Below the pieces are notes generated by a model. That model searched no databases and was not told where the DNA came from. It saw only the letters and a list, made by a program, of their open reading frames with translations. Position numbers and translations under genes: made by a program. A stretch of DNA of 64,000 bases from Burkholderia catarinensis (lineage in GTDB: Bacteria > Pseudomonadota > Gammaproteobacteria > Burkholderiales > Burkholderiaceae): assembly GCF_001883705.2 (NCBI RefSeq), contig NZ_MDEQ02000009.1:62001-126000 (forward strand). Reading direction: 5' to 3'. Shown piece by piece: positions 1 through 64,000 of this stretch (position 1 is its first letter; each line of letters begins with the position of its first letter).

Positions 1-765
1 CAGTCGCTGTGCGTGGGTGCAGCCTTGCTCGGATCCGTCGCGCATGCCGAACAGGTCGTGCGGGTCGGCACGCTCGCCGATTACGCACCGTTCGAATACA
101 AGGACGCGTCCGGCACGCTGCAGGGCATGGAGATCGACGTCGGCAAGAAGATGTGCGACGCGATGAAGGTCAGGTGCCAGTGGGTGACGATGGACTTCGA
201 CGCGTTGATTCCGGCACTGAAGGCGAAGCAGATCGATGCGGTGCTCGCGCAGATGTCGAAGACGCCGGAGCGCGAGCAGTCGGTCGATTTCACACGCATC
301 TTCACGACGGCGCCGGTGCAGTTCGTCGCGAAGCGGGGTTCGGGCGTCACCGACAACCCGGCAGCGCTGCGCGGCAAGACGATCGGCGTGCAGACTGCGT
401 CGACGCACGAGTCCTATTTGCGCCGCCGCTTGCCGGCGAGCAAGTCGGGCGTCAACGTGAAGGTCTACCAGACCCTCGACGAAGCGTGGCTCGATCTCGA
501 GGCCGGCCGCATCGACGGGGTGCTCGCGGACAGCACGGTGGCCTACGACTGGCTGGCGAAGTCCGGCAAGAAGGACGGCTTCGACTTCGTCGGCAAGCCG
601 ATCGCCGACGCGGAGACCTTCGGCGACGGCACTGCGATCGCCGTGCGCAAGGGCGACGCGGCGCTCAAGACGCTGTTCGACAAGGGCATCGCCCAGGTGC
701 AGGCCGATGGAACGTTCTCGGCCGCCAACAAGCGCTACTTCCCGTTCAGCATCGCGCCACAATAA
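1..765 (+). CDS. amino-acid ABC transporter substrate-binding protein, 5' end outside window
   Basis: Periplasmic binding protein of the family 3 solute-binding type, which captures a polar amino acid and delivers it to the membrane permeases encoded next. The frame is open from base 1 and begins inside a signal peptide (LLGSVAHA followed by EQVVRVG, a typical AHA cleavage site), so the true start lies before the window; a GTG at 13 is only an internal codon. The mature part shows the family layout: GTLADYAPFEY near the start, GMEIDVGKKMC, then a second lobe with DGVLADSTVAYDWL. The ATP-binding subunit is not in the window and may lie upstream. The substrate cannot be read from sequence; the downstream sulfur-amino-acid enzymes suggest a methionine- or cysteine-like compound, which is inference. 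Confidence 0.88.
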   Translation, partial: QSLCVGAALLGSVAHAEQVVRVGTLADYAPFEYKDASGTLQGMEIDVGKKMCDAMKVRCQWVTMDFDALIPALKAKQIDAVLAQMSKTPEREQSVDFTRIFTTAPVQFVAKRGSGVTDNPAALRGKTIGVQTASTHESYLRRRLPASKSGVNVKVYQTLDEAWLDLEAGRIDGVLADSTVAYDWLAKSGKKDGFDFVGKPIADAETFGDGTAIAVRKGDAALKTLFDKGIAQVQADGTFSAANKRYFPFSIAPQ

Positions 766-780
766 CCGCGCATCGGGTAC

Positions 781-808
781 GCGCGGCCGCCGGGCGGCGG
801 CGCGCGGC
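781..808. promoter_or_regulatory. GC-rich hairpin between binding protein and permease genes
   Basis: GCCGCC and GGCGGC face each other across a four-base loop, with further CG-rich pairing outside. It lies in the 74-base gap between the binding-protein stop and the first permease start. Such hairpins commonly protect or attenuate the message so that more binding protein than permease is made. No T-run follows, so it is not a clear terminator. Its role is inferred from position only. Confidence 0.3.
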
Positions 809-839
809 CGGTCTGCGCCTCGGAAGGAGCGATACCACG

Positions 840-1517
840 ATGAACATGTTGGTGAACTACGGCGCCCAGATCGCGGCGGGCGCGCTTGTCACGCTGGAAC
901 TCGCGCTCGCCGCGCTGTGTCTGGGCATGCTGTTCGGCATCGGCGGTGCGTCGGCGAAGCTGTCGAACGCCCGCTGGCTAAGCGGCGCGACCTACGCGGT
1001 GACCAATTTCCTGCGCGGCATTCCCGAATTCCTGATCCTGCTGATCTGTTACTTCGGGCTGTCGCGTCTGCTCAATACGCAGTTCGACGGCGCGATCACG
1101 GTCAGCCCGTTCTCGGCCGGCGTGATCGCGCTCGCGCTGGTGTTCGGCGCGTACTCGTCGGAGATGTTCCGCGGCGCGTTCCTCGCGGTGCCGGCCGGCC
1201 AGATCGAGGCGGCGCGTGCGTACGGGATGACGCGCCTGCAGACGCTGTGGTTCGTCCGCTTGCCTCAGGCCTGGCGGATTTGCCTGCCCAGCCTGAACAA
1301 CATGTGGCAGAACTTGCTGAAGGACACGTCGCTCGTATCGATCGTCGGGCTCGAGGACATGCTGCGCAAGGCCAACATCGCCGCACAGTTCACCAAGCAG
1401 CCGTTCGTCTTCTACATTGCGGTCGGCCTCGTCTACTTCGGTTTTCTTGCTGTCTCCAACCCGGCGTTCGCGTGGCTCGAACGCGTCGCGAGCCGCGGCT
1501 ACGCGACACGCACCTGA
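840..1517 (+). CDS. amino-acid ABC transporter permease (HisM/GlnP type)
   Basis: Inner-membrane subunit of 225 residues, the usual size for polar amino-acid permeases. ATG at 840 is preceded by GGAAGGAG, a strong ribosome binding site; the longer open frame upstream overlaps the binding-protein gene in another phase and is not coding. Hydrophobic segments cover about residues 10-35, 50-75, 85-105 and 185-210. The cytoplasmic EAA loop that docks on the ATPase is visible as EMFRGAFLAVPAGQIEAARA (about 103-122). A second permease follows after 12 bases, so the pair probably forms a heterodimer. Confidence 0.9.
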   Translation: MNMLVNYGAQIAAGALVTLELALAALCLGMLFGIGGASAKLSNARWLSGATYAVTNFLRGIPEFLILLICYFGLSRLLNTQFDGAITVSPFSAGVIALALVFGAYSSEMFRGAFLAVPAGQIEAARAYGMTRLQTLWFVRLPQAWRICLPSLNNMWQNLLKDTSLVSIVGLEDMLRKANIAAQFTKQPFVFYIAVGLVYFGFLAVSNPAFAWLERVASRGYATRT

Positions 1518-1529
1518 ACAGGCCCCGCC

Positions 1530-2225
1530 ATGAACGACTTTCTTGCCCTGATCGCCCAGTCCGGCCCGGACATCGCGCGCGGCGTGTGGATCACGCTGGA
1601 ACTGCTGGTGCTGTCGTGCACGCTCGCATTCGCGCTTGCGGTGCCGCTCGCCGTCGCGCGTGTGTCGGAGAGCCGCTGGTTGTCCACGCCGAGCCGCCTC
1701 TTCATGTCGGTGTTTCGCGGTACGCCGCTGCTCGTGCAGATCTTCGTGCTGTATTACGGCCTCGCGCAGTTCCCGGCCGTGCGCGCGTCGCCGCTGTGGC
1801 TGCTGATCGGCGGCTCGTTCTCGTGCGCGCTATGTGCGCTGACGCTCAACCTCGCCGCCTATATGGCGGAGGATCTCCGCGGCGGGATCGCCGCCGTGCC
1901 CGCCGGTGAAAAGGAGGCCGCGCTCGCGTTCGGGATGAGCCGCTTCATGCTGACCTGGTGCGTGGTCGTGCCGCGCGCAATCGGCATCGTCGCGCCGACA
2001 CTCGGCAACGAGATCGTGCTGCAGCTCAAGTCGACCGCGCTCGCGAGCACGATCACCGTGCTCGACCTGACGGGCGTTGCGCGGCGCATTTCGATCGAAA
2101 CCTATACGACTGACGCACTGATGCTGGCCGGCATCGTGTACGTCGGCATCACGGCGGTCCTGTCGACCGTGCTGAGACGCGTGGAAGGCACGCTCAACCG
2201 CCATCTGGGCCGTGTGCGTGCATAG
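1530..2225 (+). CDS. amino-acid ABC transporter permease (second subunit)
   Basis: Inner-membrane permease of 231 residues, partner of the preceding one. It carries the same family signature, an EAA loop reading GGIAAVPAGEKEAALAFGMS (about residues 117-136), and a typical N-terminal helix with GVWITLELLVLSC. Only 12 bases separate it from the upstream permease and it is followed closely by the PLP-enzyme gene, so all are probably one transcript. The ribosome binding site is weak, which fits translational coupling to the gene before it. Confidence 0.9.
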   Translation: MNDFLALIAQSGPDIARGVWITLELLVLSCTLAFALAVPLAVARVSESRWLSTPSRLFMSVFRGTPLLVQIFVLYYGLAQFPAVRASPLWLLIGGSFSCALCALTLNLAAYMAEDLRGGIAAVPAGEKEAALAFGMSRFMLTWCVVVPRAIGIVAPTLGNEIVLQLKSTALASTITVLDLTGVARRISIETYTTDALMLAGIVYVGITAVLSTVLRRVEGTLNRHLGRVRA

Positions 2226-2268
2226 CGGCGCCGGATGGAACCGACCTATCGAACGATCCGAGGACGAC

Positions 2269-3438
2269 ATGGGATACAAGCTTGAAACGCTGGCGCTTGC
2301 CGCCGACCGCGATGTGACCGACGAGAAAACGGTCGCGCCCGCGATCCACTATTCGGCCGTGTTCAAGGCTGCCGGCAGCGAGGAATTCGCGGAGATGTCG
2401 AGCGTGCCGCAGCATCCGCGCAACTACACCCGCTACGGTAACCCCGTCCACGAGCGTGTGAAGGCGGTCATGGCCGAGCTGGAAGGCACGGAAACCGCAC
2501 TCGTCACGGCATCCGGGATGGGGGCGATCGCGACGGCGATCCTCAGCCTCGTGAAGGCCGGCGATCATGTGATCGGCCAGACGCGCCACTACATGAGCAC
2601 GACGAAATTGCTCGACGACATGCTGCGCAAGTTCGGCGTGGACGTGACGTTCGTCGACCAGACCGACGCGGCCGCGTTCGACCGTGCGATTCGTCCGAAC
2701 ACGCGGCTGATCGTGCTCGAAACGCCGGTCAATCCTCTTTTGCTCGTGACCGACATCTCGGCGGTGACCGAACTCGCGCGGGCGCGCGGCATCCTGACGC
2801 TCGCGGACAACACGTTCGCGTCGCCGGTTAACCAGCAGCCGCATCGGCTCGGTGTCGACATCGTCGTCCACAGCGCAACCAAGTACCTCGGTGGTCATCA
2901 CGACCTCACCGGCGGCGTGATCTGCACGAGCCGGGTGCTCGCCGAGCAGATCTGGCACACGCACATCACGCTTGGCTCGGTGTTGTCGCCGATGGACGCA
3001 TGGCTGCTGTTGCGCGGCCTGCGCACGCTGCCGCTGCGCGTCGAGCGGATCAATGCGAACGCGCTCGCGCTCGCCGAGTTTCTCGAACGGCATCCGAAGA
3101 TCGAGCGCGTGTGCTATCCGGGCCTGCGCAGCCATCCGCAGCACGCGCTCGCGTGTCGGCAGATGCGCGGGTTCGGCGGCGTGGTTGCGTTCGGCGTGCG
3201 GGGCGGCTACGACGACGCGCAGCGTTTCGTCGAGGCGCTTCGCTTGCCGCTGAACGCCGGCAACCTCGGCGGCGTCGATTCGCTCGCGATCCACACGGCG
3301 TCGATGTGGGCCGGCACGATGTCTGCGGAGCAGATGCGCGCGGCCGACATTCCCCTCAACTTCATTCGCTACTCGGTCGGCGTCGAGCACGTCGACGACC
3401 TGACGGCGGACCTCGCGCAGGCGCTGGAATGCATCTGA
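2269..3438 (+). CDS. trans-sulfuration-family PLP enzyme (cystathionine synthase/lyase-like)
   Basis: Cytoplasmic PLP enzyme of 389 residues in the Cys/Met metabolism family, which makes or breaks bonds at the beta or gamma carbon of sulfur amino acids. ATG at 2269 sits behind a GAGG-type ribosome binding site; an earlier GTG in frame is overlapped by the permease gene. Seen are YTRYGNP near residue 47, the SGMGAI phosphate-binding turn, LETPVNPLL, and the Schiff-base lysine in [12 protein letters not shown]. Where methionine gamma-lyases carry a Tyr-Gly-Cys-Thr motif this protein reads Tyr-Met-Ser-Thr, so a classical methionine gamma-lyase is not proven. It could equally be a cystathionine gamma-synthase or lyase. 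Position between an importer and a homocysteine methyltransferase supports a catabolic or salvage role. Confidence 0.85.
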
Positions 3439-3463
3439 CCTTCCGGCTCACCGATACTCGACC

Positions 3464-4411
3464 ATGACCCATCTTTCCCAACCGATCCGGGGCAGCATCG
3501 TCGCGCTCGTCACACCGATGCACGACGACGGCAGCCTCGATTTTCCGGCGCTGCGTGCGCTCATCGACTGGCACGTCGCGAGCGGCACCGCCGCGCTCGT
3601 CGCGGTCGGCACCACCGGCGAATCTCCAACCGTCTCCGTCGACGAGCATCTGCGCGTGATCGCAGCGTGCGTCGAGCACGCCGCCGGACGCATCCCGGTG
3701 ATCGCCGGCAGCGGCGCGAATTCGACGGCCGAGGCGATCGAGCTGACCACGCGTGCGAAGGCGCTTGGCGCGAGCGCGTCGCTGCAGGTGGTGCCGTACT
3801 ACAACAAGCCGACGCAGGATGGCCTGTACCGGCACTTCGCGCGGATCGCCGAGGCGGTCGACCTGCCTGCGATCCTCTACAACGTACCGGGCCGCACGGT
3901 GGCCGATCTCCGCGATGAGACGGTGTTGCGCCTTGCGAGCGTGCCGGGCATCGTCGGTATCAAGGACGCGACGGGCGACCTCGAGCGCGGGATGCGCGTG
4001 TTGCGCGCGGCGCCGCCCGGTTTCGCGGTCTACAGCGGCGACGACGCGACCGCGCCGCTTCTGATGCTGATGGGCGGCAGCGGCAATATATCCGTGACCG
4101 CCAACGTCATGCCGCGCGCGATGGCCACGCTGTGCGACGCCGCGCTCGCCGGCGATGTGGCCACGGTGCGCGAATTGCAGCTTGCGATGATCGACCTGCA
4201 CGGCGCGCTGTTCGCCGAAGCGAACCCGATCCCGGTGAAGTGGCTGCTCGAGCGGATGGGCAAGGTGCGCGGAGGCATCCGGTTGCCGCTGACGCGTCAC
4301 GATGAGCGCTTTCATGTGGCGCTGGCGGATGCGTACGATCGCGTAGAGGCGGCGTACGATTCGATCCTGCAGCAGCCGGGGTCGATCGCAACGGTGGAGC
4401 TCGGACAATGA
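3464..4411 (+). CDS. DapA-family lyase (dihydrodipicolinate synthase / N-acetylneuraminate lyase family)
   Basis: Class I aldolase of 315 residues. The family joins or splits pyruvate-like keto acids and aldehydes through a lysine Schiff base. The motifs are intact: GTTGESPT (about residue 48), [16 protein letters not shown] with the catalytic tyrosine, and GIKDATGD carrying the active-site lysine. It is about 20 residues longer than housekeeping DapA, with an extra C-terminal tail. Its place between a trans-sulfuration enzyme and a homocysteine methyltransferase suggests a specialised paralogue rather than the lysine-biosynthesis enzyme, for example one acting on a keto acid released by the PLP enzyme; that is inference. 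No clear ribosome binding site is seen. The stop overlaps the next start as ATGA. Confidence 0.85.
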
Positions 4412-5337
4412 ACGGAATGACGCTACTCGACGGCGGCATGGGGCGCGAGCTGGCACGAATCGGCGCGCCGTTCCGGCAGCCGGAATGGTCGGCGCTCGCG
4501 CTGATGGAAGCGCCGCACTACGTCAATCTCGCGCATGACGCGTTTATTGCCGCGGGCGCCGACGTCATCACCGCGAACAGCTATGCGATCGTGCCGTTCC
4601 ATATTGGCGAAGACCGGTTTCGGCGCGACGGCGCCGGGCTCGCGGCGCTCGCCGGGCAGATCGCGCGGCAGTCGGCCGGCCGCGCGGGGCGGCCGGTGCG
4701 CGTCGCCGGCTCGCTGCCGCCGACGGGCGGTTCGTACCGGCCCGATCTGTTCGACACGGCGCGCGCCGACGTGATCCTGGCGACGCTCGTCGACGGACTC
4801 GATCCGTATGTCGACCTGTGGCTGGCGGAGACACAGAGCCTGACCGGCGAGATCGGCGCGGTTCGGCGCGCGCTGGGTGCGAATTCGAAGCCGCTATGGG
4901 TGTCGTTCACGTTGCGCGACGATGTCGATGACGGCGCGCAGCCCGTGCTGCGGTCGGGGCAGACGCTCGACGAGGCGGTCGACGCCGCGTTGTCGGCGCG
5001 CGCTGCCGCGCTGCTGTTCAACTGCAGCCAGCCCGAAGTGATGGGGCCGGCAGTCGAAGCGGTGCGAGTCGCGCTTGTGCGCGCGGGCGCGGCGCTGCCG
5101 GTTGGCGTCTATGCGAACGCATTTCCGCCGCAGCGCGATGACGCGCAGGCGAATGAGGAACTGCACGGATTGCGCAGCGACCTCGATCCGCCCGGCTATA
5201 CGCAATGGGCAGGGCAATGGATCGAGATGGGCGCGCAGATTGTCGGCGGGTGCTGCGGCATCGGCCCCGACCACATCGCGGCGCTGCGGAGCGCGATCGA
5301 TGCGCGCGGTGCCTGCACGACTGGAACGGCGGTATGA
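4408..5337 (+). CDS. homocysteine S-methyltransferase family protein
   Basis: Cobalamin-independent methyltransferase of 309 residues that moves a methyl group, usually from S-methylmethionine or a betaine-like donor, to homocysteine. The fold begins with [12 protein letters not shown]. The zinc site that activates the homocysteine thiol is present as LLFNCSQPE (Cys about 208) and [12 protein letters not shown] (Cys-Cys about 285). The start overlaps the stop of the DapA-like gene by four bases and the stop overlaps the next ATG in the same way, so the three genes are translationally coupled. The combination implies a pathway that yields or recycles methionine from an imported sulfur compound. 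Confidence 0.88.
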
Positions 5338-5771
5338 AACTCGACGGCATCGACCGGAAAATCATTGATGCGTTGTGTGCGGACGCGCGCATTCCGCTTG
5401 CCGCGCTGGCCGATCGGATCGGCCTGTCGCGGCAGGCCGTCCGCCATCGGGTAGATCGGCTGGAAGCACTGAAGATCATCGCGGGATACACGCTGCGGCT
5501 CGCGTTGCCCGACGATGCGGCACCCGTGCGCGCGGTGATGCTGGTCTATCGCAAGGACCGGATGCGCGGCGCGGACGTACTCGCCGCGCTCGAGGGGATC
5601 GCCGAGGTGCGCGATTGCTCGGTGCTGAGCGGGGAGGTCGATCTGCTGGTTCAGATCGAGGCCGCGTCGCACGAGCGGATCAGCGAGATATGGGCGTCAA
5701 TCAGCGCGACTGACGGGGTACAGAACATGACAACCTGCTTCGTGCTCGATTCGGTGGTTCACAAACGATGA
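5334..5771 (+). CDS. Lrp/AsnC family transcriptional regulator
   Basis: Regulator of 145 residues with the N-terminal AsnC helix-turn-helix (DRKIIDALCADARIPLAALADRIGLS, given here only to mark residues 6-31) and a C-terminal RAM/Lrp ligand-binding domain ending in the usual TTCFVLDSV strand. Members bind an amino acid and switch nearby transport and catabolic genes. It overlaps the methyltransferase stop as ATGA, so it is the last gene of the operon and probably controls it in response to the imported amino acid. Its end abuts a decayed IS fragment. Confidence 0.88.
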   Translation: MKLDGIDRKIIDALCADARIPLAALADRIGLSRQAVRHRVDRLEALKIIAGYTLRLALPDDAAPVRAVMLVYRKDRMRGADVLAALEGIAEVRDCSVLSGEVDLLVQIEAASHERISEIWASISATDGVQNMTTCFVLDSVVHKR

Positions 5772-5908
5772 GCGCCTTGCCGCAGTGCAAATGCGATCTG
5801 CTCGTCCGTCAACTTGCTCGTGTTCATGGCATGGCCTTCGTGTCCGCCTGGACACATCAGGCCGAATTTCTCCACTTTTGAACCGGACTATTTCCTGGGT
5901 CAGGGTCA
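5772..5908 (-). mobile_element. decayed end of an IS3-like insertion sequence (start of orfA only)
   Basis: On the minus strand an ATG at 5827 opens MNTSKLTDEQIAFALRQ, which matches the first residues of IS3-family OrfA transposases, and then stops matching within a few codons where the Lrp gene ends. Upstream of it the sequence TGACCCTGACCCAG at about 5895-5908 looks like the outer terminal inverted repeat of such an element. Only about 135 bases remain, with no transposase body, no second end and no obvious target duplication. The fragment is inert and marks a past insertion and deletion directly behind the regulator. Confidence 0.55.
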
Positions 5909-5992
5909 ATGTCATTTCACGGCGGCATGGAATGAATCGGTTGCTCGAGTGTTGTCGATAGATATCAGCTACCGACCTTGTTCAGGAACGAA

Positions 5993-6772
5993 ATGAGTGC
6001 TTTGACCGAACTGCTGGATGCTTCCGTCGCCGCGTGGAACGAGTCGATCGACGCGTTTTGTCGCTTGCAGGATGTGGGCTTCGTGGAACGCGGCGCGCAT
6101 GGAACGAAGGCGATCTACAGTGGCGCGCCCGTGGCCGTGCTGAACGCGGTCATCAGCGTGACGCGTCAGCCCGATGTCGACGAAATCAGGCGTCTTTCCG
6201 GAGTGTTCAGCGCGTGCGAATTGCCGTGGAGCATTCAGACACGCGATGCGAGCACGCAGGCCGACGAGATCCGGCGGATCGCGGACGATCATGGCCTGAC
6301 GCAACATGTCGCGTTGCCGTTCATGACGAAGCGGCTGGAGCGCGCCGTCGCGCCGGCGAACGGCGACGGGCAAGCGGTCGTGCGGCGCGTAACGGCAGCG
6401 GACAGCGAACGGTACAACGGCGCGCTTGCCGCTGGCTATGAGGCGCCGGAGGGCGTATTTCGAAGGCTGAGCGCGCCGGCGGTCCTGGAAGCCGACGGCA
6501 TGATGGGCTTTTGGGTGGAGTTCGACGGGATCCCGGTCGCGACCTCGTTCGGCGTCGTGCGCAACGGTCAGGTCGGCGTATTCAATGTGTCGACACTACC
6601 CGCCTATCGGCGACGAGGTTACGCGCGGGCCGCGACTCAGGCGGTACTGGATGCCGCGTTCGAGACAGGCGCGCATACCGCGTTTCTGCATTGCACGCCG
6701 GCAGGGCGCCACGTGTACGAGTCGATGGGCTTTACCGCCGGCGAGGCGTGGCAGGTATACGTCGGTCGCTGA
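5993..6772 (+). CDS. GNAT family N-acetyltransferase
   Basis: Protein of 259 residues whose C-terminal half is a GNAT acetyltransferase domain: FWVEFDGIPVATSFGVV, then the acetyl-CoA pyrophosphate loop VSTLPAYRRRGYARAAT (about residues 201-217), and the closing FLHCTPAGRHVYESMGF. The N-terminal 130 residues form a second, degenerate domain as in other two-domain members. ATG at 5993 is chosen because AGGAACG lies just before it; a TTG at 5978 is in frame but has no ribosome binding site. The acceptor substrate is unknown. It stands alone between the IS remnant and a convergent MFS gene. Confidence 0.8.
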   Translation: MSALTELLDASVAAWNESIDAFCRLQDVGFVERGAHGTKAIYSGAPVAVLNAVISVTRQPDVDEIRRLSGVFSACELPWSIQTRDASTQADEIRRIADDHGLTQHVALPFMTKRLERAVAPANGDGQAVVRRVTAADSERYNGALAAGYEAPEGVFRRLSAPAVLEADGMMGFWVEFDGIPVATSFGVVRNGQVGVFNVSTLPAYRRRGYARAATQAVLDAAFETGAHTAFLHCTPAGRHVYESMGFTAGEAWQVYVGR

Positions 6773-6820
6773 GTGACGTGGGCGCACGCACTCGGGAATC
6801 GCTCGCGTTTTCCGGGCAGC

Positions 6821-6840
6821 GCCCGGCGAATTCGCCGGGC
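6821..6840. terminator. perfect 20-base palindrome between convergent genes
   Basis: GCCCGGCGAATTCGCCGGGC is a perfect palindrome in the 98-base gap between the acetyltransferase stop and the stop of the MFS gene on the other strand. Position and strength suit a bidirectional terminator; there is no strong T-run on either side, so it is not a textbook intrinsic terminator. Confidence 0.5.
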
Positions 6841-6870
6841 ATTGAACGGCGGTCATTCCATCGCCGGCAG

Positions 6871-8148
6871 TCAAAGCGATGTGGCTTTCGTCTCCGGCAA
6901 CAGGAGAACCGCCAGCAGCACCACGCCATAGGCCGCGCCCGAAAAGATCGCGATGGCCAGCGCCAGGCCGAGCGAATGGCTCAGCATCCCGACGAGGCTC
7001 GGGAACAGCGCGCCGATCCCGCGACCGAAGTTATAGGTGAAGCTTTGCGCGTTCGCGCGGAAGTCCGACGGGTACAGTTCCGTCAGGTATGCGCCGACCC
7101 CGCTGAAGATGCCGCATGAAGAAAAACCCAGCGGAAAGCCCAGCCACAGCATCTGCGCATTCGACAGCGGAAGCGTCAGGTACAGACACACCGACACGAG
7201 GGACAGCGCGGAGAACAGCATGAAGTTGCGCCGGCGTCCCCAGAGGTCGGAGAGGTACGCGCCGACGACATATCCGCAGAACGACCCCACGATGATCACG
7301 AACAGATACGCGCTGGTGTCGAGCACGGACAGGTGTCGCTCGATCTTGAGGAATGCCGGCAGCCAGGTGGACATCGCATAGAAACCGCCCTGAATGCCCG
7401 TGCATAGCAGCGCGGCCAGGACCGTGCGTCGCACCTGCGAGCGCGAGAAGATGGCCCACACCGACGGCTGGCTCGCGCCTTGTTTCCTGGCGGCGTCCGC
7501 CTGCACGAACACGTCGGGTTCCTGCACGTGCTTGCGGACGTAGAGCACGAGCAAGGCGGGCACGATTCCAACCCAGAAAAGGCTGCGCCAGGCCAGCGAC
7601 TCGGGCAGAACGGAAAACGCAATGCTGTAGAGAATCGCCGCGCAACCCCAGCCGATTGCCCAGCCGCTTTGTACCAGGCCGACCGCCTTGCCGCGATGTG
7701 CCGGCGCGACGATCTCGCCGATCAGCACGGCGCCCACGGCCCATTCGCCGCCGAAGCCGAGCCCTTGCAGCGCGCGAAGGACGAAGATCTGCTCGAAATT
7801 CTGCGCGAAGCCGATCGCCAGCGTGCAGACCGAGAACCACAGGATGGTCCCTTGCAATACCTTGACCCGTCCGTATCGATCGGCCAGGATGCCGGCGATC
7901 CAGCCGCCCACTGACGAGAAAATCAGTGTCACGGTGCTCAGCAGGCCTGCCTTGCCGCGATCGAGGCCCCACAGGTCGATCAGCGAAGCCAGCACGAAGC
8001 TGAACACCATGAAATCGAACGCATCGGTGGCCCAGCCGGCGAACGACGCCTTGAACGCGCGCTTTCCCGCAGGATCGAGTTCCCCATACCAGGACGGGCG
8101 GAATACGGCAGGTAACGAGACTCGCCCGGCATTTCTTGTTGATGTCAT
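6871..8148 (-). CDS. MFS transporter, sugar/aromatic-acid proton symporter type
   Basis: Twelve-helix major facilitator of 425 residues. The N-terminal half has WATDAFDFMVFSFVLASL typical of the NanT/aromatic-acid symporter group and the loop 2-3 motif GILADRYGRVKVLQ; a second RGKAVG motif follows helix 5. Its start lies 27 bases after the stop of the molybdo-hydroxylase gene and both share the minus strand, so it is the last gene of that operon and probably imports the hydroxylase's substrate. What the substrate is cannot be told. Confidence 0.87.
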   Translation of the reverse strand: MTSTRNAGRVSLPAVFRPSWYGELDPAGKRAFKASFAGWATDAFDFMVFSFVLASLIDLWGLDRGKAGLLSTVTLIFSSVGGWIAGILADRYGRVKVLQGTILWFSVCTLAIGFAQNFEQIFVLRALQGLGFGGEWAVGAVLIGEIVAPAHRGKAVGLVQSGWAIGWGCAAILYSIAFSVLPESLAWRSLFWVGIVPALLVLYVRKHVQEPDVFVQADAARKQGASQPSVWAIFSRSQVRRTVLAALLCTGIQGGFYAMSTWLPAFLKIERHLSVLDTSAYLFVIIVGSFCGYVVGAYLSDLWGRRRNFMLFSALSLVSVCLYLTLPLSNAQMLWLGFPLGFSSCGIFSGVGAYLTELYPSDFRANAQSFTYNFGRGIGALFPSLVGMLSHSLGLALAIAIFSGAAYGVVLLAVLLLPETKATSL

Positions 8149-8174
8149 CGAGTTATCCGCGGGTGGAAACGGCT

Positions 8175-10997
8175 CTATCGAAGCCCTGCAGGCTGGTTTT
8201 GGGTCGCGAGCGCCAGCCGGACGACATCCGGTGTGGCGGGGGCTTCGCGGATGCGTACGCCGGTCGCGTGATGGATGGCATTCAGGATGGCCGCCGCCGT
8301 GGGGACCAGCGCCGGCTCGCCAATGCCTTTTGCCCCGTAGGGGCCGACGGCCGTCGGCGCTTCGATGAAAATCGACTGCACGTCGGGCATGTCATGCACC
8401 GTCGGAATCACATACTCATGCAGATTGTTGTACTGCCCGGGGTGATACTTCTCCATCAGCGCCATGCCGATGCCTTGTGCCACCGCGCCTTCGATCTGAC
8501 CTTCGAGCAGCGTCGGATTGACCATTCTGCCCACGTCGTGCGCGGCCACGACCTTGAGTACCCGGACCCGCCCGCTCTCGCAGTCCACCGCGACTTCGGC
8601 CATCTGCGCGCCGAACGCGTAGGTGGCGTAAGGCGTGCCTTGCCCCGACGCATCGAGCGACGTCGTGGGGGGATCGAAGCTTTCTTCCGCCGCGATGACG
8701 TAGCCGTGCGCATCGATCGGCAGCGTTCGGAGATCCAGTGCAGTGCCGTTGACGGCAATCCCGCGCGTATCGGACGAAATCCGCGCATCGGGTGCCGCGC
8801 CTGCCAGTGCGAGCAGCCGGTGACGCAGTGTCGTTCCGGCCAGGAAGGCCGCTCGACCGGTGATGAACGTCTGGCGCGACGCCGACGTGCGGCCGCAATC
8901 GGGCGTCAACGCGGTGTCCGGTCCGACGAATTGCAGCCGATCGACCGGTACGCCCAGCGCATCGGCCGCGATTTGCGGAATGACGGTGTTCGCGCCCTGG
9001 CCGGCATCCACGGCACCCTGGTGCAGGACGATCGTGCCGTCGGGCCGGATGCCGAAGCGGACGGTCGACGGGTTCGGCAATGCGGTGTTGCCGCAACCGT
9101 AGAAGAACGCCGCCAGGCCGACGCCATGGCGAAGGTGGCCCGGCGCCGCCGCATTCAGCGTGGCGATCCGGGCGTGCGCGTCACGCCACGCCGGTCGCAG
9201 TGCATCGAGGCAGGCGACGAGACCCACGCTGTCGTCCAGGACTTGCCCGGTCGGCAGCGTGTCCCCCGGCCGCAGCGCGTTCATCGCGCGAAACTCGAGC
9301 GGATCGATGCCGGTCGTGAACGCCAGCTCGTCGATGAGTTGTTCCTGGGACATCGTCGTTTGCGGTACGCCAAAGCCCCGGAATGCGCCCGCGGCCGTGA
9401 CGTGCGTATGAATCGCACGTGCACGCGCCGTGTAGTGGGGAATGACATATGGGCCGCCGGCATGCACCGGTACCCGATTGGCGACGGCCGTGCCCCAGGA
9501 CGCGAATGCGCCGGTATTGAAGTCGGCGTCGAACGTCACGGCACGGAGCCGGCCATCGGCATCGGCGGCCATGCTCGACGTCATTCGGCCGGGATGGCGC
9601 TTGGTCGATGTGGCCATCGATTCCTCGCGCGAGAACACCATCGCGACGGGCTTGTCGAGATGCCAGGCCGCGATCGCGAGCAGCGGCTGGACCGTCATGT
9701 CGAGCTTGCCGCCGAAACCGCCGCCGACCGCGGTCGCCACGACGCGCACCCGCTCTGGCGGGACGGCAAGAATGCGTGCGAGATCGCCGCGATGCGGATG
9801 CGGCGCCTGCGTGGACGAATGGATTTCGATGGTGTCGCCCACGCGTCGCGCCCAGCCGGCCTCGGGCTCGAGGTATGCGTGCTCGACGAAACTGGATTCG
9901 AACGTTGCGCTCACGACGTGACGGGCGCCTTGCATCGCGCGTTCCGGGTCGCCGCGGCGCACCAGCCCCTCGATCAGCACGTTGCCGAGACGATCGGCGT
10001 GCAACTGCGGGCTTTCGTCCAGCACGGCATCGGCGATCGCGAGAACCGGCTTCAGCGGTTCCCAGCTCACCGGAAAGCGGTCCAGGTCGAGCGCCGCGAT
10101 GGCGGCGCGCTCGCCGACCACCAGCGCCACGGCCTCGAGATGGTGGCGCGTCTCCGTCTCCGGCAGGACGGGCTGATCCGCGTACGGTGTCGCGACACCG
10201 TGCAGATTCATGCCGGGCACATCGGCGTGGGTGAGGATGCGATGCACGCCCGGATGGGCATCGACAAAAGCGTCGAGGTCGCCGAACGCGAAACGCGCGC
10301 GGTGATGCGGACAGCGGACCGCGCGCAGGAACAGGCTGTCGGCCGGATAGTCGTCGGCGCCGAAACGCTGGCTGCCATCGACCTTTTCGGGCCCGTCGAG
10401 GCGCGTCAGCGGTACGCCGACGGACGGCCCTTCGGACGGGGCAACCGTCCGGCACCGCGCGGCGGCGCCGCATCCCACCTCGGTCACGGCGTCGACGATC
10501 TTCTGATAGCCCGTGCATCGGCACAGCACGCCGTCGATGGCGGCCCGCGCACCGGCGCGGTCGGTCACCTGGCCGGCGTCGATTGCCGCCGCCGATGCCG
10601 TGAGCATGCCGGGCGTGCAAAAGCCGCATTGCACCGCCTGATGCGCGAGAAACGCCTCCTGCAGGCGGCCGCCGCATCGGGTGCCGTCGGCGAGGCCTTC
10701 GACGGTGACGACACGGCGTCCCGCCACCTGTCCCACCGGAATCAGGCACGCGTAACGCGCGTCGCCATCGACGATCACGGTGCAGCTGCCGCAGTCGCCC
10801 TGGCGGCAACCTTCCTTGGTGCCGAACTGGCGCAGGTCCGCGCGCAGATGGTCGACGAGCCGCTGCGAGTGGTCTGTCGGCAGGCTCCGCCGCGTGCCGT
10901 TGAGTTCGAACCAGTCCGGTTCCGGCGAAACCGGCGTGTTGCCGTCCGCGGTGGTGTCGCGAACGTCGGCAAGCGGGTCAAGCAGGGGATGCGCCAC
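8175..10997 (-). CDS. molybdo-hydroxylase, fused [2Fe-2S] and molybdopterin subunit (xanthine dehydrogenase family)
   Basis: Fusion of 940 residues. Residues 30-95 are a plant-ferredoxin [2Fe-2S] domain with CRQGDCGSC (Cys 64, 69, 72) and Cys 84; residues 100-170 are the second [2Fe-2S] domain with CGFCTPGM (124, 127) and CRCTGY (159, 161). From about 190 on it is the molybdopterin subunit: a hammerhead domain, AFRGFGVPQTT, DAGQGANT, and the catalytic glutamate in GAKGIGEPAL. Start is GTG at 10997, behind CGAGGAG; the longer frame upstream lies inside the FAD gene. It overlaps the FAD-subunit gene by 20 bases. The family hydroxylates N-heterocycles, aldehydes or CoA-bound aromatics; which one is unknown. 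In most relatives the FeS and Mo parts are separate chains. Confidence 0.9.
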   Translation of the reverse strand: MAHPLLDPLADVRDTTADGNTPVSPEPDWFELNGTRRSLPTDHSQRLVDHLRADLRQFGTKEGCRQGDCGSCTVIVDGDARYACLIPVGQVAGRRVVTVEGLADGTRCGGRLQEAFLAHQAVQCGFCTPGMLTASAAAIDAGQVTDRAGARAAIDGVLCRCTGYQKIVDAVTEVGCGAAARCRTVAPSEGPSVGVPLTRLDGPEKVDGSQRFGADDYPADSLFLRAVRCPHHRARFAFGDLDAFVDAHPGVHRILTHADVPGMNLHGVATPYADQPVLPETETRHHLEAVALVVGERAAIAALDLDRFPVSWEPLKPVLAIADAVLDESPQLHADRLGNVLIEGLVRRGDPERAMQGARHVVSATFESSFVEHAYLEPEAGWARRVGDTIEIHSSTQAPHPHRGDLARILAVPPERVRVVATAVGGGFGGKLDMTVQPLLAIAAWHLDKPVAMVFSREESMATSTKRHPGRMTSSMAADADGRLRAVTFDADFNTGAFASWGTAVANRVPVHAGGPYVIPHYTARARAIHTHVTAAGAFRGFGVPQTTMSQEQLIDELAFTTGIDPLEFRAMNALRPGDTLPTGQVLDDSVGLVACLDALRPAWRDAHARIATLNAAAPGHLRHGVGLAAFFYGCGNTALPNPSTVRFGIRPDGTIVLHQGAVDAGQGANTVIPQIAADALGVPVDRLQFVGPDTALTPDCGRTSASRQTFITGRAAFLAGTTLRHRLLALAGAAPDARISSDTRGIAVNGTALDLRTLPIDAHGYVIAAEESFDPPTTSLDASGQGTPYATYAFGAQMAEVAVDCESGRVRVLKVVAAHDVGRMVNPTLLEGQIEGAVAQGIGMALMEKYHPGQYNNLHEYVIPTVHDMPDVQSIFIEAPTAVGPYGAKGIGEPALVPTAAAILNAIHHATGVRIREAPATPDVVRLALATQNQPAGLR

Positions 10998-11832
10998 GTG
11001 CGTTCTCCTCGATGCAGCATGTGAAAGCGCGCGTGACCGCCAGCCGCGCGAGATGAATGCGATGCAACGCGGTCGCCCGGCAGTCGTCGACCGGAGACAG
11101 CTCCGCAAGAGGTGCCGCTGCGATCACGCCGGCCAGTTCGTCGAGCCGCCGGCCCGCCAGTGCCGCCTCGAGCGCCCGCATCCGGCGCGCAACGCCGGAT
11201 GCGCCGCCGACGGCAACGGCGGCCGCCTCCACCGTACCGTCCGCGCACACGCGCAGCTGCGCGGCGGCCGACACGACGGCGATCGCCGAGCCGTCGCGAT
11301 TCGTGCATTTGATGAACGACGTGCGGTCGTGCGTGCGCGGTTGCGCAAACAGCACGGCAACCAGCAGTTCGTCCGCATGCAGCGCGGTCCGGCCGTTGCC
11401 GAGCAGGAACTCGGCCAACGGCAGGCGGCGCCCGCCCCGCAGGCTCGCCAGCTCGACGCGAGCGTCGAGCGCCAGCAGCGCGGGAATACCGTCCGCCACC
11501 GGCGACGCATGGCATACGTTTCCGCCGATCGTGCCCTGGACGCGAATCTGCCGGGGGCCGACGCAAGCGGCCGCCTCCGTCAGCGCCACGGGCAACCATG
11601 CCGTCCGGGCGATGGCTTCCCAGGTGGTCGCCGCGCCGATGCGGATGACGCCGTCGTGCTGCTCGATGGCGCGCAAGGCGTCGATGCGGCTGATATCCAC
11701 CCAGGCCGATCGGGCGGGCACGAGGCCGATATCGGCAAAGGCGTCGGTGGCCCCGCAAACGATGCGTGGCCGAGGCTGTGCCGCAAGGCTGCCGAGCACT
11801 TCGTCGATGGTGTTGGCGCGAAGATAGTTCAT
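10978..11832 (-). CDS. molybdo-hydroxylase FAD-binding subunit
   Basis: Flavin subunit of 284 residues that passes electrons from the FeS clusters to the acceptor. It has the expected VAO-type FAD motifs: CGATDAFAD near residue 28, then QGTIGGNVCHASPVADGIPALLALDA (about 98-123, named here by its ends), followed by the CO-dehydrogenase flavoprotein C-terminal domain. It ends inside the first codons of the FeS-Mo gene, which indicates translational coupling and a shared complex. It begins 57 bases after the TetR gene on the same strand. The start lacks a clear ribosome binding site. Confidence 0.88.
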   Translation of the reverse strand: MNYLRANTIDEVLGSLAAQPRPRIVCGATDAFADIGLVPARSAWVDISRIDALRAIEQHDGVIRIGAATTWEAIARTAWLPVALTEAAACVGPRQIRVQGTIGGNVCHASPVADGIPALLALDARVELASLRGGRRLPLAEFLLGNGRTALHADELLVAVLFAQPRTHDRTSFIKCTNRDGSAIAVVSAAAQLRVCADGTVEAAAVAVGGASGVARRMRALEAALAGRRLDELAGVIAAAPLAELSPVDDCRATALHRIHLARLAVTRAFTCCIEENARGASPA

Positions 11833-11889
11833 CGCAAGGGGGCCTGCATCCTGATGGTCACGAGGGTCGATATTGGCGCCGGCACACGC

Positions 11890-12567
11890 TCAATCATCGG
11901 TCGATGGATCCTTGCGGACCACCCGCAGCACGCTGTCGATCACGAACGTCTCCCAATGGCGCACGGCATCCGGCGCATTCAGTTCCTCCCCGAGGAACGC
12001 GGACAACGTATACAGGTTCGACGTATAAAAATACGCGGTCGAGATGATCAGCAGGAAAACGTCGCGCGCCCTCAGCCCCTTGCGAAACAGGCCTTGTTCG
12101 ACGCCGTTCTCGAGAATCTTCGCGATGATCTCTACCGCATGCGACGAATACTCGCCCCGGCGCTCGAGCTTGGACAAGTGCTTGCCCTTGTGCAGGTTCT
12201 CCGTGTTGAGCAGCGTGATGAAATCGGGATTGCGCCAATAATAGTCCAGCTTGAAGCGAATCACGGATTTGAGCGCTTCCACGGGGTTCGAAGCATCGGG
12301 CGCCATTTTGAGTTCCGCCTCGTCCATCCGTCGATAGATGCCTTCGAGCACCGCAACGAACAGCCCCTCCTTGCTCCCGTAGTAGTAGTAGATCATCCGG
12401 TCATAGGATTTCGCCAGCCTGGAAATCCTTTCCACGCTGCCGCCTTCGTAGCCGTAGCGCGCGAAGACCTTGGTCGCCGCGCGCAGGATCTTGTCACGGG
12501 TTTCCTGTGCCGCTGCCTCCCGGACACCGGTTCCGCGCACAGTCTTGCCTTTTGCTGCTTGAGCCAT
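11890..12567 (-). CDS. TetR family transcriptional regulator
   Basis: Regulator of 225 residues. The N-terminal helix-turn-helix runs ETRDKILRAATKVFARYGYE to YYYYGSKEGLFVAVLEG (about residues 20-75); the rest is an all-helical ligand-binding domain. ATG at 12567 follows AGGAACG; the ORF extends further upstream but without a ribosome binding site. It is the first gene before the molybdo-hydroxylase operon on the same strand and likely controls it in response to the substrate. A direct repeat CTACGGA (12664-12670 and 12673-12679) upstream of the gene is a possible operator, weakly supported. Confidence 0.88.
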   Translation of the reverse strand: MAQAAKGKTVRGTGVREAAAQETRDKILRAATKVFARYGYEGGSVERISRLAKSYDRMIYYYYGSKEGLFVAVLEGIYRRMDEAELKMAPDASNPVEALKSVIRFKLDYYWRNPDFITLLNTENLHKGKHLSKLERRGEYSSHAVEIIAKILENGVEQGLFRKGLRARDVFLLIISTAYFYTSNLYTLSAFLGEELNAPDAVRHWETFVIDSVLRVVRKDPSTDD

Positions 12568-12899
12568 ACCGTTCCTATGGCGGCCGACAACCTGGCCATG
12601 CCGCCTGAAAAAAACTCTCAATAGCGGGATTCCGTGTTTTTTGTACAGGGAACGCTACATGAACTACGGATTCTACGGAACTCTTGGCGTGTCCGCAACA
12701 TGACATAAATGTATCGTAAATTCAAAGAGTTATATTTGACTTCGACGGCCGGGTGGCCAGCATCGCGAGCGCACGTCCGACATCTTCACGTTTTTATTTT
12801 GAGAAAGTGCTGCTACCATTCGTTTGTGGAGTACTCACTACATGAAATGTCAATTTCAGGTTGGCAGAGGCCGATGCCCGGTAAGCAGGAGATAGACGC
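12568..12899. other. divergent intergenic region between tetR and GAF histidine kinase genes
   Basis: This 332-base stretch is clearly richer in A and T than its surroundings. It must hold the promoters of the TetR/hydroxylase operon and of the kinase gene. Visible are a direct repeat CTACGGA at 12664 and 12673, and CAGGAGATAG directly before the kinase start as ribosome binding site. A 64-codon open frame from 12709 lacks coding character and runs into the kinase start. No gene, hairpin terminator or IS end was recognised. Confidence 0.5.
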
Positions 12900-14312
12900 A
12901 TGAACAACGAACTCGACGATTCCTGCAGCGCTTTCGCTGCGCGGACTTCCTGGAAATCGCTCTCCGACGCGAGCGGCCCTGAAACGACCCCGGTCTTTGA
13001 GGAACTCATGTCTCAATCGCTGCCCGCACTGGACATGCATGTGTTGCGCCAGGTTTCCCACATGATGGCGGACGAGGTTCCGCCCGCGACGCGCGTCGGG
13101 AAATTGCTCGAGGCTGCGATACAGGGTACGGCAGCGACGTGGGGCGTGATTGCGGTCATGCGCGAAGGCGGCTGGGAGGGGGCCGCCGGTGCGACGGCGG
13201 CGGATGCGCCGCACGTGGAGCGACTGCCGGTCGACCGGTTGCCGCTCCCGATCATTGCCGCCGCCGTCCATCTGCGCAACGGACTGGTGCTGCCCGATGC
13301 CTGCTCTGCCGACCATTGGCGGACGGACGACTATGTGCGCCGTCGCAAGCCGCGCTCGGTGATCTGCGTGCCGATACGGTGCAATGGCGCATTGATGGGG
13401 GCACTGTATCTGGAACACGGGGGCTTGCCTGGGGTCTTTACGCCGGCGAATACCGCGTTGGTCGAGATCATTGCGCTGCATGCCGGGTTCGTTCTGGAGA
13501 ACCTGCGTCTGCACGACGAGCTTGCCGCTCGGCAGGCACGCGCGGACAGCATCGCGGCAAGGATCGGCGACACGCCTTCCGACGCGGATCGTGCCGAGCG
13601 GCTGAAGGCCTACGGCGAGCTGGCGGCCTCGATCGTGCATGAAGTCGCGCAACCGATCACGGCAATCGACACTTCCGCGCGCGCGGGGCTGAAGTGGCTC
13701 GATCGCGGCGCGCCGAACCTCGACGCCGCGCGCGAGATGTTCGCCCACATCTGCGCGTGCGCCGAGCGCGCGCGCACCATCATCCGCGCGCTGCGCGCCA
13801 ACGCACGGCACGAAGCGCCCGCGTTCGCAACGTTCGATCTTGCCGAAGCGCTTTCCGAGGCGGCCGAGATCATGGCAAGCACGCTGGATGCGATGAAGGT
13901 GAGCTTGCGCGTCGACGGACTCGAGTCCCCGCTGCCGATGCGCGGCGAACGCATTCCGCTGCAGCAGGCCGTCATCGGCCTGCTGATGAACGGCGCGGAA
14001 TCGATGCTGTGCATCCCCGAGGAGCGCCGCGTACTCGTGCTGGCGTGCGAAGCCGTTCAGGATGGCTTGCGCATTCGGATCGACGATAGCGGCGACGGCA
14101 TCGATCCGCGATTGGCGCAACACATCTTCGAACCGCTGTTCACCACCAAGCCGCACGGCATGGGCATGGGCCTTTCCATCTGCAAGTCGATCGTGGATGC
14201 GCACGATGGTCAACTGGCACTGACGCCGCGCGTCGAAGGCGGCACGCGCGCAATGGTGACGCTCCCGCGTTTTCCGGTTGACGGTGCCGCGGCCGCGCAT
14301 CAGGCGGCGTGA
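12900..14312 (+). CDS. GAF-domain sensor histidine kinase, FixL/TodS-like
   Basis: Soluble kinase of 470 residues with no membrane segment. A GAF domain spans about residues 55-205 (ending in GALMGALYLEHGGLPGVFTP), a short coiled linker follows, then the dimerisation/phosphoacceptor helix with SIVHEVAQPITAIDTSA (His about 247), the N box LMNGAESM, the G1 box DDSGDGIDP and G2 box GMGMGLSICKSIVDAH. The HE-x-QP form is typical of FixL-, DctB- and TodS-type kinases that pair with FixJ/NarL-type regulators. The protein is closely similar along its length to the last 420 residues of the giant protein at 18140. No response regulator adjoins it; the nearest is at 23298. Confidence 0.9.
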   Translation: MNNELDDSCSAFAARTSWKSLSDASGPETTPVFEELMSQSLPALDMHVLRQVSHMMADEVPPATRVGKLLEAAIQGTAATWGVIAVMREGGWEGAAGATAADAPHVERLPVDRLPLPIIAAAVHLRNGLVLPDACSADHWRTDDYVRRRKPRSVICVPIRCNGALMGALYLEHGGLPGVFTPANTALVEIIALHAGFVLENLRLHDELAARQARADSIAARIGDTPSDADRAERLKAYGELAASIVHEVAQPITAIDTSARAGLKWLDRGAPNLDAAREMFAHICACAERARTIIRALRANARHEAPAFATFDLAEALSEAAEIMASTLDAMKVSLRVDGLESPLPMRGERIPLQQAVIGLLMNGAESMLCIPEERRVLVLACEAVQDGLRIRIDDSGDGIDPRLAQHIFEPLFTTKPHGMGMGLSICKSIVDAHDGQLALTPRVEGGTRAMVTLPRFPVDGAAAAHQAA

Positions 14313-14344
14313 TGCGCAGCGACGCGTGCAGTCATTTCCGCAGC

Positions 14345-14363
14345 CTATACGAACGTATGCGGC
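14345..14363. promoter_or_regulatory. candidate response-regulator box 1 (ATAC-N4-GTAT)
   Basis: CTATACGAACGTATGCGGC contains the inverted repeat ATAC-GAAC-GTAT. The identical 19 bases recur at 27554, and the same palindrome with another spacer occurs at 24171. The site lies 227 bases before the BON-protein gene and 33 bases after the GAF kinase gene. The half-site-N4-half-site form resembles boxes bound by TodT/StyR regulators (ATAAAC-N4-GTTTAT), relatives of the regulator encoded at 23298. Function is inferred. Confidence 0.5.
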
Positions 14364-14589
14364 CATCTATCCTGACGGGTCGTGCAGCTAGCTACAGATG
14401 CTATGGATGCCGGTGACGCTGCGCCTTATTCTGGTTCCACCGGTACACGAATCGCATCGGCAACGACTCGGGCGGCAGGTGATCGAGTCGGCTTCGCGAT
14501 GTGGCAATGATGCGATTCGCGTGCGTCGCGACGATGCACACGACCGGAACATGCGTGCCATTCGATACCAGCAACCCAAGGAACCCATC

Positions 14590-14967
14590 ATGAAAATTCG
14601 ACAAGTCATCCTGAATGGCGGTCTGGCGGCCGTCCTGCTCGCTTGCCTGCAACTGCAGGCATTTGCCGACGAAAGTGCCAATGCGGCGGGCACGGATGCC
14701 GCGGTGACGTCCACCCAGACGAAGAAGGCCACGCGTGCGGCCAATCGCGCGTTCTCGCGGTCGATTCAGAAAACGCTGTCGCGAACGAAGGGGCTGCAAG
14801 GGCAAGCGATCACGGTTTTCGGCAATGCCGCGACCGGACAGGTGACGCTGGCCGGCCAGGTGCAAACTGAAGACGAAGACCATCTCGCGGTCGAGTCGGC
14901 CAGGAAGATCCACGGCGTCAAATCGGTGAAAAGCGAGCTGATGCTGCGTGAGAAAGGCGGAGCCTGA
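14590..14967 (+). CDS. exported BON-domain protein
   Basis: Periplasmic protein of 125 residues. A signal peptide (MKIRQVILNGG to LQLQAFA, cleavage about residue 23) precedes a linker rich in Thr and Ala and one BON domain (about residues 60-122): GLQGQAITVFGNAATGQVTL, GQVQTEDEDHLAVESARKI and VKSVKSELML. BON domains such as those of OsmY bind membrane phospholipid or stabilise the envelope under stress. ATG at 14590 has AAGGAA before it; the frame continues upstream without a ribosome binding site. One of the two identical palindromic boxes lies upstream, so it is a candidate output of the neighbouring two-component system. Confidence 0.82.
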   Translation: MKIRQVILNGGLAAVLLACLQLQAFADESANAAGTDAAVTSTQTKKATRAANRAFSRSIQKTLSRTKGLQGQAITVFGNAATGQVTLAGQVQTEDEDHLAVESARKIHGVKSVKSELMLREKGGA

Positions 14968-15059
14968 GCGAGGGCGCATCGCGGGGCCGAATGACGGGGT
15001 ATCGGTGATTCGTGCGTCCGCTTTCACATGATCGATCCGATTGATTGGGAGAAGAGGTG

Positions 15060-15500
15060 ATGGTGATGTTGCATGAAGCGGACATCGTGGCTCGCACGTT
15101 GATCAATGTCCTCGATCCTTCGCAAGAACAACGCAGCGTTTGCTTGCAGGCGCAGCGCACCCGATACAAGGCGCGACGCCTCGGGCTGCGCCAATGGGAT
15201 GAGGGCGATGCGCGTGCGCGGGCCGAACCGCCTTTCAGAATAGCCGTGATGGAACGCCTTTCGTTGTCCATGATCAGTGTTTCATGGAGCGACTCGTGTT
15301 CAGGGCGGTATGCCGAGCAAATCTGGTGCAGGAGCCGCGCGCGTGTCCCGTCGATATGTGTGCTGACGGGGCGTGCGATACAACGCGGTGATCCGGTGTT
15401 TCGTCCGCGAGCGAGCGATGTCTGTCTGCCCGCCAACCGGCAGCGGATGATTCTTGCCGCGACCGTTCAACCATGTATCGATGCGGCCGACGCGATTTAG
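15060..15500 (+). CDS. DUF3331 domain protein (first copy)
   Basis: Small protein of 146 residues of the Burkholderia-typical DUF3331 family; function unknown. Conserved features shared with the second copy at 27088 are the opening EADIVARTLINVLDPS, ISVSWSDSCSG, EQIW, then CVLTGRAIQRGDPVFRP and ILAATV at the end. Start 15060 is chosen because it aligns with the start of the second copy; ATG 15066 has better spacing to GAGAAGAGG and is equally possible. No signal peptide or membrane segment. It sits between the BON and universal stress protein genes in a region of stress and signalling genes. Confidence 0.75.
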   Translation: MVMLHEADIVARTLINVLDPSQEQRSVCLQAQRTRYKARRLGLRQWDEGDARARAEPPFRIAVMERLSLSMISVSWSDSCSGRYAEQIWCRSRARVPSICVLTGRAIQRGDPVFRPRASDVCLPANRQRMILAATVQPCIDAADAI

Positions 15501-15539
15501 ACCGGGCGAATCGCGGACGAACGCGATCGCGCGTCGTCC

Positions 15540-15557
15540 GCGCGCATCGATGCGCGC
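15540..15557. terminator. perfect 18-base palindrome between convergent genes
   Basis: GCGCGCATC is followed directly by GATGCGCGC in the 62-base gap between the convergent DUF3331 and universal stress protein genes. It could form a stem of nine pairs in either transcript and is placed like a bidirectional terminator. There is no T-run. Confidence 0.42.
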
Positions 15558-15562
15558 CGGCG

Positions 15563-16021
15563 CTAGGTCGACGGGACCGTGACGACGATAAGCGCCGCAC
15601 CATGAAGGCGCTCGGCCAGATCGAAGTGAACGGGGCGCTCGCGCCACCAGCGAGCGAACCCGGTGCGGGCACGATATCCGACGACGATCATGTCCGCGCA
15701 GGTTGTCGACGCATGCGCCGCGATAGCATCGGCCGCGCGTCCGAACCGGAGATGGCCGCATGCGGCGATGCCGTCGTCCGTCAGTTTGCCGACCGCCCGT
15801 TGAAGATCGCGATGGGCGAATTCTTCCAGACGCTGATGGCCGAGCTCGCTGAGCAGTCCGGCCGACTGTGCGTTGGCGGTTACGTTGTCGACAATGGCGA
15901 CGACGTCGACCGTGGCCGACAATGCGCGAGAAAGCGACGCACACCGCGCGAGTGCGGCGTTTGCTTCGTTGGTTCCGTCATAGACGAGCAACATTCTGGA
16001 CAGCGATGACATCTTCGGCAT
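15563..16021 (-). CDS. universal stress protein (UspA family)
   Basis: Cytoplasmic USP domain of 152 residues: the opening strand RMLLVYDGTNEANAAL, a middle helix region, and the closing ADMIVVGYRARTGFARWW with the strand ALIVVTVP. The typical G-2x-G-9x-G-S/T nucleotide loop is degenerate here, with a Trp-rich loop instead, so ATP binding is uncertain. The start is chosen at 16021; ATG at 16012 is also possible and neither has a strong ribosome binding site. It lies downstream of the ECF sigma gene on the same strand, 193 bases apart, and may depend on it. Confidence 0.78.
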   Translation of the reverse strand: MPKMSSLSRMLLVYDGTNEANAALARCASLSRALSATVDVVAIVDNVTANAQSAGLLSELGHQRLEEFAHRDLQRAVGKLTDDGIAACGHLRFGRAADAIAAHASTTCADMIVVGYRARTGFARWWRERPVHFDLAERLHGAALIVVTVPST

Positions 16022-16214
16022 TGGTTGCGGGAATAAAGTCGCCCGTGGCGGGCACCGGTGCAAGCGGTCGGCGTTCGGCCACGTGCGCAGAAGCGGGTGC
16101 GGCTGCTTTCACTGAACACGCGATGGCCATCATTTATTCCAGTGCGATCCCCCGCGCCGGCGATCGTGTCGCTGCCGGTTCGCCTCGGCAGACACGCGAC
16201 GTCGCGCGTCGATG

Positions 16215-16757
16215 TCAGGTCTGCGCGTCGATACAATGTCCCGTCTCCATTCGTGATTCGCCGGATCCGTCGAACACCATGCGAAGCGCTTTGCGCGCGC
16301 GGGATATCCGGCTCATGATGGTGCCGACCGGTATGTCGAGCGTATCGGCTGCTTGCCGATAGCTGAGCCCATCGACGCTGACGAGCAGCAATACGGTGCG
16401 CTGGGATTCCGGCAGCCGCTCGACGGCGTCGATGATTTGCCGGATGGCCAGCCCGGTTTCGGGCGTGGAGCGGGGATCGGAGACCGTTTCCAGCAATGCG
16501 TCGCTCAGTTCGAGCACGAGGCGGTTGCGATGATTGCGTTGCCGCAGTTCATTGAGCCATATCGACTGGATGATCGAGAACATCCAGCTCACCGGCGACG
16601 TATCGGAGCGCAACTGATGAGCCCGCTCGAGTGCGCGAATGCATGCACGCTGGACGAGCTCTTCGGCATCGTACCGGTTACCGGAAATGCGCATCGCGAA
16701 CGACCACAGGCGCGGCAGCATATCGGGCAGCATCGTTGAAAGTTCGGTTTGCTCCAT
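16215..16757 (-). CDS. ECF-type RNA polymerase sigma factor (first copy)
   Basis: Sigma factor of 180 residues with region 2 (MLPRLWSFAMRISG, YDAEELVQRACIRALERA, WMFSIIQSIWLNELR, about residues 12-75) and region 4 (LPESQRTVLLLVSVDGLSYRQAADTL, IPVGTIMSRISRARKALR, about 115-165). It is strikingly similar to the second sigma factor at 32933, for example in PVSWMFSIIQS against PLSWMFSIVQS. Unlike that copy, no anti-sigma gene follows: the next gene on this strand is the universal stress protein. Control of its activity is therefore not evident. Confidence 0.88.
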   Translation of the reverse strand: MEQTELSTMLPDMLPRLWSFAMRISGNRYDAEELVQRACIRALERAHQLRSDTSPVSWMFSIIQSIWLNELRQRNHRNRLVLELSDALLETVSDPRSTPETGLAIRQIIDAVERLPESQRTVLLLVSVDGLSYRQAADTLDIPVGTIMSRISRARKALRMVFDGSGESRMETGHCIDAQT

Positions 16758-17240
16758 GACGACTCAAGTCCGGCATGGGATCCCGGCTGCACGTCACGCG
16801 ACGCGTCGACAGCGAGTGCGGTCCGGAGGAATCCCTGGGGAAAGGAATGTCCAGATGCGGCGGTCGGGCAGAGGGTGGTGTGAGTGCATCGAGCTGGCCG
16901 TGCGACGTCTGTACCGACGTATTGGACCGCCGGGAGGTATCGGGCTTATTTCGTCGAACGGGGTTTATGCAATGCAATGTACCTGCGGCGCACTCGGATA
17001 CAGTGAGAGACAATCGAGCGCGCTGCGACGGTGGCCGCCGTAGTGCAACCGCATGGCAATTTCCGCAATCGACCGGCGCGACTGCGGGTCACTGGAATTC
17101 GCGCGGCAGGGCCGCTCGTCAACGGCAACGCATCTTCGTGGCTTCGCCCGGACGCGGATGGGCGGCCGGCCAATGAAGCACGTGCACGAGCCGGCCACTA
17201 TTGCGCCTGCCCGTGTCGGATCGCCGGAAACGACGGCGCT
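16758..17240. other. intergenic region upstream of ECF sigma gene
   Basis: In these 483 bases I find no open frame with convincing coding character. It must contain the promoter of the sigma gene reading leftward. At about 16911-16924 the sequence TGTACCGACGTAT resembles the ATAC-N4-GTAT palindromes found elsewhere in the region with one mismatch per site; this could be a degenerate regulator box 155 bases before the sigma start, but the match is weak. Nothing else was recognised. Confidence 0.4.
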
Positions 17241-17477
17241 TCAATGGCCGGAATAGAGTTTCCTGAGCGCGTCGAGCTCGCCGCTCTGGCGCGCGTGCGC
17301 GAGCTCCTGGCGCACTTCGATACGTGTCTTTCCCATCGGCATCGCCGCGGCCGGTGCCCATTGGGTCGTGGCCGCGGCATCTTGATTCCCTGTCATCGAA
17401 TCGACGGGGGCCGCTGCATGGGCGCAGGCTGCGGTAGCAAACGCGACGAGCGCGAAGGTGATCCTTGATGTCTTCAT
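17241..17477 (-). CDS. small exported DUF4148 protein (first copy)
   Basis: Secreted protein of 78 residues: a signal peptide (MKTSRITFALVAFATAACAHA) followed by a short polar region and the DUF4148 signature MGKTRIEVRQELAHARQSGE, ending DALRKLYSGH. The family is typical of Burkholderiaceae, usually present in many copies, with unknown function and probable periplasmic location. A second copy lies at 31093. ATG at 17477 is chosen because it opens the signal peptide. No strong ribosome binding site precedes it. Confidence 0.8.
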   Translation of the reverse strand: MKTSRITFALVAFATAACAHAAAPVDSMTGNQDAAATTQWAPAAAMPMGKTRIEVRQELAHARQSGELDALRKLYSGH

Positions 17478-18139
17478 GTCGGAATCCGGAAGGTGGGTCG
17501 ATCGAACGGTACGCACGGTATCTGGCGAAGGCGGGAGCCGGATGCGCCGGCCGCGTTGCGCTGGTCGTCAGAATCCGTCGCGTGGGTATTGAGCGCCGCA
17601 AAGGTATCCCGCATGTGTCCGGGGCGTGGCATTTTGCAATGTCATGTATCCATCCGGAGACCAGGTACATCCGGATACGAAAGCGCCGGTCATGACGGGG
17701 CGCGAGTCCGCTTGGGCAGCTCGCATGCGTTGGCCGGCGCACATCGTCGCAAGCGCGTGGAGAGCGTATCGCGCTGTCGAACCGGCTCGATTCGAACCGC
17801 GGACAATCGATCGTCGGGAGCGGCGCGCGATCTGCGTGATGCGGGGCGTGCCGATTCCGGCGCGCGTTGTTGCATTGACGATATCGTGCTGGAATAATCT
17901 GCGGGTTCGCGTGTTATCACGGGTACCTGGAAGAAAGGCGCGGCGGCCGGTGAGGTGCGACACCGCACGAGCGAAATCGCGGGAGCCCCGCGGCCCGCGT
18001 CGCGACCGCGGGTTCGAACGAACGGATACAACCCGGCATCCCGCTCCGGCACGTTGCACGGGTGCCGCATGCCGTGCTCCACGCCGCCGTGCCAGCGGCG
18101 TTCGAGTTGATGACGCCACCGTTTCCTTACTGCATTCGC
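17478..18139. other. long intergenic region before the giant kinase gene
   Basis: These 662 bases separate the DUF4148 gene (leftward) from the giant protein gene (rightward). Open frames are present on both strands but are rich in Arg, Ser and Pro without recognisable domains, and I regard them as non-coding. An inverted repeat GTATCC (17646-17651) and GGATAC (17673-17678), 27 bases apart, is a possible regulatory site. Promoters for both flanking genes must lie here, but none can be named with confidence. Confidence 0.4.
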
Positions 18140-21100
18140 ATGATCGAACTTTCGACACGCCGCTTTATCGAATTGAGCCCCGGCCCGCCACGGCTGCACC
18201 GTGCGATCGACGACCATGCGCCGTCCGTGCTGGTCGCCGGGCGCGGCGTCGCGGCACCGTCCGCGGTCGCCGCGCTGCAACGCGAATATGGGTTGCGCTC
18301 GGCACTGCACGAACGCTGGTCCGCTGTTCCACAAGCCATCGTGTCGCACGGTGGCGGCGCCGTGCTCGTCCTTGCCGATCCGGGCGGGATGCCGCTCTCC
18401 GTTGGCGGTGTACCGCAGCAGCGTTTGCCGGCGTTTCTGCGGCGCGCGATTTCGCTCGCGACAGCGCTGGGCGAGATGCATGCGGCCGGTATCGTGCATC
18501 GCGCGCTTGCGCCGCATCGCTTCCTCGTCGATGACGATGATCGTGCGTTTCTGACGGGCTTCGGCTACGCCATCGGCCCCGGCGCGACCGACCCGTTGCG
18601 CGACGCCGATCTCGATCGGGACGACACGGATTTCGTCTATACGGCGCCCGAACTCGGCACGCGCATGAACCTGCGTGTCGACGCGCGGGCCGATCTTTAT
18701 TCGCTCGGATGCATTCTCTATGAGCAGTTGACCGGTGTGCCGCCGTTCGATGCGACCGATGCCGCCGGACTCGTGCACGCACACGCCACGCATTCGGCGC
18801 GCCCCCCTCACGACCTCGTTCCGCACGTACCGGAGCAGATTTCGCGGATCGTCGTGAAGCTGCTCGAAAAGGCGCCGGAGCAGCGGTACGGCACGGCTGC
18901 GGGGCTCGTCGCCGACCTGCAGCGATGCGAGCAGTGCCTTCGCCGTGACGGTCGCATTCCGATGTTCGCGCTCGATGTCCATGCGGCGCTGCAGCGTCTG
19001 CAGCAAGCCGATCACGTGGTGGGCCGCGAACAGGAGATCGACGCGTTGCGCGCGCAGTACCGTGCCGTCGCCACCGTTGGAGAGGCGCGCGTCGCATGGG
19101 TTTCCGGCCACTCGGGCATGGGCAAGTCGACGCTGCTTCTGGAGGCCGTCGCGCGAATCAGGCACGACGGGGCGCTGCTCGTGGCCACCAGCAAGGGCGA
19201 GGAAGGGCGCCGCGGCACGCCGTATGCGATGCTTGCCCAGGCGCTGGAGCCGCTGCTGCAGTTCGTGCTGGGTTGCGCGGACGACGAATTCGACAGGTGG
19301 CGCGCGCGAATCGGAACGGCAGTGGCGCCTGTCGGACGCACGCTCGCGAGATTCCTGCCGGCGCTCTCGGCGGTGCTTGGCCCGCAAGCGGGCACGCCGG
19401 AGCAATCCGAACTGGCGCCAGGGCTGGAGCGAGAGCGCGTGCTGCAAGCGATCGCCCGGCTGATCGCGTGTTTCGCGGCACCGGAGCGCCCGCTCGCGCT
19501 GCTGCTCGACGATCTGCAATGGGCCGATGCGGGCACGATACAGGTGCTGGAGCGCCTGGCGCAGCAACACCGCGACACGGCGTTGCTGCTCGTTGGTGCA
19601 TATCGCGGGAACGAGATCGATGCGGGTCACCCGTTGCGGGCCGGCCCGCTGGCCGACATTCCCGATGCATTGACGGTGGAACTCGGGCCGCTGAACGAGC
19701 GGGCGACGACCGAGCTGATCGCCCACGCGCTGCATCAGGATACCGATGCGCTTCGCCCGTTGTCCGACCTGATCGGACGGAGAACCGGCCGCAATCCGTT
19801 CTTCGTGCATCACCTGCTGCGCCTGCTAGCCGATGAAGGCATGCTCGATTACGACGCGGGCGCCGGCCTGTGGCGCTGGAACATGGTGCACATTGCCGCG
19901 CATCGCGGCGGCGATGACGTCGCGATGATGCTGGCGCGGCAGTTCGAGCTGCTGCCGGACGCCGCACGATTCATGTTGCGCTTGCTGGCCTGCATCGGCC
20001 AGCGTGCGTCGACGCGCCTGCTGGCCACGGCCGCTGGCCTGACCGAGCCCGATGCGATCGAGGGGCTGCAGGCGGCGCTCGATGCCGGCAGTCTCCAGCG
20101 CGACGGCGACGACTGGACGTTCTGGCACGATCGCATTCGCGAGGCGGCGTATGCGTCGATCCCGGAGGGCGAACGGGCGGCGCTGCATCATGCAATCGCC
20201 TGCCGCTTGCTGGCGGCGGGCGATGCCTGCGCCGACGCCTTCGTGCTGGCCGCGCAGGCGAACCTCGCCAGCACGGTTGTCGAGGCGCGCGCGCAGCGCT
20301 GCGCGTTCGCGCGCGTGAATCTGGAGGCCGGGCGGCAAGCCAGGGCGGCAACCGCGCATCATTCCGCACTCGGCTTTTTTCGCGCCGCCGTCGATTTCCT
20401 CGGCGAACGGGACACCAGCGACGACGGGCTCGAGGCGCGCATGCTGTGCGGCGAGGCCGAGTTCATGACCGGTGCGCTCGAAGCCGCCGAAGCGCGCCTG
20501 GCCGAGCTGGAGCGGGTGGCCGGCGACGGCACTTTCGGCGCGGATCTCACGCGCCTGCGCGCGGCGTTGTACACGGCGCTGGGCCGCTTCGACCTGGCTC
20601 TCGGTGTCGGCCTTGCGTTCCTGAAGCGGTCCGGCATCGATATCCCGCCTCATCCGGACAGCGCGGACGTGCATCGCGAATACCTTCGCCTGCGCGGCTG
20701 GCTGGACCGCAACGGGATCGACGCGCTGCGTGACCTGCCGATCATCGGCGATCCGCTGCAGCGCGCGATTGTCGACATCTTTGCCGACCTGATCCCGCCG
20801 GCACTCTATTCCGACCAGGATCTGGTCGACATGATTCTGCTGCGCGCGGTGAATCTGGCGATCGAGCACGGCCATTCCGATGCGTCGGCCGACGTCTACG
20901 TCTGCATGAACCAGATCTTCGGCGCACGTTACGGCGATTACGCCGCGTCGCTGGCATTTGGCGAGCTCGCGCTGCATCTGGTCGACGAGCGCGGACTCGA
21001 TCGGTATCGCGGCCGCGTGTACATGGCGCACGGCACGATCGTGGTGCCGTGGGTGTTGCCGGCGCGCTCGGCCCGTGGGTATATCTCGCGGGCATTCGAG

Positions 21101-23197
21101 ATCACGGTCGAGTGCTGCGATCATACTTTTGCGCTCTATTGCAAGCGCAACGAGGCCACCGGCATGCTGTTCGCCGGCGAATTTCTCGGCGACGTACGCG
21201 ACACGGTGGCGCACGGGCTTGTGATCGCGCGCGATGCGAATTTCCAGCTCGTGATCGATGCACTGCTTGCGCAGCAGATGCTGCTGAGGCGGTTACAGGA
21301 AGGCGAGACCGACGATCGCGACGTGTTGCCGCCGCCGGAGGGCAGGCCGGCGACCCTGGTCGATCTCGCCTACTGGGTCTACAGGCTGCAGGCGGCACTG
21401 TTGTTCGGCGATCTGCCGGACGCGCTTGACGCGCGCCGGCGCGCCGAAGCTTGCGAGCATGCGGCTCGTTCGTTTGCCGAGCGGGCCGATTTGCCGTTCT
21501 ACGGCGCGCTCGCATTGCTTGCGCTGCCCTGCCGCGATGCGTCCCAGGAAGCTGCGCTGCAGCGCCATGTCGAGCAACTCGACGTCTGGGCGCGGGCCTG
21601 CCCGGCGAACTTCGTCGCGCGACGCGAGCTGGTGCGCGCGGAGCACGCGCGCGTGAATGGCCAGCCGCTGGACGCGGCGGAAGCTTATGCGCGCGCCGTG
21701 GCGCACGCGGGCAAGCATGGCTTCACGCAGGTCGAGGCGCTGGCAGCCGAGTGCGCGGCGCGATTCCATGCGGGCCGCGACGATATCGCTGCGCACGCTT
21801 ATTTGCGCCATGCGCAGAGCGCATGGCAGCGTTGGGGGGCGCTGGCGAAGGTGCGCCAGTTGCAGGCCGCGCATCCCGATGTATTCGATGCCGGAGCGGG
21901 CAACCCTGTCGGGAGTCGGATGCACGCACTGGACGTCAACGCGGTGCTGCGCGTGTCGAACGCGCTGGCGAGCGACATCGTGCCGGCGCGTCTCGTGGAA
22001 ACGCTGTTGCGCACGACACTCGAAAGCGCCGGGGCGGAGCATGGCGCGCTCGCGGTGCTGCGCGAGGGCGTCTGGCATGTACCGGCGCGCGCGGACGTGA
22101 TCGACGGTACGATCGTCGTGACGCAAGAGGCCGTGTCGTTGACGGCGAGCGTGCTTCCTGTCTCGGTCGTGCAGGCGGTCGCCCGGACGCAGGAAGGGGT
22201 GGTGATCGACGATGCGTCGGAGTCGCCGGTTCATGGTCAGGATGCTTATGTTCGCCGCCGGCGCCCCCGTTCGGTGATGTGCGTACCGCTGATGCGTTAT
22301 GCGACGCTCGTCGGCGTGCTGTATATGGAAAACAATCTGGCGGCGCGGATGTTTACCGCGGCCAAGGCGGCGCTGGTGGAGGTGATCGCCTCGCAGGCCG
22401 CGTTCGCGCTCGAGAATGCGCGGCTCTATGAGGAGCTGGTCGAGCAGAACCGTCAGCGCGCGCATGCCGAGGAACAGTTGCGTGCCGCACTTGCCGGCCT
22501 CGAGCGCGCCAGCCGCCTGACAGCGATGGGGGAGCTCGTCGCATCCATCGTCCATGAGATCGGACAGCCGATTGCCGCCGTGGACACGTCGGCGAGCGCC
22601 GCGTTGCGTTGGCTGAACCGGGAACCGCCGGACGTCGGCGAAGCGCGGGCGATGCTCGCACACATCAATCGGAGCGCGGCGCGGGCCAAGAGCATCATCC
22701 AGGCGCTGCGCGCGAAGGCACGCAAGGCCGCGCCGCAGTTTGCGACGGTTGACCTCGCCGAGGCCGTGCGCGAGGCCGCGGCGCTCGTCGCGCGGCAGCT
22801 CGACACGCTGGACGTGGTGCTGGAGCTGCGCAGTCACGATGGCCCCGTCTACGTATACGGCGACCGGATCCAGCTCCAGCAGGTCGTGATCAACCTGCTG
22901 ACGAACGGCGCCGAATCGATGGCCGAGCTCGAGACGGCGCGTTGTCTTTCGCTTGCCTGCGCAGCGCACGGCGTTGACAGCGTACGCGTGACCGTGGAGG
23001 ATTCGGGCAGCGGCATTGCACCCGACGTCGCGGACCGGCTGCTCGAACCGCTTTTCACGACCAAGGAGAACGGGATGGGCATGGGCCTCGCCATCTCGCA
23101 TTCGATTGTCGACGCTCACGGCGGAACGTTGACGCTGTCGCCGCGCGAGGGTGCCGGTACGCGAGCAACCGTCATGCTGCCGCGCGTCGATCCATGA
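18140..23197 (+). CDS. giant kinase-like / AAA ATPase / GAF / histidine kinase signalling protein
   Basis: Cytoplasmic protein of 1685 residues. Residues 1-270 follow a Ser/Thr kinase fold (catalytic-loop region at 119-130, APE at 169-171, DLYSLG at 185-190), but the catalytic Asp of HRD is Ala (HRALAPHRF) and DFG reads TGF, so it looks like a pseudokinase. An ATPase domain follows with Walker A GHSGMGKST (323-331) and Walker B LALLLDDLQWAD (about 452). A long helical repeat region leads to a GAF domain (about 1267-1430) and a histidine kinase with SIVHEIGQPIAAVDTSA (His about 1471), LTNGAESM, EDSGSGIAP and GMGMGLAIS. Start at 18140 is by family alignment; GTG 18062 and ATG 18110 are alternatives. 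A FixJ/TodT-like regulator follows 100 bases later and is its likely partner. Confidence 0.88.
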   Translation: MIELSTRRFIELSPGPPRLHRAIDDHAPSVLVAGRGVAAPSAVAALQREYGLRSALHERWSAVPQAIVSHGGGAVLVLADPGGMPLSVGGVPQQRLPAFLRRAISLATALGEMHAAGIVHRALAPHRFLVDDDDRAFLTGFGYAIGPGATDPLRDADLDRDDTDFVYTAPELGTRMNLRVDARADLYSLGCILYEQLTGVPPFDATDAAGLVHAHATHSARPPHDLVPHVPEQISRIVVKLLEKAPEQRYGTAAGLVADLQRCEQCLRRDGRIPMFALDVHAALQRLQQADHVVGREQEIDALRAQYRAVATVGEARVAWVSGHSGMGKSTLLLEAVARIRHDGALLVATSKGEEGRRGTPYAMLAQALEPLLQFVLGCADDEFDRWRARIGTAVAPVGRTLARFLPALSAVLGPQAGTPEQSELAPGLERERVLQAIARLIACFAAPERPLALLLDDLQWADAGTIQVLERLAQQHRDTALLLVGAYRGNEIDAGHPLRAGPLADIPDALTVELGPLNERATTELIAHALHQDTDALRPLSDLIGRRTGRNPFFVHHLLRLLADEGMLDYDAGAGLWRWNMVHIAAHRGGDDVAMMLARQFELLPDAARFMLRLLACIGQRASTRLLATAAGLTEPDAIEGLQAALDAGSLQRDGDDWTFWHDRIREAAYASIPEGERAALHHAIACRLLAAGDACADAFVLAAQANLASTVVEARAQRCAFARVNLEAGRQARAATAHHSALGFFRAAVDFLGERDTSDDGLEARMLCGEAEFMTGALEAAEARLAELERVAGDGTFGADLTRLRAALYTALGRFDLALGVGLAFLKRSGIDIPPHPDSADVHREYLRLRGWLDRNGIDALRDLPIIGDPLQRAIVDIFADLIPPALYSDQDLVDMILLRAVNLAIEHGHSDASADVYVCMNQIFGARYGDYAASLAFGELALHLVDERGLDRYRGRVYMAHGTIVVPWVLPARSARGYISRAFEITVECCDHTFALYCKRNEATGMLFAGEFLGDVRDTVAHGLVIARDANFQLVIDALLAQQMLLRRLQEGETDDRDVLPPPEGRPATLVDLAYWVYRLQAALLFGDLPDALDARRRAEACEHAARSFAERADLPFYGALALLALPCRDASQEAALQRHVEQLDVWARACPANFVARRELVRAEHARVNGQPLDAAEAYARAVAHAGKHGFTQVEALAAECAARFHAGRDDIAAHAYLRHAQSAWQRWGALAKVRQLQAAHPDVFDAGAGNPVGSRMHALDVNAVLRVSNALASDIVPARLVETLLRTTLESAGAEHGALAVLREGVWHVPARADVIDGTIVVTQEAVSLTASVLPVSVVQAVARTQEGVVIDDASESPVHGQDAYVRRRRPRSVMCVPLMRYATLVGVLYMENNLAARMFTAAKAALVEVIASQAAFALENARLYEELVEQNRQRAHAEEQLRAALAGLERASRLTAMGELVASIVHEIGQPIAAVDTSASAALRWLNREPPDVGEARAMLAHINRSAARAKSIIQALRAKARKAAPQFATVDLAEAVREAAALVARQLDTLDVVLELRSHDGPVYVYGDRIQLQQVVINLLTNGAESMAELETARCLSLACAAHGVDSVRVTVEDSGSGIAPDVADRLLEPLFTTKENGMGMGLAISHSIVDAHGGTLTLSPREGAGTRATVMLPRVDP

Positions 23198-23297
23198 TGC
23201 GTCGTCCGTCGGCGCGACGCGCGGCGGGCGGACAGGTTCTTCGAGTTGTGTTTGAGCCGCTCCGCGACCACTCCTGAAAATTCATCAGCGAATATCG

Positions 23298-23966
23298 ATG
23301 CCGGAAACCAGAATGCCCCACGCGACACCTGCATCCGCGGATCGGAGCGGCCGAGTCGTCTACGTCGTCGATGACGACGAGTTCGTTCGTGCCGCGCTGA
23401 TCAGCCTGCTGCGATCGATCGACCTGGACGTTCGTGCCTTTGCGTCGACGGACGAGTTTCTCGCGGCAACGAAGGGCGCAGGACCGTCGTGCCTCGTCCT
23501 GGACGTCAGGCTGCGCGGGCAGAGCGGAATCGCGTTTCAGACGTCGCTGGCAGAGAGCGGCGGCCCGCAGATGCCGATCATCTTCATCACGGCGCACGGC
23601 GATATTGCGATGACGGTGAAGGCGATGAAAGCCGGCGCGATGGATTTCCTGACGAAACCGTTCCGCGACCAGGACATGATCGATGCGGTGATTGCGGCGC
23701 TTGACCGCGATGCGAAACGGCTGCAGGACGATCGCTCGCTGCTCGATCTGCGCGCGTGTTGGGAATCGCTGACGCCGCGTGAACGCGAGGTGCTGCAACA
23801 CGTCGCGACGGGCCTGATGAACAAGCAAGTCGCGGGCAACATGGGAATCGCGGAGATCACGGCCAAGATTCATCGCAGCCAGGCGATGCGAAAAATGCAG
23901 TGCCGCTCGGTCGCTGAACTGGTGCGCAAGATGACTGCGCTCGGCATCGACGTACCGTCGCGCTAG
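23298..23966 (+). CDS. FixJ/TodT-like response regulator (receiver + LuxR-type HTH)
   Basis: DNA-binding regulator of 222 residues. The receiver domain (about 19-140) has the acidic pair VDDDE, the phosphoacceptor Asp 69 in LVLDVRLRG, the conserved ITAHGD and KPF. The C-terminal LuxR/NarL helix-turn-helix (about 152-212) reads LTPREREVLQHVATGLMNKQ to SVAELVRK, as in FixJ, StyR and TodT. It directly follows the giant FixL/TodS-like kinase and is probably phosphorylated by it, and perhaps by the related kinase at 12900. The ATAC-N4-GTAT palindromes at 14345, 24171 and 27554 are candidate binding sites. An in-frame ATG five codons later is an alternative start. Confidence 0.9.
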   Translation: MPETRMPHATPASADRSGRVVYVVDDDEFVRAALISLLRSIDLDVRAFASTDEFLAATKGAGPSCLVLDVRLRGQSGIAFQTSLAESGGPQMPIIFITAHGDIAMTVKAMKAGAMDFLTKPFRDQDMIDAVIAALDRDAKRLQDDRSLLDLRACWESLTPREREVLQHVATGLMNKQVAGNMGIAEITAKIHRSQAMRKMQCRSVAELVRKMTALGIDVPSR

Positions 23967-24273
23967 CGGCGGCCCGGGCGCGGAAAACCATCGGCGCTGG
24001 CGCATCGCGCGCCGAGCCGGATAACCTGCATCCATGCGGCGTGCGGCATCCCGATCTCCGGCGTGGCGCGCCCGGGGCACAGGCCGCCGCGCCCGCTGCG
24101 GAAAAAGCGAGCGCCATTCGTTTACCCGGATCTTTCATCAACCGGTCCATGCACCGACGCCGGCCCTACCCATACGTAGGTATGATGACGGTGCCGCGGC
24201 GTGACGGTATGCTGGCAACTTGGGTTAACAGTGCTCGGGACGGGCCGGTCCGTCCCCCTCGTCATAAGCAGGG
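23967..24273. other. intergenic region between response regulator and receiver-only gene
   Basis: The 307 bases contain one clear element, the palindrome CATAC-GTAG-GTATG at 24171-24184, annotated separately. The rest is GC-rich without a coding frame or terminator that I can recognise. Confidence 0.5.
24171..24184. promoter_or_regulatory. candidate response-regulator box 2 (CATAC-GTAG-GTATG)
   Basis: Perfect inverted repeat CATAC and GTATG separated by four bases, sharing ATAC-N4-GTAT with the sites at 14345 and 27554 but with a different spacer, which points to conserved half-sites rather than a copied block. It lies 90 bases before the start of the receiver-only protein, a position suited to promoter activation. 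The regulator encoded just upstream at 23298 is the obvious candidate to bind it. Confidence 0.5.
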
Positions 24274-24657
24274 ATGCCTTTTTCACTCTCAACCTCCGAT
24301 CTCGTATCCATTGTCGACGACGATCCCTTCGTACGCGCCGCCGCGGGAAGTTTCGTGCGTTCGTTGGGCGGGGAGGCGCGCGAATTCGCGTCGGGGCCGG
24401 CATTCCTGGCGTCGGACGTGGCGTCGCGAACGGGTTGCCTGATCTGCGACATCCAGATGCCCGAGATGGATGGCATCGAAGTCCTGGCCCGGATGGAAGC
24501 ACGCGGCCTGCGCATTCCTACCGTGTTGGTCACGGCGTTCGTCACCGCCCGCACGTCCGAGCGAGCGCGGGCCAGCACCGCGCTTTGTCTCCTCGAGAAG
24601 CCGATCGACGCACAGGAGCTCGAAGGCTGGCTTGCCCGTGCGCTCGGATACGGCTGA
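24274..24657 (+). CDS. single-domain response regulator (receiver only)
   Basis: Stand-alone receiver of 127 residues with no output domain. It opens SDLVSIVDDDPFVRAA (acidic pair), has the phosphoacceptor Asp 59 in CLICDIQMPEMDG, the conserved Thr in LVTAF and the Lys in LEKP, so it should be phosphorylatable. Such proteins act as phosphate shuttles, sinks or competitors for a kinase. It lies between the FixJ-like regulator and a membrane histidine kinase. AGCAGGG precedes the ATG at short spacing. Confidence 0.86.
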   Translation: MPFSLSTSDLVSIVDDDPFVRAAAGSFVRSLGGEAREFASGPAFLASDVASRTGCLICDIQMPEMDGIEVLARMEARGLRIPTVLVTAFVTARTSERARASTALCLLEKPIDAQELEGWLARALGYG

Positions 24658-24792
24658 TCGCCGGTCTGCGCCGCAACGGCAACCTAAACCTTCGTAGGGG
24701 GTGGATGGCCGCTCGTTTGATGGTGCGAACCCCCTCACGCATGTTTTCATCTTCCCTGTACCGTCCGCCGCGACGGCGACAGGAGAACGAAG

Positions 24793-25863
24793 ATGGCCAA
24801 CATTCCTACCTTATCGTCCGGAGCCTGGTTTGAGGCTCGGCTCACGCGCTGTATCCGCAACCTCAGCCGCGCATGCCGTGGGCATGCGCGCGAACTCGTC
24901 GCGTGTCCGGCCCGGCTGTTCGTCGTGGCTGGCGTGCTGTTCGTCGCGGCGGCCCTGTACGACGCTCGCGACCTGCTGGCGAATGAATTGCTTCCCGCCG
25001 TCGGCGGCGATTTCCTGATTGCAAGCGTGGCGGCCGCGGTGCTTGCGCTGTTGGTGGTGGTGCTGTGGCTGCGTGCGCTGCGACTGGACGCGACCATCCG
25101 GCAACTCGCCGCGGCAGTCGAGAACCATGGGCTGGAAGAGTTGCCCCGGTCACTGGTCGAGCGCGGCACGCCGTCGATCGCGAGACTGGCAGTCGCGATC
25201 AACGACGCGCATCACCAGCACGGGGAACGCTTGACGGAATTGCTGCAGGTGCTCGCGGCCTATGCGCATGATCTGCGTACGCCGCTGACGCGCGTGATGC
25301 TGCGTAGCGGAATGCTGGAAGATCGCACGTTGCGCGATGCGATGGAGCGCGACCTTGCCGAGATGGGAGAACTGATCAACGCGAGCCTTGCCTGCGCGCG
25401 GCTTCAATGCAGCGTGGCGGAGCCGCCGCGCCGCGTCGACGTGGACGAGTTGCTCGGCTCGCTGGTCGACAACTATCGTGACGCGGGTCTTGCCGTCGCC
25501 CTGGACGGGCGGGTGGACTGTCCGCTCGTGACATTCCCGCATGCACTGCGGCGCGTGCTCGTCAACCTGATCGACAATGCACTGCGTTACGGGCGCGATG
25601 TCCGCCTGTGCGTTCGCGTCGATGCCAGACTCGTGATGCTTGCCGTGGTGGATTCAGGGCCGGGCATCGTGCCGGCGGAGATGGAAGCGGTATTCACGCC
25701 GTGGTATCGGGCGCCGCAGACATCGGCGCGCGCGCCGGGATCCGGATTGGGGCTCGCGATCGCACGGCGGCTGACGCAAGCGATGCAGGGGGAACTGCAA
25801 CTGAACAATCGCAGCACCGGAGGCCTCGAAGCGCGCGTGACATTGCCGCTCGCCGTCGCGTGA
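24793..25863 (+). CDS. membrane sensor histidine kinase (EnvZ-like core)
   Basis: Inner-membrane kinase of 356 residues. Two membrane helices (about 40-60 and 76-97) enclose only a short periplasmic loop, so it probably senses the membrane or a cytoplasmic state rather than a large external ligand. A HAMP-like linker follows, then the H box AAYAHDLRTPLTRV (His about 158), N box VNLIDNALRYG, G1 box DSGPGIVP and G2 box GSGLGLAIARRLTQA. No DNA-binding OmpR-type regulator adjoins it; only the receiver-only protein lies upstream. The H box differs in type from those of the two GAF kinases in the region. Confidence 0.88.
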   Translation: MANIPTLSSGAWFEARLTRCIRNLSRACRGHARELVACPARLFVVAGVLFVAAALYDARDLLANELLPAVGGDFLIASVAAAVLALLVVVLWLRALRLDATIRQLAAAVENHGLEELPRSLVERGTPSIARLAVAINDAHHQHGERLTELLQVLAAYAHDLRTPLTRVMLRSGMLEDRTLRDAMERDLAEMGELINASLACARLQCSVAEPPRRVDVDELLGSLVDNYRDAGLAVALDGRVDCPLVTFPHALRRVLVNLIDNALRYGRDVRLCVRVDARLVMLAVVDSGPGIVPAEMEAVFTPWYRAPQTSARAPGSGLGLAIARRLTQAMQGELQLNNRSTGGLEARVTLPLAVA

Positions 25864-26215
25864 GGGCATGGAGGCGATGTCGGCGGCGGCCGTTGTTCTG
25901 TTGCCGTCCGCTTTCATACAGCCTTTCAAAAACTCGCACGCAATCATGTAGGTGTCCAGATGATTGATTCATTTGTGAATGTCGTTCATGAACCGCGGAA
26001 AGTGCTTCGGGATGAGTGCGCGATCGCCGCTTCGTACAGAGGTTCGCCGGATACATTCCGATACGCCAGGGACATACGCGAGATACATGGCGGGCTCCCA
26101 ATGATGCATGACGTCGAGTTCGGCGAGTCCGCGATCCCGCGGACGCACGGCGAACACCCGTTTTCACGCCGTGTGCGGGACGGGACGTCGATCGCAAATG
26201 ACCGGGAGTGCGACA
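25864..26215. other. intergenic region between histidine kinase and SDR genes
   Basis: In these 352 bases an open frame of 87 codons starts at 25960 and runs into the SDR gene, but it has no ribosome binding site, poor codon bias at its start and no similarity that I recognise. GGGAG before the SDR start is its ribosome binding site. No palindrome of the ATAC-N4-GTAT type was seen here. Confidence 0.4.
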
Positions 26216-27064
26216 ATGAATGACAGCAAAGTTTGGTTCATCACGGGCTGCTCCGGCGGCTTGGGTCTTCAGCTTGCCGAGGCGGTGCTTTCCGCCGGCC
26301 ACAAACTGGCGGCAACGGCGAGGGACGTGACGCGTCTGGCCAGCCTGGCGGACGCATATGGCGATCGGATTCAAGCGATCCCGCTGAACGTCACCGACCC
26401 GGGCGCGGCGCGCGGCGCCGTCAGCCTGGCGGTGGAGCAATTCGGTCGACTCGACGTGCTGGTGAACAACGCGGGCTACGCCGATCTGGCGTCGATCGAA
26501 GACATCACCGACAAGGCGCTGCACGAGCAGATGGAGGTCAACTTCTTCGGCGTGTGCAATGTCACTCGTGCGGCACTGCCGTTCATGCGTCGGCAACGGG
26601 CCGGCCACATCATTCAGATCTCGTCGGTGGGCGGAAGAGTCGGCGGCCCCGGGCTCGCCGCCTATCAGGCAGCCAAATGGGCGGTGGGCGGTTTCTCCGA
26701 AGTGCTGGCGAAGGAGGTCCGTGATTTCGGCATCCAGGTAACGATCGTCGAGCCGGGATCGATGCGGACCCGTTGGGCCGGTTCGTCGATGACCATTCCG
26801 CCGATCAGCGACGCGTACAAGCCGATCATCGAACCGGTCGCGGCACGGTTGCGCAGCATCGACGGCATGCAACCCGGCGATCCCGCGCGGATTGCCCGGG
26901 CGCTGCTCGGCATTGCCGGATCGCCGACAGCGCCTTTGCGATTGCTGATGGGCAGCGACGCGGTCGCGGTAGCCGGCGCGGCGGCAAGGTTCCGTGCGGA
27001 AGAGGACGCACAATGGCGCGAATTGAGCGAATCCGTTTCGTTTCCGCCGGCGCAGCCCGAATGA
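26216..27064 (+). CDS. short-chain dehydrogenase/reductase
   Basis: Classical SDR oxidoreductase of 282 residues. The NAD(P) motif is WFITGCSGGLGLQLAE (TGxxxGxG type), followed by the NNAG motif LVNNAGYAD, the active-site Ser in IQISSVGGRVG and Tyr-x-x-x-Lys in YQAAKWAVGG. ATG at 26216 has GGGAG before it. Its stop overlaps an in-frame ATG of the DUF3331 gene, so the two are probably co-transcribed. The substrate is unknown. Another SDR of the same type lies at 37548. Confidence 0.88.
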   Translation: MNDSKVWFITGCSGGLGLQLAEAVLSAGHKLAATARDVTRLASLADAYGDRIQAIPLNVTDPGAARGAVSLAVEQFGRLDVLVNNAGYADLASIEDITDKALHEQMEVNFFGVCNVTRAALPFMRRQRAGHIIQISSVGGRVGGPGLAAYQAAKWAVGGFSEVLAKEVRDFGIQVTIVEPGSMRTRWAGSSMTIPPISDAYKPIIEPVAARLRSIDGMQPGDPARIARALLGIAGSPTAPLRLLMGSDAVAVAGAAARFRAEEDAQWRELSESVSFPPAQPE

Positions 27065-27087
27065 AGTCGGCTGCCGGAGACCGACCG

Positions 27088-27510
27088 ATGACCGCGCTAT
27101 CGGAGGGCGATATCGTGGTACGGGTGCTGCTGAACGTTCTCGATCCGTCCGCCGAGCAGCGCCAGGCGTGCACGAAGAAGTGGTCCATCGGGTACCGGCC
27201 GCGCCGTGCAAGCGCGGGTTCGCGCACGGCGAGGCGACCAGTCAACGTCGTGATCGTGAGGCGGATTTCGGTAAGCGCGATCAGCGTCTCGTGGAGCGAC
27301 GCGTGTCTGGGCAAGTCTACCGAGCAGATCTGGAGCAGAGGTTTTGCCGACGGCGCGGCTGTCTGTGCACTGACCGGGCGTTGCATCGACCGCGGCGACC
27401 CGGTGTTTCGCCCTCACGCCGGCGACGCGCGCGTTCCGGCGAGCCGGGCACTCACGATCCTGGCCGCAACCGTCGGGCAGCATCCCGATCCGCTGCTCGC
27501 CGATACCTGA
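27088..27510 (+). CDS. DUF3331 domain protein (second copy)
   Basis: Paralogue of the protein at 15060, 140 residues, function unknown. Matching stretches are SEGDIVVRVLLNVLDPSAEQ, ISVSWSDACLG, EQIW, CALTGRCIDRGDPVFRP and ILAATV. Start 27088 is preceded by GGAGA at good spacing and aligns with the first copy; ATG 27061 overlaps the SDR stop and is an alternative. Two copies within 12 kb, each near a copy of the same regulator box, suggest a role in the local response. Confidence 0.75.
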   Translation: MTALSEGDIVVRVLLNVLDPSAEQRQACTKKWSIGYRPRRASAGSRTARRPVNVVIVRRISVSAISVSWSDACLGKSTEQIWSRGFADGAAVCALTGRCIDRGDPVFRPHAGDARVPASRALTILAATVGQHPDPLLADT

Positions 27511-27553
27511 GCGCGTCGCGCGCGCGTGCAGGACCGTGGGCTGTCGTCTGCGT

Positions 27554-27572
27554 CTATACGAACGTATGCGGC
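27554..27572. promoter_or_regulatory. candidate response-regulator box 3, identical to box 1
   Basis: CTATACGAACGTATGCGGC is identical over 19 bases to the site at 14345 and contains ATAC-GAAC-GTAT. It lies 44 bases after the second DUF3331 gene and about 120 bases before the MFS gene start, where it could act as an activator site for the MFS gene. The surrounding sequences of the two sites do not match, so this is not merely part of a duplicated gene. Confidence 0.52.
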
Positions 27573-27694
27573 GCATCATCGGAACAGTTCATTTCTTCGA
27601 TGGCGGATTGTGCGGATCATATCGCGACGGCCCTGAGCGGCGAGCTTTTCGCGCCGCCGCACGAATCGACCGGAATCTTGAAACAAGGGGAAGC

Positions 27695-28888
27695 ATGATG
27701 GCCGATCCACGCACGATGTCGCCGCGCGTCGCCTCGTTCGTGCTGCTCGGCGCGCTGCTGACGGCATGCGGCTACGGCGCGACATTTCTGCTGTCGATGC
27801 ATTTCCGTGTGGCGGGTGGAAGCGACATCGACACGGGGGCCGCACTGGCCGAAGCGATGATCGGTGCGCTGATCGGCCTGCCGCTGGTCGCGTGGCTTGC
27901 GCACCGGATCGGCGCTGCACGTGCGACCGCGCTGGCGGCGCTGGTCGTCGGCGCAGGCGTCGTCGGCTTCGCGCTGATCGGGCGCACCGGCTCGCTGAGC
28001 GTCGTGCCCGGATTGCTGGTCGGCATCGGTTGGGGCGGGTTCTGCCTCGCGGCGCCGATGATGCTCGCGGAGCGCACGGCAGATATCGAACGTGAGCGCT
28101 GGTTCCTGCGGTTCGGGTCGTTTCAGATGGCCGGCGTCGGAGGCGGTCCGGCCGTTGCGGCACTCGCGATACGCAATTGGCACTGGACGACGGGCGCGGT
28201 GTTCTTCACGGTCGGCGGACTGTGCGCGACGGCTGCGGTGATGCTGGAATGTTTCGGCCGCCTCTCGCCTGCGTCGCACGCCGTTGCGCCGCCGATGCGG
28301 GAACGGTGGGTACGCGAGATGGGCGCGATCGCCCGCACCCATGCGATTTATCCGATCGCGATCATCGCGCTGGGCTCGAGCGTCTTCTCGGGGCTGATGA
28401 CGTTCCAGATGTCGATGGCGCAAGGCGCGGGCGTGAAAGCCGGAACGTTTTTCGGTCTGTATTCCGCCACGGTGGTCGTCATCCGCTGGCTGCTCGGTGC
28501 GGTCGTGATTCAGATCCGCGTCAGCGCGACGACGCAGATCCTGCTCGGCTTCATGTTACTGAGCGTCGCCGTGACGTTCGCCGTGCCGCACAACGCGCTG
28601 CTGCATTCGGCCAGCGCCGTGCTGCTCGGCACCGGGTATGGCCTCGTCTATCCGATCGTTCAGGCGCAGGCCGTCAACAGTGCCGATGCGCGGCACCGGC
28701 ACGCCGTGCTGACGTGGTTCGTGGCGTCGTATTTCGTCGGCGCATTCGGATTCCCCGCGCTCGGCAGCATGGTGCTGGTCAGCATGGGCAAGACGATGCT
28801 GTTGATACTGATCGCTGCATGCGGCCTGGCGGCGCTGCTTCTGTCGATCGTCGAGCACCGCAAGCGGGTATTGCCGGTGGCGTGCTGA
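27695..28888 (+). CDS. MFS transporter (function unknown)
   Basis: Integral membrane protein of 397 residues with about twelve hydrophobic segments and the MFS fold: GALIGLPLVAWLAHRIGAAR after helix 2 and a matching turn in the second half. ATG at 27695 is preceded by AAGGGGAAGC. A palindromic regulator box lies upstream. It converges on the acyltransferase gene at 28978. The distribution of charged residues suits an exporter, but no substrate can be assigned. Confidence 0.8.
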   Translation: MMADPRTMSPRVASFVLLGALLTACGYGATFLLSMHFRVAGGSDIDTGAALAEAMIGALIGLPLVAWLAHRIGAARATALAALVVGAGVVGFALIGRTGSLSVVPGLLVGIGWGGFCLAAPMMLAERTADIERERWFLRFGSFQMAGVGGGPAVAALAIRNWHWTTGAVFFTVGGLCATAAVMLECFGRLSPASHAVAPPMRERWVREMGAIARTHAIYPIAIIALGSSVFSGLMTFQMSMAQGAGVKAGTFFGLYSATVVVIRWLLGAVVIQIRVSATTQILLGFMLLSVAVTFAVPHNALLHSASAVLLGTGYGLVYPIVQAQAVNSADARHRHAVLTWFVASYFVGAFGFPALGSMVLVSMGKTMLLILIAACGLAALLLSIVEHRKRVLPVAC

Positions 28889-28977
28889 ATGCACGCACCG
28901 GTGTTCCGGAATCCGTCTGGCGATGCGACGCGCGCGATGTTCGGCGTCGAGCGCAGACGAGGCGAGCGGCCTGACGG

Positions 28978-30231
28978 TCAGCTCACGGCTTCGTGGAGAA
29001 TCGCGCGGACTTCTTCGAGAAGTCCGGGTATCGCGCCATGGCTCGTATGCGTGAGACGTAGCACGCCATCGATCGTGCACGCGCCGATGACCTGGTCGTC
29101 GGCGAAGCCCGAAGTCACGACGGGGCCCCATAGCGCTTTGAGCGACAAGCCGTCGTACGCGCAAGCAATGGGCTGATTGCCCAGATTCGACACCATGACG
29201 TCGAAGGCAAGCACGGCCGATAGAAACCCGGCCGCATGCTGAACGCTCGGCCGCGCGGACATCGCGGCATCAAGTGCCTTCAGTTCCGCCGCCACGCTCG
29301 CGCGCGCTTGCGACGGTGCAAGATCCTGTTTGATCTTGCGGGCGGCGGTCCAGACATCCGTACCGCGCGGGTGATCGTCGACCGTGATGGTCTGCGTGAT
29401 GTATACGCCGGCAGCGACACGCGCGTCGTCGGAGAGATCGCGCAGGTCGATCGGTGTGACGGTTCTCAACGCGCGTTCGGTCCACGCGCTGGACAGACGC
29501 CGGCCGGCTTCGTGAACGGCCGCGGCAATGGCGCCGTGCACGGTGGTTTGCTCGACACGTGCCCGGACCACGAGCCGGCGGGTGACGTCGGCAGAAAGCG
29601 CAATGGCGTCGACCTGCGGCACTTGCGCGGCGTCCGGACGAAATGGCTTGGGCGCGGGTGCCGGCGATGGGGCCGGCGAGACGGCGGCGTGGTTCAGATC
29701 GGTATCGAGCACGGTCTCCAGCGACGGCACCAACGGCAACGATGCCAGTCGCTCGCCCGACAGCATGCGCAACAGATCGTCGATCAGCGATGCACTGCCC
29801 ATGCCGTCGACCACGGAATGATGTGCAACCAGGATCAGCGTCGAGCTGCATTCGCCTTGCAGCAAGGTCGCGCGCAGCAGCGGCGCCGCGGACCAGTCGA
29901 AGCGCGTGGCGATTTCGCGGGCCGCTTCCGCCCGCCACGAAGTCGGGTCTTGCTCGAGCACGCGCAACGGCACCGCGGCGTCAGCCACGCGATAGAAGCC
30001 TGAATTCTGTTGCGCGTCGGTGGCGATGCAGGTCGACAACAGCGGATGCCGGCGCTGGAGCGCCTGAAAAGCCGCACGCCATGCGTCCGGCGGAAAGCGC
30101 CGGTCGATCTCCGCGACCATCGCGAAATGCGTCGGCCGATTCTGGTCGAGCAGCCAGAACAAATGTTCCGTGCTCCCGAGCGCCCGCACGGGCCGCTGAT
30201 TGTCCTCGATTTCCTGTGATTGATTCCGCAC
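28978..30231 (-). CDS. stand-alone condensation-domain acyltransferase
   Basis: Protein of 417 residues with the chloramphenicol-acetyltransferase-like fold of condensation, wax-ester-synthase and PapA-type acyltransferases. The active-site motif HHxxxDG is intact in LVAHHSVVDGMGSASLIDD (about residues 139-157), and the later FDVMVSNLGN matches the second conserved element. Start is GTG at 30231 with GGGAG before it. There is no adenylation or carrier domain and no NRPS or PKS gene nearby, so it likely acts alone, joining an acyl group to an alcohol or amine. The convergent MFS gene could export the product; that is inference. Confidence 0.8.
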   Translation of the reverse strand: MRNQSQEIEDNQRPVRALGSTEHLFWLLDQNRPTHFAMVAEIDRRFPPDAWRAAFQALQRRHPLLSTCIATDAQQNSGFYRVADAAVPLRVLEQDPTSWRAEAAREIATRFDWSAAPLLRATLLQGECSSTLILVAHHSVVDGMGSASLIDDLLRMLSGERLASLPLVPSLETVLDTDLNHAAVSPAPSPAPAPKPFRPDAAQVPQVDAIALSADVTRRLVVRARVEQTTVHGAIAAAVHEAGRRLSSAWTERALRTVTPIDLRDLSDDARVAAGVYITQTITVDDHPRGTDVWTAARKIKQDLAPSQARASVAAELKALDAAMSARPSVQHAAGFLSAVLAFDVMVSNLGNQPIACAYDGLSLKALWGPVVTSGFADDQVIGACTIDGVLRLTHTSHGAIPGLLEEVRAILHEAVS

Positions 30232-30321
30232 CGCCTGACTCCCGAAGTGATGGTCTGCGTCAACAGAACAATCGAGAAGGGCGCGCTATTCCGCCATGGC
30301 CGGATCGCTCGACATGCCGGA

Positions 30322-30768
30322 CTATTTTTTTCTGTCGTCGGGGCTGTAGGTTACATAGAGCTTGGTATAGCCCGGTGTGTCGAAATGTCCCGTCCATCCC
30401 TTGGGAAGCGTGACGGCCTCGCCGGTCTTCACGAGCATCACCGAACCGTCCGACGACGTCAGCTTCACGCTGCCTGACAGAAAGTACAGGAACTCGTTGT
30501 ACGGCAGCCCGTGCGGCCCCTTGATTTCTTCATGCGACGGCCCGGATCGATAGACGCCGGTCTGGTAAGCGTTGTCGGTCGACGTGAACGTCGCGACGTC
30601 CGCGCTCGTTTCGCCGCTTTGGTCTTTTTTCACGGCGTCGGCGCGATTGAATATCGCACCGGCGAGGTCGGACTTCGACGCCTTGATCGGCTTGATCGTT
30701 TCGGCGTGCGCGTGGACCGAGGTCATGACGCTGAACAACAGCAGCGCTCCGAGGGCGTATCTGGACAT
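30322..30768 (-). CDS. exported cupin-domain protein
   Basis: Secreted protein of 148 residues: a signal peptide ending HAHA, then one cupin barrel with NEFLYFLSGSVKLTSSDG, GEAVTLPKGWTGHFDTPG and a closing strand LYVTYSPDD, of the EutQ/DUF861 kind. Most metal-binding residues of enzymatic cupins are missing or shifted, so a binding role is as likely as catalysis. GGAGAG precedes the start. It lies 90 bases downstream of the acyltransferase start on the same strand, so both may share a promoter in the 30769-31092 region. Confidence 0.78.
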   Translation of the reverse strand: MSRYALGALLLFSVMTSVHAHAETIKPIKASKSDLAGAIFNRADAVKKDQSGETSADVATFTSTDNAYQTGVYRSGPSHEEIKGPHGLPYNEFLYFLSGSVKLTSSDGSVMLVKTGEAVTLPKGWTGHFDTPGYTKLYVTYSPDDRKK

Positions 30769-31092
30769 CGGCTATCTCTCCATGGTTTTTTCGTGGCGGC
30801 GACATAAAGGGTGAACCCGCTGTCGTGGCGCCATTTTGTCGGAAAAACCCGGTTTCGTTTGGCGATTGATCGCAAACGAGACGGCAGATTTGTTTCTCAA
30901 TGTGTATGACACCGGTCTGGATACAGGGCCTTGCAAAAGCCATTTCTCGAGACACACGTCGGATACGTGGTCTGGATTTAATGCATCTCACCGATCGAAT
31001 CAGAACAGGGCGCTCGAGCCGGCTTCGCGAGATCAGCGACCGCCGCGGGCCCGGACAGATTTGTGACAGTCGAATTTATCCAGGAGAACGAC
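30769..31092. other. divergent intergenic region between cupin and DUF4148 genes
   Basis: These 324 bases carry the promoters of the cupin/acyltransferase pair and of the DUF4148 gene. Two short open frames (30836 onward on plus, 30957 leftward on minus) have no coding character. CAGGAG at 31081 is the ribosome binding site of the DUF4148 gene. No further element was recognised. Confidence 0.4.
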
Positions 31093-31338
31093 ATGAAAGT
31101 AAAGACGATCGCTTTGGCTTTCGCGGCGTGCGCCGCCGTTGCAGCCACCACTTCCGCATTTGCAAGCAGCCCCGTCGACACGAGCATCAACGACCATGCC
31201 GTCGGGCAAGCGAGCCAATGGGCGACGGCCGGCAAGTCGCCGAAGGGAAAGACGCGCGCCCAGGTCCGAGCGGAACTGGTGCAGACGCAGAAAGACGGTC
31301 AGCTCGCGGCGCTCGAGAAGCTCTATCGAGGCAGTTGA
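31093..31338 (+). CDS. small exported DUF4148 protein (second copy)
   Basis: Secreted protein of 81 residues with signal peptide MKVKTIALAFAACAAVAATT to AFA and the DUF4148 signature PKGKTRAQVRAELVQTQKDG, ending LEKLYRGS. It pairs with the copy at 17241. CAGGAG lies nine bases before the ATG. Function unknown; the mature protein is about 58 residues and probably periplasmic. It is followed 71 bases later by the Ohr gene. Confidence 0.83.
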   Translation: MKVKTIALAFAACAAVAATTSAFASSPVDTSINDHAVGQASQWATAGKSPKGKTRAQVRAELVQTQKDGQLAALEKLYRGS

Positions 31339-31409
31339 TTGCCTGCTGCCGACGCGAAGCCGATTTTCGGCATCGTCATTCACCCACCCCGTTCAACACG
31401 GTACCGATC

Positions 31410-31826
31410 ATGCACCACGAAACGAAAATTCTGTACACCGGCGAGGTTCGCACCACCGGCGGGCGCGATGGCGCCGCGCATAGCGCGGATGGCCGCCTGG
31501 ATGTGAAGCTCTCCGCGCCCGGCTCGGCCGCGCCCGGCACGAATCCCGAGCAGTTGCTGGCGGCGGGCTGGTCGGCATGCTTCATCGGCGCGATGGGCCT
31601 GGCCGCGCAAAAGCTGAAGGTTTCGCTGCCGCGCGACACGCATGTCGATGCGCAGATCGATCTGGCCATCAACGACGGCGCGTACTTCCTGCAGGCACGG
31701 CTGAACGTCAGCGTGCCGGGCGTCGACGCCGATGTCGCACAGGCGCTGGTCGACGCGGCGCACCAGACGTGTCCGTATTCGAAGGCGACCCGCGGCAACA
31801 TCGACGTGGTCGTCACGGTGGTCTGA
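31410..31826 (+). CDS. ohr: organic hydroperoxide resistance protein (OsmC/Ohr family)
   Basis: Thiol peroxidase of 138 residues that reduces organic and fatty-acid hydroperoxides. Both catalytic cysteines are present, in GWSACFIGAMG (about 60) and HQTCPYSKATRGNIDV (about 124), the second being typical of the Ohr rather than OsmC branch, as is the opening YTGEVRTTGGRDG. Length matches Ohr proteins. No OhrR-type MarR regulator is adjacent, so control may come from the region's sigma factors or two-component system, which is inference. Confidence 0.86.
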   Translation: MHHETKILYTGEVRTTGGRDGAAHSADGRLDVKLSAPGSAAPGTNPEQLLAAGWSACFIGAMGLAAQKLKVSLPRDTHVDAQIDLAINDGAYFLQARLNVSVPGVDADVAQALVDAAHQTCPYSKATRGNIDVVVTVV

Positions 31827-31883
31827 TACGCGTGCGGCACTCGACGCGATCGACGACCCGTTAGCGATTCTCCGGAAGGTGCA

Positions 31884-32729
31884 ATGACCGCATTGACGTG
31901 GTGTGCGATTTTTCTTGCCGCACTGACGGCGATCTCGAGGATGCCGCGCCGGCTGACGCTGATCCTGCTCGCAATCGGCTATGCGATCGCGTTCGCGTCG
32001 CGGCAGTTGCAGCCGATCGCGCTCGTGCCGATCGCACTGCTGGTCGGCACCGGCGTGCTGTTGCAGCGGAATCTGCCGTTCGTCGGCAAGGTTTTGTGCA
32101 ACGTCGTCTTCTGCGTCATTGCGGTCGGTCTGTTTCAGCATTGGCTGCCGGGTTTCGACAATCTCAGGGTGATTCAGGCGGCACGTCTGACGCCGGATGC
32201 AGCGCCCTACACGATGTATCTCAACTTCGACAAGCCGCTGGTCGCGTTCTGGCTGGTCCTGGCGTACCCGTGGGTTCGGCCGGAGAAGTCGCTGTCGACA
32301 CGGGCGATAGCGGTGGTCGTCGCGTGTGCGGCGACATCGGTGGTCTGCTTCTCGATCGCCTGGTGGGCCGGGGTGATTGCGTGGGCGCCGAAGTGGCCGC
32401 ATTTCGCGTGGCTGTGGGTGCTCGACAACTTTCTGCTGGTCGCGTTCGCGGAAGAGGCGTTGTTCCGCGGCTATATCCAGGCGGGCGCGACGCGGTTGAT
32501 GCGCGCGCAACCGAATGCCGGCTGGCTGGCGCTTGTGGCCGGCGCCGTTCTGTTCGGCCTTGCTCATTATCAGGGCGGCGCGCTGCTGGTCCTGCTGGCC
32601 GGCCTGTCCGGCATCGGATACGGGCTCGCCTATCGCGCCGGCGGGCTGCAATCGGCCATGCTCGCGCACTTCGGCGTCAACCTGGTGCAGTTCGGCTTGC
32701 TGACCTATCCATTCATCGCCCGGGCCTGA
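31884..32729 (+). CDS. CPBP-family intramembrane metalloprotease
   Basis: Membrane protein of 281 residues with about eight hydrophobic segments and the CPBP/Abi motifs: EEALFRGYIQAG (about residue 191), LAHYQGGALLVLLAG and AHFGVNLVQF, which supply the glutamates and histidines of the metal site. The family includes the Rce1 CAAX protease; bacterial members cut within the membrane or confer bacteriocin immunity. TCCGGAAGG is the ribosome binding site. It lies between Ohr and the second ECF sigma gene, so processing of the membrane anti-sigma factor is a possible but unproven role. Confidence 0.83.
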   Translation: MTALTWCAIFLAALTAISRMPRRLTLILLAIGYAIAFASRQLQPIALVPIALLVGTGVLLQRNLPFVGKVLCNVVFCVIAVGLFQHWLPGFDNLRVIQAARLTPDAAPYTMYLNFDKPLVAFWLVLAYPWVRPEKSLSTRAIAVVVACAATSVVCFSIAWWAGVIAWAPKWPHFAWLWVLDNFLLVAFAEEALFRGYIQAGATRLMRAQPNAGWLALVAGAVLFGLAHYQGGALLVLLAGLSGIGYGLAYRAGGLQSAMLAHFGVNLVQFGLLTYPFIARA

Positions 32730-32932
32730 GCCAACGCGCTCTCTGGCCGCGAGGACCTGTGATCCGGCAGTTCGGGTAATACGCGACGGCAGATGGAATA
32801 TCTGCGCCGTCCAGCTGTTTACGTGGACTGCGGGGGTGTCGCCCGCTCAATTTCGCCTAAACCCATGGATACACGTCAGATACTGCAGTTCGTCAACGTC
32901 GGCTTGGTTGCACCGCGGGGGGATCGACGTAG

Positions 32933-33481
32933 ATGACCGCAGCCGAACTGTCCGCCATGCTTCCCGCGATGCTGCCGCGTCTGTGGGCATTCGCGCTGCG
33001 AATCTCCGGCGATCGGCACGACGCCGAGGATCTCGTGCAGTGCGCGTGCCTCCGTGCACTCGAACGCGCGCATCAATTGCGACCGGGCACCGCGCCGCTC
33101 AGCTGGATGTTCTCGATCGTGCAATCCACCTGGCTCAACGAGCTCCGCGCACGCAGTGTGCGCCGGCGCTCGGGCATGGACTGGGACGACGACCTGCTCG
33201 AAACCGTCTCCGATCCCTCCGCGCCGACACTGGAACAGCAGGCGCTGGATGCACAGATCGTCAGGGCGGTGCAGCAGTTGCCTGAAGCGCAGCGCGTGGT
33301 CATGTTGCTGGTTGGCGTGGAAGGGCTCAGCTACAGCGAAGCGGCCGAGGCGCTCGACGTACCCATCGGTACGATCATGAGCCGGCTTTCGCGTGCCCGC
33401 CAGGCGATCGGTGCCCTGTTCAGCGATCGAAAGGAGCGAACGGTGACAAGCGCAGCGAACAGTGAGGATCAGGGGGCATGA
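32933..33481 (+). CDS. ECF-type RNA polymerase sigma factor (second copy)
   Basis: Sigma factor of 182 residues with region 2 (MLPRLWAFALRISGDRHDAE, LVQCACLRALERAHQL, WMFSIVQSTWLNELR) and region 4 (LPEAQRVVMLLVGVEGLSYS, VPIGTIMSRLSRARQAIG). A G-rich ribosome binding site precedes ATG 32933. It is a close paralogue of the sigma factor at 16215. The stop overlaps the start of the anti-sigma gene as ATGA, the usual arrangement, so this copy is held inactive by the partner until a signal arrives. Confidence 0.9.
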   Translation: MTAAELSAMLPAMLPRLWAFALRISGDRHDAEDLVQCACLRALERAHQLRPGTAPLSWMFSIVQSTWLNELRARSVRRRSGMDWDDDLLETVSDPSAPTLEQQALDAQIVRAVQQLPEAQRVVMLLVGVEGLSYSEAAEALDVPIGTIMSRLSRARQAIGALFSDRKERTVTSAANSEDQGA

Positions 33482-34416
33482 AAATGGACGACATCCTGCT
33501 CATGGCATACGTGGATGGCGAACTCACGTCGCACCAGCGCGAGGCAGTCGACAGGGCGATTGGAACGTCGGCCGAGATCGCCACGCGGGTTGCCTGGTTC
33601 GAAGCATCGGTGTTGCCCTATCAGCGCGCGTTCCAGCGGCAGGAATGGCCGCCGGTGCCGCAGAGCCTGGTACGCAAGGTCGCCGAAATCGCGCAGGCGT
33701 ACGCCGCGCCTTCGGCGCAGTCCGCGGTCGGCGACGGTCGTCGCGTGGATGCGCCGGCGTCGCAGCCCGACGTACGCGCGCCGTCGTCCGCGCCGGTTCG
33801 CTCGCGCATTCGCATGACGGTGTCGTGGCTCGCGGTCGCCTTCGTCGCGGGTGCGTTCTGCTGCGGCGCCATACTCCACTTCGCGCCGGGTGCGGCTCAA
33901 CGCGGTTTCGCGCCGCAGGGCGCACCGGTAACTGCGCAGACGCAGATGTCCCCGTGGATCATGGCGGCCGTGAATTATCAGCGGCTCTATACACGCGACA
34001 CCGTTGCGTTCGATTCGTCGAATCTCGCTGCCGCAGCGCATACGGTTGAAAACATTCGCCGGGACGACGGGCTGCGGATACGCATTCCGGACCTGCGTTC
34101 GGTCGGGCTGACATTCAAACGCATACAGCGACTGAATTTCAATCACAAACCGCTGGTGCAGATGGTCTATCTGCCCGAAAAAGGCTTGCCCGTGGCGCTG
34201 TGCGTGATGAAGGACGAAAGACCCGACACCGTGCCAGCCCGACAACAAGTCGGCAGCATGGATGTCGTGACCTGGCGCCGGGCCAGGATCACCTATGCGC
34301 TGATTGCCGCGCCCGGAGACGCCGACCTCGGTGCGATCGGCAAGCGGATCGCCGAAAACGGCATGGAAGAAATGCTCGGTCAGCTGCAGCAGGCCGGCCA
34401 GGCGATCGCGAGCTGA
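33478..34416 (+). CDS. membrane anti-sigma factor
   Basis: Single-pass inner-membrane protein of 312 residues. The N-terminal cytoplasmic part starts DDILLMAYVDGELTSHQREA, the usual sigma-binding opening of anti-sigma factors (no HxxxCxxC zinc motif). A Pro/Ala-rich linker leads to one membrane helix (about 113-132), followed by a periplasmic domain of about 180 residues. The overlap with the sigma gene implies equal production. The nearby CPBP protease or another protease could release the sigma factor by cutting it. Confidence 0.85.
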   Translation: MKMDDILLMAYVDGELTSHQREAVDRAIGTSAEIATRVAWFEASVLPYQRAFQRQEWPPVPQSLVRKVAEIAQAYAAPSAQSAVGDGRRVDAPASQPDVRAPSSAPVRSRIRMTVSWLAVAFVAGAFCCGAILHFAPGAAQRGFAPQGAPVTAQTQMSPWIMAAVNYQRLYTRDTVAFDSSNLAAAAHTVENIRRDDGLRIRIPDLRSVGLTFKRIQRLNFNHKPLVQMVYLPEKGLPVALCVMKDERPDTVPARQQVGSMDVVTWRRARITYALIAAPGDADLGAIGKRIAENGMEEMLGQLQQAGQAIAS

Positions 34417-34905
34417 GTGTTCGCGGCGGCGCGGGCGCCGGGCGGCGACACCGTGCGGGCGCCGCGGCCGGCATGCCGGTGCGTTACGGTTCGCGGGGGG
34501 CGTCAGGCGTCGGCGTGATCAATCGGTTGATGTGGGTGCCTGTTTGCCGTGCCCGCCCGCCAATGCTCCCGGGCTTCCCGGCACGGCGAGGGTAAAGCCC
34601 TGGCCGAGGCGTTGCGAGACTTGCGAGGTGAACTCGACGGGTTTCGTGGCGCCCGGGACCGCAAACCGCACGATGTCACCGAGGGAGTGAATGAACTTGT
34701 CATGCGCGAACAAACCGCATGGGTGAAACAGGCCCGTCGGCCCGTCTATCCCCATCAAACACGCGAGACCGTCGGTTTATTCCCGGCACCGCAGTGACGC
34801 CGATAAACCGATGCGCAATGGAATGACGTGAACGCGTTGCGTGTTCTCGGGAGGTGGCACGTCATCGGATCTGCCTGCCGATCCGAAACCCAACCTCTTC
34901 CAGGA
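34417..34905. other. intergenic region with a possible small minus-strand ORF
   Basis: The 489 bases between the anti-sigma gene and the MFS gene contain one open frame with coding-like third positions: minus strand 34758 to 34519, beginning MMGIDGPTGLFHPCGLFAHD and ending HGKQAPTSTD (79 codons). I do not recognise it, and no ribosome binding site stands out. ATCAA-TCGG-TTGAT at 34518-34531 is a palindrome at the end of that frame. The rest shows nothing. Confidence 0.3.
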
Positions 34906-36198
34906 ATGAATTCATTGAACGCGTCTCAGATTCCGCTTGCGCCGCACCGTCCGCTGTCGGCCGGCGATCACCGAACGCTGGTGCTCGCCGCGCTGGGTGG
35001 CGCACTAGAGTTTTACGACTTCGTGATTTACGTGTTTTTCGCGACGGTCATCGGTCAACTGTTCTTCCCGCAGTCGGTCCCCGACTGGCTGCGCCAGGTG
35101 CAGACGTTCGGGGTTTTTGCGGCAGGCTATCTTGCGCGACCCCTCGGCGGCGTGATCATGGCGCATTTCGGCGATCTCGTCGGCCGCAAGCGCATGTTCA
35201 CGATGAGCGTGATGCTGATGGCCTTGCCCACGCTGATGATGGGGCTGTTGCCGACCTACGCGTCGCTTGGCGTTACCGCCCCCGTGCTGCTTCTGCTGTG
35301 TCGCGTGCTGCAAGGCGCGGCCGTGGGCGGCGAGGTGCCCGGCGCCTGGGTGTTCGTGTCCGAGCATGTGCCGCCGCGTCATGTCGGCTACGCCTGCGGT
35401 CTGCTGACGGGCGGCCTCACCCTTGGCATCCTGCTCGGCTCGCTGATCGCGGCAGGGATCAACCAACACTACTCGCATGCTGCAATCAGCGCTTATGCGT
35501 GGCGGATTCCTTTCGTGGTCGGCGGCCTGTTCGGAATCCTGTCCGCATTTCTGCGACGCTGGCTCAATGAAACGCCCGTGTTCGTCGAAATGAAGCGCAG
35601 CCGGGCGCTGACCCGCGAAGTGCCGTTGAAGGCGGTGCTGCGCGATCACGGCAGGGCAGTGCTCGTTTCCATGATGCTCACGTGGACGCTGACTGCCGCG
35701 ATCGTCGTCGTGATCCTGATGACGCCGACGCTCGTCGCAAAGCGTTTTCATATCGAGCCGGCGCTCGCGCTGCAGGCCAATTCGGCTGCGACGCTCTGCC
35801 TGACCGTTGGATGTATCGTCGCCGGTTCGGTGGCCGGACGCATCGGCACCGCCCGCACGATCTTCGGTGGCTGCCTGTTGCTCGGCGCATCGTATTTTTT
35901 CATGCTCAGGCAGCTTTCCGTCGATCCGTCGTCGCTGCTGCCGCTCTACGCGATATCCGGTTTCTTCGTCGGGGCGGTGGCGGCAATCCCGGTCGCCATG
36001 GTCAAGGCATTTCCGCCGATCGTGCGTTTTTCGGGAATCTCGTTCTCGTATAACGTTGCGTATGCACTGTTCGGCGGCCTGACGCCGGTGTTCGTCTCCG
36101 TGATGCTGAAATCGAACCCGCAAGCGGCAGAGATTTATGTGGGCGCGCTGTGCATCGTCGGCGCAGTGGCAGGTTTCGCGTTGCGCCCCGCGCGCTAA
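34906..36198 (+). CDS. MFS transporter, metabolite:H+ symporter (MHS) type
   Basis: Twelve-helix transporter of 430 residues. The opening LAALGGALEFYDFVIYVFFATVIG and the motif HFGDLVGRKRMFTMSVMLMA are typical of the MHS group (ProP, ShiA, citrate and alpha-ketoglutarate symporters). CRVLQGAAVGGEVPGAWVFVSEHVP is the conserved region after helix 4, given here to mark residues 140-164. ATG at 34906 is preferred by family alignment; GTG 34828 is in frame. The gene ends directly against the remnant of an aldose epimerase gene, so the 3' junction is a recombination point. Confidence 0.84.
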   Translation: MNSLNASQIPLAPHRPLSAGDHRTLVLAALGGALEFYDFVIYVFFATVIGQLFFPQSVPDWLRQVQTFGVFAAGYLARPLGGVIMAHFGDLVGRKRMFTMSVMLMALPTLMMGLLPTYASLGVTAPVLLLLCRVLQGAAVGGEVPGAWVFVSEHVPPRHVGYACGLLTGGLTLGILLGSLIAAGINQHYSHAAISAYAWRIPFVVGGLFGILSAFLRRWLNETPVFVEMKRSRALTREVPLKAVLRDHGRAVLVSMMLTWTLTAAIVVVILMTPTLVAKRFHIEPALALQANSAATLCLTVGCIVAGSVAGRIGTARTIFGGCLLLGASYFFMLRQLSVDPSSLLPLYAISGFFVGAVAAIPVAMVKAFPPIVRFSGISFSYNVAYALFGGLTPVFVSVMLKSNPQAAEIYVGALCIVGAVAGFALRPAR

Positions 36199-36199
36199 T

Positions 36200-36451
36200 G
36201 CGTACGATCCGGCGTCGGGGCGGTTTCTCGAGGTGTACACGACGCAGCCGGGGCTGCCGTTCCATACGTTCAACAGGTTGAACGGCAGCGTCGCGGGCAA
36301 GGGCGCGACGGTTTACCGGCAGACCGACGCGTTCGCGCTGGAAGCCGGGCACTTTCCCGATTCGCCGAACCATCCGTCGTTCCCGAACACCGTGCTCAGG
36401 CCAGGGGAGACGTTGCACGAGGTGGCGGTGTGGAAGGTGGGGGCGCGGTGA
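36200..36451 (+). pseudogene. C-terminal remnant of galactose mutarotase / aldose 1-epimerase
   Basis: Directly after the MFS stop the frame AYDPASGRFLEVYTTQPGLP continues to LEAGHFPDSPNHPSFPNTVL and RPGETLHEVAVWKV. This is the C-terminal third of the GalM fold, including the conserved HFPDSPNHPSFP. About 84 residues remain of a normal length near 350; the catalytic His and Glu lie in or near the missing part. There is no start codon with ribosome binding site. It is a relic left by a deletion or insertion that brought in the MFS gene. Confidence 0.75.
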
Positions 36452-36481
36452 CGGCGTGCAGGCGGAGCGGGACGCGGTACG

Positions 36482-37453
36482 TCAATGCGACGACACATAA
36501 ACCGCATCCTCGAACGCCGCCGGAATCGCGAAACTCTCGCGCATGCGCTTCGTCTCCTGCGCGGGCGTCCGCCCGAACAGCCGCTTGAATTCCCGGCTGA
36601 ACTGCGACGGGCTCGTATAACCGACCGCATAGCCGGCCGCCTCCGCCGTCAGGTCCTGGCGCACCATCAACAGCCGCGCCTGATGCAGGCGCGTCGACTT
36701 CAGGTACTGCATCGGCGACACCTGCGTGATCGCCTTGAAGTGGCTGTGAAAGCTCGGCACGCTCATGCCGGCTTCGCCGGCCAGTTGCGGCACGTCGAGC
36801 GGCTGCGCGTAATCGGCATGGATCACGCGCAGCGACCGGCCGATCCGGCCGAACTGCCCGCGCATCGCCAGCGCGCTGCGCATCGCGCTGCCTTGCGCGC
36901 CGGTCAGCACGCGGAAATACAGCTCGCGAAGCAGCGCCGGGCCGAGCACCGCGGCGTCGAGCGGCCGCTGCAGCGCGTCGACGAAACGCAGGACCGACGC
37001 GTGCATCGTCTCATCCATCGGCGTCGACATCATGCTCCTGGGCGCCTGCACGTGTTCCGTCATGCCTTCGCGGTCGATCTGCGCCGCGAGTTCGGCGGCC
37101 ATCGTGAAATCGAGGTGCAGGTATAGCGCGAGCAGCGGGCGCTCGGGTGTCGCGTCGGTTTCCATGCTGAACGGCACGGGTACGGACACGGCGAGGTAGT
37201 GATGCTCGTCGTACAGATAGCGCTCGCCGCCGAAGTAGCCGCGCTTGCATCCCTGGCACACGATCACGATGCCCGGGTCGTACAGCACCGGCGTGCGCGA
37301 CAGCGCGCGGTTCGAACGCAGGATGCGCACGCTCGGCAGTGCCGTGAGGTTGTAGCCTTCGTCGGGCGCCAGCGCGCGCAGCAGCGAGATCAGGCGCTTC
37401 CGGTCGCGCGGGGACAGCGACGGAGATCGGGCGGAGGTGGGCGCGGCGCTCAT
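36482..37453 (-). CDS. AraC family transcriptional regulator
   Basis: Regulator of 323 residues: an N-terminal AraC-type cupin sensor domain (about 35-190, with DPGIVIVCQGCKRGYFGGER) and two C-terminal helix-turn-helix motifs (about 215-310, GEAGMSVPSFHSHFKAITQV and AVGYTSPSQFSREFKRLFGR). It is divergent from the SDR gene at 37548 with 94 bases between, the usual layout for a regulator and its target; AraC_N/SDR pairs of this kind are common in Burkholderia. The effector is unknown. ATG 37453 is chosen over the TTG four codons earlier. Confidence 0.88.
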   Translation of the reverse strand: MSAAPTSARSPSLSPRDRKRLISLLRALAPDEGYNLTALPSVRILRSNRALSRTPVLYDPGIVIVCQGCKRGYFGGERYLYDEHHYLAVSVPVPFSMETDATPERPLLALYLHLDFTMAAELAAQIDREGMTEHVQAPRSMMSTPMDETMHASVLRFVDALQRPLDAAVLGPALLRELYFRVLTGAQGSAMRSALAMRGQFGRIGRSLRVIHADYAQPLDVPQLAGEAGMSVPSFHSHFKAITQVSPMQYLKSTRLHQARLLMVRQDLTAEAAGYAVGYTSPSQFSREFKRLFGRTPAQETKRMRESFAIPAAFEDAVYVSSH

Positions 37454-37547
37454 AGTTTTGTGCAAGAAAATCAGCGGAATCTGGCTTATTCGACGGTGTT
37501 CGCCAGACTAGTATGCACGCTTCAATCGACATTCGGGAGAAGCTCAA

Positions 37548-38378
37548 ATGGCATCCGGCAACCTCATGCTCATCACCGGCGTCAGCAGCGGCTTCGGCCG
37601 CGCGCTCGCGCAAGAAGCGCTCGCGGCAGGTCACACGGTGGTCGGCACCGTACGAAGCGCGCAGGCGGCGCGGGATTTCGAAGCGTTGTCCGCGCAGGCT
37701 TTTGCGCGCGTGCTCGACGTGACCGACTTCGACTGTATCGACAGCGTCGTCGCGGACATCGATGCGAACGTCGGGCCGGTCGACGTGCTGGTGAACAACG
37801 CCGGCTACGGACACGAAGGGATCATGGAAGAAGCGCCGCTCGCGGAGATGCGCCGGCAGTTCGACGTGAACGTATTCGGCGCGGTCGCGATGATGAAGGC
37901 CGTCGTGCCGTTCATGCGCGAGCGCCGGCGCGGCCGCATCCTGAACATCACGTCGATGGGCGGTCACATCACGATGCCGGGAATCGCTTACTACTGCGGC
38001 AGCAAATTCGCGCTGGAAGGCATTTCCGAAACCCTCGGCAAGGAGCTCGAACCGTTCGGCATCGCCGTGACGGCCGTGGCGCCGGGTTCGTTCCGCACCG
38101 ACTGGGCGGGCCGCTCGATGGCGCGCACGCCGCGCTCGATCGCCGACTACGACGCGATCTTCGACCCGATCCGCAAGGCGCGCGAGGAGAAGAGCGGCAA
38201 GCAGTTGGGAGACCCGGCGAAAGCCGCGCGCGCGATGCTCGCGGCGATCGCGGCGGAACGGCCGCCCGCGCACCTGTTGCTCGGCAGCGATGCGTTGCGG
38301 CTCGTGCGGAACAAATTGTCGGCGCTGGAAGCGGAAATCCGGGCGTGGGAGGCCGTGACGGTCTCGACGGACGGCTGA
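37548..38378 (+). CDS. short-chain dehydrogenase/reductase (target of divergent AraC regulator)
   Basis: SDR of 276 residues with LITGVSSGFGRALAQEA, VDVLVNNAGYGHEG, NITSMGGHITMPGIAYYCGS (catalytic Ser and Tyr) and K in SKFAL. GGGAG lies before ATG 37548. It is similar in layout to the SDR at 26216, including the C-terminal LLLGSDALRLV. The divergent AraC gene probably activates it. The substrate is not evident. Confidence 0.88.
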   Translation: MASGNLMLITGVSSGFGRALAQEALAAGHTVVGTVRSAQAARDFEALSAQAFARVLDVTDFDCIDSVVADIDANVGPVDVLVNNAGYGHEGIMEEAPLAEMRRQFDVNVFGAVAMMKAVVPFMRERRRGRILNITSMGGHITMPGIAYYCGSKFALEGISETLGKELEPFGIAVTAVAPGSFRTDWAGRSMARTPRSIADYDAIFDPIRKAREEKSGKQLGDPAKAARAMLAAIAAERPPAHLLLGSDALRLVRNKLSALEAEIRAWEAVTVSTDG

Positions 38379-38535
38379 CGCCGGCGCGCCGCCTCGTTCG
38401 TCTCACGGGCGTTTATTTCCTGCTGGTGGATGGTCGGCAATCGCGGCGTGCCATGGCATTGCGGTTTCACAATAATGTCCGATAATGGCTGCCGGCCAGT
38501 ACGCCACGTTCATCCACTCACAGGAGTCCATCGCG

Positions 38536-39372
38536 ATGCCAACCGTCACAACGAAGGATCACGTCGAGATTTTCTACAAGGACTGGGGCCCGAAGGACGC
38601 ACAGCCCGTCGTCTTCCATCATGGCTGGCCGTTGTCGTCCGACGACTGGGATGCGCAGATGCTCTTCTTCGTTCAGAAGGGCTATCGCGTGGTGGCGCAC
38701 GACCGGCGCGGCCACGGCCGGTCGGCGCAGGTGTCCGACGGCCATGACATGGACCATTACGCGGCGGACGCATTCGCGGTCGTCGAAGCCCTCGACCTGC
38801 GCAACGCGGTGCATATCGGTCATTCGACCGGCGGCGGCGAAGTGGCCCGCTACGTCGCGAAGCACGGCCAGCCGGCCGGCCGCGTCGCGAAGGCAGTGCT
38901 GGTCAGCGCGGTGCCGCCGCTGATGCTGAAAACCGAATCGAACCCCGAAGGCTTGCCGCTCGAGGTGTTCGACGGCTTCCGGAAAGCGCTCGCCGACAAT
39001 CGCGCGCAGTTCTTCCTCGATGTGGCGAGCGGCCCGTTCTACGGGTTCAACCGTGAAGGTGCAACCGTGCATCAGGGTGTCATCCGGAACTGGTGGCGGC
39101 AGGGGATGGAAGGCGGCGCGAAGGCGCACTACGAAGGCATCAAGGCGTTTTCGGAAACGGACCAGACCGAGGACCTGAAGGCGATCACCGTCCCGACGCT
39201 CGTGCTGCATGGCGAAGACGACCAGATCGTGCCGATCGCGGATGCCGCGCTGAAGTCGATCAAGCTGCTGAAGAACGGGTCGCTCAAAACCTATCCGGGC
39301 TATTCGCACGGGATGCTGACGGTCAATGCGGAGGTCCTGAACGCCGACCTGCTGGCATTCGTGCAGGCTTGA
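38536..39372 (+). CDS. alpha/beta hydrolase, non-heme chloroperoxidase type
   Basis: Hydrolase of 278 residues, the length of cofactor-free haloperoxidases and related esterases. It opens TKDHVEIFYKDWGPKDAQPV, has the nucleophile elbow HIGHSTGGGEVARY (Ser about 98), the acid in LVLHGEDDQIVP and the His in YPGYSHGML. The family hydrolyses esters and, with peroxide and acetate, makes peracids that halogenate. ATG 38536 is behind CAGGAG; an earlier ATG in frame lacks a ribosome binding site. No signal peptide. Confidence 0.86.
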   Translation: MPTVTTKDHVEIFYKDWGPKDAQPVVFHHGWPLSSDDWDAQMLFFVQKGYRVVAHDRRGHGRSAQVSDGHDMDHYAADAFAVVEALDLRNAVHIGHSTGGGEVARYVAKHGQPAGRVAKAVLVSAVPPLMLKTESNPEGLPLEVFDGFRKALADNRAQFFLDVASGPFYGFNREGATVHQGVIRNWWRQGMEGGAKAHYEGIKAFSETDQTEDLKAITVPTLVLHGEDDQIVPIADAALKSIKLLKNGSLKTYPGYSHGMLTVNAEVLNADLLAFVQA

Positions 39373-39386
39373 CGGTGTCGGCGCAT

Positions 39387-39516
39387 GCCCGCTTCGGCGG
39401 GCGGCGCGGTGATTGACGGCAGGCGATCCGGCGGCACCGTTCGAAGCGGCTGCCGGATCGCCGGCCGCACGTTTCAGCCCATACCGCTTGACGCGGACGC
39501 CCGGATACGCCGGGCG
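39387..39516. repeat. three consecutive hairpins between hydrolase and GGCT genes
   Basis: Hairpin 1: GCCCGC-TTCG-GCGGGC (39387-39402). Hairpin 2: GGCGATCCGGC (39422-39432) pairs perfectly with GCCGGATCGCC (39452-39462). Hairpin 3: CGCCCGG-ATACG-CCGGGCG (39498-39516). All lie in the 174-base gap, the last 30 bases before the GGCT start. The first could end the hydrolase message; the others could fold the leader of the next gene. No T-run follows any of them. Confidence 0.5.
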
Positions 39517-39546
39517 CGGCATCCGGCTTCCTTATCGAACCCAATC

Positions 39547-39921
39547 ATGTCCAGCACCGCCCCGACTTTCTCCGAGCACCTTTTTTCATATGGCACGCTG
39601 CAACTCGAACAGGTGCAGCTCGCCACCTTCGGCCGCAGGCTCGATGGTCAGGCGGACGCGATGCCTGGCTACGCGATGACGATGCTGAAGATCGACGACC
39701 CGGAGGTGGTCGCGACGAGCGGGAAGACCCATCATCCGGTGGTGGCCTATACCGGCCAACCGGGCGACCGCGTAACGGGCACCGTGTTCGCGATCACGCC
39801 AGAAGAACTGCAGCACGCGGACGACTACGAAGTCGACTCATATCGCCGCGATCGCGTCGTGCTCGAATCGGGTGTCGCCGCGTGGGTGTACGTGGACGCG
39901 AGTTCGCCGCGCGCGGACTGA
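39547..39921 (+). CDS. gamma-glutamylcyclotransferase-like (AIG2/GGCT fold) protein
   Basis: Small enzyme-like protein of 124 residues. FSYGTLQLEQVQ is the glycine-rich substrate loop of the GGCT fold; the conserved acidic residue appears in ADDYEVDSYRRDRV, followed by the closing strand AAWVYVDAS. Members cleave gamma-glutamyl amino acids or related amides. It is preceded by three hairpins and ends 43 bases before the convergent DUF3142 gene. No clear ribosome binding site. Confidence 0.8.
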   Translation: MSSTAPTFSEHLFSYGTLQLEQVQLATFGRRLDGQADAMPGYAMTMLKIDDPEVVATSGKTHHPVVAYTGQPGDRVTGTVFAITPEELQHADDYEVDSYRRDRVVLESGVAAWVYVDASSPRAD

Positions 39922-39964
39922 ATCCGGTGCGCGGGAAGGGGCGCCGTCGCGGTATTTCGACCGG

Positions 39965-40672
39965 CTAGTCGTTGCGCAGGAACACGACGTAGCCGCGGAA
40001 CCACGGATTCGATGCGAGGTAGGGCGGCGCGTCCCACTCGCCGCCCTGGATCACGCCGATGCGAAACGGCAGCTGCAGCCGCGCGACGCGCGGCAGGTAG
40101 GCCGCGTAATCGGGGATCGTGCTGCGGCCCTGGTAGGTCTGCACGACCACTTCGTCGACGATCCCCCTGAGCTGGTTGACCTGGTCGGTATCGATGCGGC
40201 TGCTCCAGTCGAGCAGCCCCGTGATGCTCAGCCGGCAATCGGCGGGCAAGGTCTCGCGCAGCGTCCGCAGGAATTCGAGGTAATCCTGCAAATGGCGCGT
40301 GCGTGCATCGAAGTCGATCTGGATGCCCGTGATCGTGCGGCCCGACGCGCGCCAGCGCTCGAGCTGCGCCAGCATGATCTGCGTGACGCGCGGCGTCCAG
40401 CGCAGCGTATGCGCCCGATAGACGAGCCACACGCGCGCATTCGGCGCGGGCGGGAGTGCCACGCCCTGTGCGATGACGCGTACCTGCGACTCGTCCCGCG
40501 GCGATGCTTCGATCTGTCCTTGCAGTACATAGACGGCGCGCGCGCCGCGTACGACCGCCTGCGGCTTCACGCCCGCCCAGAGCCAGAACGCGTCGTACTG
40601 CGCGGCGTCGACGGTGCCGGCCAGCGCGACGCGTCCGGCCAGCAGCAGCGCGATGCACGCGATGCGCTTCAC
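39965..40672 (-). CDS. exported DUF3142 protein
   Basis: Protein of 235 residues with a signal peptide ending ALAG and a DUF3142-type body: AAQYDAFWLWAGVKPQAVVR near the start, then GIQIDFDARTRHLQDYLEFL and a TIM-barrel-like string of strands including RLSITGLLDWS and EVVVQTYQGRS. The acidic residues in QIDFD resemble glycoside-hydrolase-like active sites, but no activity is established. It follows the 722-residue protein gene by seven bases on the same strand, so the two form an operon. Confidence 0.72.
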   Translation of the reverse strand: MKRIACIALLLAGRVALAGTVDAAQYDAFWLWAGVKPQAVVRGARAVYVLQGQIEASPRDESQVRVIAQGVALPPAPNARVWLVYRAHTLRWTPRVTQIMLAQLERWRASGRTITGIQIDFDARTRHLQDYLEFLRTLRETLPADCRLSITGLLDWSSRIDTDQVNQLRGIVDEVVVQTYQGRSTIPDYAAYLPRVARLQLPFRIGVIQGGEWDAPPYLASNPWFRGYVVFLRND

Positions 40673-40679
40673 GCGGTGC

Positions 40680-42848
40680 TTACCAGTAGTAGCGCAGCTT
40701 CTGCGCCCACGGGCTGCCCGGATAGCTGGCCTTCAGCGTATCGAACCAGCGCTTGCGCGCGTTCTTCGGCACGTCCTTGCCGCCGCATTCGTTGTAGCCG
40801 CCCGGCGCATAGCACTTGATCGCACGGTAGTACGCGTATGCGCGGTCGTTCGGGTTCGCCTGCGCATCGGCCATCACGGTCACGTAGCTCGACATCCGCT
40901 CGTACGGCTTGCCCGCGAACTGCGACGGCGCGTTGCCGAGGGTCGGCGGCACGCGCGTGGCGGAGGCCGCCGATGCGTTGCGCACCCACGGCGCCGGATC
41001 GCCTTCGAGGCTGACCACGGGCGGATTGAGGCGCACGAAATCGGCGAGGCAGTTCAATCCTTTCGCATCGCCGGGATTCATTTGGAGTGTCGCCGCGATG
41101 TCGCGCGCGGACGGGCACGTATAGCCGTCGTCTTTCCTGGTGCCGGACGCGATGAACGGCTTCAGCGGATCGGCGGGCGTGCCGGACGCGAGCGCGGTAT
41201 CGGCGATGAAATCCGCGTAGTGCGAGCGCGTGAGTTCCTTGTACAGCAGCGTGTACAGCGCGGTGTCGCGCAGCGCGCCGCCGGCCGCCTGGTTCTGCGC
41301 CTGCGCGCGCAGCAGGTCCGCATTGGCCGCGCGTCGCAGCAGGACCGCGCGGATCGCGGCGTTCTGCACGAGCGAATCGTCGGCGAACGCGTCGTTGACG
41401 AGCCCGGCCTGCTCCAGGTTGATCGCGAGCGCGAGTTCCAGCGCCTCGCGCTGGAAGCGGAATTTCGCGAGCGGGATCAGGTCGCGCCACAGCTGGCGGG
41501 CCTTGTCGCTCTGGCCGCTATCCTCCAGCGCGAACCCGCGCAGCGCCTGCTGGCTCAGGCCGAAGTAGTCGAGCGGCACGGCGGGCGTCGGCGGCAGCAA
41601 GTCGAGCGCGGCATCCGGCTTGTGCCCGATCTGGACATACCAGGTCGCGAGCAGGTAGTCGTAGAGCGCGGGCGCGTTCGCGAAGCGCGGCTTCTGCGCC
41701 TGCAGATCGTCCAGCGTCAGCGGCTTGCTGCGGCTCGAATCGCTGCTGTCCGACGTACGCATGCGCATCAGGTCGACGGTCGCGAGCACGGTCGGCGACT
41801 GGATCTGGCTCGCGTCGAATTTCGACCCGAACAGCAGCTTGCTGTCGAGCTCGTTCGCCAGTTGCATCAGCGGCACGTTCGACGTCGCCGGCGACCAGCG
41901 CGCGAGCGCGTGGCCGTAGAGGTCGGCCTGCTGCGTGACGTTCCCGCCGAGCCATGCGACGCGCCGCAGCAGCCCCGTCGCGGAGACCGCATAGCGCCCC
42001 TGCGGATACACCTTCAGGTAGGTCCGAAACACGGTGTTCGCCGCGTCGAGCGACACCTTCGTCACGCGCGCGCGCGATGGCGCGGGGTTGTCGTTGTCGA
42101 ACACATTGGCCTGCGCGGCGTTCAACTGCGCGCGCCCGGCCATGTAGAGCCCGGTTTCCTTCAGCCACGGGTTCGCGCTGTGCGATGCGTTCGCGAAGGC
42201 CCGGGTCGCGCCGAGGAAGTCGGCGCGGTAGAACGCGTTCGTGCCGTCGAGGTAGGCGGCGAACTGCTGGCCGACCGGCGATTTGACCGGCGGCTTCGTC
42301 CATGCGGCGCTCGCGCCGCCCGCGGCGCAGGTCTTCTGGGCGATGTCGGCGCGCGCCGCGCGCAGGCGCGTGGCTTCGTCGGCGGGGATCCCGCTCGTGC
42401 CATTCAGTGCGTCGTTGAACGCGTCCGAGCCCGAGTTCATGCTGCGGCAAATGCTGCCTTCGCCGTCGGCGTACCGGTTCGACGGCGCATCGGCATCCGC
42501 CGCGCCGCTGCCCTTGTCGGGCTCCTTCTGGCCGATAGAGATCCATCCGGAAAAGTCCATCGGGAACGGCACGATGATCTGGTTGATCCGGTCTTTCGCC
42601 GGGATCGTCTTCGGGTCCGGAAACACCTGCGCGACCTTGGCGCTGTCGACCATCAGCAGCATCGCGTTGATGCGCGTGTCGTTGGCGGGGCTCAGCATCG
42701 GCAGGTTGGCGCACGAGTAGCCGGTTTGCCGGAGCGTGGTCGGCGCATAGCAGCCGTCGTCCCCGCTGGCATGGGCGGCCGGAATCCAGAGCAGGCTGGC
42801 CGCCAGCGCGGCGAACAGGTTTCGGTGCAGCGACGGGTTTCTTGGCAT
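40680..42848 (-). CDS. large exported protein of unknown function, partner of DUF3142 protein
   Basis: Protein of 722 residues with a signal peptide (NLFAALAASLLWIPAAHA). The mature part is rich in Ala, Asp and Leu with helix-turn-helix-like repeats, for example ANPWLKETGLYMAGRAQLNA and the DRAYAYYRAIKCYAPGGYNE region near the end, suggesting a TPR/solenoid-like scaffold. Several Cys are present (DGCYAPTTLRQTGYSCANLP near the mature N-terminus), fitting a periplasmic location. I do not recognise a named family. Start 42848 is chosen at the signal peptide; the open frame continues upstream without one. Confidence 0.65.
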   Translation of the reverse strand: MPRNPSLHRNLFAALAASLLWIPAAHASGDDGCYAPTTLRQTGYSCANLPMLSPANDTRINAMLLMVDSAKVAQVFPDPKTIPAKDRINQIIVPFPMDFSGWISIGQKEPDKGSGAADADAPSNRYADGEGSICRSMNSGSDAFNDALNGTSGIPADEATRLRAARADIAQKTCAAGGASAAWTKPPVKSPVGQQFAAYLDGTNAFYRADFLGATRAFANASHSANPWLKETGLYMAGRAQLNAAQANVFDNDNPAPSRARVTKVSLDAANTVFRTYLKVYPQGRYAVSATGLLRRVAWLGGNVTQQADLYGHALARWSPATSNVPLMQLANELDSKLLFGSKFDASQIQSPTVLATVDLMRMRTSDSSDSSRSKPLTLDDLQAQKPRFANAPALYDYLLATWYVQIGHKPDAALDLLPPTPAVPLDYFGLSQQALRGFALEDSGQSDKARQLWRDLIPLAKFRFQREALELALAINLEQAGLVNDAFADDSLVQNAAIRAVLLRRAANADLLRAQAQNQAAGGALRDTALYTLLYKELTRSHYADFIADTALASGTPADPLKPFIASGTRKDDGYTCPSARDIAATLQMNPGDAKGLNCLADFVRLNPPVVSLEGDPAPWVRNASAASATRVPPTLGNAPSQFAGKPYERMSSYVTVMADAQANPNDRAYAYYRAIKCYAPGGYNECGGKDVPKNARKRWFDTLKASYPGSPWAQKLRYYW

Positions 42849-43199
42849 TTTTCTTGTGCTGGGTATGGGGCCGCGACGGCCGGTTCTCTCAGGGGGGGCG
42901 TCTTGCCCCGGCGCGTATCGTACCTCACGGGCCGCTTCGGCAGCCCGCATGCGCAGGCCGGCAAGTCGCGCCGATTGCCGGCCCCGGCTGAATGGAAGTC
43001 CACTCAGTGCAAGGCGGAGTTCGGCCATACGCCGAAGGAAACGCTCGAGTGTGCGGCCGCACCGGTTCTGCTGCCTTGCGATCCGGCCGCGGATCGATGG
43101 GCCGACGGCGGCCGGCTGGCGGGGTGGACGTTGCCGTTCGGCGTGCTGAACAACTGAGCAGGCCCCGTGTCGCCGTTTAGCGGCGGCCCGGCTCGGGCA
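42849..43199. other. intergenic region with a coding-like orphan fragment
   Basis: Between two minus-strand genes. On the plus strand about 42990-43157 reads EWKSTQCKAEFGHTPKETLE to WTLPFGVLNN and a stop, with the strong third-position GC bias of real genes here, yet no start or ribosome binding site. It may be the 3' stub of a lost gene; I do not recognise it. The promoter of the 722-residue protein gene should also lie here. Confidence 0.3.
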
Positions 43200-44612
43200 T
43201 CACGCGCACACGCTGCTTGCGATGCCGTCGTCGGCCACATCGTCGATCGCGGCCCGCAAGTCGTCGATCGCCACCATCAGCTCGCGGACCTGCCGCAACG
43301 ACGGGTATTGATGCAGCACGGCGTGCCATTGCGGCAGGGTCAGCAGCGCGTGCCAGATGACGCCGAGGTGGCCCGGATCGGCATCCGGCTGCTGTGCGAG
43401 CGCGCTCGCGTATTCGAGGCTGGCTTGCGCCGACAGCAACTGCATCCGGCTCGCGGCGCCCAACAGGCGCGGCGTCGCGTCCGCGGACGCATCGCAGCAA
43501 TAGAGCACTTCCCGTGGCAGCGCAGCGTCGTCGGTCGTCAGCGCGCGCAGCGACGCGCCGTGCACGCGCACCGTGCCCTGGTGCGTCTCGAACGAATAGA
43601 TCGTGCCCGGGTCGGCCTGCGCGAGCAGGGTCAGGCCGCGCAGCAGCCGCGGCAAATCGGTCGTCGCCGCATCCGCGGATGCCTTCGCTTCGACGAGGAA
43701 GCGGACGTTCCATGCGGTCGCCGGTTCGTCGCCGCGCTCGCGTTCGAGCAGGATCGCGTCCCATTCGGTTTTCGCGCGGTCGTGCCGGCCCGGGATCGAT
43801 GACGGCACGCGCATCGACGTGACCACGCGGTACGTGCGCTGCCGGTCCACGGCTTCGAGCCTGCGGGCCAACGCGTCGAGCGCCTGCGCGGCCAGCGCTT
43901 CGACAGCCGCGCCGCGCTGCTGCGACGCGACTCCCCGCGCGACGGCGACCGTGCTGCCTTCGAGCGGACCCTGGCGGACCCAGAGCGCGCGATATCGACG
44001 GACGTGCTCGTCCGATGCCAGCGCGTCGACCCGCAGCATGCGTTCGAGTGCGGAGCTGTCTTTCAGCTTGACGATGTCCTGCTTGAACGCGGCGTCGGCG
44101 GCCATGTCGGGCAGCGCGAGCAGTTGCTGCAGCGTGGCATGCAGATCGGCCCACGAAGCGGCGGTGGCGGCCGCGTGCAGCCGGGCGAGCCCGTCGCGTT
44201 GCCACGCCTGTGCGCTGCGCTCGAGTTTGGCCGGGTGCGCGATTGCATTGACGGCCGAGTGCAGCGCGCGCCGGTCCTGCTCGGCGTGCGCGGACAACGA
44301 CGCGTATTCGCGCACGCTCGGCGCATCGTGCCGCAGCACCGCGGCCTGAAAGGCGGGATCGCCGGAATGCGGATCCATCGCGTCGCGGATCATCCGTGCG
44401 AGTGCATCGATGAAGCGCTGCCGCAGTGCCGCGCCGGGAGACTGGCCGTCGCTCCGTATCCGGCGCGCGTCCTCGATCACGAGCGCAAGGGTGGCGGCCG
44501 GGTTCGCGGCATCGGCCGGCGACGACGCGCTGTCGAGCGGCGGCAGCCGGTAACGGCGCGCGACGGTGCGCAGGGTTTCGTCGAGCAGGGCGGGCAGCGG
44601 TGTCAGCGACAT
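43200..44612 (-). CDS. conserved protein of unknown function
   Basis: Cytoplasmic protein of 470 residues, Ala- and Leu-rich and mostly helical, with no signal peptide or membrane segment. The C-terminal half has a mixed strand/helix stretch, KTEWDAILLERERGDEPATA then VRFLVEAKASADAATTDLPR, that resembles the restriction-endonuclease-like fold (E..D...E-A-K pattern), but this is only suggestive. ATG 44612 is chosen. It stands between the DUF3142 operon and the hydratase gene without an obvious partner. Confidence 0.6.
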   Translation of the reverse strand: MSLTPLPALLDETLRTVARRYRLPPLDSASSPADAANPAATLALVIEDARRIRSDGQSPGAALRQRFIDALARMIRDAMDPHSGDPAFQAAVLRHDAPSVREYASLSAHAEQDRRALHSAVNAIAHPAKLERSAQAWQRDGLARLHAAATAASWADLHATLQQLLALPDMAADAAFKQDIVKLKDSSALERMLRVDALASDEHVRRYRALWVRQGPLEGSTVAVARGVASQQRGAAVEALAAQALDALARRLEAVDRQRTYRVVTSMRVPSSIPGRHDRAKTEWDAILLERERGDEPATAWNVRFLVEAKASADAATTDLPRLLRGLTLLAQADPGTIYSFETHQGTVRVHGASLRALTTDDAALPREVLYCCDASADATPRLLGAASRMQLLSAQASLEYASALAQQPDADPGHLGVIWHALLTLPQWHAVLHQYPSLRQVRELMVAIDDLRAAIDDVADDGIASSVCA

Positions 44613-44740
44613 GGCGGGCAAGGGCGTGAAAGCGGTTCGTGTGTCCGGCCCTCGGGCCGGAGCGCGCGATGATGTGCAACGTTATCACGGCGGGCCGAAG
44701 GTGCACGGTGCCGTGACCGGGCAGCCACGCCCCTGACCCG

Positions 44741-45502
44741 TCACGCCGTCAACGTCACCGACAGACTGCCGAGTTCGCCGAAGCGGACCGTCAGCGCGTC
44801 GCCGAGCGGCACGTCGATCGCGCCCGCGTACGAGCCCGTCGTCACGATTTGCCCGGCGCGCACGGCATCGCCGCGCGACGCGAGGAAATTGACGAGCCAC
44901 ACCAGCGGCTTCAGCGGATCGCCGTCCGGATGGCGGCCGTCGATCGCGCGGTTCAGCGCGCCTTCGAACGACAGCGCGAGCGTCGCGAGCGGCACGTTCA
45001 GCCCGTCGGGCACGACGGGGCCGACGCACAGCCCCTGGTTGAATTGGCCGTCGGCCAGCAGCTCGAACTTCGATGCGCGCGCCGGCTCCGCATAGCGGCA
45101 GCCGAGCACCTCGAGCACGATGCGCACTTCGCGGATCGCGCCGCGCACGTCATGCTCGTCGTACGGCTGCGCGCGCGCGGGCAGGTCGCGATCGAGCACG
45201 AACGCGATTTCCGGTTCGATCCGCACGATCGGCCCGCCGACGACGCGATAAGGCGCGTCGGCTTCGCGGATCGTCGACGCGAAGATCGGCGCGAGGATCA
45301 CGCGGTCGGGCGGCGGCAGCGCGCATTTCCAGCCGCCGACGGGTTCGCCGAGCAGGTCGGCGACGCGCTGCTGGATTGCGAGCGCGGTATCGACGTTCTC
45401 GGGACGCAGCGCATCGGGCAGCAGCGGGCCGGGCGAGCCGGCATGGCGGGCGGCGACGAGATGCTGGGCGGCGCCGTCCACGCGTTCGGTAGTCGTTGTC
45501 AT
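44741..45502 (-). CDS. 2-keto-4-pentenoate hydratase family protein
   Basis: Enzyme of 253 residues related to MhpD/hydratase and 4-oxalocrotonate decarboxylase, which add water to 2-hydroxypentadienoate-type intermediates of aromatic meta-cleavage using Mg2+ or Mn2+. Seen are VGGWKCALP near residue 50, IEPEIAFVLDRDLPA (metal-binding Glu residues) and the C-terminal IVTTGSYAGAIDVPLGDALT. No other meta-cleavage gene is adjacent, so the physiological substrate is open. ATG 45502 lacks a strong ribosome binding site. Confidence 0.83.
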   Translation of the reverse strand: MTTTTERVDGAAQHLVAARHAGSPGPLLPDALRPENVDTALAIQQRVADLLGEPVGGWKCALPPPDRVILAPIFASTIREADAPYRVVGGPIVRIEPEIAFVLDRDLPARAQPYDEHDVRGAIREVRIVLEVLGCRYAEPARASKFELLADGQFNQGLCVGPVVPDGLNVPLATLALSFEGALNRAIDGRHPDGDPLKPLVWLVNFLASRGDAVRAGQIVTTGSYAGAIDVPLGDALTVRFGELGSLSVTLTA

Positions 45503-45703
45503 GTCGGTTGAGCGAGTTGAAGGTGAGCCGGCAAAAAAGGGCCGGACGAAAGTCGCACATCCGATGATAGCGCCTTCCGCGCAATGGCCGCTCAATCCGC
45601 ATGGCGTCGGCCCCCAGCCGGCCAGGTGCGCGACCTTGCCGCAAGCGCAAGGGTCCGACTTCCGGTCGCGTCGCTTTGCCGCACGCGCGGTTTCCGGCCG
45701 ACC

Positions 45704-45717
45704 TTGACCGCCGTCAA
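45704..45717. promoter_or_regulatory. FNR/ANR-type box upstream of universal stress protein gene
   Basis: TTGAC-CGCC-GTCAA is a perfect palindrome matching the FNR/ANR-type pattern TTGAY-N4-RTCAA. Its centre lies about 90 bases before the USP start. A weak -10-like GATGAT at 45739-45744 lies at the spacing expected if the box were centred near -41.5, as in directly activated promoters. This fits the common oxygen-limited induction of USP genes; binding is inferred. Confidence 0.5.
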
Positions 45718-45799
45718 CATTCGAACCGGCCATCCGCCGATGATGGCGACATGGCCGCGCGCGATCGGGCGCACGGCAGTTCACCCCAGCGAGGTTCGC

Positions 45800-46279
45800 A
45801 TGTACGAGAAGATCATGGTGGCCGTCGACGGCAGCGCTTCGTCGCAACAGGCGCTTGCCGAGGCAGTGAAGGTGGCGTTGACGGGCGACGCGCACGTCAG
45901 CGCCGTGTATGTGGTCGACAAGTCGGTGTTGTTCACGTACGCGGGAGGCTTCGATCCGCACGAGCTCGTCGAGGAGATTCGACGCGACGGGTTCAAGGTG
46001 CTGCGCGAAGCCGAGCAGGTCATCGCGCTGGCCGGTGCGAAGGGCGAGGCCGAGCTCGTCGAGACCGAGAGTATCGGCGAGGACATCGCGGAACGCCTGC
46101 AGCGTTACGTGAAGGAGCGCGGGATCGATCTCGCGGTGGTCGGCACGCACGGGCGGCGCGGCATCCGGCGCGTGCTGCTCGGCAGCGTCGCCGAGCGCTT
46201 CGTGCGCGGCTCGAAGTGCCCGGTGCTGCTGATCCGCGGCGACGACAACGACGTGCCGGCGGCCGCTGCCGCGGCTTAA
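45800..46279 (+). CDS. universal stress protein (UspA family)
   Basis: Cytoplasmic USP of 159 residues with an intact ATP-binding signature: the opening KIMVAVDGSASSQQALAEAV and the closing VVGTHGRRGIRRVLLGSVAE followed by KCPVLLIRG, matching G-2x-G-9x-G-S. GAGG lies before ATG 45800. An FNR-type box upstream suggests induction at low oxygen. It is a more typical USP than the one at 15563. A small membrane-protein gene follows 15 bases after the stop and is probably in the same transcript. Confidence 0.9.
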   Translation: MYEKIMVAVDGSASSQQALAEAVKVALTGDAHVSAVYVVDKSVLFTYAGGFDPHELVEEIRRDGFKVLREAEQVIALAGAKGEAELVETESIGEDIAERLQRYVKERGIDLAVVGTHGRRGIRRVLLGSVAERFVRGSKCPVLLIRGDDNDVPAAAAAA

Positions 46280-46294
46280 CGCGTCGGGCGCGCG

Positions 46295-46486
46295 ATGATA
46301 CGCCGCCAGTACCGGATCGTCGTCGCGGCGATCGCCGTGTTCGTGTCGCTCGCGGGGATGATGGCCGTCGTGACGGGGCTGCTGTTCGATGAAACGATGG
46401 CGCTGCGCGGCGGCGCGATCGCGTTGATCGTCGGCGTGGCCGGCTTCGTCGTGATGCTCAATCCGGGCGTGAAAGGCGAGGAGTGA
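46295..46486 (+). CDS. small two-helix membrane protein
   Basis: Protein of 63 residues made almost wholly of two hydrophobic helices (about 8-30 and 38-56) joined by FDETMALRGG, with a charged C-terminus. The family is not recognised. Close spacing to the universal stress protein gene suggests co-expression under the same promoter. It could be a small stress-induced inner-membrane protein; no function can be read. Confidence 0.6.
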   Translation: MIRRQYRIVVAAIAVFVSLAGMMAVVTGLLFDETMALRGGAIALIVGVAGFVVMLNPGVKGEE

Positions 46487-46526
46487 CGCGGGTGGACGTG
46501 GCCCGCGGCTCCCGTCCGGCGACGTC

Positions 46527-46540
46527 GGCCGGGCCCGGCC
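46527..46540. terminator. GC palindrome between convergent genes
   Basis: GGCCGGGCCCGGCC is a 14-base palindrome in the 103-base gap where the small membrane-protein gene meets the TPR-protein gene. Position suits a shared terminator; it lacks a T-run and a loop of normal size, so support is weak. Confidence 0.3.
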
Positions 46541-46589
46541 ATCGTTTCGGGAAAGGCCCGCGACAGCCGTTGCCGCGCCGTCACTTCCT

Positions 46590-47774
46590 CTACTCGCTGG
46601 TCGTATCGGCCGCCTTCGCGCCGTCCTGCCCGATCTGAATCGCCAGCCGCTTCAACGTTTCCGCCAGCTCCACGTTCTTCGGCTGAACCTTGCGTGCCTG
46701 CGCGAACGCATCGCGTGCTTCGTCCTGGCGGCCCAGCTTCCACAGCACTTCGCCCTTGTGCGTCAAGCCGGTCGCATGCGCTTCGCGTGCCACGCTTTCT
46801 TCGTCGCCGGATTTTGCGAAGATCGCGATCGACCGGTCGAACCACGTCAGCGCTTCGTCGTCGCGGCCGAGGCGATGCAGCGCCCAGCCCTTGCTGTCGA
46901 GCGCATACGCATCGTCCGGCTGCTTCGCGAGATGCGCGTCGATCATTGCGAGCCCGCGCTCGACTTCCATGCCCGCGTCGACGAGCCGATAGCCGATGTC
47001 GTTCAGGCGGTCGTCGGGGATGTCGCCGAGGTCGAGCACCGCGGCGATACGAGCCGTGTCGTGTCCGGCGATGGCGAGCGACAGCAGCTTCCCGATGATC
47101 TGCTGCCGCAACTCGTCGCTGATCCGGTTGCCGTTGGCGACCAGACTGCCGAGATATTGCGTGTACAGGTCCGGCGCGCCGGGATCGTTCGCACCGTTCG
47201 CGATGGCCGCTCCCGGGCCCGCGCACCAGTCGGTGTCGTCGGGCGCGATCAGCATCCCGGTGTAGAGATTGATGTTGCGCGGCGTGCGCGATTGCGCGTA
47301 GTAGGTGTAGCCGCCGGCATCCGAGTAGCCGCACGCCAGATATTCGTCCTGGACGTCCAGCACATACGGCACGCCGCCGAGCGGCGCGTCGCCGGACGAG
47401 CTGACCAGATGGAACGCTTCGCCCATGTCGCCTTCGCCGATGATGGCGTTGAACACCCATTGCTTTTGCGGATGCAATTTCGGCAGCCGGATCCTGACGG
47501 TGCGCCCGGCCGCGTCGGTCGTGCCGAAGATCACGCTGTCGTGCTGGCCCGGCTTGACGGGCACGCCCGCGATGACCTGACCGGGCAGGAACAGCCGGTA
47601 GCGCGCATTCGGCAGCGGCTGGTGCGTGACGGGGTCGCGCAGCACGAACTGGTGAATGTAAGCCCCTTTCCCGAACGATGCGGCCGGCGCGAGATAGGTG
47701 CGCGCGTGGGCGGCGGGCAGCGCGGTGCAGCTCAAGGCCGCGGCAACGAGCGCGGCGAGAAGGCGTGATGTCAT
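46590..47774 (-). CDS. exported protein with beta-sandwich domain and TPR repeats
   Basis: Protein of 394 residues: a signal peptide ending PAAHA, a beta-rich domain (about 40-110) of a type that displays FVLRDPVTHQPLPNARYRLF and DAAGRTVRIRLP, as in carrier-like or Ig-like domains of secretion proteins, a middle part, and at least two TPR units at the C-terminus (ALDSKGWALHRLGRDDEALT, and HKGEVLWKLGRQDEARDAFA). Probably a periplasmic or envelope scaffold. ATG 47774 is chosen at the signal peptide. It is divergent from the integrase gene. Confidence 0.68.
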   Translation of the reverse strand: MTSRLLAALVAAALSCTALPAAHARTYLAPAASFGKGAYIHQFVLRDPVTHQPLPNARYRLFLPGQVIAGVPVKPGQHDSVIFGTTDAAGRTVRIRLPKLHPQKQWVFNAIIGEGDMGEAFHLVSSSGDAPLGGVPYVLDVQDEYLACGYSDAGGYTYYAQSRTPRNINLYTGMLIAPDDTDWCAGPGAAIANGANDPGAPDLYTQYLGSLVANGNRISDELRQQIIGKLLSLAIAGHDTARIAAVLDLGDIPDDRLNDIGYRLVDAGMEVERGLAMIDAHLAKQPDDAYALDSKGWALHRLGRDDEALTWFDRSIAIFAKSGDEESVAREAHATGLTHKGEVLWKLGRQDEARDAFAQARKVQPKNVELAETLKRLAIQIGQDGAKAADTTSE

Positions 47775-48063
47775 GAAATTGCGGTTCTTATATAGGAAGG
47801 TGTTATTGACCGACGGCCGGAAATGCACTGGACGAACCGTGCAGCCTTTGATAAACGACGGGCTGCGGCTTGCGAAGCCTGATGCCACGCATCGGATCGT
47901 CCAATGCAATTCAATGCAATGTGTATCGCGCCCGCTGCCGGCGCATGCGTGGCGGAAACGGACGGGCGACACCGGAATGCAGTGCGCAGCATAACAGGCC
48001 GCACCGCGCGTTCATGCCCCATTGGGTTTCGCTGTTGCGCGCGCTTCTGTCAAACTTGCGCCC

Positions 48064-49800
48064 ATGAAACCGCGCCTCGCCTCACCGCCTTCCCCCGATT
48101 CCGCGCCTGCGCCCGCAGGCTTTCCCGACGCCGACGAACTGGCCGCGCTGCGCGCGTGGTATGCGGGCATGACCGTGCGCCAGGCCGTCGAGCGCTACCT
48201 GCCCGGTCGTCTCGGCGAAGGGCGCTCGGCGCGCGGCGTGATCGGCGGCATTCGACGCCGCCTCGTGCGCGTCGCGCGCCAGGCCGGCCGGCCCGATCTC
48301 GCGGAACGGCTTGGTCATCCCGACGGTGAGCGTGTGCGGGAGGCGAAGGCCGCGATCGAAGCGATCGGCATGCTGCGTTATGCGCGCACCCCGGTTCCGC
48401 AGATCAGCGACGACGTCGGCCTGTGGCTGCCCGCGCGTGCGGTCGTCGCGCTGCGTGCGCACGGGATCGCGACGCTGGCCGACCTGACCGTGCGGATTCC
48501 GCGCCGGCGCCAGTGGTGGAGTGCGATTGCAGGCCTCGGCGCGGCCAGCGCGCGACGCATCGAAGCGTTCTTCGCCGAGCATCCGGACCTGACCGAACGG
48601 GCGCGCGCGCTGATCGCCGCGACGCCGCGCGGCAGCATCGTGCCGTGGGAGCAGTTGAAGCTGCCGCACGAGGTCGACGGGTCGGCCGGCACGTTCCGCG
48701 CGCCGCGCGCGACCAGCACGCTCGATGCGGACAACGATTACGCGGCCGTGCACGCATGGCTGTCGCTGCACGAATCGGCCGCGACGCGGCGCGCGTACCG
48801 CAAGGAGGCCGAGCGGCTGATCCTGTGGGCGATCGTCGAGCGCGGCCGCGCGCTGTCGTCGCTGACGACCGAGGATGCGGTCGCGTATCGCGCGTTCATC
48901 CGGCGCCCGACGCCGCACGAACGCTGGGTCGGGCCCGTGCGGCCGCGCAGCGCGCCCGACTGGCGGCCGTTCTCGGGCGCGCTGTCCGCACGCTCGGCGG
49001 CATACACGCTGTCGGTGCTCGGCGCGCTGTTCCGCTGGCTGATCGAGCAGCGCTACCTGCTCGCGAATCCGTTCGCGGGCGTCAAGGTGCGCGACACGCG
49101 CGGCGCGAACGCGCTCGACACGTCGCATGCGTTCACCGAAGGCGAATGGCTGCTGGTGCGCACGATCGCCGACGGGCTCGAGTTTCGCAAGGGCACGGCC
49201 GCCGGCGCGCCGCAGTCGGGCTGGACGCCGGCCGCCGCGCAACGGCTGCGCTTCATCCTCGATTTCGGCTATGCGACCGGGCTGCGTGCGAGCGAGCTGG
49301 TCGGCGCGACGCTCGGCGGCATCGAGACGGACGCGCACGGCGACGCATGGCTGAAGGTGATCGGCAAGGGCAGCAAGGCCGCGCGCGTCGCGCTGCCGCC
49401 GCTCGCGCGCACGGCGCTCGATCGCTATCTGGTCGCGCGCCGGCTGCCGGTCACGCCGGTGCGCTGGCGGCCCGATACGCCGCTGATCCCGAGCCTCGCG
49501 GAAGACGGCGCGGCCGCGATCACGAGCGTGCGGCTGTGGAAGGTGATGCAGCGCTTTTTCGCGCAGACGGCCGGGCTCGTCGATGCCGACAACCCGGCGC
49601 TCGCGCAGAAGCTGCGGCAGGCGAGCCCGCACTGGATGCGTCATACGCATGCGACGCACGCGCTTGCGAGAGGCGCGGAGTTGACGACGGTGCGTGACAA
49701 CCTGCGGCATGCGTCGATTTCGACGACGTCGATTTATCTGCATGGCGACGATGTGAAGCGGGCGCGGCAGATGTCGAGTGCGTTTGCCGCCGACAAGTAA
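48064..49800 (+). CDS. tyrosine recombinase / DUF3701-type integrase
   Basis: Site-specific recombinase of 578 residues. The N-terminal part (about 20-215) is the DUF3701-type extension (ELAALRAWYAGMTVRQAVER), followed by a SAM-like core-binding domain and the catalytic domain. The catalytic set is complete: Arg in ATGLRASELV, Lys in GKGSKAARV, His-x-x-Arg in HWMRHTHATHAL, His in LRHASISTTS and the nucleophile Tyr in SIYLHGDD. No tRNA, attachment repeats or phage genes lie beside it, so it seems a resident chromosomal recombinase rather than part of an island. Its target is unknown. Confidence 0.87.
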   Translation: MKPRLASPPSPDSAPAPAGFPDADELAALRAWYAGMTVRQAVERYLPGRLGEGRSARGVIGGIRRRLVRVARQAGRPDLAERLGHPDGERVREAKAAIEAIGMLRYARTPVPQISDDVGLWLPARAVVALRAHGIATLADLTVRIPRRRQWWSAIAGLGAASARRIEAFFAEHPDLTERARALIAATPRGSIVPWEQLKLPHEVDGSAGTFRAPRATSTLDADNDYAAVHAWLSLHESAATRRAYRKEAERLILWAIVERGRALSSLTTEDAVAYRAFIRRPTPHERWVGPVRPRSAPDWRPFSGALSARSAAYTLSVLGALFRWLIEQRYLLANPFAGVKVRDTRGANALDTSHAFTEGEWLLVRTIADGLEFRKGTAAGAPQSGWTPAAAQRLRFILDFGYATGLRASELVGATLGGIETDAHGDAWLKVIGKGSKAARVALPPLARTALDRYLVARRLPVTPVRWRPDTPLIPSLAEDGAAAITSVRLWKVMQRFFAQTAGLVDADNPALAQKLRQASPHWMRHTHATHALARGAELTTVRDNLRHASISTTSIYLHGDDVKRARQMSSAFAADK

Positions 49801-50010
49801 GCGGAACGCGCGGCGAACGGGTGCGGCGAACGATTCATCGGGCCGCGATGTAACTGTCAGGCGTGTCAGGAGATTGTTGGCCGGGAAGGCCCGCCCGTGC
49901 GTGAATGCGTTTTCCGACGACGAATGGATAACGTGCCGCAGCGCATCTGTCGATGGAACGGAACGGCCGGTGCACGCCACGGTCTTAAATTCTTTCGCAA
50001 GGAGCAGCGG

Positions 50011-50334
50011 ATGGCATCCAGTCAGGGCACGGTCGATTTCATCGTCGAGCAGATGGCGGCGGCCGGCACGGTATCGGCCCGCAAGATGTTCGGCGAATAC
50101 GGCATCTATTGCGACGGCAAGATGGTCGCGCTCGTCTGCGACGACCGGCTGTTCGTCAAGCCGACGTCCGAAGGCCGCGCGTTTCTCGGCGCCTGCGACG
50201 AAGGCTCGCCGTACCCGAACGCGAAGCCGCACCTCGTCATTGCCGGCGATCGCTGGGACGACCGCGAATGGCTGTCGGCGCTGATCCGGATCACCGCCGC
50301 GCAATTGCCGATGCCGGTGAAGCGGAGCCGATAG
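50011..50334 (+). CDS. TfoX N-terminal domain protein
   Basis: Protein of 107 residues consisting only of the TfoX/Sxy N-terminal domain: TVDFIVEQMAAAGTVSARKM, FGEYGIYCDGKMVALVCDDR, LFVKPTSEGR, closing with AKPHLVIAGDRWDD and REWLSALIRIT. The C-terminal helix-hairpin-helix part of full TfoX is missing, as usual for this short type. AAGGAG precedes ATG 50011. Full TfoX activates natural competence with CRP; for the short form no role is established. Confidence 0.82.
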   Translation: MASSQGTVDFIVEQMAAAGTVSARKMFGEYGIYCDGKMVALVCDDRLFVKPTSEGRAFLGACDEGSPYPNAKPHLVIAGDRWDDREWLSALIRITAAQLPMPVKRSR

Positions 50335-50423
50335 CGGCCGCGCGCCTTGCAATGTTGCGCTGCGGGCAGGCGTATTCTGTGACCCATGCGCGAGACCATC
50401 GCGCGCCCGGCGGGAGAACAAGA

Positions 50424-51344
50424 ATGGAGACATCCGAATATCCGCGCGGCACGTGGCGTGCCCGCCGCGCGTGGCACGCGCTCGTCGCGGCGCTGTGTGT
50501 CGGCTGGAGCGCGCTGTCGTTCGGCGCGGAGGGCGCGACCGGCGCGGCGGCGCTGCTCGACCGTTATCACAGCCTGGGCGAGCAACTGAAGAACAACCCG
50601 TTCCACCGCCCGCTCTACCTCGAATCGTCCGAGGCGTCGTCATCGCTGAAGGGCGACATCTATGCGGTGGTCGACTATCCGTTCGCGGTCGTGAACGGCC
50701 AGCTCGACGATCCCGCGCAGGGCCCCGCGAACTGGTGCGCGGTACTGATCCTGCACCTGAACACGAAGTACTGTCACGCGTCGACCGGCAGCAACGGCCC
50801 GGTGCTCGACGTGAACCTCGGCCGCAAGATCCAGCAGAAGCTGTCGGACACCTATCGCGTGCAGTTCCGCTATCGCGTGGCGGCCGCCACGCCCGACTAT
50901 TTCCAGGTCGACCTGACCGCCGACAGCGGCCCGATGGGTACGAAGGATTACCGGATCGAGCTGGAGGCCGTGCCGGTCGGCGCGTCGCGCACGTTCCTGC
51001 ACCTCACGTATTCGTATGGCTTCGGCACGGTCGGCCGCATGGCGATGAAGACCTACCTCGCGACGGCCGGCAGCGACAAGATCGGGTTTACGACCGTCGG
51101 CGCCGCATCGGCCGCGCAGCCGCAATACATCGGCGGCGTGCGCGGGCTGCTGGAGCGCAACACGATGCGCTACTACCTCGCGATCGACGCGTATCTCGCG
51201 ACGCTCGACAAGTCGCTCGACCAGCGCCTCGCGCACTGGTTCGATGCGACCGAGCAGTATCCGCAACAGCTGCACGAAGTCGAGCGCGGCGCGTATCTGC
51301 AGATGAAAGCGCAGGAGGTGCAGCGGCAGCAGGCGGCGCGATAA
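50424..51344 (+). CDS. exported protein of unknown function
   Basis: Protein of 306 residues with an N-terminal signal (a charged stretch, then AWHALVAALCVGWSALSFGA). The mature part has PFHRPLYLESSEASSSLKGD, WCAVLILHLNTKYC with paired Cys, and a strand-rich centre, ending in a charged helix QMKAQEVQRQQAAR. It looks like a periplasmic or outer-membrane beta-rich protein. GGGAGAACAAGA is the ribosome binding site. I do not recognise the family. Confidence 0.7.
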   Translation: METSEYPRGTWRARRAWHALVAALCVGWSALSFGAEGATGAAALLDRYHSLGEQLKNNPFHRPLYLESSEASSSLKGDIYAVVDYPFAVVNGQLDDPAQGPANWCAVLILHLNTKYCHASTGSNGPVLDVNLGRKIQQKLSDTYRVQFRYRVAAATPDYFQVDLTADSGPMGTKDYRIELEAVPVGASRTFLHLTYSYGFGTVGRMAMKTYLATAGSDKIGFTTVGAASAAQPQYIGGVRGLLERNTMRYYLAIDAYLATLDKSLDQRLAHWFDATEQYPQQLHEVERGAYLQMKAQEVQRQQAAR

Positions 51345-51375
51345 CGCCGCCCGCTGCCGGGCTGCCCGGCGTCGA

Positions 51376-51693
51376 TCAGTTCGACGCGCCGCCGACCGTG
51401 CGGATGCTGTGCCATTGCCCTTGTTCGACGCGGAACAGCGTGTACGGCGGCTTGATCAGGTCGCCGCGCTCGTCGAACGAGATCTTCCCGGTCACGCCGG
51501 TCACCGACACACCCGGCAGGCTCGTGACGAGCTTGCTGCGATCGACCGAATCGGCCTTGCGGATCGCCGCGATCATCGCGAGCGCCGCGTCGTACGCGAA
51601 CGGTGCATACAACTCGACGTCCTGGTTGAAGCGCGCCTTGTAGCGCTGCGCGAACGCGAAGGCGCGCGGCGTGATCGTGATGCCGTCGTCGAC
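51376..51693 (-). pseudogene. C-terminal stub of a branched-chain amino-acid binding protein (LivK type)
   Basis: The last about 106 codons of a type I periplasmic binding protein remain: VDDGITITPRAFAFAQRYKA, ELYAPFAYDAALAMIAAIRK, then VTGVTGKISFDERGDLIKPP and the C-terminus. The first about 270 residues, including the signal peptide, are missing, and beyond 51693 the frame loses all similarity. The break lies within eight bases of the break of the plus-strand stub at 51701. Confidence 0.72.
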
Positions 51694-51700
51694 GTTCGCG

Positions 51701-51838
51701 GTCGATCGCGCGGAAATCGAGCACGGCGTGCGCATCAACCTCGCGTGCCCGGCCACGCGCGACGAGCTCGTCAACGGGCTGCGGATCCTGTCCGGCACGC
51801 TGAAGGACCGGCCGCGCGCGCTGTTCGGCTCGATCTGA
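51701..51838 (+). pseudogene. C-terminal stub of a PLP-dependent aminotransferase / MocR-like gene
   Basis: A plus-strand frame reads VDRAEIEHGVRINLACPATR then DELVNGLRILSGTLKDRPRA and ends with a stop. GVRINLACP followed by a D/E-L helix matches the C-terminus of MocR-like and other fold-I aminotransferases (GIRLNFACP). Only 45 codons are left, without a start. It begins where the LivK stub on the opposite strand breaks off. Confidence 0.5.
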
Positions 51839-51848
51839 CGGCCGCCGC

Positions 51849-54023
51849 TCAGTCGAGCAACCCCGCGACCACATCGACGATCCGTTGCAGCAGCGCTTCG
51901 TCGTAAGGCAGCCACGGCACCGCGCGCAGCGGCGACGGCGGCGGCTCGATCGCGGGTTCGACGGGCTCGCCGTCGCGCGTCACGCGCCCGGTCGCGCAAT
52001 GCACCGACCACGGGCCGACGCGCACATGGCGTTCATCGATCGTGATCTTCCCTTGCGCAACCGGTTCGGCGAACACGAGCGACAGCACGTGCCGGCGTTG
52101 CCGCGCCATCGTGCCCAGCGGCAGATCCGACAACCGGTTCAGGCGCTGCCGGCGTTCCGTTTCGATTTCGCGCTGGCGGACCGCGTCCGTCGTGAGCGCA
52201 GCGGCGGCTGTGCGCGTCGCGTCGTCGTCGAGCGCGAACGCGGCCACGCTGACGAGCAGGTCGACCGCGCGTGCCACTTCCGAGAACACGACGCGATCGA
52301 TCTCGCCGATCGGCAGCGGCACCCAGCGCCGTTCGTGCCGGCGCTCGACGTGCAGCCGGCGCGACGTGCCGTGGCTTTCCGAACCGGGATAGAGCCGGGC
52401 ATCGACGAGGAAGGTCGCGCGCACGTCGCCGAACTCGCGGACGAGCCCGTCGTCGTATGCGCGGATCGACCAGCCCTCGCGGCGCGCGACGCCGAGCAGC
52501 GGCCGGCTCGACAGCACGTGACCTTCGAACATCGCGGAATCGCTGGCCGACGCGTCGTCATCGGCGGGCACGTAGTACTCGCGGAAGGCCTGCCTGACCG
52601 GCTGCCGCAGCGCGCGGCCGACGATCGCGCGCTGCCATGCGAGCCGTTCGTCCGCGCCGGCCAGCAGCGGGTGCCATAGCCGGATGTCGCTGTCGGCCGC
52701 GATGTCGCACGCGTGCCCGGCTGCGTCGCGCAGCACGACCTTGCCCTTCGCGATGTCGGGCATGAACGACTGCGTCGTGCCGTCACTGCCGCGCGCTTGC
52801 CAGATCATGCGCGCGGAGAACGCGGCGCCGGCCGGCGCATCGACGAGCCGCTCGCGCCATTCGGCATGGCCGAGCGTCATCGGCTGCCAGAAGCCGGCTT
52901 CCATGCAGGCGGCGAGCATCGCGAGCTGCTTCTTGTCGGGCTTCGCGTCGAGCGTCATGCGCAGCGCGGTATGCGGCCGCTCGCCGAGCGCGCGTTCGGC
53001 CGGCTTCAGGTTGCGTGCGAGCTTCTTCTGCACGCCGGTATGACGCACGGCGGCCAGCGCATCGCGCAAGGCGCGCACGCCCTCGGGCGTCGGGATCGTC
53101 TCGACCGCGTGGCCGAGCGCGATCGCGAGCGACTGCGACGGCGCGGTCTTCGCGGCCGTCGGCGCGACGCACACGCCCGCCAGCAGCGGCCCGATCAGCG
53201 GGCGCAGCCACGCTTCGTCACGATAGGCGGCCACGCGCGCGGCGCGCGCGACGACCTGCGCGTCGTCGGTCGTGAACGCGCGATCGGCCTCGTACGGCAC
53301 GGTGCCGGCATGAAGCGCCGCGACCTGCCGCGCGGCCTCGGCCAGCGCGTCGTGCGCGAATGCGACATACGCGGCGTCTTCCGCGAGCGTGACGGCCGGA
53401 TCGCTGAAGTCGATCCACAGCCGCTTCGGTGCGAAATAGCCGTCGTTCGTCGCGGCCAGCGCGAGCAGTGCAGCCGGCCCGAGCTCGGGCAGCACGTCGA
53501 GCTCGCGCACGCGAAACGGCGAATCCGCCAGCGCTTGCGCATACGTATCGCGTCGCGCCGAGAAGTCGCGGCGGCCGGCGAACCAGTCGAGCGCATACGC
53601 GCCATACGTGGACGCCGCACGCATGCCGCCGTCCTCCGGTTCGCCCGCGATGCGGGCGAGTTCGGCCTGCAGCGCGGGCGACGGCAGCGCGTCGAGGCAG
53701 GGCAACGCTTCCAGTGCGCGACGCCACCCGCCGGGCGGGATGTCACGGAACAGTTCGAGCGCGGCATCGGCGTCGACGAGCGGCACGAGACCGAGCGCAT
53801 CGATCTGCCCGCGCAGCCAGCGCGCGAATTCGACGCGCGGATCGTCGTATGCGAAGTCGCATTGCATGATCGCGTGCTCGGTGCGACGCAGCGCCGGCCA
53901 GACCGCGCCGAGCGTGTGCGCGTCGAGTGCCGACAGGTCGATCGGCGCGCCGGTGAAGCGCGGATGGTCGGCGCTGCCGGTCAGCCGCGCGACGAGCAGC
54001 GCAACGAGGCCGCGATCAGTCAT
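51849..54023 (-). CDS. DUF4132 domain protein
   Basis: Cytoplasmic protein of 724 residues. The C-terminal part carries the DUF4132 pattern: KPDKKQLAMLAACMEAGFWQ, then FREYYVPADDDA and FEGHVLSSRPLLGVARREGW, with the end HVRVGPWSVHCATGRVTRDG. The N-terminal half is helical and HEAT-like. Relatives named MolR or WGR-linked proteins are much longer in many bacteria; this is a shortened type. Function unknown. ATG 54023 overlaps the stop of a small upstream ORF, so translation is probably coupled to it. Confidence 0.75.
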   Translation of the reverse strand: MTDRGLVALLVARLTGSADHPRFTGAPIDLSALDAHTLGAVWPALRRTEHAIMQCDFAYDDPRVEFARWLRGQIDALGLVPLVDADAALELFRDIPPGGWRRALEALPCLDALPSPALQAELARIAGEPEDGGMRAASTYGAYALDWFAGRRDFSARRDTYAQALADSPFRVRELDVLPELGPAALLALAATNDGYFAPKRLWIDFSDPAVTLAEDAAYVAFAHDALAEAARQVAALHAGTVPYEADRAFTTDDAQVVARAARVAAYRDEAWLRPLIGPLLAGVCVAPTAAKTAPSQSLAIALGHAVETIPTPEGVRALRDALAAVRHTGVQKKLARNLKPAERALGERPHTALRMTLDAKPDKKQLAMLAACMEAGFWQPMTLGHAEWRERLVDAPAGAAFSARMIWQARGSDGTTQSFMPDIAKGKVVLRDAAGHACDIAADSDIRLWHPLLAGADERLAWQRAIVGRALRQPVRQAFREYYVPADDDASASDSAMFEGHVLSSRPLLGVARREGWSIRAYDDGLVREFGDVRATFLVDARLYPGSESHGTSRRLHVERRHERRWVPLPIGEIDRVVFSEVARAVDLLVSVAAFALDDDATRTAAAALTTDAVRQREIETERRQRLNRLSDLPLGTMARQRRHVLSLVFAEPVAQGKITIDERHVRVGPWSVHCATGRVTRDGEPVEPAIEPPPSPLRAVPWLPYDEALLQRIVDVVAGLLD

Positions 54024-54162
54024 GCGCGGTCCCGTTGCCGGCGGCGCGCGATGCTTGGCCGGCGGCGCGGCCGGCCGCGTGGTTCTGGCGCCATTTCTGT
54101 ACTTTCCGGGCGACGCGGGTTGCGCCGCCGAGGTCGGATGCCTGCTCGATCGTGTGCTGCAT
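54016..54162 (-). CDS. small ORF coupled to the DUF4132 gene
   Basis: A frame of 48 codons, MQHTIEQASDLGGATRVARK to AGNGTAHD, with CGGAGTC before its ATG. Its stop overlaps the DUF4132 start (ATGACTGA region), the classic sign of translational coupling. The product is basic and unknown. It could be a true small protein, a leader peptide, or the 5' part of the DUF4132 gene separated by a frameshift. Confidence 0.42.
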   Translation of the reverse strand: MQHTIEQASDLGGATRVARKVQKWRQNHAAGRAAGQASRAAGNGTAHD

Positions 54163-54607
54163 GGTCTGACTCCGGCAATGAAAACCGTGCGGTCGCACAG
54201 TATTGCACCCCAATTGCGGCAGTCGGGCGAAAGGCCGTGCAGCGGGCGCCTCGGGCGGGCCCGGCCGCGCCGCGCAAGGCTTCCGGCCACCCGCCATTTC
54301 ATAAGACGTACAGTTCTCCCGCCATGCGCGATTCGCGCCGAACTGTACTCTTGTTCGCGCGATCGATGTGTGTACTCGTCGCCAACTGTTCTTCTCTTAA
54401 GATTAAACCATCAAGTGCACAGTGCCGCGGATCCGGTCGTACCGGAACCCTGCCGGCGCATCTTCAAGAGAGAGCCAGTGCGATGGAAAAGGCAAAACCG
54501 GAGGGAAAGATCAGGAATCACGACGGCCCGATCGGCGGGCGAATCACGCGCGGCCCGGACGCGCACGGCATGGCGGTACGGTTGCGCAGGCCGGCGGGAG
54601 GCGCGCG
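54163..54607. other. divergent intergenic region upstream of MocR-type gene
   Basis: These 445 bases include an A/T-richer core (about 54395-54420, TCTTAAGATTAAACCATCAA) and a striking inverted repeat at 54308-54348, annotated separately. An open frame through to the MocR gene on the plus strand has no coding character before 54608. GGGAGG precedes the MocR start. Confidence 0.5.
54308..54348. promoter_or_regulatory. long inverted repeat, candidate MocR operator
   Basis: GTACAGTTC (54308-54316) and GAACTGTAC (54340-54348) form a perfect nine-base inverted repeat with starts 32 bases apart, about three helical turns, so both half-sites face the same side. A third half-site CAACTGTTC lies at 54383-54391, 43 bases (about four turns) further. 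MocR/GabR-type regulators bind such widely spaced half-sites as dimers. It lies about 260 bases before the MocR gene and in front of the divergent DUF4132 unit. Confidence 0.5.
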
Positions 54608-56032
54608 ATGAAACTCTATGAAAAACTCGCGGACGACATCGAGCGCCTGATCCGCCAGGGCGTGTACCGGCACGGCGACCGGATCCCGTCGGTGCGGCAG
54701 GCGAGCCAGCAGCACCGGATCAGCATCACGACCGTGCTGCATGCGTACCTGCTGCTGGAAAGCCGCGGGCTGCTCGAAAGCCGGCCGCAGTCGGGCTATT
54801 TCGTGAACCTGCGGCGCGACGACAGCCATGCGCCGGTGCGCGAGCTGCGGCCGTCGAAGCCGATCGCGATCTCGTCGTCGGTCGACGTGAGCCGGCTCGT
54901 GCTGTCGACGCTGCGCTCGATCGGCACGGACGACGCGGTGCCGCTCGGCTCGCCGTACCCGGACCCGAGCCTGTTCCCGTTCGAGAAGCTGAACCGCTAC
55001 GCGTACGCGGCCGGCCGCGACAAGTCGCTGTGGGGCGTGACGGACGGGCTGCCGCCCGGCCATCCGCGGCTGATCCGGCAGATCGCGCGGCGCTACCTGG
55101 AGAACGGGATGTCGGTGGACCCGAACGAGATCATCGTGACGGTGGGCGCGACGGAGGCGATCAACCTGTGCCTGCAGGCGGTCGCGAAGCCGGGCGACAC
55201 GATCGCGGTGGAATCGCCGACGTTCTACGCGATGCTGCACGCGATCGAGCGGATGGGGATGAAGGCGATCGAGGTGGCGACGCATCCGGAATACGGGATC
55301 GACATCGCCGCGTTGGCCGCGATCGCGAAGTCGCAGCCGATCGCCGCGTGCATGGTGATGCCGAACTTCCAGAACCCGCTGGGCTTCCAGATGCCCGACG
55401 AGCGCAAGCGCGAACTGGTTGAGTTCGCAACGAAGGCCGGGATGCCGCTGATCGAGAACGGCGTGTACAACGAACTGTATTTCGGCGAGTCGCATCCGAG
55501 TTCGCTGAAGTCCTACGACCGCAGCGGGATCGTGCTGCATTGCTCGTCGTTCTCGAAGAGCCTGACGGCCGCGTACCGGATCGGCTGGGCGTTGCCGGGC
55601 CGCTATCGCGATCAGGTCGAGAAGCTGAAATTCCTGAACACGCTCGCGACGCCGTCGCTGCCGCAGCTCGCGATCGCGGAGTTTCTCGAACGAGACGGCT
55701 ACGAGCATCACCTGCGGCGGATTCGCAAGGCGTATGCGCAGCAGGCGAACCTGATGCGCGCGATGGTGTCGCGGTTCTTTCCGGAGGGCACGCGCATCTC
55801 GAGCCCGGCGGGCGGGTACGTGCTGTGGGTCGAATTACCCGCCCAGGTCGATGCGATGCGGCTGTACCAGCTGGCGCTGGAGCAGGGGATCACGATCGGG
55901 CCCGGCTACATGTTCTCGATCGCGGACAGCTACCGGAACTTCATCCGGCTGAACTACAGCAGCCCGTGGTCGCCGGAGATCGAGCAGGCGGTGATCACGG
56001 TCGGCAAGCTGGCGGCGGCGTGCATGCGGTGA
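54608..56032 (+). CDS. MocR-type regulator (GntR HTH fused to aminotransferase fold)
   Basis: Protein of 474 residues: a winged helix of the GntR type (about 1-70, KLADDIERLIRQGVYRHGDR to SGYFVNL) joined to a fold-type I aminotransferase domain (about 110-470). PLP-site elements are TVGATEAINL, NFQNPLGFQ, the Schiff-base Lys in CSSFSKSLTAAYRIGW, and a C-terminal Arg in FIRLNYS. At the position of the pyridine-binding Asp (usually E-D-D-x-Y) it reads IENGVY, so an Asn replaces Asp; this would weaken transaminase chemistry and fit a sensor role. A target gene is not evident; an inverted repeat upstream suggests autoregulation. Confidence 0.87.
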   Translation: MKLYEKLADDIERLIRQGVYRHGDRIPSVRQASQQHRISITTVLHAYLLLESRGLLESRPQSGYFVNLRRDDSHAPVRELRPSKPIAISSSVDVSRLVLSTLRSIGTDDAVPLGSPYPDPSLFPFEKLNRYAYAAGRDKSLWGVTDGLPPGHPRLIRQIARRYLENGMSVDPNEIIVTVGATEAINLCLQAVAKPGDTIAVESPTFYAMLHAIERMGMKAIEVATHPEYGIDIAALAAIAKSQPIAACMVMPNFQNPLGFQMPDERKRELVEFATKAGMPLIENGVYNELYFGESHPSSLKSYDRSGIVLHCSSFSKSLTAAYRIGWALPGRYRDQVEKLKFLNTLATPSLPQLAIAEFLERDGYEHHLRRIRKAYAQQANLMRAMVSRFFPEGTRISSPAGGYVLWVELPAQVDAMRLYQLALEQGITIGPGYMFSIADSYRNFIRLNYSSPWSPEIEQAVITVGKLAAACMR

Positions 56033-56143
56033 ACGCGCACGCGGTGTCTTGCGCGACGATCGTGATGAAGTGGCTGCATCGAGGATCGCAGCCGCGCGCG
56101 CGCCGATCGTGCGGGGGGCGTCCGGGCGGTGCGGCACGCGTTG

Positions 56144-56157
56144 GCGCCGGCCGGCGC
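56144..56157. terminator. GC palindrome between convergent MocR and MFS genes
   Basis: GCGCCGGCCGGCGC, extended by GTTG and CAAC-like flanks, lies in the 145-base gap between the MocR stop and the MFS stop. It could serve as a shared terminator; no T-run is present. Confidence 0.35.
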
Positions 56158-56177
56158 AACGTCGCGCGCGGCGGGCC

Positions 56178-57617
56178 TCAGCGATTGAGCTCTTCGAGCC
56201 GCAAGCCGTTGGTCCTCGGGCCGAACGCGCCGATGATCACGGCCACGAACAGCATGAACACGGTGATCCCGGCGAACACGCCGGGCACGCCGAAGTCCTT
56301 CAGCAGCGCCGCGATGACGAAGCCCGACATCATCGCGCCGATGCGGCTGGCCGAATACACGATGCCGCTCGCGCGGGAGCGCACTTCGGTCGGGAACAGC
56401 TCGCACTGGTACGCGTGATACGCGACGGAGATCGTCTGCCCGGCAAGGCTGATCAGCACGCCGAGCAGGATGAGCGGCACGACGGACTTCATCTGCCCGA
56501 ATGCGAGCCCGCAGACGATCACGATCAACGCACCGCCGACGATCAGGTGCTTGCGCTGGATCCGGTCCGCATACAGCATCGCGAGCAGCGGCCCGGCCGG
56601 CATCGCGAACGCGATGATGAACGCGTACAGCAGGCTCTTGGTCACGGTGATGCCCTGGCCGATCAACAGCGTCGGCACCCAGTTCGCGAATCCGTAGTAA
56701 CCGATTGCCTGACAGAAGTTGAAGGCAATCAGCATCAGCAGACGGTAGCGATAGGGCGCGCGCCACAGCTCGGCGAAAGCCGCACGCCGCACGTCGGGCA
56801 GCTCGTCCGCCGGCACGGGCGGCGGCAGAGGCATGCCCGACTCGCGCTCGGCGATCGCTTCCATCCGGCTCACGATCCGCCCGCTCCTTTCTGCGTCGCC
56901 GTGCGCGGCCAGCCACCGCGGGCTTTCGGGCACGGCCCGGCGGATGAACCAGACGACCACGGCGCCGGCCGACCCGGCCAGCACCACGACACGCCAGCCG
57001 TCGAGCCCGAACACCGTCGTGGGGACGAGCCACCACGACAGGATCGCCGCGACTGGCGCAGCGGCGAACATCACCACCTGGTTGAACGCGATCGCGCGGC
57101 CGCGCATCTGCTGCGGCACCAGCTCGGTCACGTAGGTGTCGATCGTGACGATCTCCAGCCCGACGCCGATGCCGGTAATGAAGCGCCACAGCAGCACGCC
57201 CTCGGGCGTCGTCTGGAACGCCATGATGGCCGAGCCGATCGAATACCACAGCAGCGAGTACGTGAATACGGTGCGGCGTCCGTAGCGGTCCGGCATCCAG
57301 CCGAAGCCGAAGGTGCCGACGAACAACCCCGCGAAGGTCGCTGCGATGAAGGCGGCGATACCGGTGAAGCCGAAGAACGCCTGCGTGGTGGTCTGCAGCA
57401 GGCCGCTCTTCGCCATGCCCGGCGCGATATAACCGGTGAAGATCAGGTCGTAGACTTCGAAGAATCCGCCGAGCGAAATCAGCAGCACGAGCATCCACAG
57501 ATGCCGGGTGACCGGCAGCCGGTCCATGCGCGCGGAGACGTCCGCGCCGGCGTGGCTGCCGGCGCGCACCTGCGGCGGATCGAGCGGGGCGCTGCCCGCG
57601 GTGACGGTCTGATGCAT
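56178..57617 (-). CDS. MFS transporter of the HMG-CoA-lyase operon
   Basis: Twelve-helix MFS protein of 479 residues with the sugar/organic-acid porter signature WMPDRYGRRTVFTYSLLWYS after helix 2 and PESPRWLAAHGD before the central loop. CAGGAGACAGAC precedes ATG 57617. It is last in a minus-strand operon with an HMG-CoA-lyase-like enzyme and a CoA-transferase, so it probably imports the organic acid that the CoA-transferase activates. Confidence 0.86.
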   Translation of the reverse strand: MHQTVTAGSAPLDPPQVRAGSHAGADVSARMDRLPVTRHLWMLVLLISLGGFFEVYDLIFTGYIAPGMAKSGLLQTTTQAFFGFTGIAAFIAATFAGLFVGTFGFGWMPDRYGRRTVFTYSLLWYSIGSAIMAFQTTPEGVLLWRFITGIGVGLEIVTIDTYVTELVPQQMRGRAIAFNQVVMFAAAPVAAILSWWLVPTTVFGLDGWRVVVLAGSAGAVVVWFIRRAVPESPRWLAAHGDAERSGRIVSRMEAIAERESGMPLPPPVPADELPDVRRAAFAELWRAPYRYRLLMLIAFNFCQAIGYYGFANWVPTLLIGQGITVTKSLLYAFIIAFAMPAGPLLAMLYADRIQRKHLIVGGALIVIVCGLAFGQMKSVVPLILLGVLISLAGQTISVAYHAYQCELFPTEVRSRASGIVYSASRIGAMMSGFVIAALLKDFGVPGVFAGITVFMLFVAVIIGAFGPRTNGLRLEELNR

Positions 57618-57762
57618 GTCTGTCTCCTGACTGTTATGACCGGCGGCGTGCTTCTCCGGGATGCCTGCCTTGTAATGGGTTATAGGCGTACGCCGCGCGC
57701 ATGGGGCGCCGGATTCCGGACGACCGGCGCCAGGCCGCCGCGCGGCGGGCGCAGGCCACCGC

Positions 57763-58914
57763 TCATGCGAGCGCGCGGTGCTTCAGCCGTGCCAGCACTT
57801 CCTGCGTATGCTCGCCGACGCGCGCAAGCGCCTGGCGCACGCCGGGCCGCCGTCCGCCCATCGTGATCGGCAGCAGGACGACATCGGTCGTGCCGCCGTC
57901 GTCGGTCTGCATCGGCACCAGGCCGCCGCTTGCTTTCAGGTGCGGATCGTCGAGCAGTTGCTCGGGGCGGACGATCGGCGCATAGGGAATGCCAGCCGCC
58001 TCGAGCTTCGGCGCCAGGTCGGCGGCGCGATGGTCTTTCAGGACGGCGCCAAGCCGTTCGAGCAGCCGCGGCCGTAAGGCGACCCGCGACGCGTTGGTGG
58101 CGAAGCCGGGTTCGGCGGCGAGGCCGGGGCACGCGAGCACGTCGCACAGCGTGACGAACTGCCGGTCGCTTACCGCGCCGATGAACAGTTGCTCGCCGTC
58201 GGCGAGCGTGAACACGTCGTAGACGCTCCAGGCCGACACGCGCGCGGGCATCGGCGGCGGCGGTTCGCGCGTCATCGCGTATTGCTGCATGTGCTGCGCG
58301 CACAGAAACACGCAGTTCTCGAACAGCGCGCTTTGCACTTCCTGTCCGCGGCCCGTGTGTTCGCGTTCGCGCAGTGCGGCGAGCACGCCGATCGCGCCGA
58401 ACATGCCGCCCATGATGTCGTTGACCGACGTGCCGGCGCGCAGCGGCCGGCCGACCGGCCCTGTCATGTACGACAGCCCGCCCATCATCTGCACGACCTC
58501 GTCGAGCGCGAGGCGCCGGTCGTACGGGCCGGGCAGGAAACCCTTGTGCGACACGTAGACGAGCGCCGGATAGCGTTGCGACAGCGTGTCGTAATCGAGG
58601 CCGAGCGTCGCCATCAGGCCGGGTCGGAAATTCTCGAGCATCACGTCGCAGGTGCCGATCAGCTCGACCGCGGCCGCCAGGCCTTCGGGCGAATGAAGGT
58701 CGAGCACGACGCTCTTCTTGTTGCGGTTGAACGAACGGAAGAAGCCGATGCCGAGGCCGGGCAGGCTGCGCGTCTTGTCGCCGCCCGGCGGTTCGATCTT
58801 GATCACTTCGGCGCCGAGATCGGCGAGGATCATCCCGCACGTCGGCCCCATGACCATGTGCGTGAATTCGATGACGCGAACGCCGTCGAGCGGAAGTCGG
58901 GTTTCGGGGTTCAT
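57763..58914 (-). CDS. class III CoA-transferase (CaiB/BaiF family)
   Basis: Enzyme of 383 residues that moves CoA between carboxylic acids. It has the family opening LDGVRVIEFTHMVMGPTCGM, LADLGAEVIKIEPPGGDKTR, the catalytic Asp region VMLENFRPGLMATLGLDYDT, and the GTSVNDIMGGMFGAIGVLAA segment. ATG 58914 lies seven bases after the stop of the lyase gene, so the two are coupled. With a lyase of the HMG-CoA type, the likely scheme is activation of a branched hydroxy acid to its CoA ester, then cleavage to acetyl-CoA or a similar unit and a keto acid. Confidence 0.88.
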   Translation of the reverse strand: MNPETRLPLDGVRVIEFTHMVMGPTCGMILADLGAEVIKIEPPGGDKTRSLPGLGIGFFRSFNRNKKSVVLDLHSPEGLAAAVELIGTCDVMLENFRPGLMATLGLDYDTLSQRYPALVYVSHKGFLPGPYDRRLALDEVVQMMGGLSYMTGPVGRPLRAGTSVNDIMGGMFGAIGVLAALREREHTGRGQEVQSALFENCVFLCAQHMQQYAMTREPPPPMPARVSAWSVYDVFTLADGEQLFIGAVSDRQFVTLCDVLACPGLAAEPGFATNASRVALRPRLLERLGAVLKDHRAADLAPKLEAAGIPYAPIVRPEQLLDDPHLKASGGLVPMQTDDGGTTDVVLLPITMGGRRPGVRQALARVGEHTQEVLARLKHRALA

Positions 58915-58921
58915 GAGGTTC

Positions 58922-59872
58922 TCAGTCGATAGTGGCGGTCGTGGCGGTCGTGGCGGCGTGGGTGGCGGGCAGACCCGCACGCCACAGCGCGCCGTGCAGC
59001 ATTTCGCCGTCCAGCCAGCGCGCGATCTTCGCGCGCAGCGTCAGCAGCGCGGCAATGTCGATGCCGGTGTCGATGCCCATGTCGGCGAGCATGAACGCGA
59101 GGTCTTCGCTCGACGCGTTGCCGCTTGCGCCCGGCGCATGCGGACAGCCGCCGATGCCGGCGAGCGTCGCGTCGAAGCGGGTAACGCCCGTTTCGAGCGC
59201 CGCATAGACATTCGCGAGCGCAAGGCCGCGGGTGTCGTGAAAGTGGCCGCACCAGAAGCGCTCGCCGGCGATGGCGCGTGCCTGTTCGAACAGTGCGCGG
59301 ACGGCGGCCGGCCCCGCGTAGCCGACCGTGTCGGCGATGCTCACGCGATCGGCCCCCGCGTCGAGCAGCGCGTGCAGGTAGCGCAGCACCTCCGACGGCT
59401 CGACGCGGCCCTGGATCGTGCAGCCGAACGCGGTGCCGATGCCGCCTTCGATCAGCGTCTTCGCGCCAGCGGCGTCGCGCGCGGCGCGGATGCGCGCCAC
59501 TTCGGCGACGACTTCGTCCGGCGTCTTGCGCAGGTTCGCGACGCTATGCGCGCGGCTCGCCGACAGCGGCACCAGCAGCAGGTCGGCGCCCGTGTCGATC
59601 GCGCGTTCCGCGCCCTTGAGATTCGGTACGAGTACCGACACGCGCAGGCCGGGCAGCGTCTTCGCATGGGTCACGAGTTCGGCCGTATCGGCCAGTTGCG
59701 GGAGCAGGTGCGCCGGAACGAACGACCCGACCTCGATTTCGCGCTGACCGGCGGCGTATGCGTCGCCGATCCACTCGATCTTGCGTTCCGTCGGAAGAAT
59801 GCGCCGGATGCTTTGCAGCCCGTCGCGCAAGCCGACTTCGCGTATGACTGCATGCTGGGGGAACGACCGCAT
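58922..59872 (-). CDS. HMG-CoA lyase family enzyme
   Basis: TIM-barrel lyase of 316 residues that splits a 3-hydroxy-3-methyl acyl-CoA. The catalytic elements are complete: EVGLRDGLQ with Arg and Asp near the N-terminus, the metal-binding HFHDTRG, and the cysteine loop GIGGCPHAPGASGN of the HMG-CoA lyase signature. GGAGAC precedes ATG 59872. The acid could be hydroxymethylglutarate, citramalate or a similar compound; the family does not decide this. The tail after residue 300 (THAATTATTATID) is low-complexity. Confidence 0.88.
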   Translation of the reverse strand: MRSFPQHAVIREVGLRDGLQSIRRILPTERKIEWIGDAYAAGQREIEVGSFVPAHLLPQLADTAELVTHAKTLPGLRVSVLVPNLKGAERAIDTGADLLLVPLSASRAHSVANLRKTPDEVVAEVARIRAARDAAGAKTLIEGGIGTAFGCTIQGRVEPSEVLRYLHALLDAGADRVSIADTVGYAGPAAVRALFEQARAIAGERFWCGHFHDTRGLALANVYAALETGVTRFDATLAGIGGCPHAPGASGNASSEDLAFMLADMGIDTGIDIAALLTLRAKIARWLDGEMLHGALWRAGLPATHAATTATTATID

Positions 59873-59958
59873 GTCGCTTGTCTCCGTTGTTTTCGCCGGT
59901 GTCGGTGCGCCGGCGTTGTGCTAACTTTAGACATTCCCGATGGACGTTAAAGCGGTAT

Positions 59959-59981
59959 TTCGGAACCTTCGTGTTTCCGAA
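59959..59981. promoter_or_regulatory. inverted repeat, candidate LysR operator
   Basis: TTCGGAA (59959-59965) and TTCCGAA (59975-59981) form a perfect inverted repeat across nine bases in the 139-base gap between the divergent lyase operon and the LysR gene. Size and place fit a LysR regulatory binding site controlling both directions. Confidence 0.5.
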
Positions 59982-60011
59982 CCGGAATGTCTGAATGCCT
60001 GGAGACGGCGG

Positions 60012-60929
60012 ATGCGCGACATCGACCTGAAAACGCTGCGGCTGCTGGTGGCCGTGTGCGAGCACCGCAACATGGCGCGGGCGGCGGAGGCAGCCCATAT
60101 CGAGCCGTCGGCGATCAGCAAGCGCATCGCGCAACTCGAAAGCGATCTGGGCGTGCCGCTGCTCACGCGCTCGCGGCGCGGTGTCGAGCCGACTGCCGCA
60201 GGCAATGCCTTGCTCGAGCACGCGCGCAGCGTGCTCTTCACGATGGAGCGGATCGCGAGCGATGTCGCCGCATTCGGCGGCGGGCTGAAGGGCCGCGTCA
60301 GCGTCTGTGCGTCGGCGTCGGCGATCGCGGAGGCGCTGCTCGACGACATCTCGTCGTTCATGCGCGAACCGGCCAACGAGAACATCCGGGTCGACGTGGA
60401 AGAGCGGCTGTCGTCCGACCTGGTGCGGCAGTTGCGCGAGGGCGCGGCGAGCGTGGGCGTGTGCTGGGACAATGTCGACCTGCAGGGCTTGCAGTCCCGG
60501 CCGTATCGGCAGGACCGGCTCGCGCTGGCCGTGCATCGCGACCATCCGTTGGCGAACGAGCCGTCGCTGTGCTTCGAGCAGACGTTGGGTTACGAACACG
60601 TCGGGCTGTTGCCGTCGACAGCCGTCCATACGATGCTGCAGCGAGCCGCCGCCGATGCCGGCACGACCGTGTCGTATCGGGTGATCGTGTCGAGCTTCGA
60701 CGCTGCGTTCCGCGTTGTCGCGGCGGGGCTCGGGATCAGTGTCGTGCCGGTGGAGGTCGCGCAGACTTATCGGCCGGTGTTCGACATCAGGGTGATTCCG
60801 CTCGTCGATGCGTGGGCGAAACGCCGGTTCGTCGTGTGCTTCAGGAGTTTTGATGCGCTGCAGCCGGCTGCGCAGCGGATGGTCGACTATCTTGCGGGGC
60901 GGGCCGCGACGCCAGCCGCTCCCGGGTGA
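60012..60929 (+). CDS. LysR family transcriptional regulator
   Basis: Regulator of 305 residues with an N-terminal winged helix (DLKTLRLLVAVCEHRNMARA, AIEPSAISKRIAQLE-type motif at about residues 20-45) and a C-terminal substrate-binding domain with GLGISVVPVEVAQTY. ATG 60012 follows GGAGACGGCGG and opens the canonical LysR N-terminus; ATG 59940 is in frame but would put the inverted repeat inside the gene. It is divergent from the HMG-CoA-lyase operon and most likely its activator, responding to the pathway's acid or CoA ester. Confidence 0.9.
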   Translation: MRDIDLKTLRLLVAVCEHRNMARAAEAAHIEPSAISKRIAQLESDLGVPLLTRSRRGVEPTAAGNALLEHARSVLFTMERIASDVAAFGGGLKGRVSVCASASAIAEALLDDISSFMREPANENIRVDVEERLSSDLVRQLREGAASVGVCWDNVDLQGLQSRPYRQDRLALAVHRDHPLANEPSLCFEQTLGYEHVGLLPSTAVHTMLQRAAADAGTTVSYRVIVSSFDAAFRVVAAGLGISVVPVEVAQTYRPVFDIRVIPLVDAWAKRRFVVCFRSFDALQPAAQRMVDYLAGRAATPAAPG

Positions 60930-60998
60930 TGCGCAACGCCCCCGGGGCGTGTGCCGCAACGGTCGATTCGCATCACGACGGGTCGCCCCATCGCGATG

Positions 60999-61256
60999 TC
61001 ACCCGCCCGTCACCGGCGGAAAAAACGCGACCTCGCTGTCCTCGCGCACGACGAAGTCCCCGGTCACCATCTCGAGGTTCACGGCCGCCCGCACGGGGCG
61101 CTCCGTCCGCAGCGCTTGCGCGCTGCGCGCGTCGCGCGCGGCCAGCGTGCTGCGCAGCGCGTCGACGGTGAGTTCGCGCGCGTCGATCTCGACGGTTTCC
61201 TCGTCGAGTTCGAGTTGTTCGCGAATGCTTGCGAAGTACTTGATCGTCAGTTTCAT
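60999..61256 (-). CDS. moaD: molybdopterin synthase small subunit MoaD
   Basis: Ubiquitin-like sulfur carrier of 85 residues ending in the essential Gly-Gly (AFFPPVTGG), on which the thiocarboxylate forms. The start MKLTIKYFASIREQLELDEE is typical. It is the last gene of the cofactor cluster, 52 bases after moaE. Together MoaD and MoaE convert precursor Z (cPMP) to molybdopterin in the cytoplasm. Confidence 0.93.
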   Translation of the reverse strand: MKLTIKYFASIREQLELDEETVEIDARELTVDALRSTLAARDARSAQALRTERPVRAAVNLEMVTGDFVVREDSEVAFFPPVTGG

Positions 61257-61308
61257 TGCGATGTCTCGAGCAGGGTCGGCGGAATCGGAAAACACGAGGC
61301 GGATGCGG

Positions 61309-61887
61309 TCAGCCCCAGCGCCGCATCGCCTGGTCGTCGTGCGCCTTCGCCTCGACCCAGCCGGATGCGCCGTCGTGCCGGATCTCCTTCTTCCAGAACG
61401 GTGCATGGGTCTTCAGGAAGTCCATCAGGAATTCGCACGCATCGAACGCGGACGCGCGATGCGTGGCGGCCACCACGACCAGCACGACCGCCTGGCCGAG
61501 CGGAATGCGCCCGACGCGGTGCACGATCCTGACCGCTTCGAGCCGCCAGCGCGCGCTGGCTTCCTCGACGATGCTCCACAGCGCCTGCTCGGTCATCGTC
61601 GGATAGTGCTCGACTTCCAGCGCGACGACGTCGTCGACATCGCCTTCGTTGCGCACGACGCCGAGGAAATTCACCACCGCGCCGACATTCGGATTGCGAA
61701 CGATCGGCGCAAGCTCGGCGCCCGCGTCGATCGGCGCGCACTGCACGCGTACTTCGAACCCGGCGGCAATCGCCGGCGGCGGCTCGGTGTGCGGGTCGGC
61801 GTCAGCGTCGTCGGCGGGATGCGAGTGGCTGCCGGTGCGCATCGGGTCGCCCGGCAACGCGGCACGGGATTCGGTGAAGCTCGTCAT
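61309..61887 (-). CDS. moaE: molybdopterin synthase large subunit MoaE
   Basis: Catalytic subunit of 192 residues. The MoaE core starts at about residue 45 with RVQCAPIDAGAELAPIVRNP and has GAVVNFLGVVRNEG, LEVEHYPTMTEQAL, HRVGRIPLGQAVVLVVVAAT, and the catalytic lysines in FLKTHAPFWKKE. The first 45 residues (Pro-, Asp- and His-rich) are an extra tail. AGGAGAA precedes ATG 61887. The gene lies between moaA and moaD on the same strand. Confidence 0.93.
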   Translation of the reverse strand: MTSFTESRAALPGDPMRTGSHSHPADDADADPHTEPPPAIAAGFEVRVQCAPIDAGAELAPIVRNPNVGAVVNFLGVVRNEGDVDDVVALEVEHYPTMTEQALWSIVEEASARWRLEAVRIVHRVGRIPLGQAVVLVVVAATHRASAFDACEFLMDFLKTHAPFWKKEIRHDGASGWVEAKAHDDQAMRRWG

Positions 61888-61933
61888 GACGGTTCTCCTG
61901 TAAGCGGTGCGTCCCCTGCCGCGCGGCGGCCCG

Positions 61934-63058
61934 TCAGCCGCCGACGAGCGACATGCGCACGGTCGGATAGGTCTTGCCCTGCGCGCGGGCCGGCCGTGCG
62001 GCCCGGCGCTCGGAATAGCGGTCGTCGCGCTGGGTCCAGCGATCGCGCACGGCGGCGGCAAGCGAATCGGCCGGCGCCGCATCGTCGAGCCATGGCAGCA
62101 GGTCGGTGCCTTGCGTCGCGAACAGGCAGGTATAAAGCTTTCCGTCGGCCGACACGCGTGCGCGCGAGCAGGTGCCGCAGAACGGATGCGACACGCTCGC
62201 GATGAAGCCGACCTCGCCCGCGCCGTCGATGTGCGCGCAACGGATCGCGGTCGCGTCGTGCCCCGGTTCGCCGACGAGCACGAGCGGATAGTGCTCGTCG
62301 ATCAGCGCGCGCATCCGCGCGGCCGGCACGACCTTGTCGCCGGACCAGAGGCTCGCGCCGCCGACGTCCATGTATTCGATGAAGCGTACGGTCACGCCGG
62401 TATGCCGGAAGTGGCGCACGAGCGGCAGGATCTGGTCGTCGTTCGCGCCGCGCTCGATCACCGCGTTGACCTTGACCGGCGCGAGCCCGGCCGCCTGTGC
62501 GGCCTCGATGCCGGCCAGCACGCGCGCCACGGGCACGTCGGCGTCGCTCATCCGGCGGAACACCGCGTCGTCGAGCGCGTCGAGGCTGACGGTCACGCGC
62601 GACAGGCCCGCGTCGCGCAGCGTGCGCGCCTTCGCGCCGAGCAGCGAGCCGTTGGTCGTCAGCGCGATTTCGACGGGCTTGCCGTCGACGGTCGTCAGCG
62701 CGGCGAGGCGCTCGATCAGGGCTTCGAGGTTGCGGCGCAGCAACGGCTCGCCGCCCGTGATGCGGATTTTTTCGACGCCGAGCGACGTGAACGCGCGTGC
62801 GATCTTTTCCAGTTGCGCGAACGACAGCCGCTCGGACGACGGCATGAACGCATAGCCGGCGCCGAAGCTTTCGCGCGGCATGCAGTAGCCGCAGCGGAAA
62901 TTGCACTGGTCGATGACGGACAGGCGCAGGTCGCGCAGCGGGCGGCCGAGCGTGTCGGACGTGCGGGGGAAGGCGCCGGGCGATACGCCGCCGGATGACG
63001 CGGCGGCGGCCGGCGCGGCGGAAACGATGGCATTCACGATCGGTTCGTCGGCCTGCAT
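61934..63058 (-). CDS. moaA: GTP 3',8-cyclase MoaA (molybdenum cofactor biosynthesis)
   Basis: Radical-SAM enzyme of 374 residues that starts molybdopterin synthesis from GTP. The SAM cluster motif is CNFRCGYC (about residue 53); the second [4Fe-4S] cluster is held by CGTCSRARVSADGKLYTC (about 290-307), and the C-terminus ends in the required Gly-Gly (MSLVGG). GGEPLL, the SAM-binding motif, is intact. ATG 63058 is chosen by length; the N-terminal 40 residues are a low-complexity extension. Confidence 0.94.
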   Translation of the reverse strand: MQADEPIVNAIVSAAPAAAASSGGVSPGAFPRTSDTLGRPLRDLRLSVIDQCNFRCGYCMPRESFGAGYAFMPSSERLSFAQLEKIARAFTSLGVEKIRITGGEPLLRRNLEALIERLAALTTVDGKPVEIALTTNGSLLGAKARTLRDAGLSRVTVSLDALDDAVFRRMSDADVPVARVLAGIEAAQAAGLAPVKVNAVIERGANDDQILPLVRHFRHTGVTVRFIEYMDVGGASLWSGDKVVPAARMRALIDEHYPLVLVGEPGHDATAIRCAHIDGAGEVGFIASVSHPFCGTCSRARVSADGKLYTCLFATQGTDLLPWLDDAAPADSLAAAVRDRWTQRDDRYSERRAARPARAQGKTYPTVRMSLVGG

Positions 63059-63257
63059 GAAGTAAGCGGAGGGGCATCGCCGGGCGGCCGTGCATGTGCC
63101 GACGTGTCGGTGCACAGGTCGTGACGAGCCTCATCGTGAGGATAGTGCGCCGGACTTTTCCGGCAGGGACACAATCGCGCCCGAATTGCAGGAATACAGT
63201 TCGCCGTGCGGCAGGCGCGGTGAACGCGTCGGATCGGGCGGGTGTCAGGCGTCGCGA

Positions 63258-64000
63258 TCATGCGAGCCAGTGCGCGAATTCGTAATACGGTACCGCGTCG
63301 CCGCGCGCGATGCGTCGCCCGGCCGGCAGCCGGGCGAGCCCGCTCGCCTGCACGAGCGACTGCAGCGTGCCGGCGCCTTGCTGGCGCAGCGTATCGAGCA
63401 CGGGTGCGCCGCCGGGGCCGACGGCGCAGCGCACGCGCACGAAGCGCTCGCGCTGCGCATCCGGCTCGAAGCCGATGTCGATCGGCAGCGACGGCACGAC
63501 CGGCAGGCGCACGTCGCGCCCCTGCAGGCAGCGGATCAGCGGCGCGACGAACAGCGCGAACGCCGTCATCGCGGCCCCCGGATTGCCGGGCAGCAGCACC
63601 ACGGGCCGCGCATCGAGCCGCGCGAGCGCGACCGGCTTGCCGGGCTTCATGCGCACGCCGGCGACGACGAACGATGCGCCGAGCGCGGCCAGCGCGGGGC
63701 GCAGCAGATCCTTGTCGCCGACCGACGCGCCGCCGACGCAGATCACCAGGTCGCAGCCTGCGTGCAGGTCGCGCAGCGCGCGATCGACGGCGGGCGCGGT
63801 ATCGGCCGCATGCAGGCTCATCGCGACGCCGGCGCCGGTTCCCGATACCAGCGCGGCGAGCATCGGCGCATTGCTGTTGTAGATCTGCTGCGGCGCCCGC
63901 GGCTCGCCGCACGCGACGAGCTCGTCGCCGGTCGTCAGGATGCCGACGCGCAGCGCCGGGCGCACGTCGATGCGCGCGAAACCTTGTGCGGCGGCCACGC
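63258..64000 (-). CDS. moeA: molybdopterin molybdotransferase MoeA, 5' end outside window
   Basis: The C-terminal about 247 residues of MoeA, which inserts molybdate into adenylylated molybdopterin. Seen are GILTTGDELV, IYNSNAPML, VICVGGASVGDKD, GVRMKPGKPVALARLD and VLLPGNPGAAMTAFA, then the small C-terminal domain ending YEFAHWLA. The frame stays open to the window edge, so the start lies beyond base 64000. It reads toward moaA with about 200 bases between. Confidence 0.9.
   Translation of the reverse strand, partial: VAAAQGFARIDVRPALRVGILTTGDELVACGEPRAPQQIYNSNAPMLAALVSGTGAGVAMSLHAADTAPAVDRALRDLHAGCDLVICVGGASVGDKDLLRPALAALGASFVVAGVRMKPGKPVALARLDARPVVLLPGNPGAAMTAFALFVAPLIRCLQGRDVRLPVVPSLPIDIGFEPDAQRERFVRVRCAVGPGGAPVLDTLRQQGAGTLQSLVQASGLARLPAGRRIARGDAVPYYEFAHWLA

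Follow-up and report, generated by a model that had tools for sequence, protein, structure and literature searches.

Three short palindromes of the form ATAC-N4-GTAT precede the genes for a BON-domain protein, a single-domain receiver (receiver-only) protein and an MFS-type transporter in the 64-kb stretch of DNA analysed here (the window), which raises the question of which protein recognises them and to what effect. The same stretch encodes a two-component response regulator related to FixJ, TodT and StyR. Judging from sequence comparison, it is very probable that this neighbouring regulator docks on the palindromes, because the same palindrome, above all others tested, recurs outside genes beside its relatives in other bacteria.

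Palindromes in the window and in the genome

A scan of the window located ATAC-N4-GTAT (ATACNNNNGTAT) at exactly three places (Table 1), against an expectation of 0.07, and three matches were reached in none of 100 shuffles; the original prediction had estimated about 0.2 chance matches per 64 kb, a slightly generous figure. It had also described identical copies at 14345 and 27554, where the 19-mer CTATACGAACGTATGCGGC indeed shows the same letters, and had placed all three palindromes between genes, in agreement with our independent gene calling, in which no called gene contains any of them. From the palindrome centre to the start of the next called gene, the distances are 237 nt (BON), 177 nt (receiver-only) and 133 nt (MFS); for the receiver-only gene the caller picked a later start, and from the start at 24274 the centre is 96 nt away. 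With up to one mismatch allowed, the window holds 6 matches, the three strict ones included, vs 3.7 expected. The one-mismatch sequence GTACCGACGTAT at 16911, before an ECF sigma gene, was weighed as a candidate fourth site but discarded, given this background-level frequency and the lack of conservation across the five orthologous loci of the window alignment.

Genome-wide, the strict form occurs 17 times, compared with 4 for the reversed control, and the extended form YATAC-N4-RTATR five times in 8.2 Mb, the window palindromes accounting for three; the motif is not common throughout the genome without relation to these genes. The other two extended matches comprise one without a clear gene and one inside an ORF whose opening letters, as we take them, resemble a MurJ-like membrane protein. 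The 14 strict matches outside the window consist of seven with one shared sequence, three within called genes and four intergenic ones without a clear link; ATACGTCAGTAT or its reverse is common to 7 of the 17 strict genomic matches. All five ATACGTCAGTAT-type matches whose context was examined contain the dyad TTGCGAATACGTCAGTATTCGC; close reading of one of them (L001) showed a long hairpin repeat, an element unrelated to the window palindromes. Within the genus, strict sites per genome averaged 12.1 in the 29 genomes with the regulator's clade vs 9.1 in the 36 without it (one-sided p 0.008), counts that include hairpin repeats and separate the two groups of genomes modestly.

Table 1. Coordinates and supporting data of the features discussed, in window positions
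Feature	Position	Strand	Basis or remark
TetR-type gene	11890-12621		Named from its sequence
470-aa GAF histidine kinase, second candidate partner	12900..14312	+	Domain scan
Palindrome ATACGAACGTAT, predicted BON operator	14347..14358	.	Strict match in 7/8 orthologous loci
-10-like TATTCT of BON gene (inferred)	14427..14432	+	Offset 68; alignment of orthologous loci
BON-domain protein, 125 aa, predicted target	14590..14967	+	Pfam BON 9.8e-08 (query one codon longer); gene call
1711-aa protein kinase/AAA ATPase/GAF/histidine kinase, candidate partner	18062..23197	+	Just upstream of regulator; domain scan
FixJ/TodT/StyR-like response regulator, 222 aa, predicted DNA-binding protein	23298..23966	+	Response_reg 2.3e-26, GerE 9.2e-19
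Palindrome ATACGTAGGTAT, predicted receiver-only operator	24172..24183	.	Found at 8/8 orthologous loci
-10-like TATGCT of receiver-only gene (inferred)	24208..24213	+	Offset 24; alignment of orthologous loci
Single-domain receiver protein, 127 aa, predicted core target	24274..24657	+	Pfam Response_reg 3e-19
356-aa histidine kinase, adjoins receiver-only gene	24793..25863	+	Domain scan
Palindrome ATACGAACGTAT ahead of MFS gene	27556..27567	.	3/7 orthologous loci with MFS hit
MFS-type transporter, 397 aa, weaker predicted target	27695..28888	+	Gene call; name from the original prediction, given from sequence

The regulator and the dyads around its relatives

The regulator displays the receiver plus helix-turn-helix make-up of the FixJ/NarL type (Response_reg 21-131, GerE 156-211), and its best PDB sequence match is 1yio (E 1e-49), an entry titled response regulatory protein that is presumably StyR. 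Its larger candidate partner combines Pkinase, AAA_16, GAF, HisKA and HATPase_c domains, and its C-terminal part shares 46-47% identity with the 470-aa kinase. Besides Response_reg, no Pfam family was found in the receiver-only protein at E 0.001.

An unbiased test of 3,328 dyads (256 half-sites and 13 spacers) was applied to a discovery set of 39 loci around regulators 58-73% identical, the highest-listed relatives; 22 of these loci contain short loci already inspected for sites beforehand. The clean test was made on 22 held-out loci, left from 79 after removal of 39 that overlapped loci used before and of 18 redundant ones. ATAC-N4-GTAT ranked first in the discovery loci (47 vs 2.0 expected, with 28 different spacers, in 21 loci) and first again in the held-out loci (39 vs 1.31 expected, 27 spacers, 17 loci), and the sites inside called genes numbered 0 of 47 and 2 of 39, in DNA that is 83% and 80% coding, respectively. 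Around other FixJ-family regulators (20 control loci, partly near-copies of one gene) it occurred 3 times vs 1.16 expected. Strict sites were present in 21 of the 39 discovery loci vs 2 of the 20 control loci (Fisher p 0.0015), and relaxed sites in 29 vs 3 (Fisher p 1.9e-5); 18 discovery loci yielded no strict site, and in 10 the relaxed form was absent too. At some loci, paired sites lie 38-97 bp apart.

Of the 299 genomes sampled from the family, 124 have members of the regulator group (E up to 1e-45). Twelve plasmid loci, hand-picked from 60 listed of 178 records, hold 11 strict sites vs 0.45 expected; seven of these loci carry one and five do not, and at a Variovorax paradoxus plasmid locus with a 76% identical regulator neither a strict nor a relaxed site was found. 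In six alphaproteobacterial loci, the palindrome ranked second (4 vs 0.18 expected). Across the loci compared, the clade of this regulator co-occurs with ATAC-N4-RTAT palindromes in gene-free DNA; the gene that follows is most often that of a single-domain receiver and, in a subset, a BON gene.

Orthologous loci and promoter geometry

Conservation upstream of orthologues, on which the original prediction depended, was found: the BON palindrome was absent as a strict match from one of the eight orthologous loci, which is without a BON hit, and the receiver-only palindrome was retained in all of them, in three as a strict match and in five as ATACGTAGATAT. At these orthologous sites the palindrome is conserved while the spacer letters vary. 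For the MFS palindrome, orthologues were identified by tblastn, and the retention is partial (Table 1). No recurring strict or one-mismatch match was found upstream of the USP and ECF sigma genes in the loci scanned. The proposed 'envelope and stress' targets are thus well supported for the BON gene, less so for the MFS gene, a predicted target with a weaker link, and lack a recurring site for USP and ECF. The commonest predicted target of the clade's palindrome is the single-domain receiver gene, and this suggests feedback through the regulator's control of that gene.

Transcription starts were placed from -10-like hexamers. If the hexamers in Table 1 are the -10 elements, the palindrome centre would lie at about -86 for the BON gene and, in the window, at about -42.5 for the receiver-only gene. 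In the 86 loci examined for this spacing, a TANNNT occurs 24 or 25 nt past the palindrome at 33 of 50 non-redundant receiver-only sites and in 33 of 41 loci, every other offset counting two at most; the held-out receiver-only sites show it in 10 of 18 cases, and the nine non-redundant sites before full-length regulators in none. A first count (33/58) had lumped the receiver-only with the full-length regulator genes, and after splitting them the redundancy was redone per group. When all held-out sites were pooled, whatever the following gene, the 25-nt spacing was weak (4/71 vs 0.61 per other offset), and the offsets of 67 and 68 nt counted 4 and 5. Six of the seven non-redundant BON sites have a TATNCT 67-69 nt past the palindrome, a spacing that rests on two genera; this hexamer was favoured as the BON -10 over TATGGA, 43 nt downstream, which was dropped. 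For the MFS palindrome, no TANNNT was found at either common spacing in the examined sequence. With the hexamer spanning -12 to -7, the palindrome would stand at a fixed distance from it, about -43 for receiver-only and about -86 for BON genes.

At receiver-only promoters the palindrome thus lies just upstream of the would-be -35 and keeps a constant spacing to the -10-like hexamer. An activator would be expected to sit there, and from this position we infer activation, not repression. That the regulator binds these sites as a repressor, or that they are autoregulatory elements, appears unlikely: StyR joins in repression at a second, upstream site, paired sites exist at some loci, and those preceding full-length regulators have no 24/25-nt spacing, but the receiver-only geometry speaks against it, and the high-affinity StyR site at about -40 is activating (PMC2442086 for both StyR sites).

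The binding protein and its relation to StyR

Binding by the regulator encoded from 23298, as originally proposed, is strongly supported by the orthologue conservation, the first rank of the dyad in both sets and the low controls, and we hold with considerable confidence that the palindromes are its operators, with putative kinase-driven activation and receiver-only feedback. A histidine kinase would phosphorylate the regulator, whose phosphorylated dimer would place a recognition helix on each ATAC half-site and activate sigma-70 transcription. At receiver-only promoters it would do so beside RNA polymerase, and at BON promoters from about four helical turns further up. The receiver-only protein, produced under the regulator, would then draw on the same phosphoryl groups in competition and thereby restrain the response.

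Operators of another nearby transcription factor, for instance the TetR-type protein, would be a very unlikely explanation. It has in its favour that a homologue of this gene precedes the 470-aa kinase gene in 7 of the 8 orthologous loci, and that the binder cannot be named from local sequence alone. Because the regulator, the receiver gene and the site are inherited as a set, there is also a small probability that some other member of the module is the binder. However, the annotation of the 12 plasmid loci (gene tables incomplete) places a short response-regulator gene close to the regulator in all 12 and a TetR-type gene in one, yet seven carry a strict site, and the sole locus with the TetR-type gene (L169) has none; furthermore, the control FixJ-family loci are little enriched, and the TodT/StyR operator has the same AC-N4-GT core (PMC5874301). 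Coincidence or copies of one dispersed repeat can practically be set aside since, in spite of the 19 bases common to two palindromes and the hairpin repeat with ATACGTCAGTAT elsewhere in this genome, the shuffles never gave three matches, the spacers differ widely in other genomes, the repeat's longer dyad is absent from the window sites, and conservation before orthologous genes despite diverged flanks refutes it.

The regulator most closely invites comparison with StyR of Pseudomonas fluorescens ST (styrene catabolism) and with TodT, TutB and TmoT (hydrocarbon catabolism), which likewise join a receiver to a helix-turn-helix and use a dyad with a 4-nt gap; their operator is given as ATAAACN4GTTTAT (PMC5874301). 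The N4 geometry anticipated from these proteins was recovered, core and gap included, but the half-site is ATAC here and ATAAAC there. The palindrome near -43 at receiver-only promoters, with the start placed from -10-like hexamers, resembles the StyR site near -40 (PMC2442086), a 4-nt-gap dyad near -40 being a TodT/StyR trait. Among the StyR contact residues named in PMC5874301 (K175, V176 and H179), only the lysine is kept, as K190; V176 corresponds to I191 and H179 to S194, with G at that place in most relatives. This replacement of H179 by S or G suggests a sequence basis for the half-site change. The TodT/StyR form TAAAC-N4-GTTTA was found in none of the 39 discovery and 22 held-out loci, and AAAC-N4-GTTT stood at chance (3 vs 2.88 and 2 vs 2.06, respectively). 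Kinase architecture, gene setting and targets are all unlike those of StyR. The kinase adjoining the regulator, a protein kinase/AAA/GAF/histidine kinase and candidate partner, also differs from the TodS type, TodS being a PAS-based sensor kinase. FixJ shares the receiver and GerE domains (PDB 5xso, E 6.5e-35), but the regulator scores below the FixJ cut-off of NCBIfam NF006900 (177.7 vs 255 bits), and the scan of local genes revealed no nitrogen-fixation genes.

No description of this operator was found in the open-access literature searched. On balance we favour, with some reserve, a large undescribed TodT/StyR-like clade in Burkholderiaceae, reaching Pseudomonas and Alphaproteobacteria plasmids, with its own operator ATAC-N4-RTAT, and a self-limiting core output, a single-domain receiver whose promoter has the operator near -43; a subset would add a BON envelope protein, its operator lying about four helical turns farther from the promoter. 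The regulator group would thereby gain a concrete predicted operator and promoter geometry, making its regulon readable from sequence in many genomes, and a wired-in feedback through a single-domain receiver is predicted.

Palindromes in the window, the genome and orthologous loci

The pattern ATACNNNNGTAT was found at 14347, 24172 and 27556, with no other match in the window, in agreement with the three intergenic palindromes of the original prediction; in 100 dinucleotide shuffles it occurred 0.07 times on average and never three times. As had also been claimed, two of the sites share an identical 19-mer that is absent from the third, and a genome-wide scan gave 17 strict matches (ATAC-N4-GTAT) in 8.2 Mb against 4 for the reversed pattern. 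The extended form YATAC-N4-RTATR occurs at five places in this genome, three being the window sites. Seven of the 17 strict matches carry the core ATACGTCAGTAT (L001-L003, L121, L126 and two more places), which at all five places with fetched context lies outside called genes and is enclosed by a longer dyad, TTGCGAATACGTCAGTATTCGC; the L001 copy, the only one examined in detail, is part of a long hairpin repeat. The other seven strict matches beyond the window comprise three within called genes and four intergenic ones with no clear partner. The sequence ATACTCCTGTAT or its reverse forms the strict match at G000:C24:283838 (L122), and one copy each was seen, among the matches listed, in four genomes of the same genus (G036, G061, G005, G027).

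Genes around the predicted operators, in window coordinates
Feature	Coordinates	Placement or remark
GAF histidine kinase	12900-14312	
BON protein	14590-14967	
DUF3331 protein, first copy	15045-15500	downstream of the BON gene
USP and ECF-type sigma factor		opposite strand, between the first DUF3331 gene and the 1711-aa kinase gene
1711-aa kinase/AAA/GAF/histidine kinase		precedes the regulator
Receiver-GerE regulator	23298-23966	
Receiver-only protein	24274-24657	
Further histidine kinase, then SDR		after the receiver-only gene
DUF3331 protein, second copy	27088-27510	upstream of the MFS site
MFS-type transporter	27695-28888	last of the series; name from the original prediction

Orthologues of the regulator are 83-95% identical in other genomes of the genus. 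Close orthologues are also present in records of Burkholderia anthina (chromosome 3), B. latens and further Burkholderia species. Across eight orthologous loci from seven genomes, the expected conservation upstream of orthologues was found for two of the three genes and partly for the third: a strict palindrome precedes the BON gene in seven loci, the eighth having no BON hit; the element precedes the receiver-only gene in all eight (three strict, five as ATACGTAGATAT); and of seven loci in which an MFS hit was obtained, three have the MFS site. A ninth locus (G077) again carries a strict palindrome before a BON gene, and at the BON sites the half-sites are constant while the spacers are GAAC, CAAC, AAAT and AAAC.

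The two DUF3331 proteins are paralogues, about 50% identical across the aligned part. Upstream of the kinase-regulator genes, at 17607-17678, lies a block, TTTTGCAATGTCATGTATC ... ACATNCGGATAC, kept also in the G015, G011, G021, G020 and G028 loci and containing half-sites GTATC and GATAC, arranged both as everted and as direct repeats; it is perhaps the regulator's own promoter or an autoregulatory element. In G020, G021 and G028 the 1711-aa kinase has no match beside the regulator, its only match lying at the 470-aa GAF histidine kinase, and the regulator, receiver-only gene and sites are retained.

Dyad enrichment around relatives of the regulator

Each of the 256 possible four-base half-sites was evaluated at every spacer length from 0 to 12 in up to 19 kb around relatives of the regulator (58-73% identical). 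These came from 39 genomes, of which 38 belong to other genera of the family. ATAC-N4-GTAT ranked first, with 47 occurrences against 2.0 expected, in 21 loci and with 28 spacers. It ranked first again in 22 held-out non-redundant loci, selected from 79 on the sole criterion of no overlap (39 against 1.31; 17 loci, 27 spacers). The 20 control loci, which surround other regulators of the FixJ family (35-45% identical) and include near-copies of one another, gave 3 against 1.16 expected. Twelve named plasmid loci contained 11 sites against 0.45 expected, in seven loci, and in the six alphaproteobacterial loci among these twelve the dyad ranked second (4 against 0.18). Because the loci are related, the Poisson p-values (8e-47 and 5e-43) overstate significance, and the diversity of spacers and the held-out result carry more weight. 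None of the 47 discovery sites and two of the 39 held-out sites fall within called genes, while 83% and 80% of the DNA, respectively, is called as coding.

The strict site is absent from 18 of the 39 discovery loci; eight of these have the relaxed form ATAC-N4-RTAT (six as ATATGTACGTAT or its reverse), and ten lack even this. No ATAC-N4-RTAT was found in 18.6 kb of L158, a Variovorax paradoxus plasmid locus (71% GC) whose regulator is 76% identical and which has consecutive genes for a large AAA-family ATPase, regulator, receiver and kinase; the relaxed form does occur in a second Variovorax locus, L186.

Downstream genes and promoter geometry

Of 76 strict sites, from orthologous and control loci among others, 75 fall outside the gene calls, with 83 genes reading away from them. 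Grouping these genes by sequence clusters, named from ten scanned proteins, gave receiver-domain genes as the largest group (30: 22 short and 8 full-length regulators) and BON genes as the second (15), followed by LysR (5), alpha/beta hydrolase (3), AraC (3) and outer-membrane efflux (2) clusters, each named by its scanned member. Four of the genes are MFS orthologues, and those occurring singly include a catalase, a chemoreceptor and a cytochrome P460. The inclusion of stress genes in the predicted regulon fared less well: the USP and ECF genes are not supported as direct targets.

Across 86 loci, 50 non-redundant sites precede receiver-only genes. The distance from the palindrome to a TANNNT hexamer downstream is 25 nt at 26 of these sites and 24 nt at seven, every other offset occurring at most twice. 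These 33 sites represent 33 of 41 loci (held-out loci alone: 10 of 18 sites), and several of the remainder are second, more distant sites; the spacing was not found at nine sites before full-length regulators. If the hexamer occupies -12 to -7, the palindrome centre would lie at -43.5 or -42.5. At six of seven non-redundant BON sites (three from the own genus, three from one other), TATNCT follows at 67-69 nt, which under the same assumption would put the palindrome centre at about -86, some four helical turns farther upstream. With all sites pooled, the 25-nt offset occurred at 18 of 121 in the earlier set (1.05 per other offset) and at 4 of 71 in the held-out set (0.61), and offsets of 67, 68 and 69 nt occurred 10, 5 and 5 times and 4, 5 and 3 times, respectively. 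Receiver-gene promoters of L139, L162 and L096 have two palindromes 38-40 bp apart, the promoter-side half-site of the inner one being degenerate (ATAT) in L139 and L162.

A probable variant of the TodT/StyR type

The closest solved structure to the regulator by sequence is 1yio (StyR). For StyR, PMC2442086 describes activation from a high-affinity site at about -40, and PMC5874301 gives ATAAACN4GTTTAT as the recognition sequence of TodT/StyR regulators and K175, V176 and H179 as their putative contacts. This operator has the same gap and the same AC...GT core as ATAC-N4-GTAT; however, it is absent from the discovery and held-out loci of the regulator's relatives, and StyR H179 is replaced by S194 in the window regulator and by G in most relatives.

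At the level of sequence, these comparisons establish the conservation of the site, its tie to the regulator's clade, its intergenic placement and its fixed spacing to a -10-like hexamer. A local kinase would phosphorylate the regulator, whose dimer would bind the palindrome and activate transcription, and the receiver-only product may feed back. The shared gap and core, together with a different operator and contact residue, argue that the regulator works like TodT/StyR and belongs to a putative variant clade, non-standard in both operator and contact residue, rather than being a standard member.
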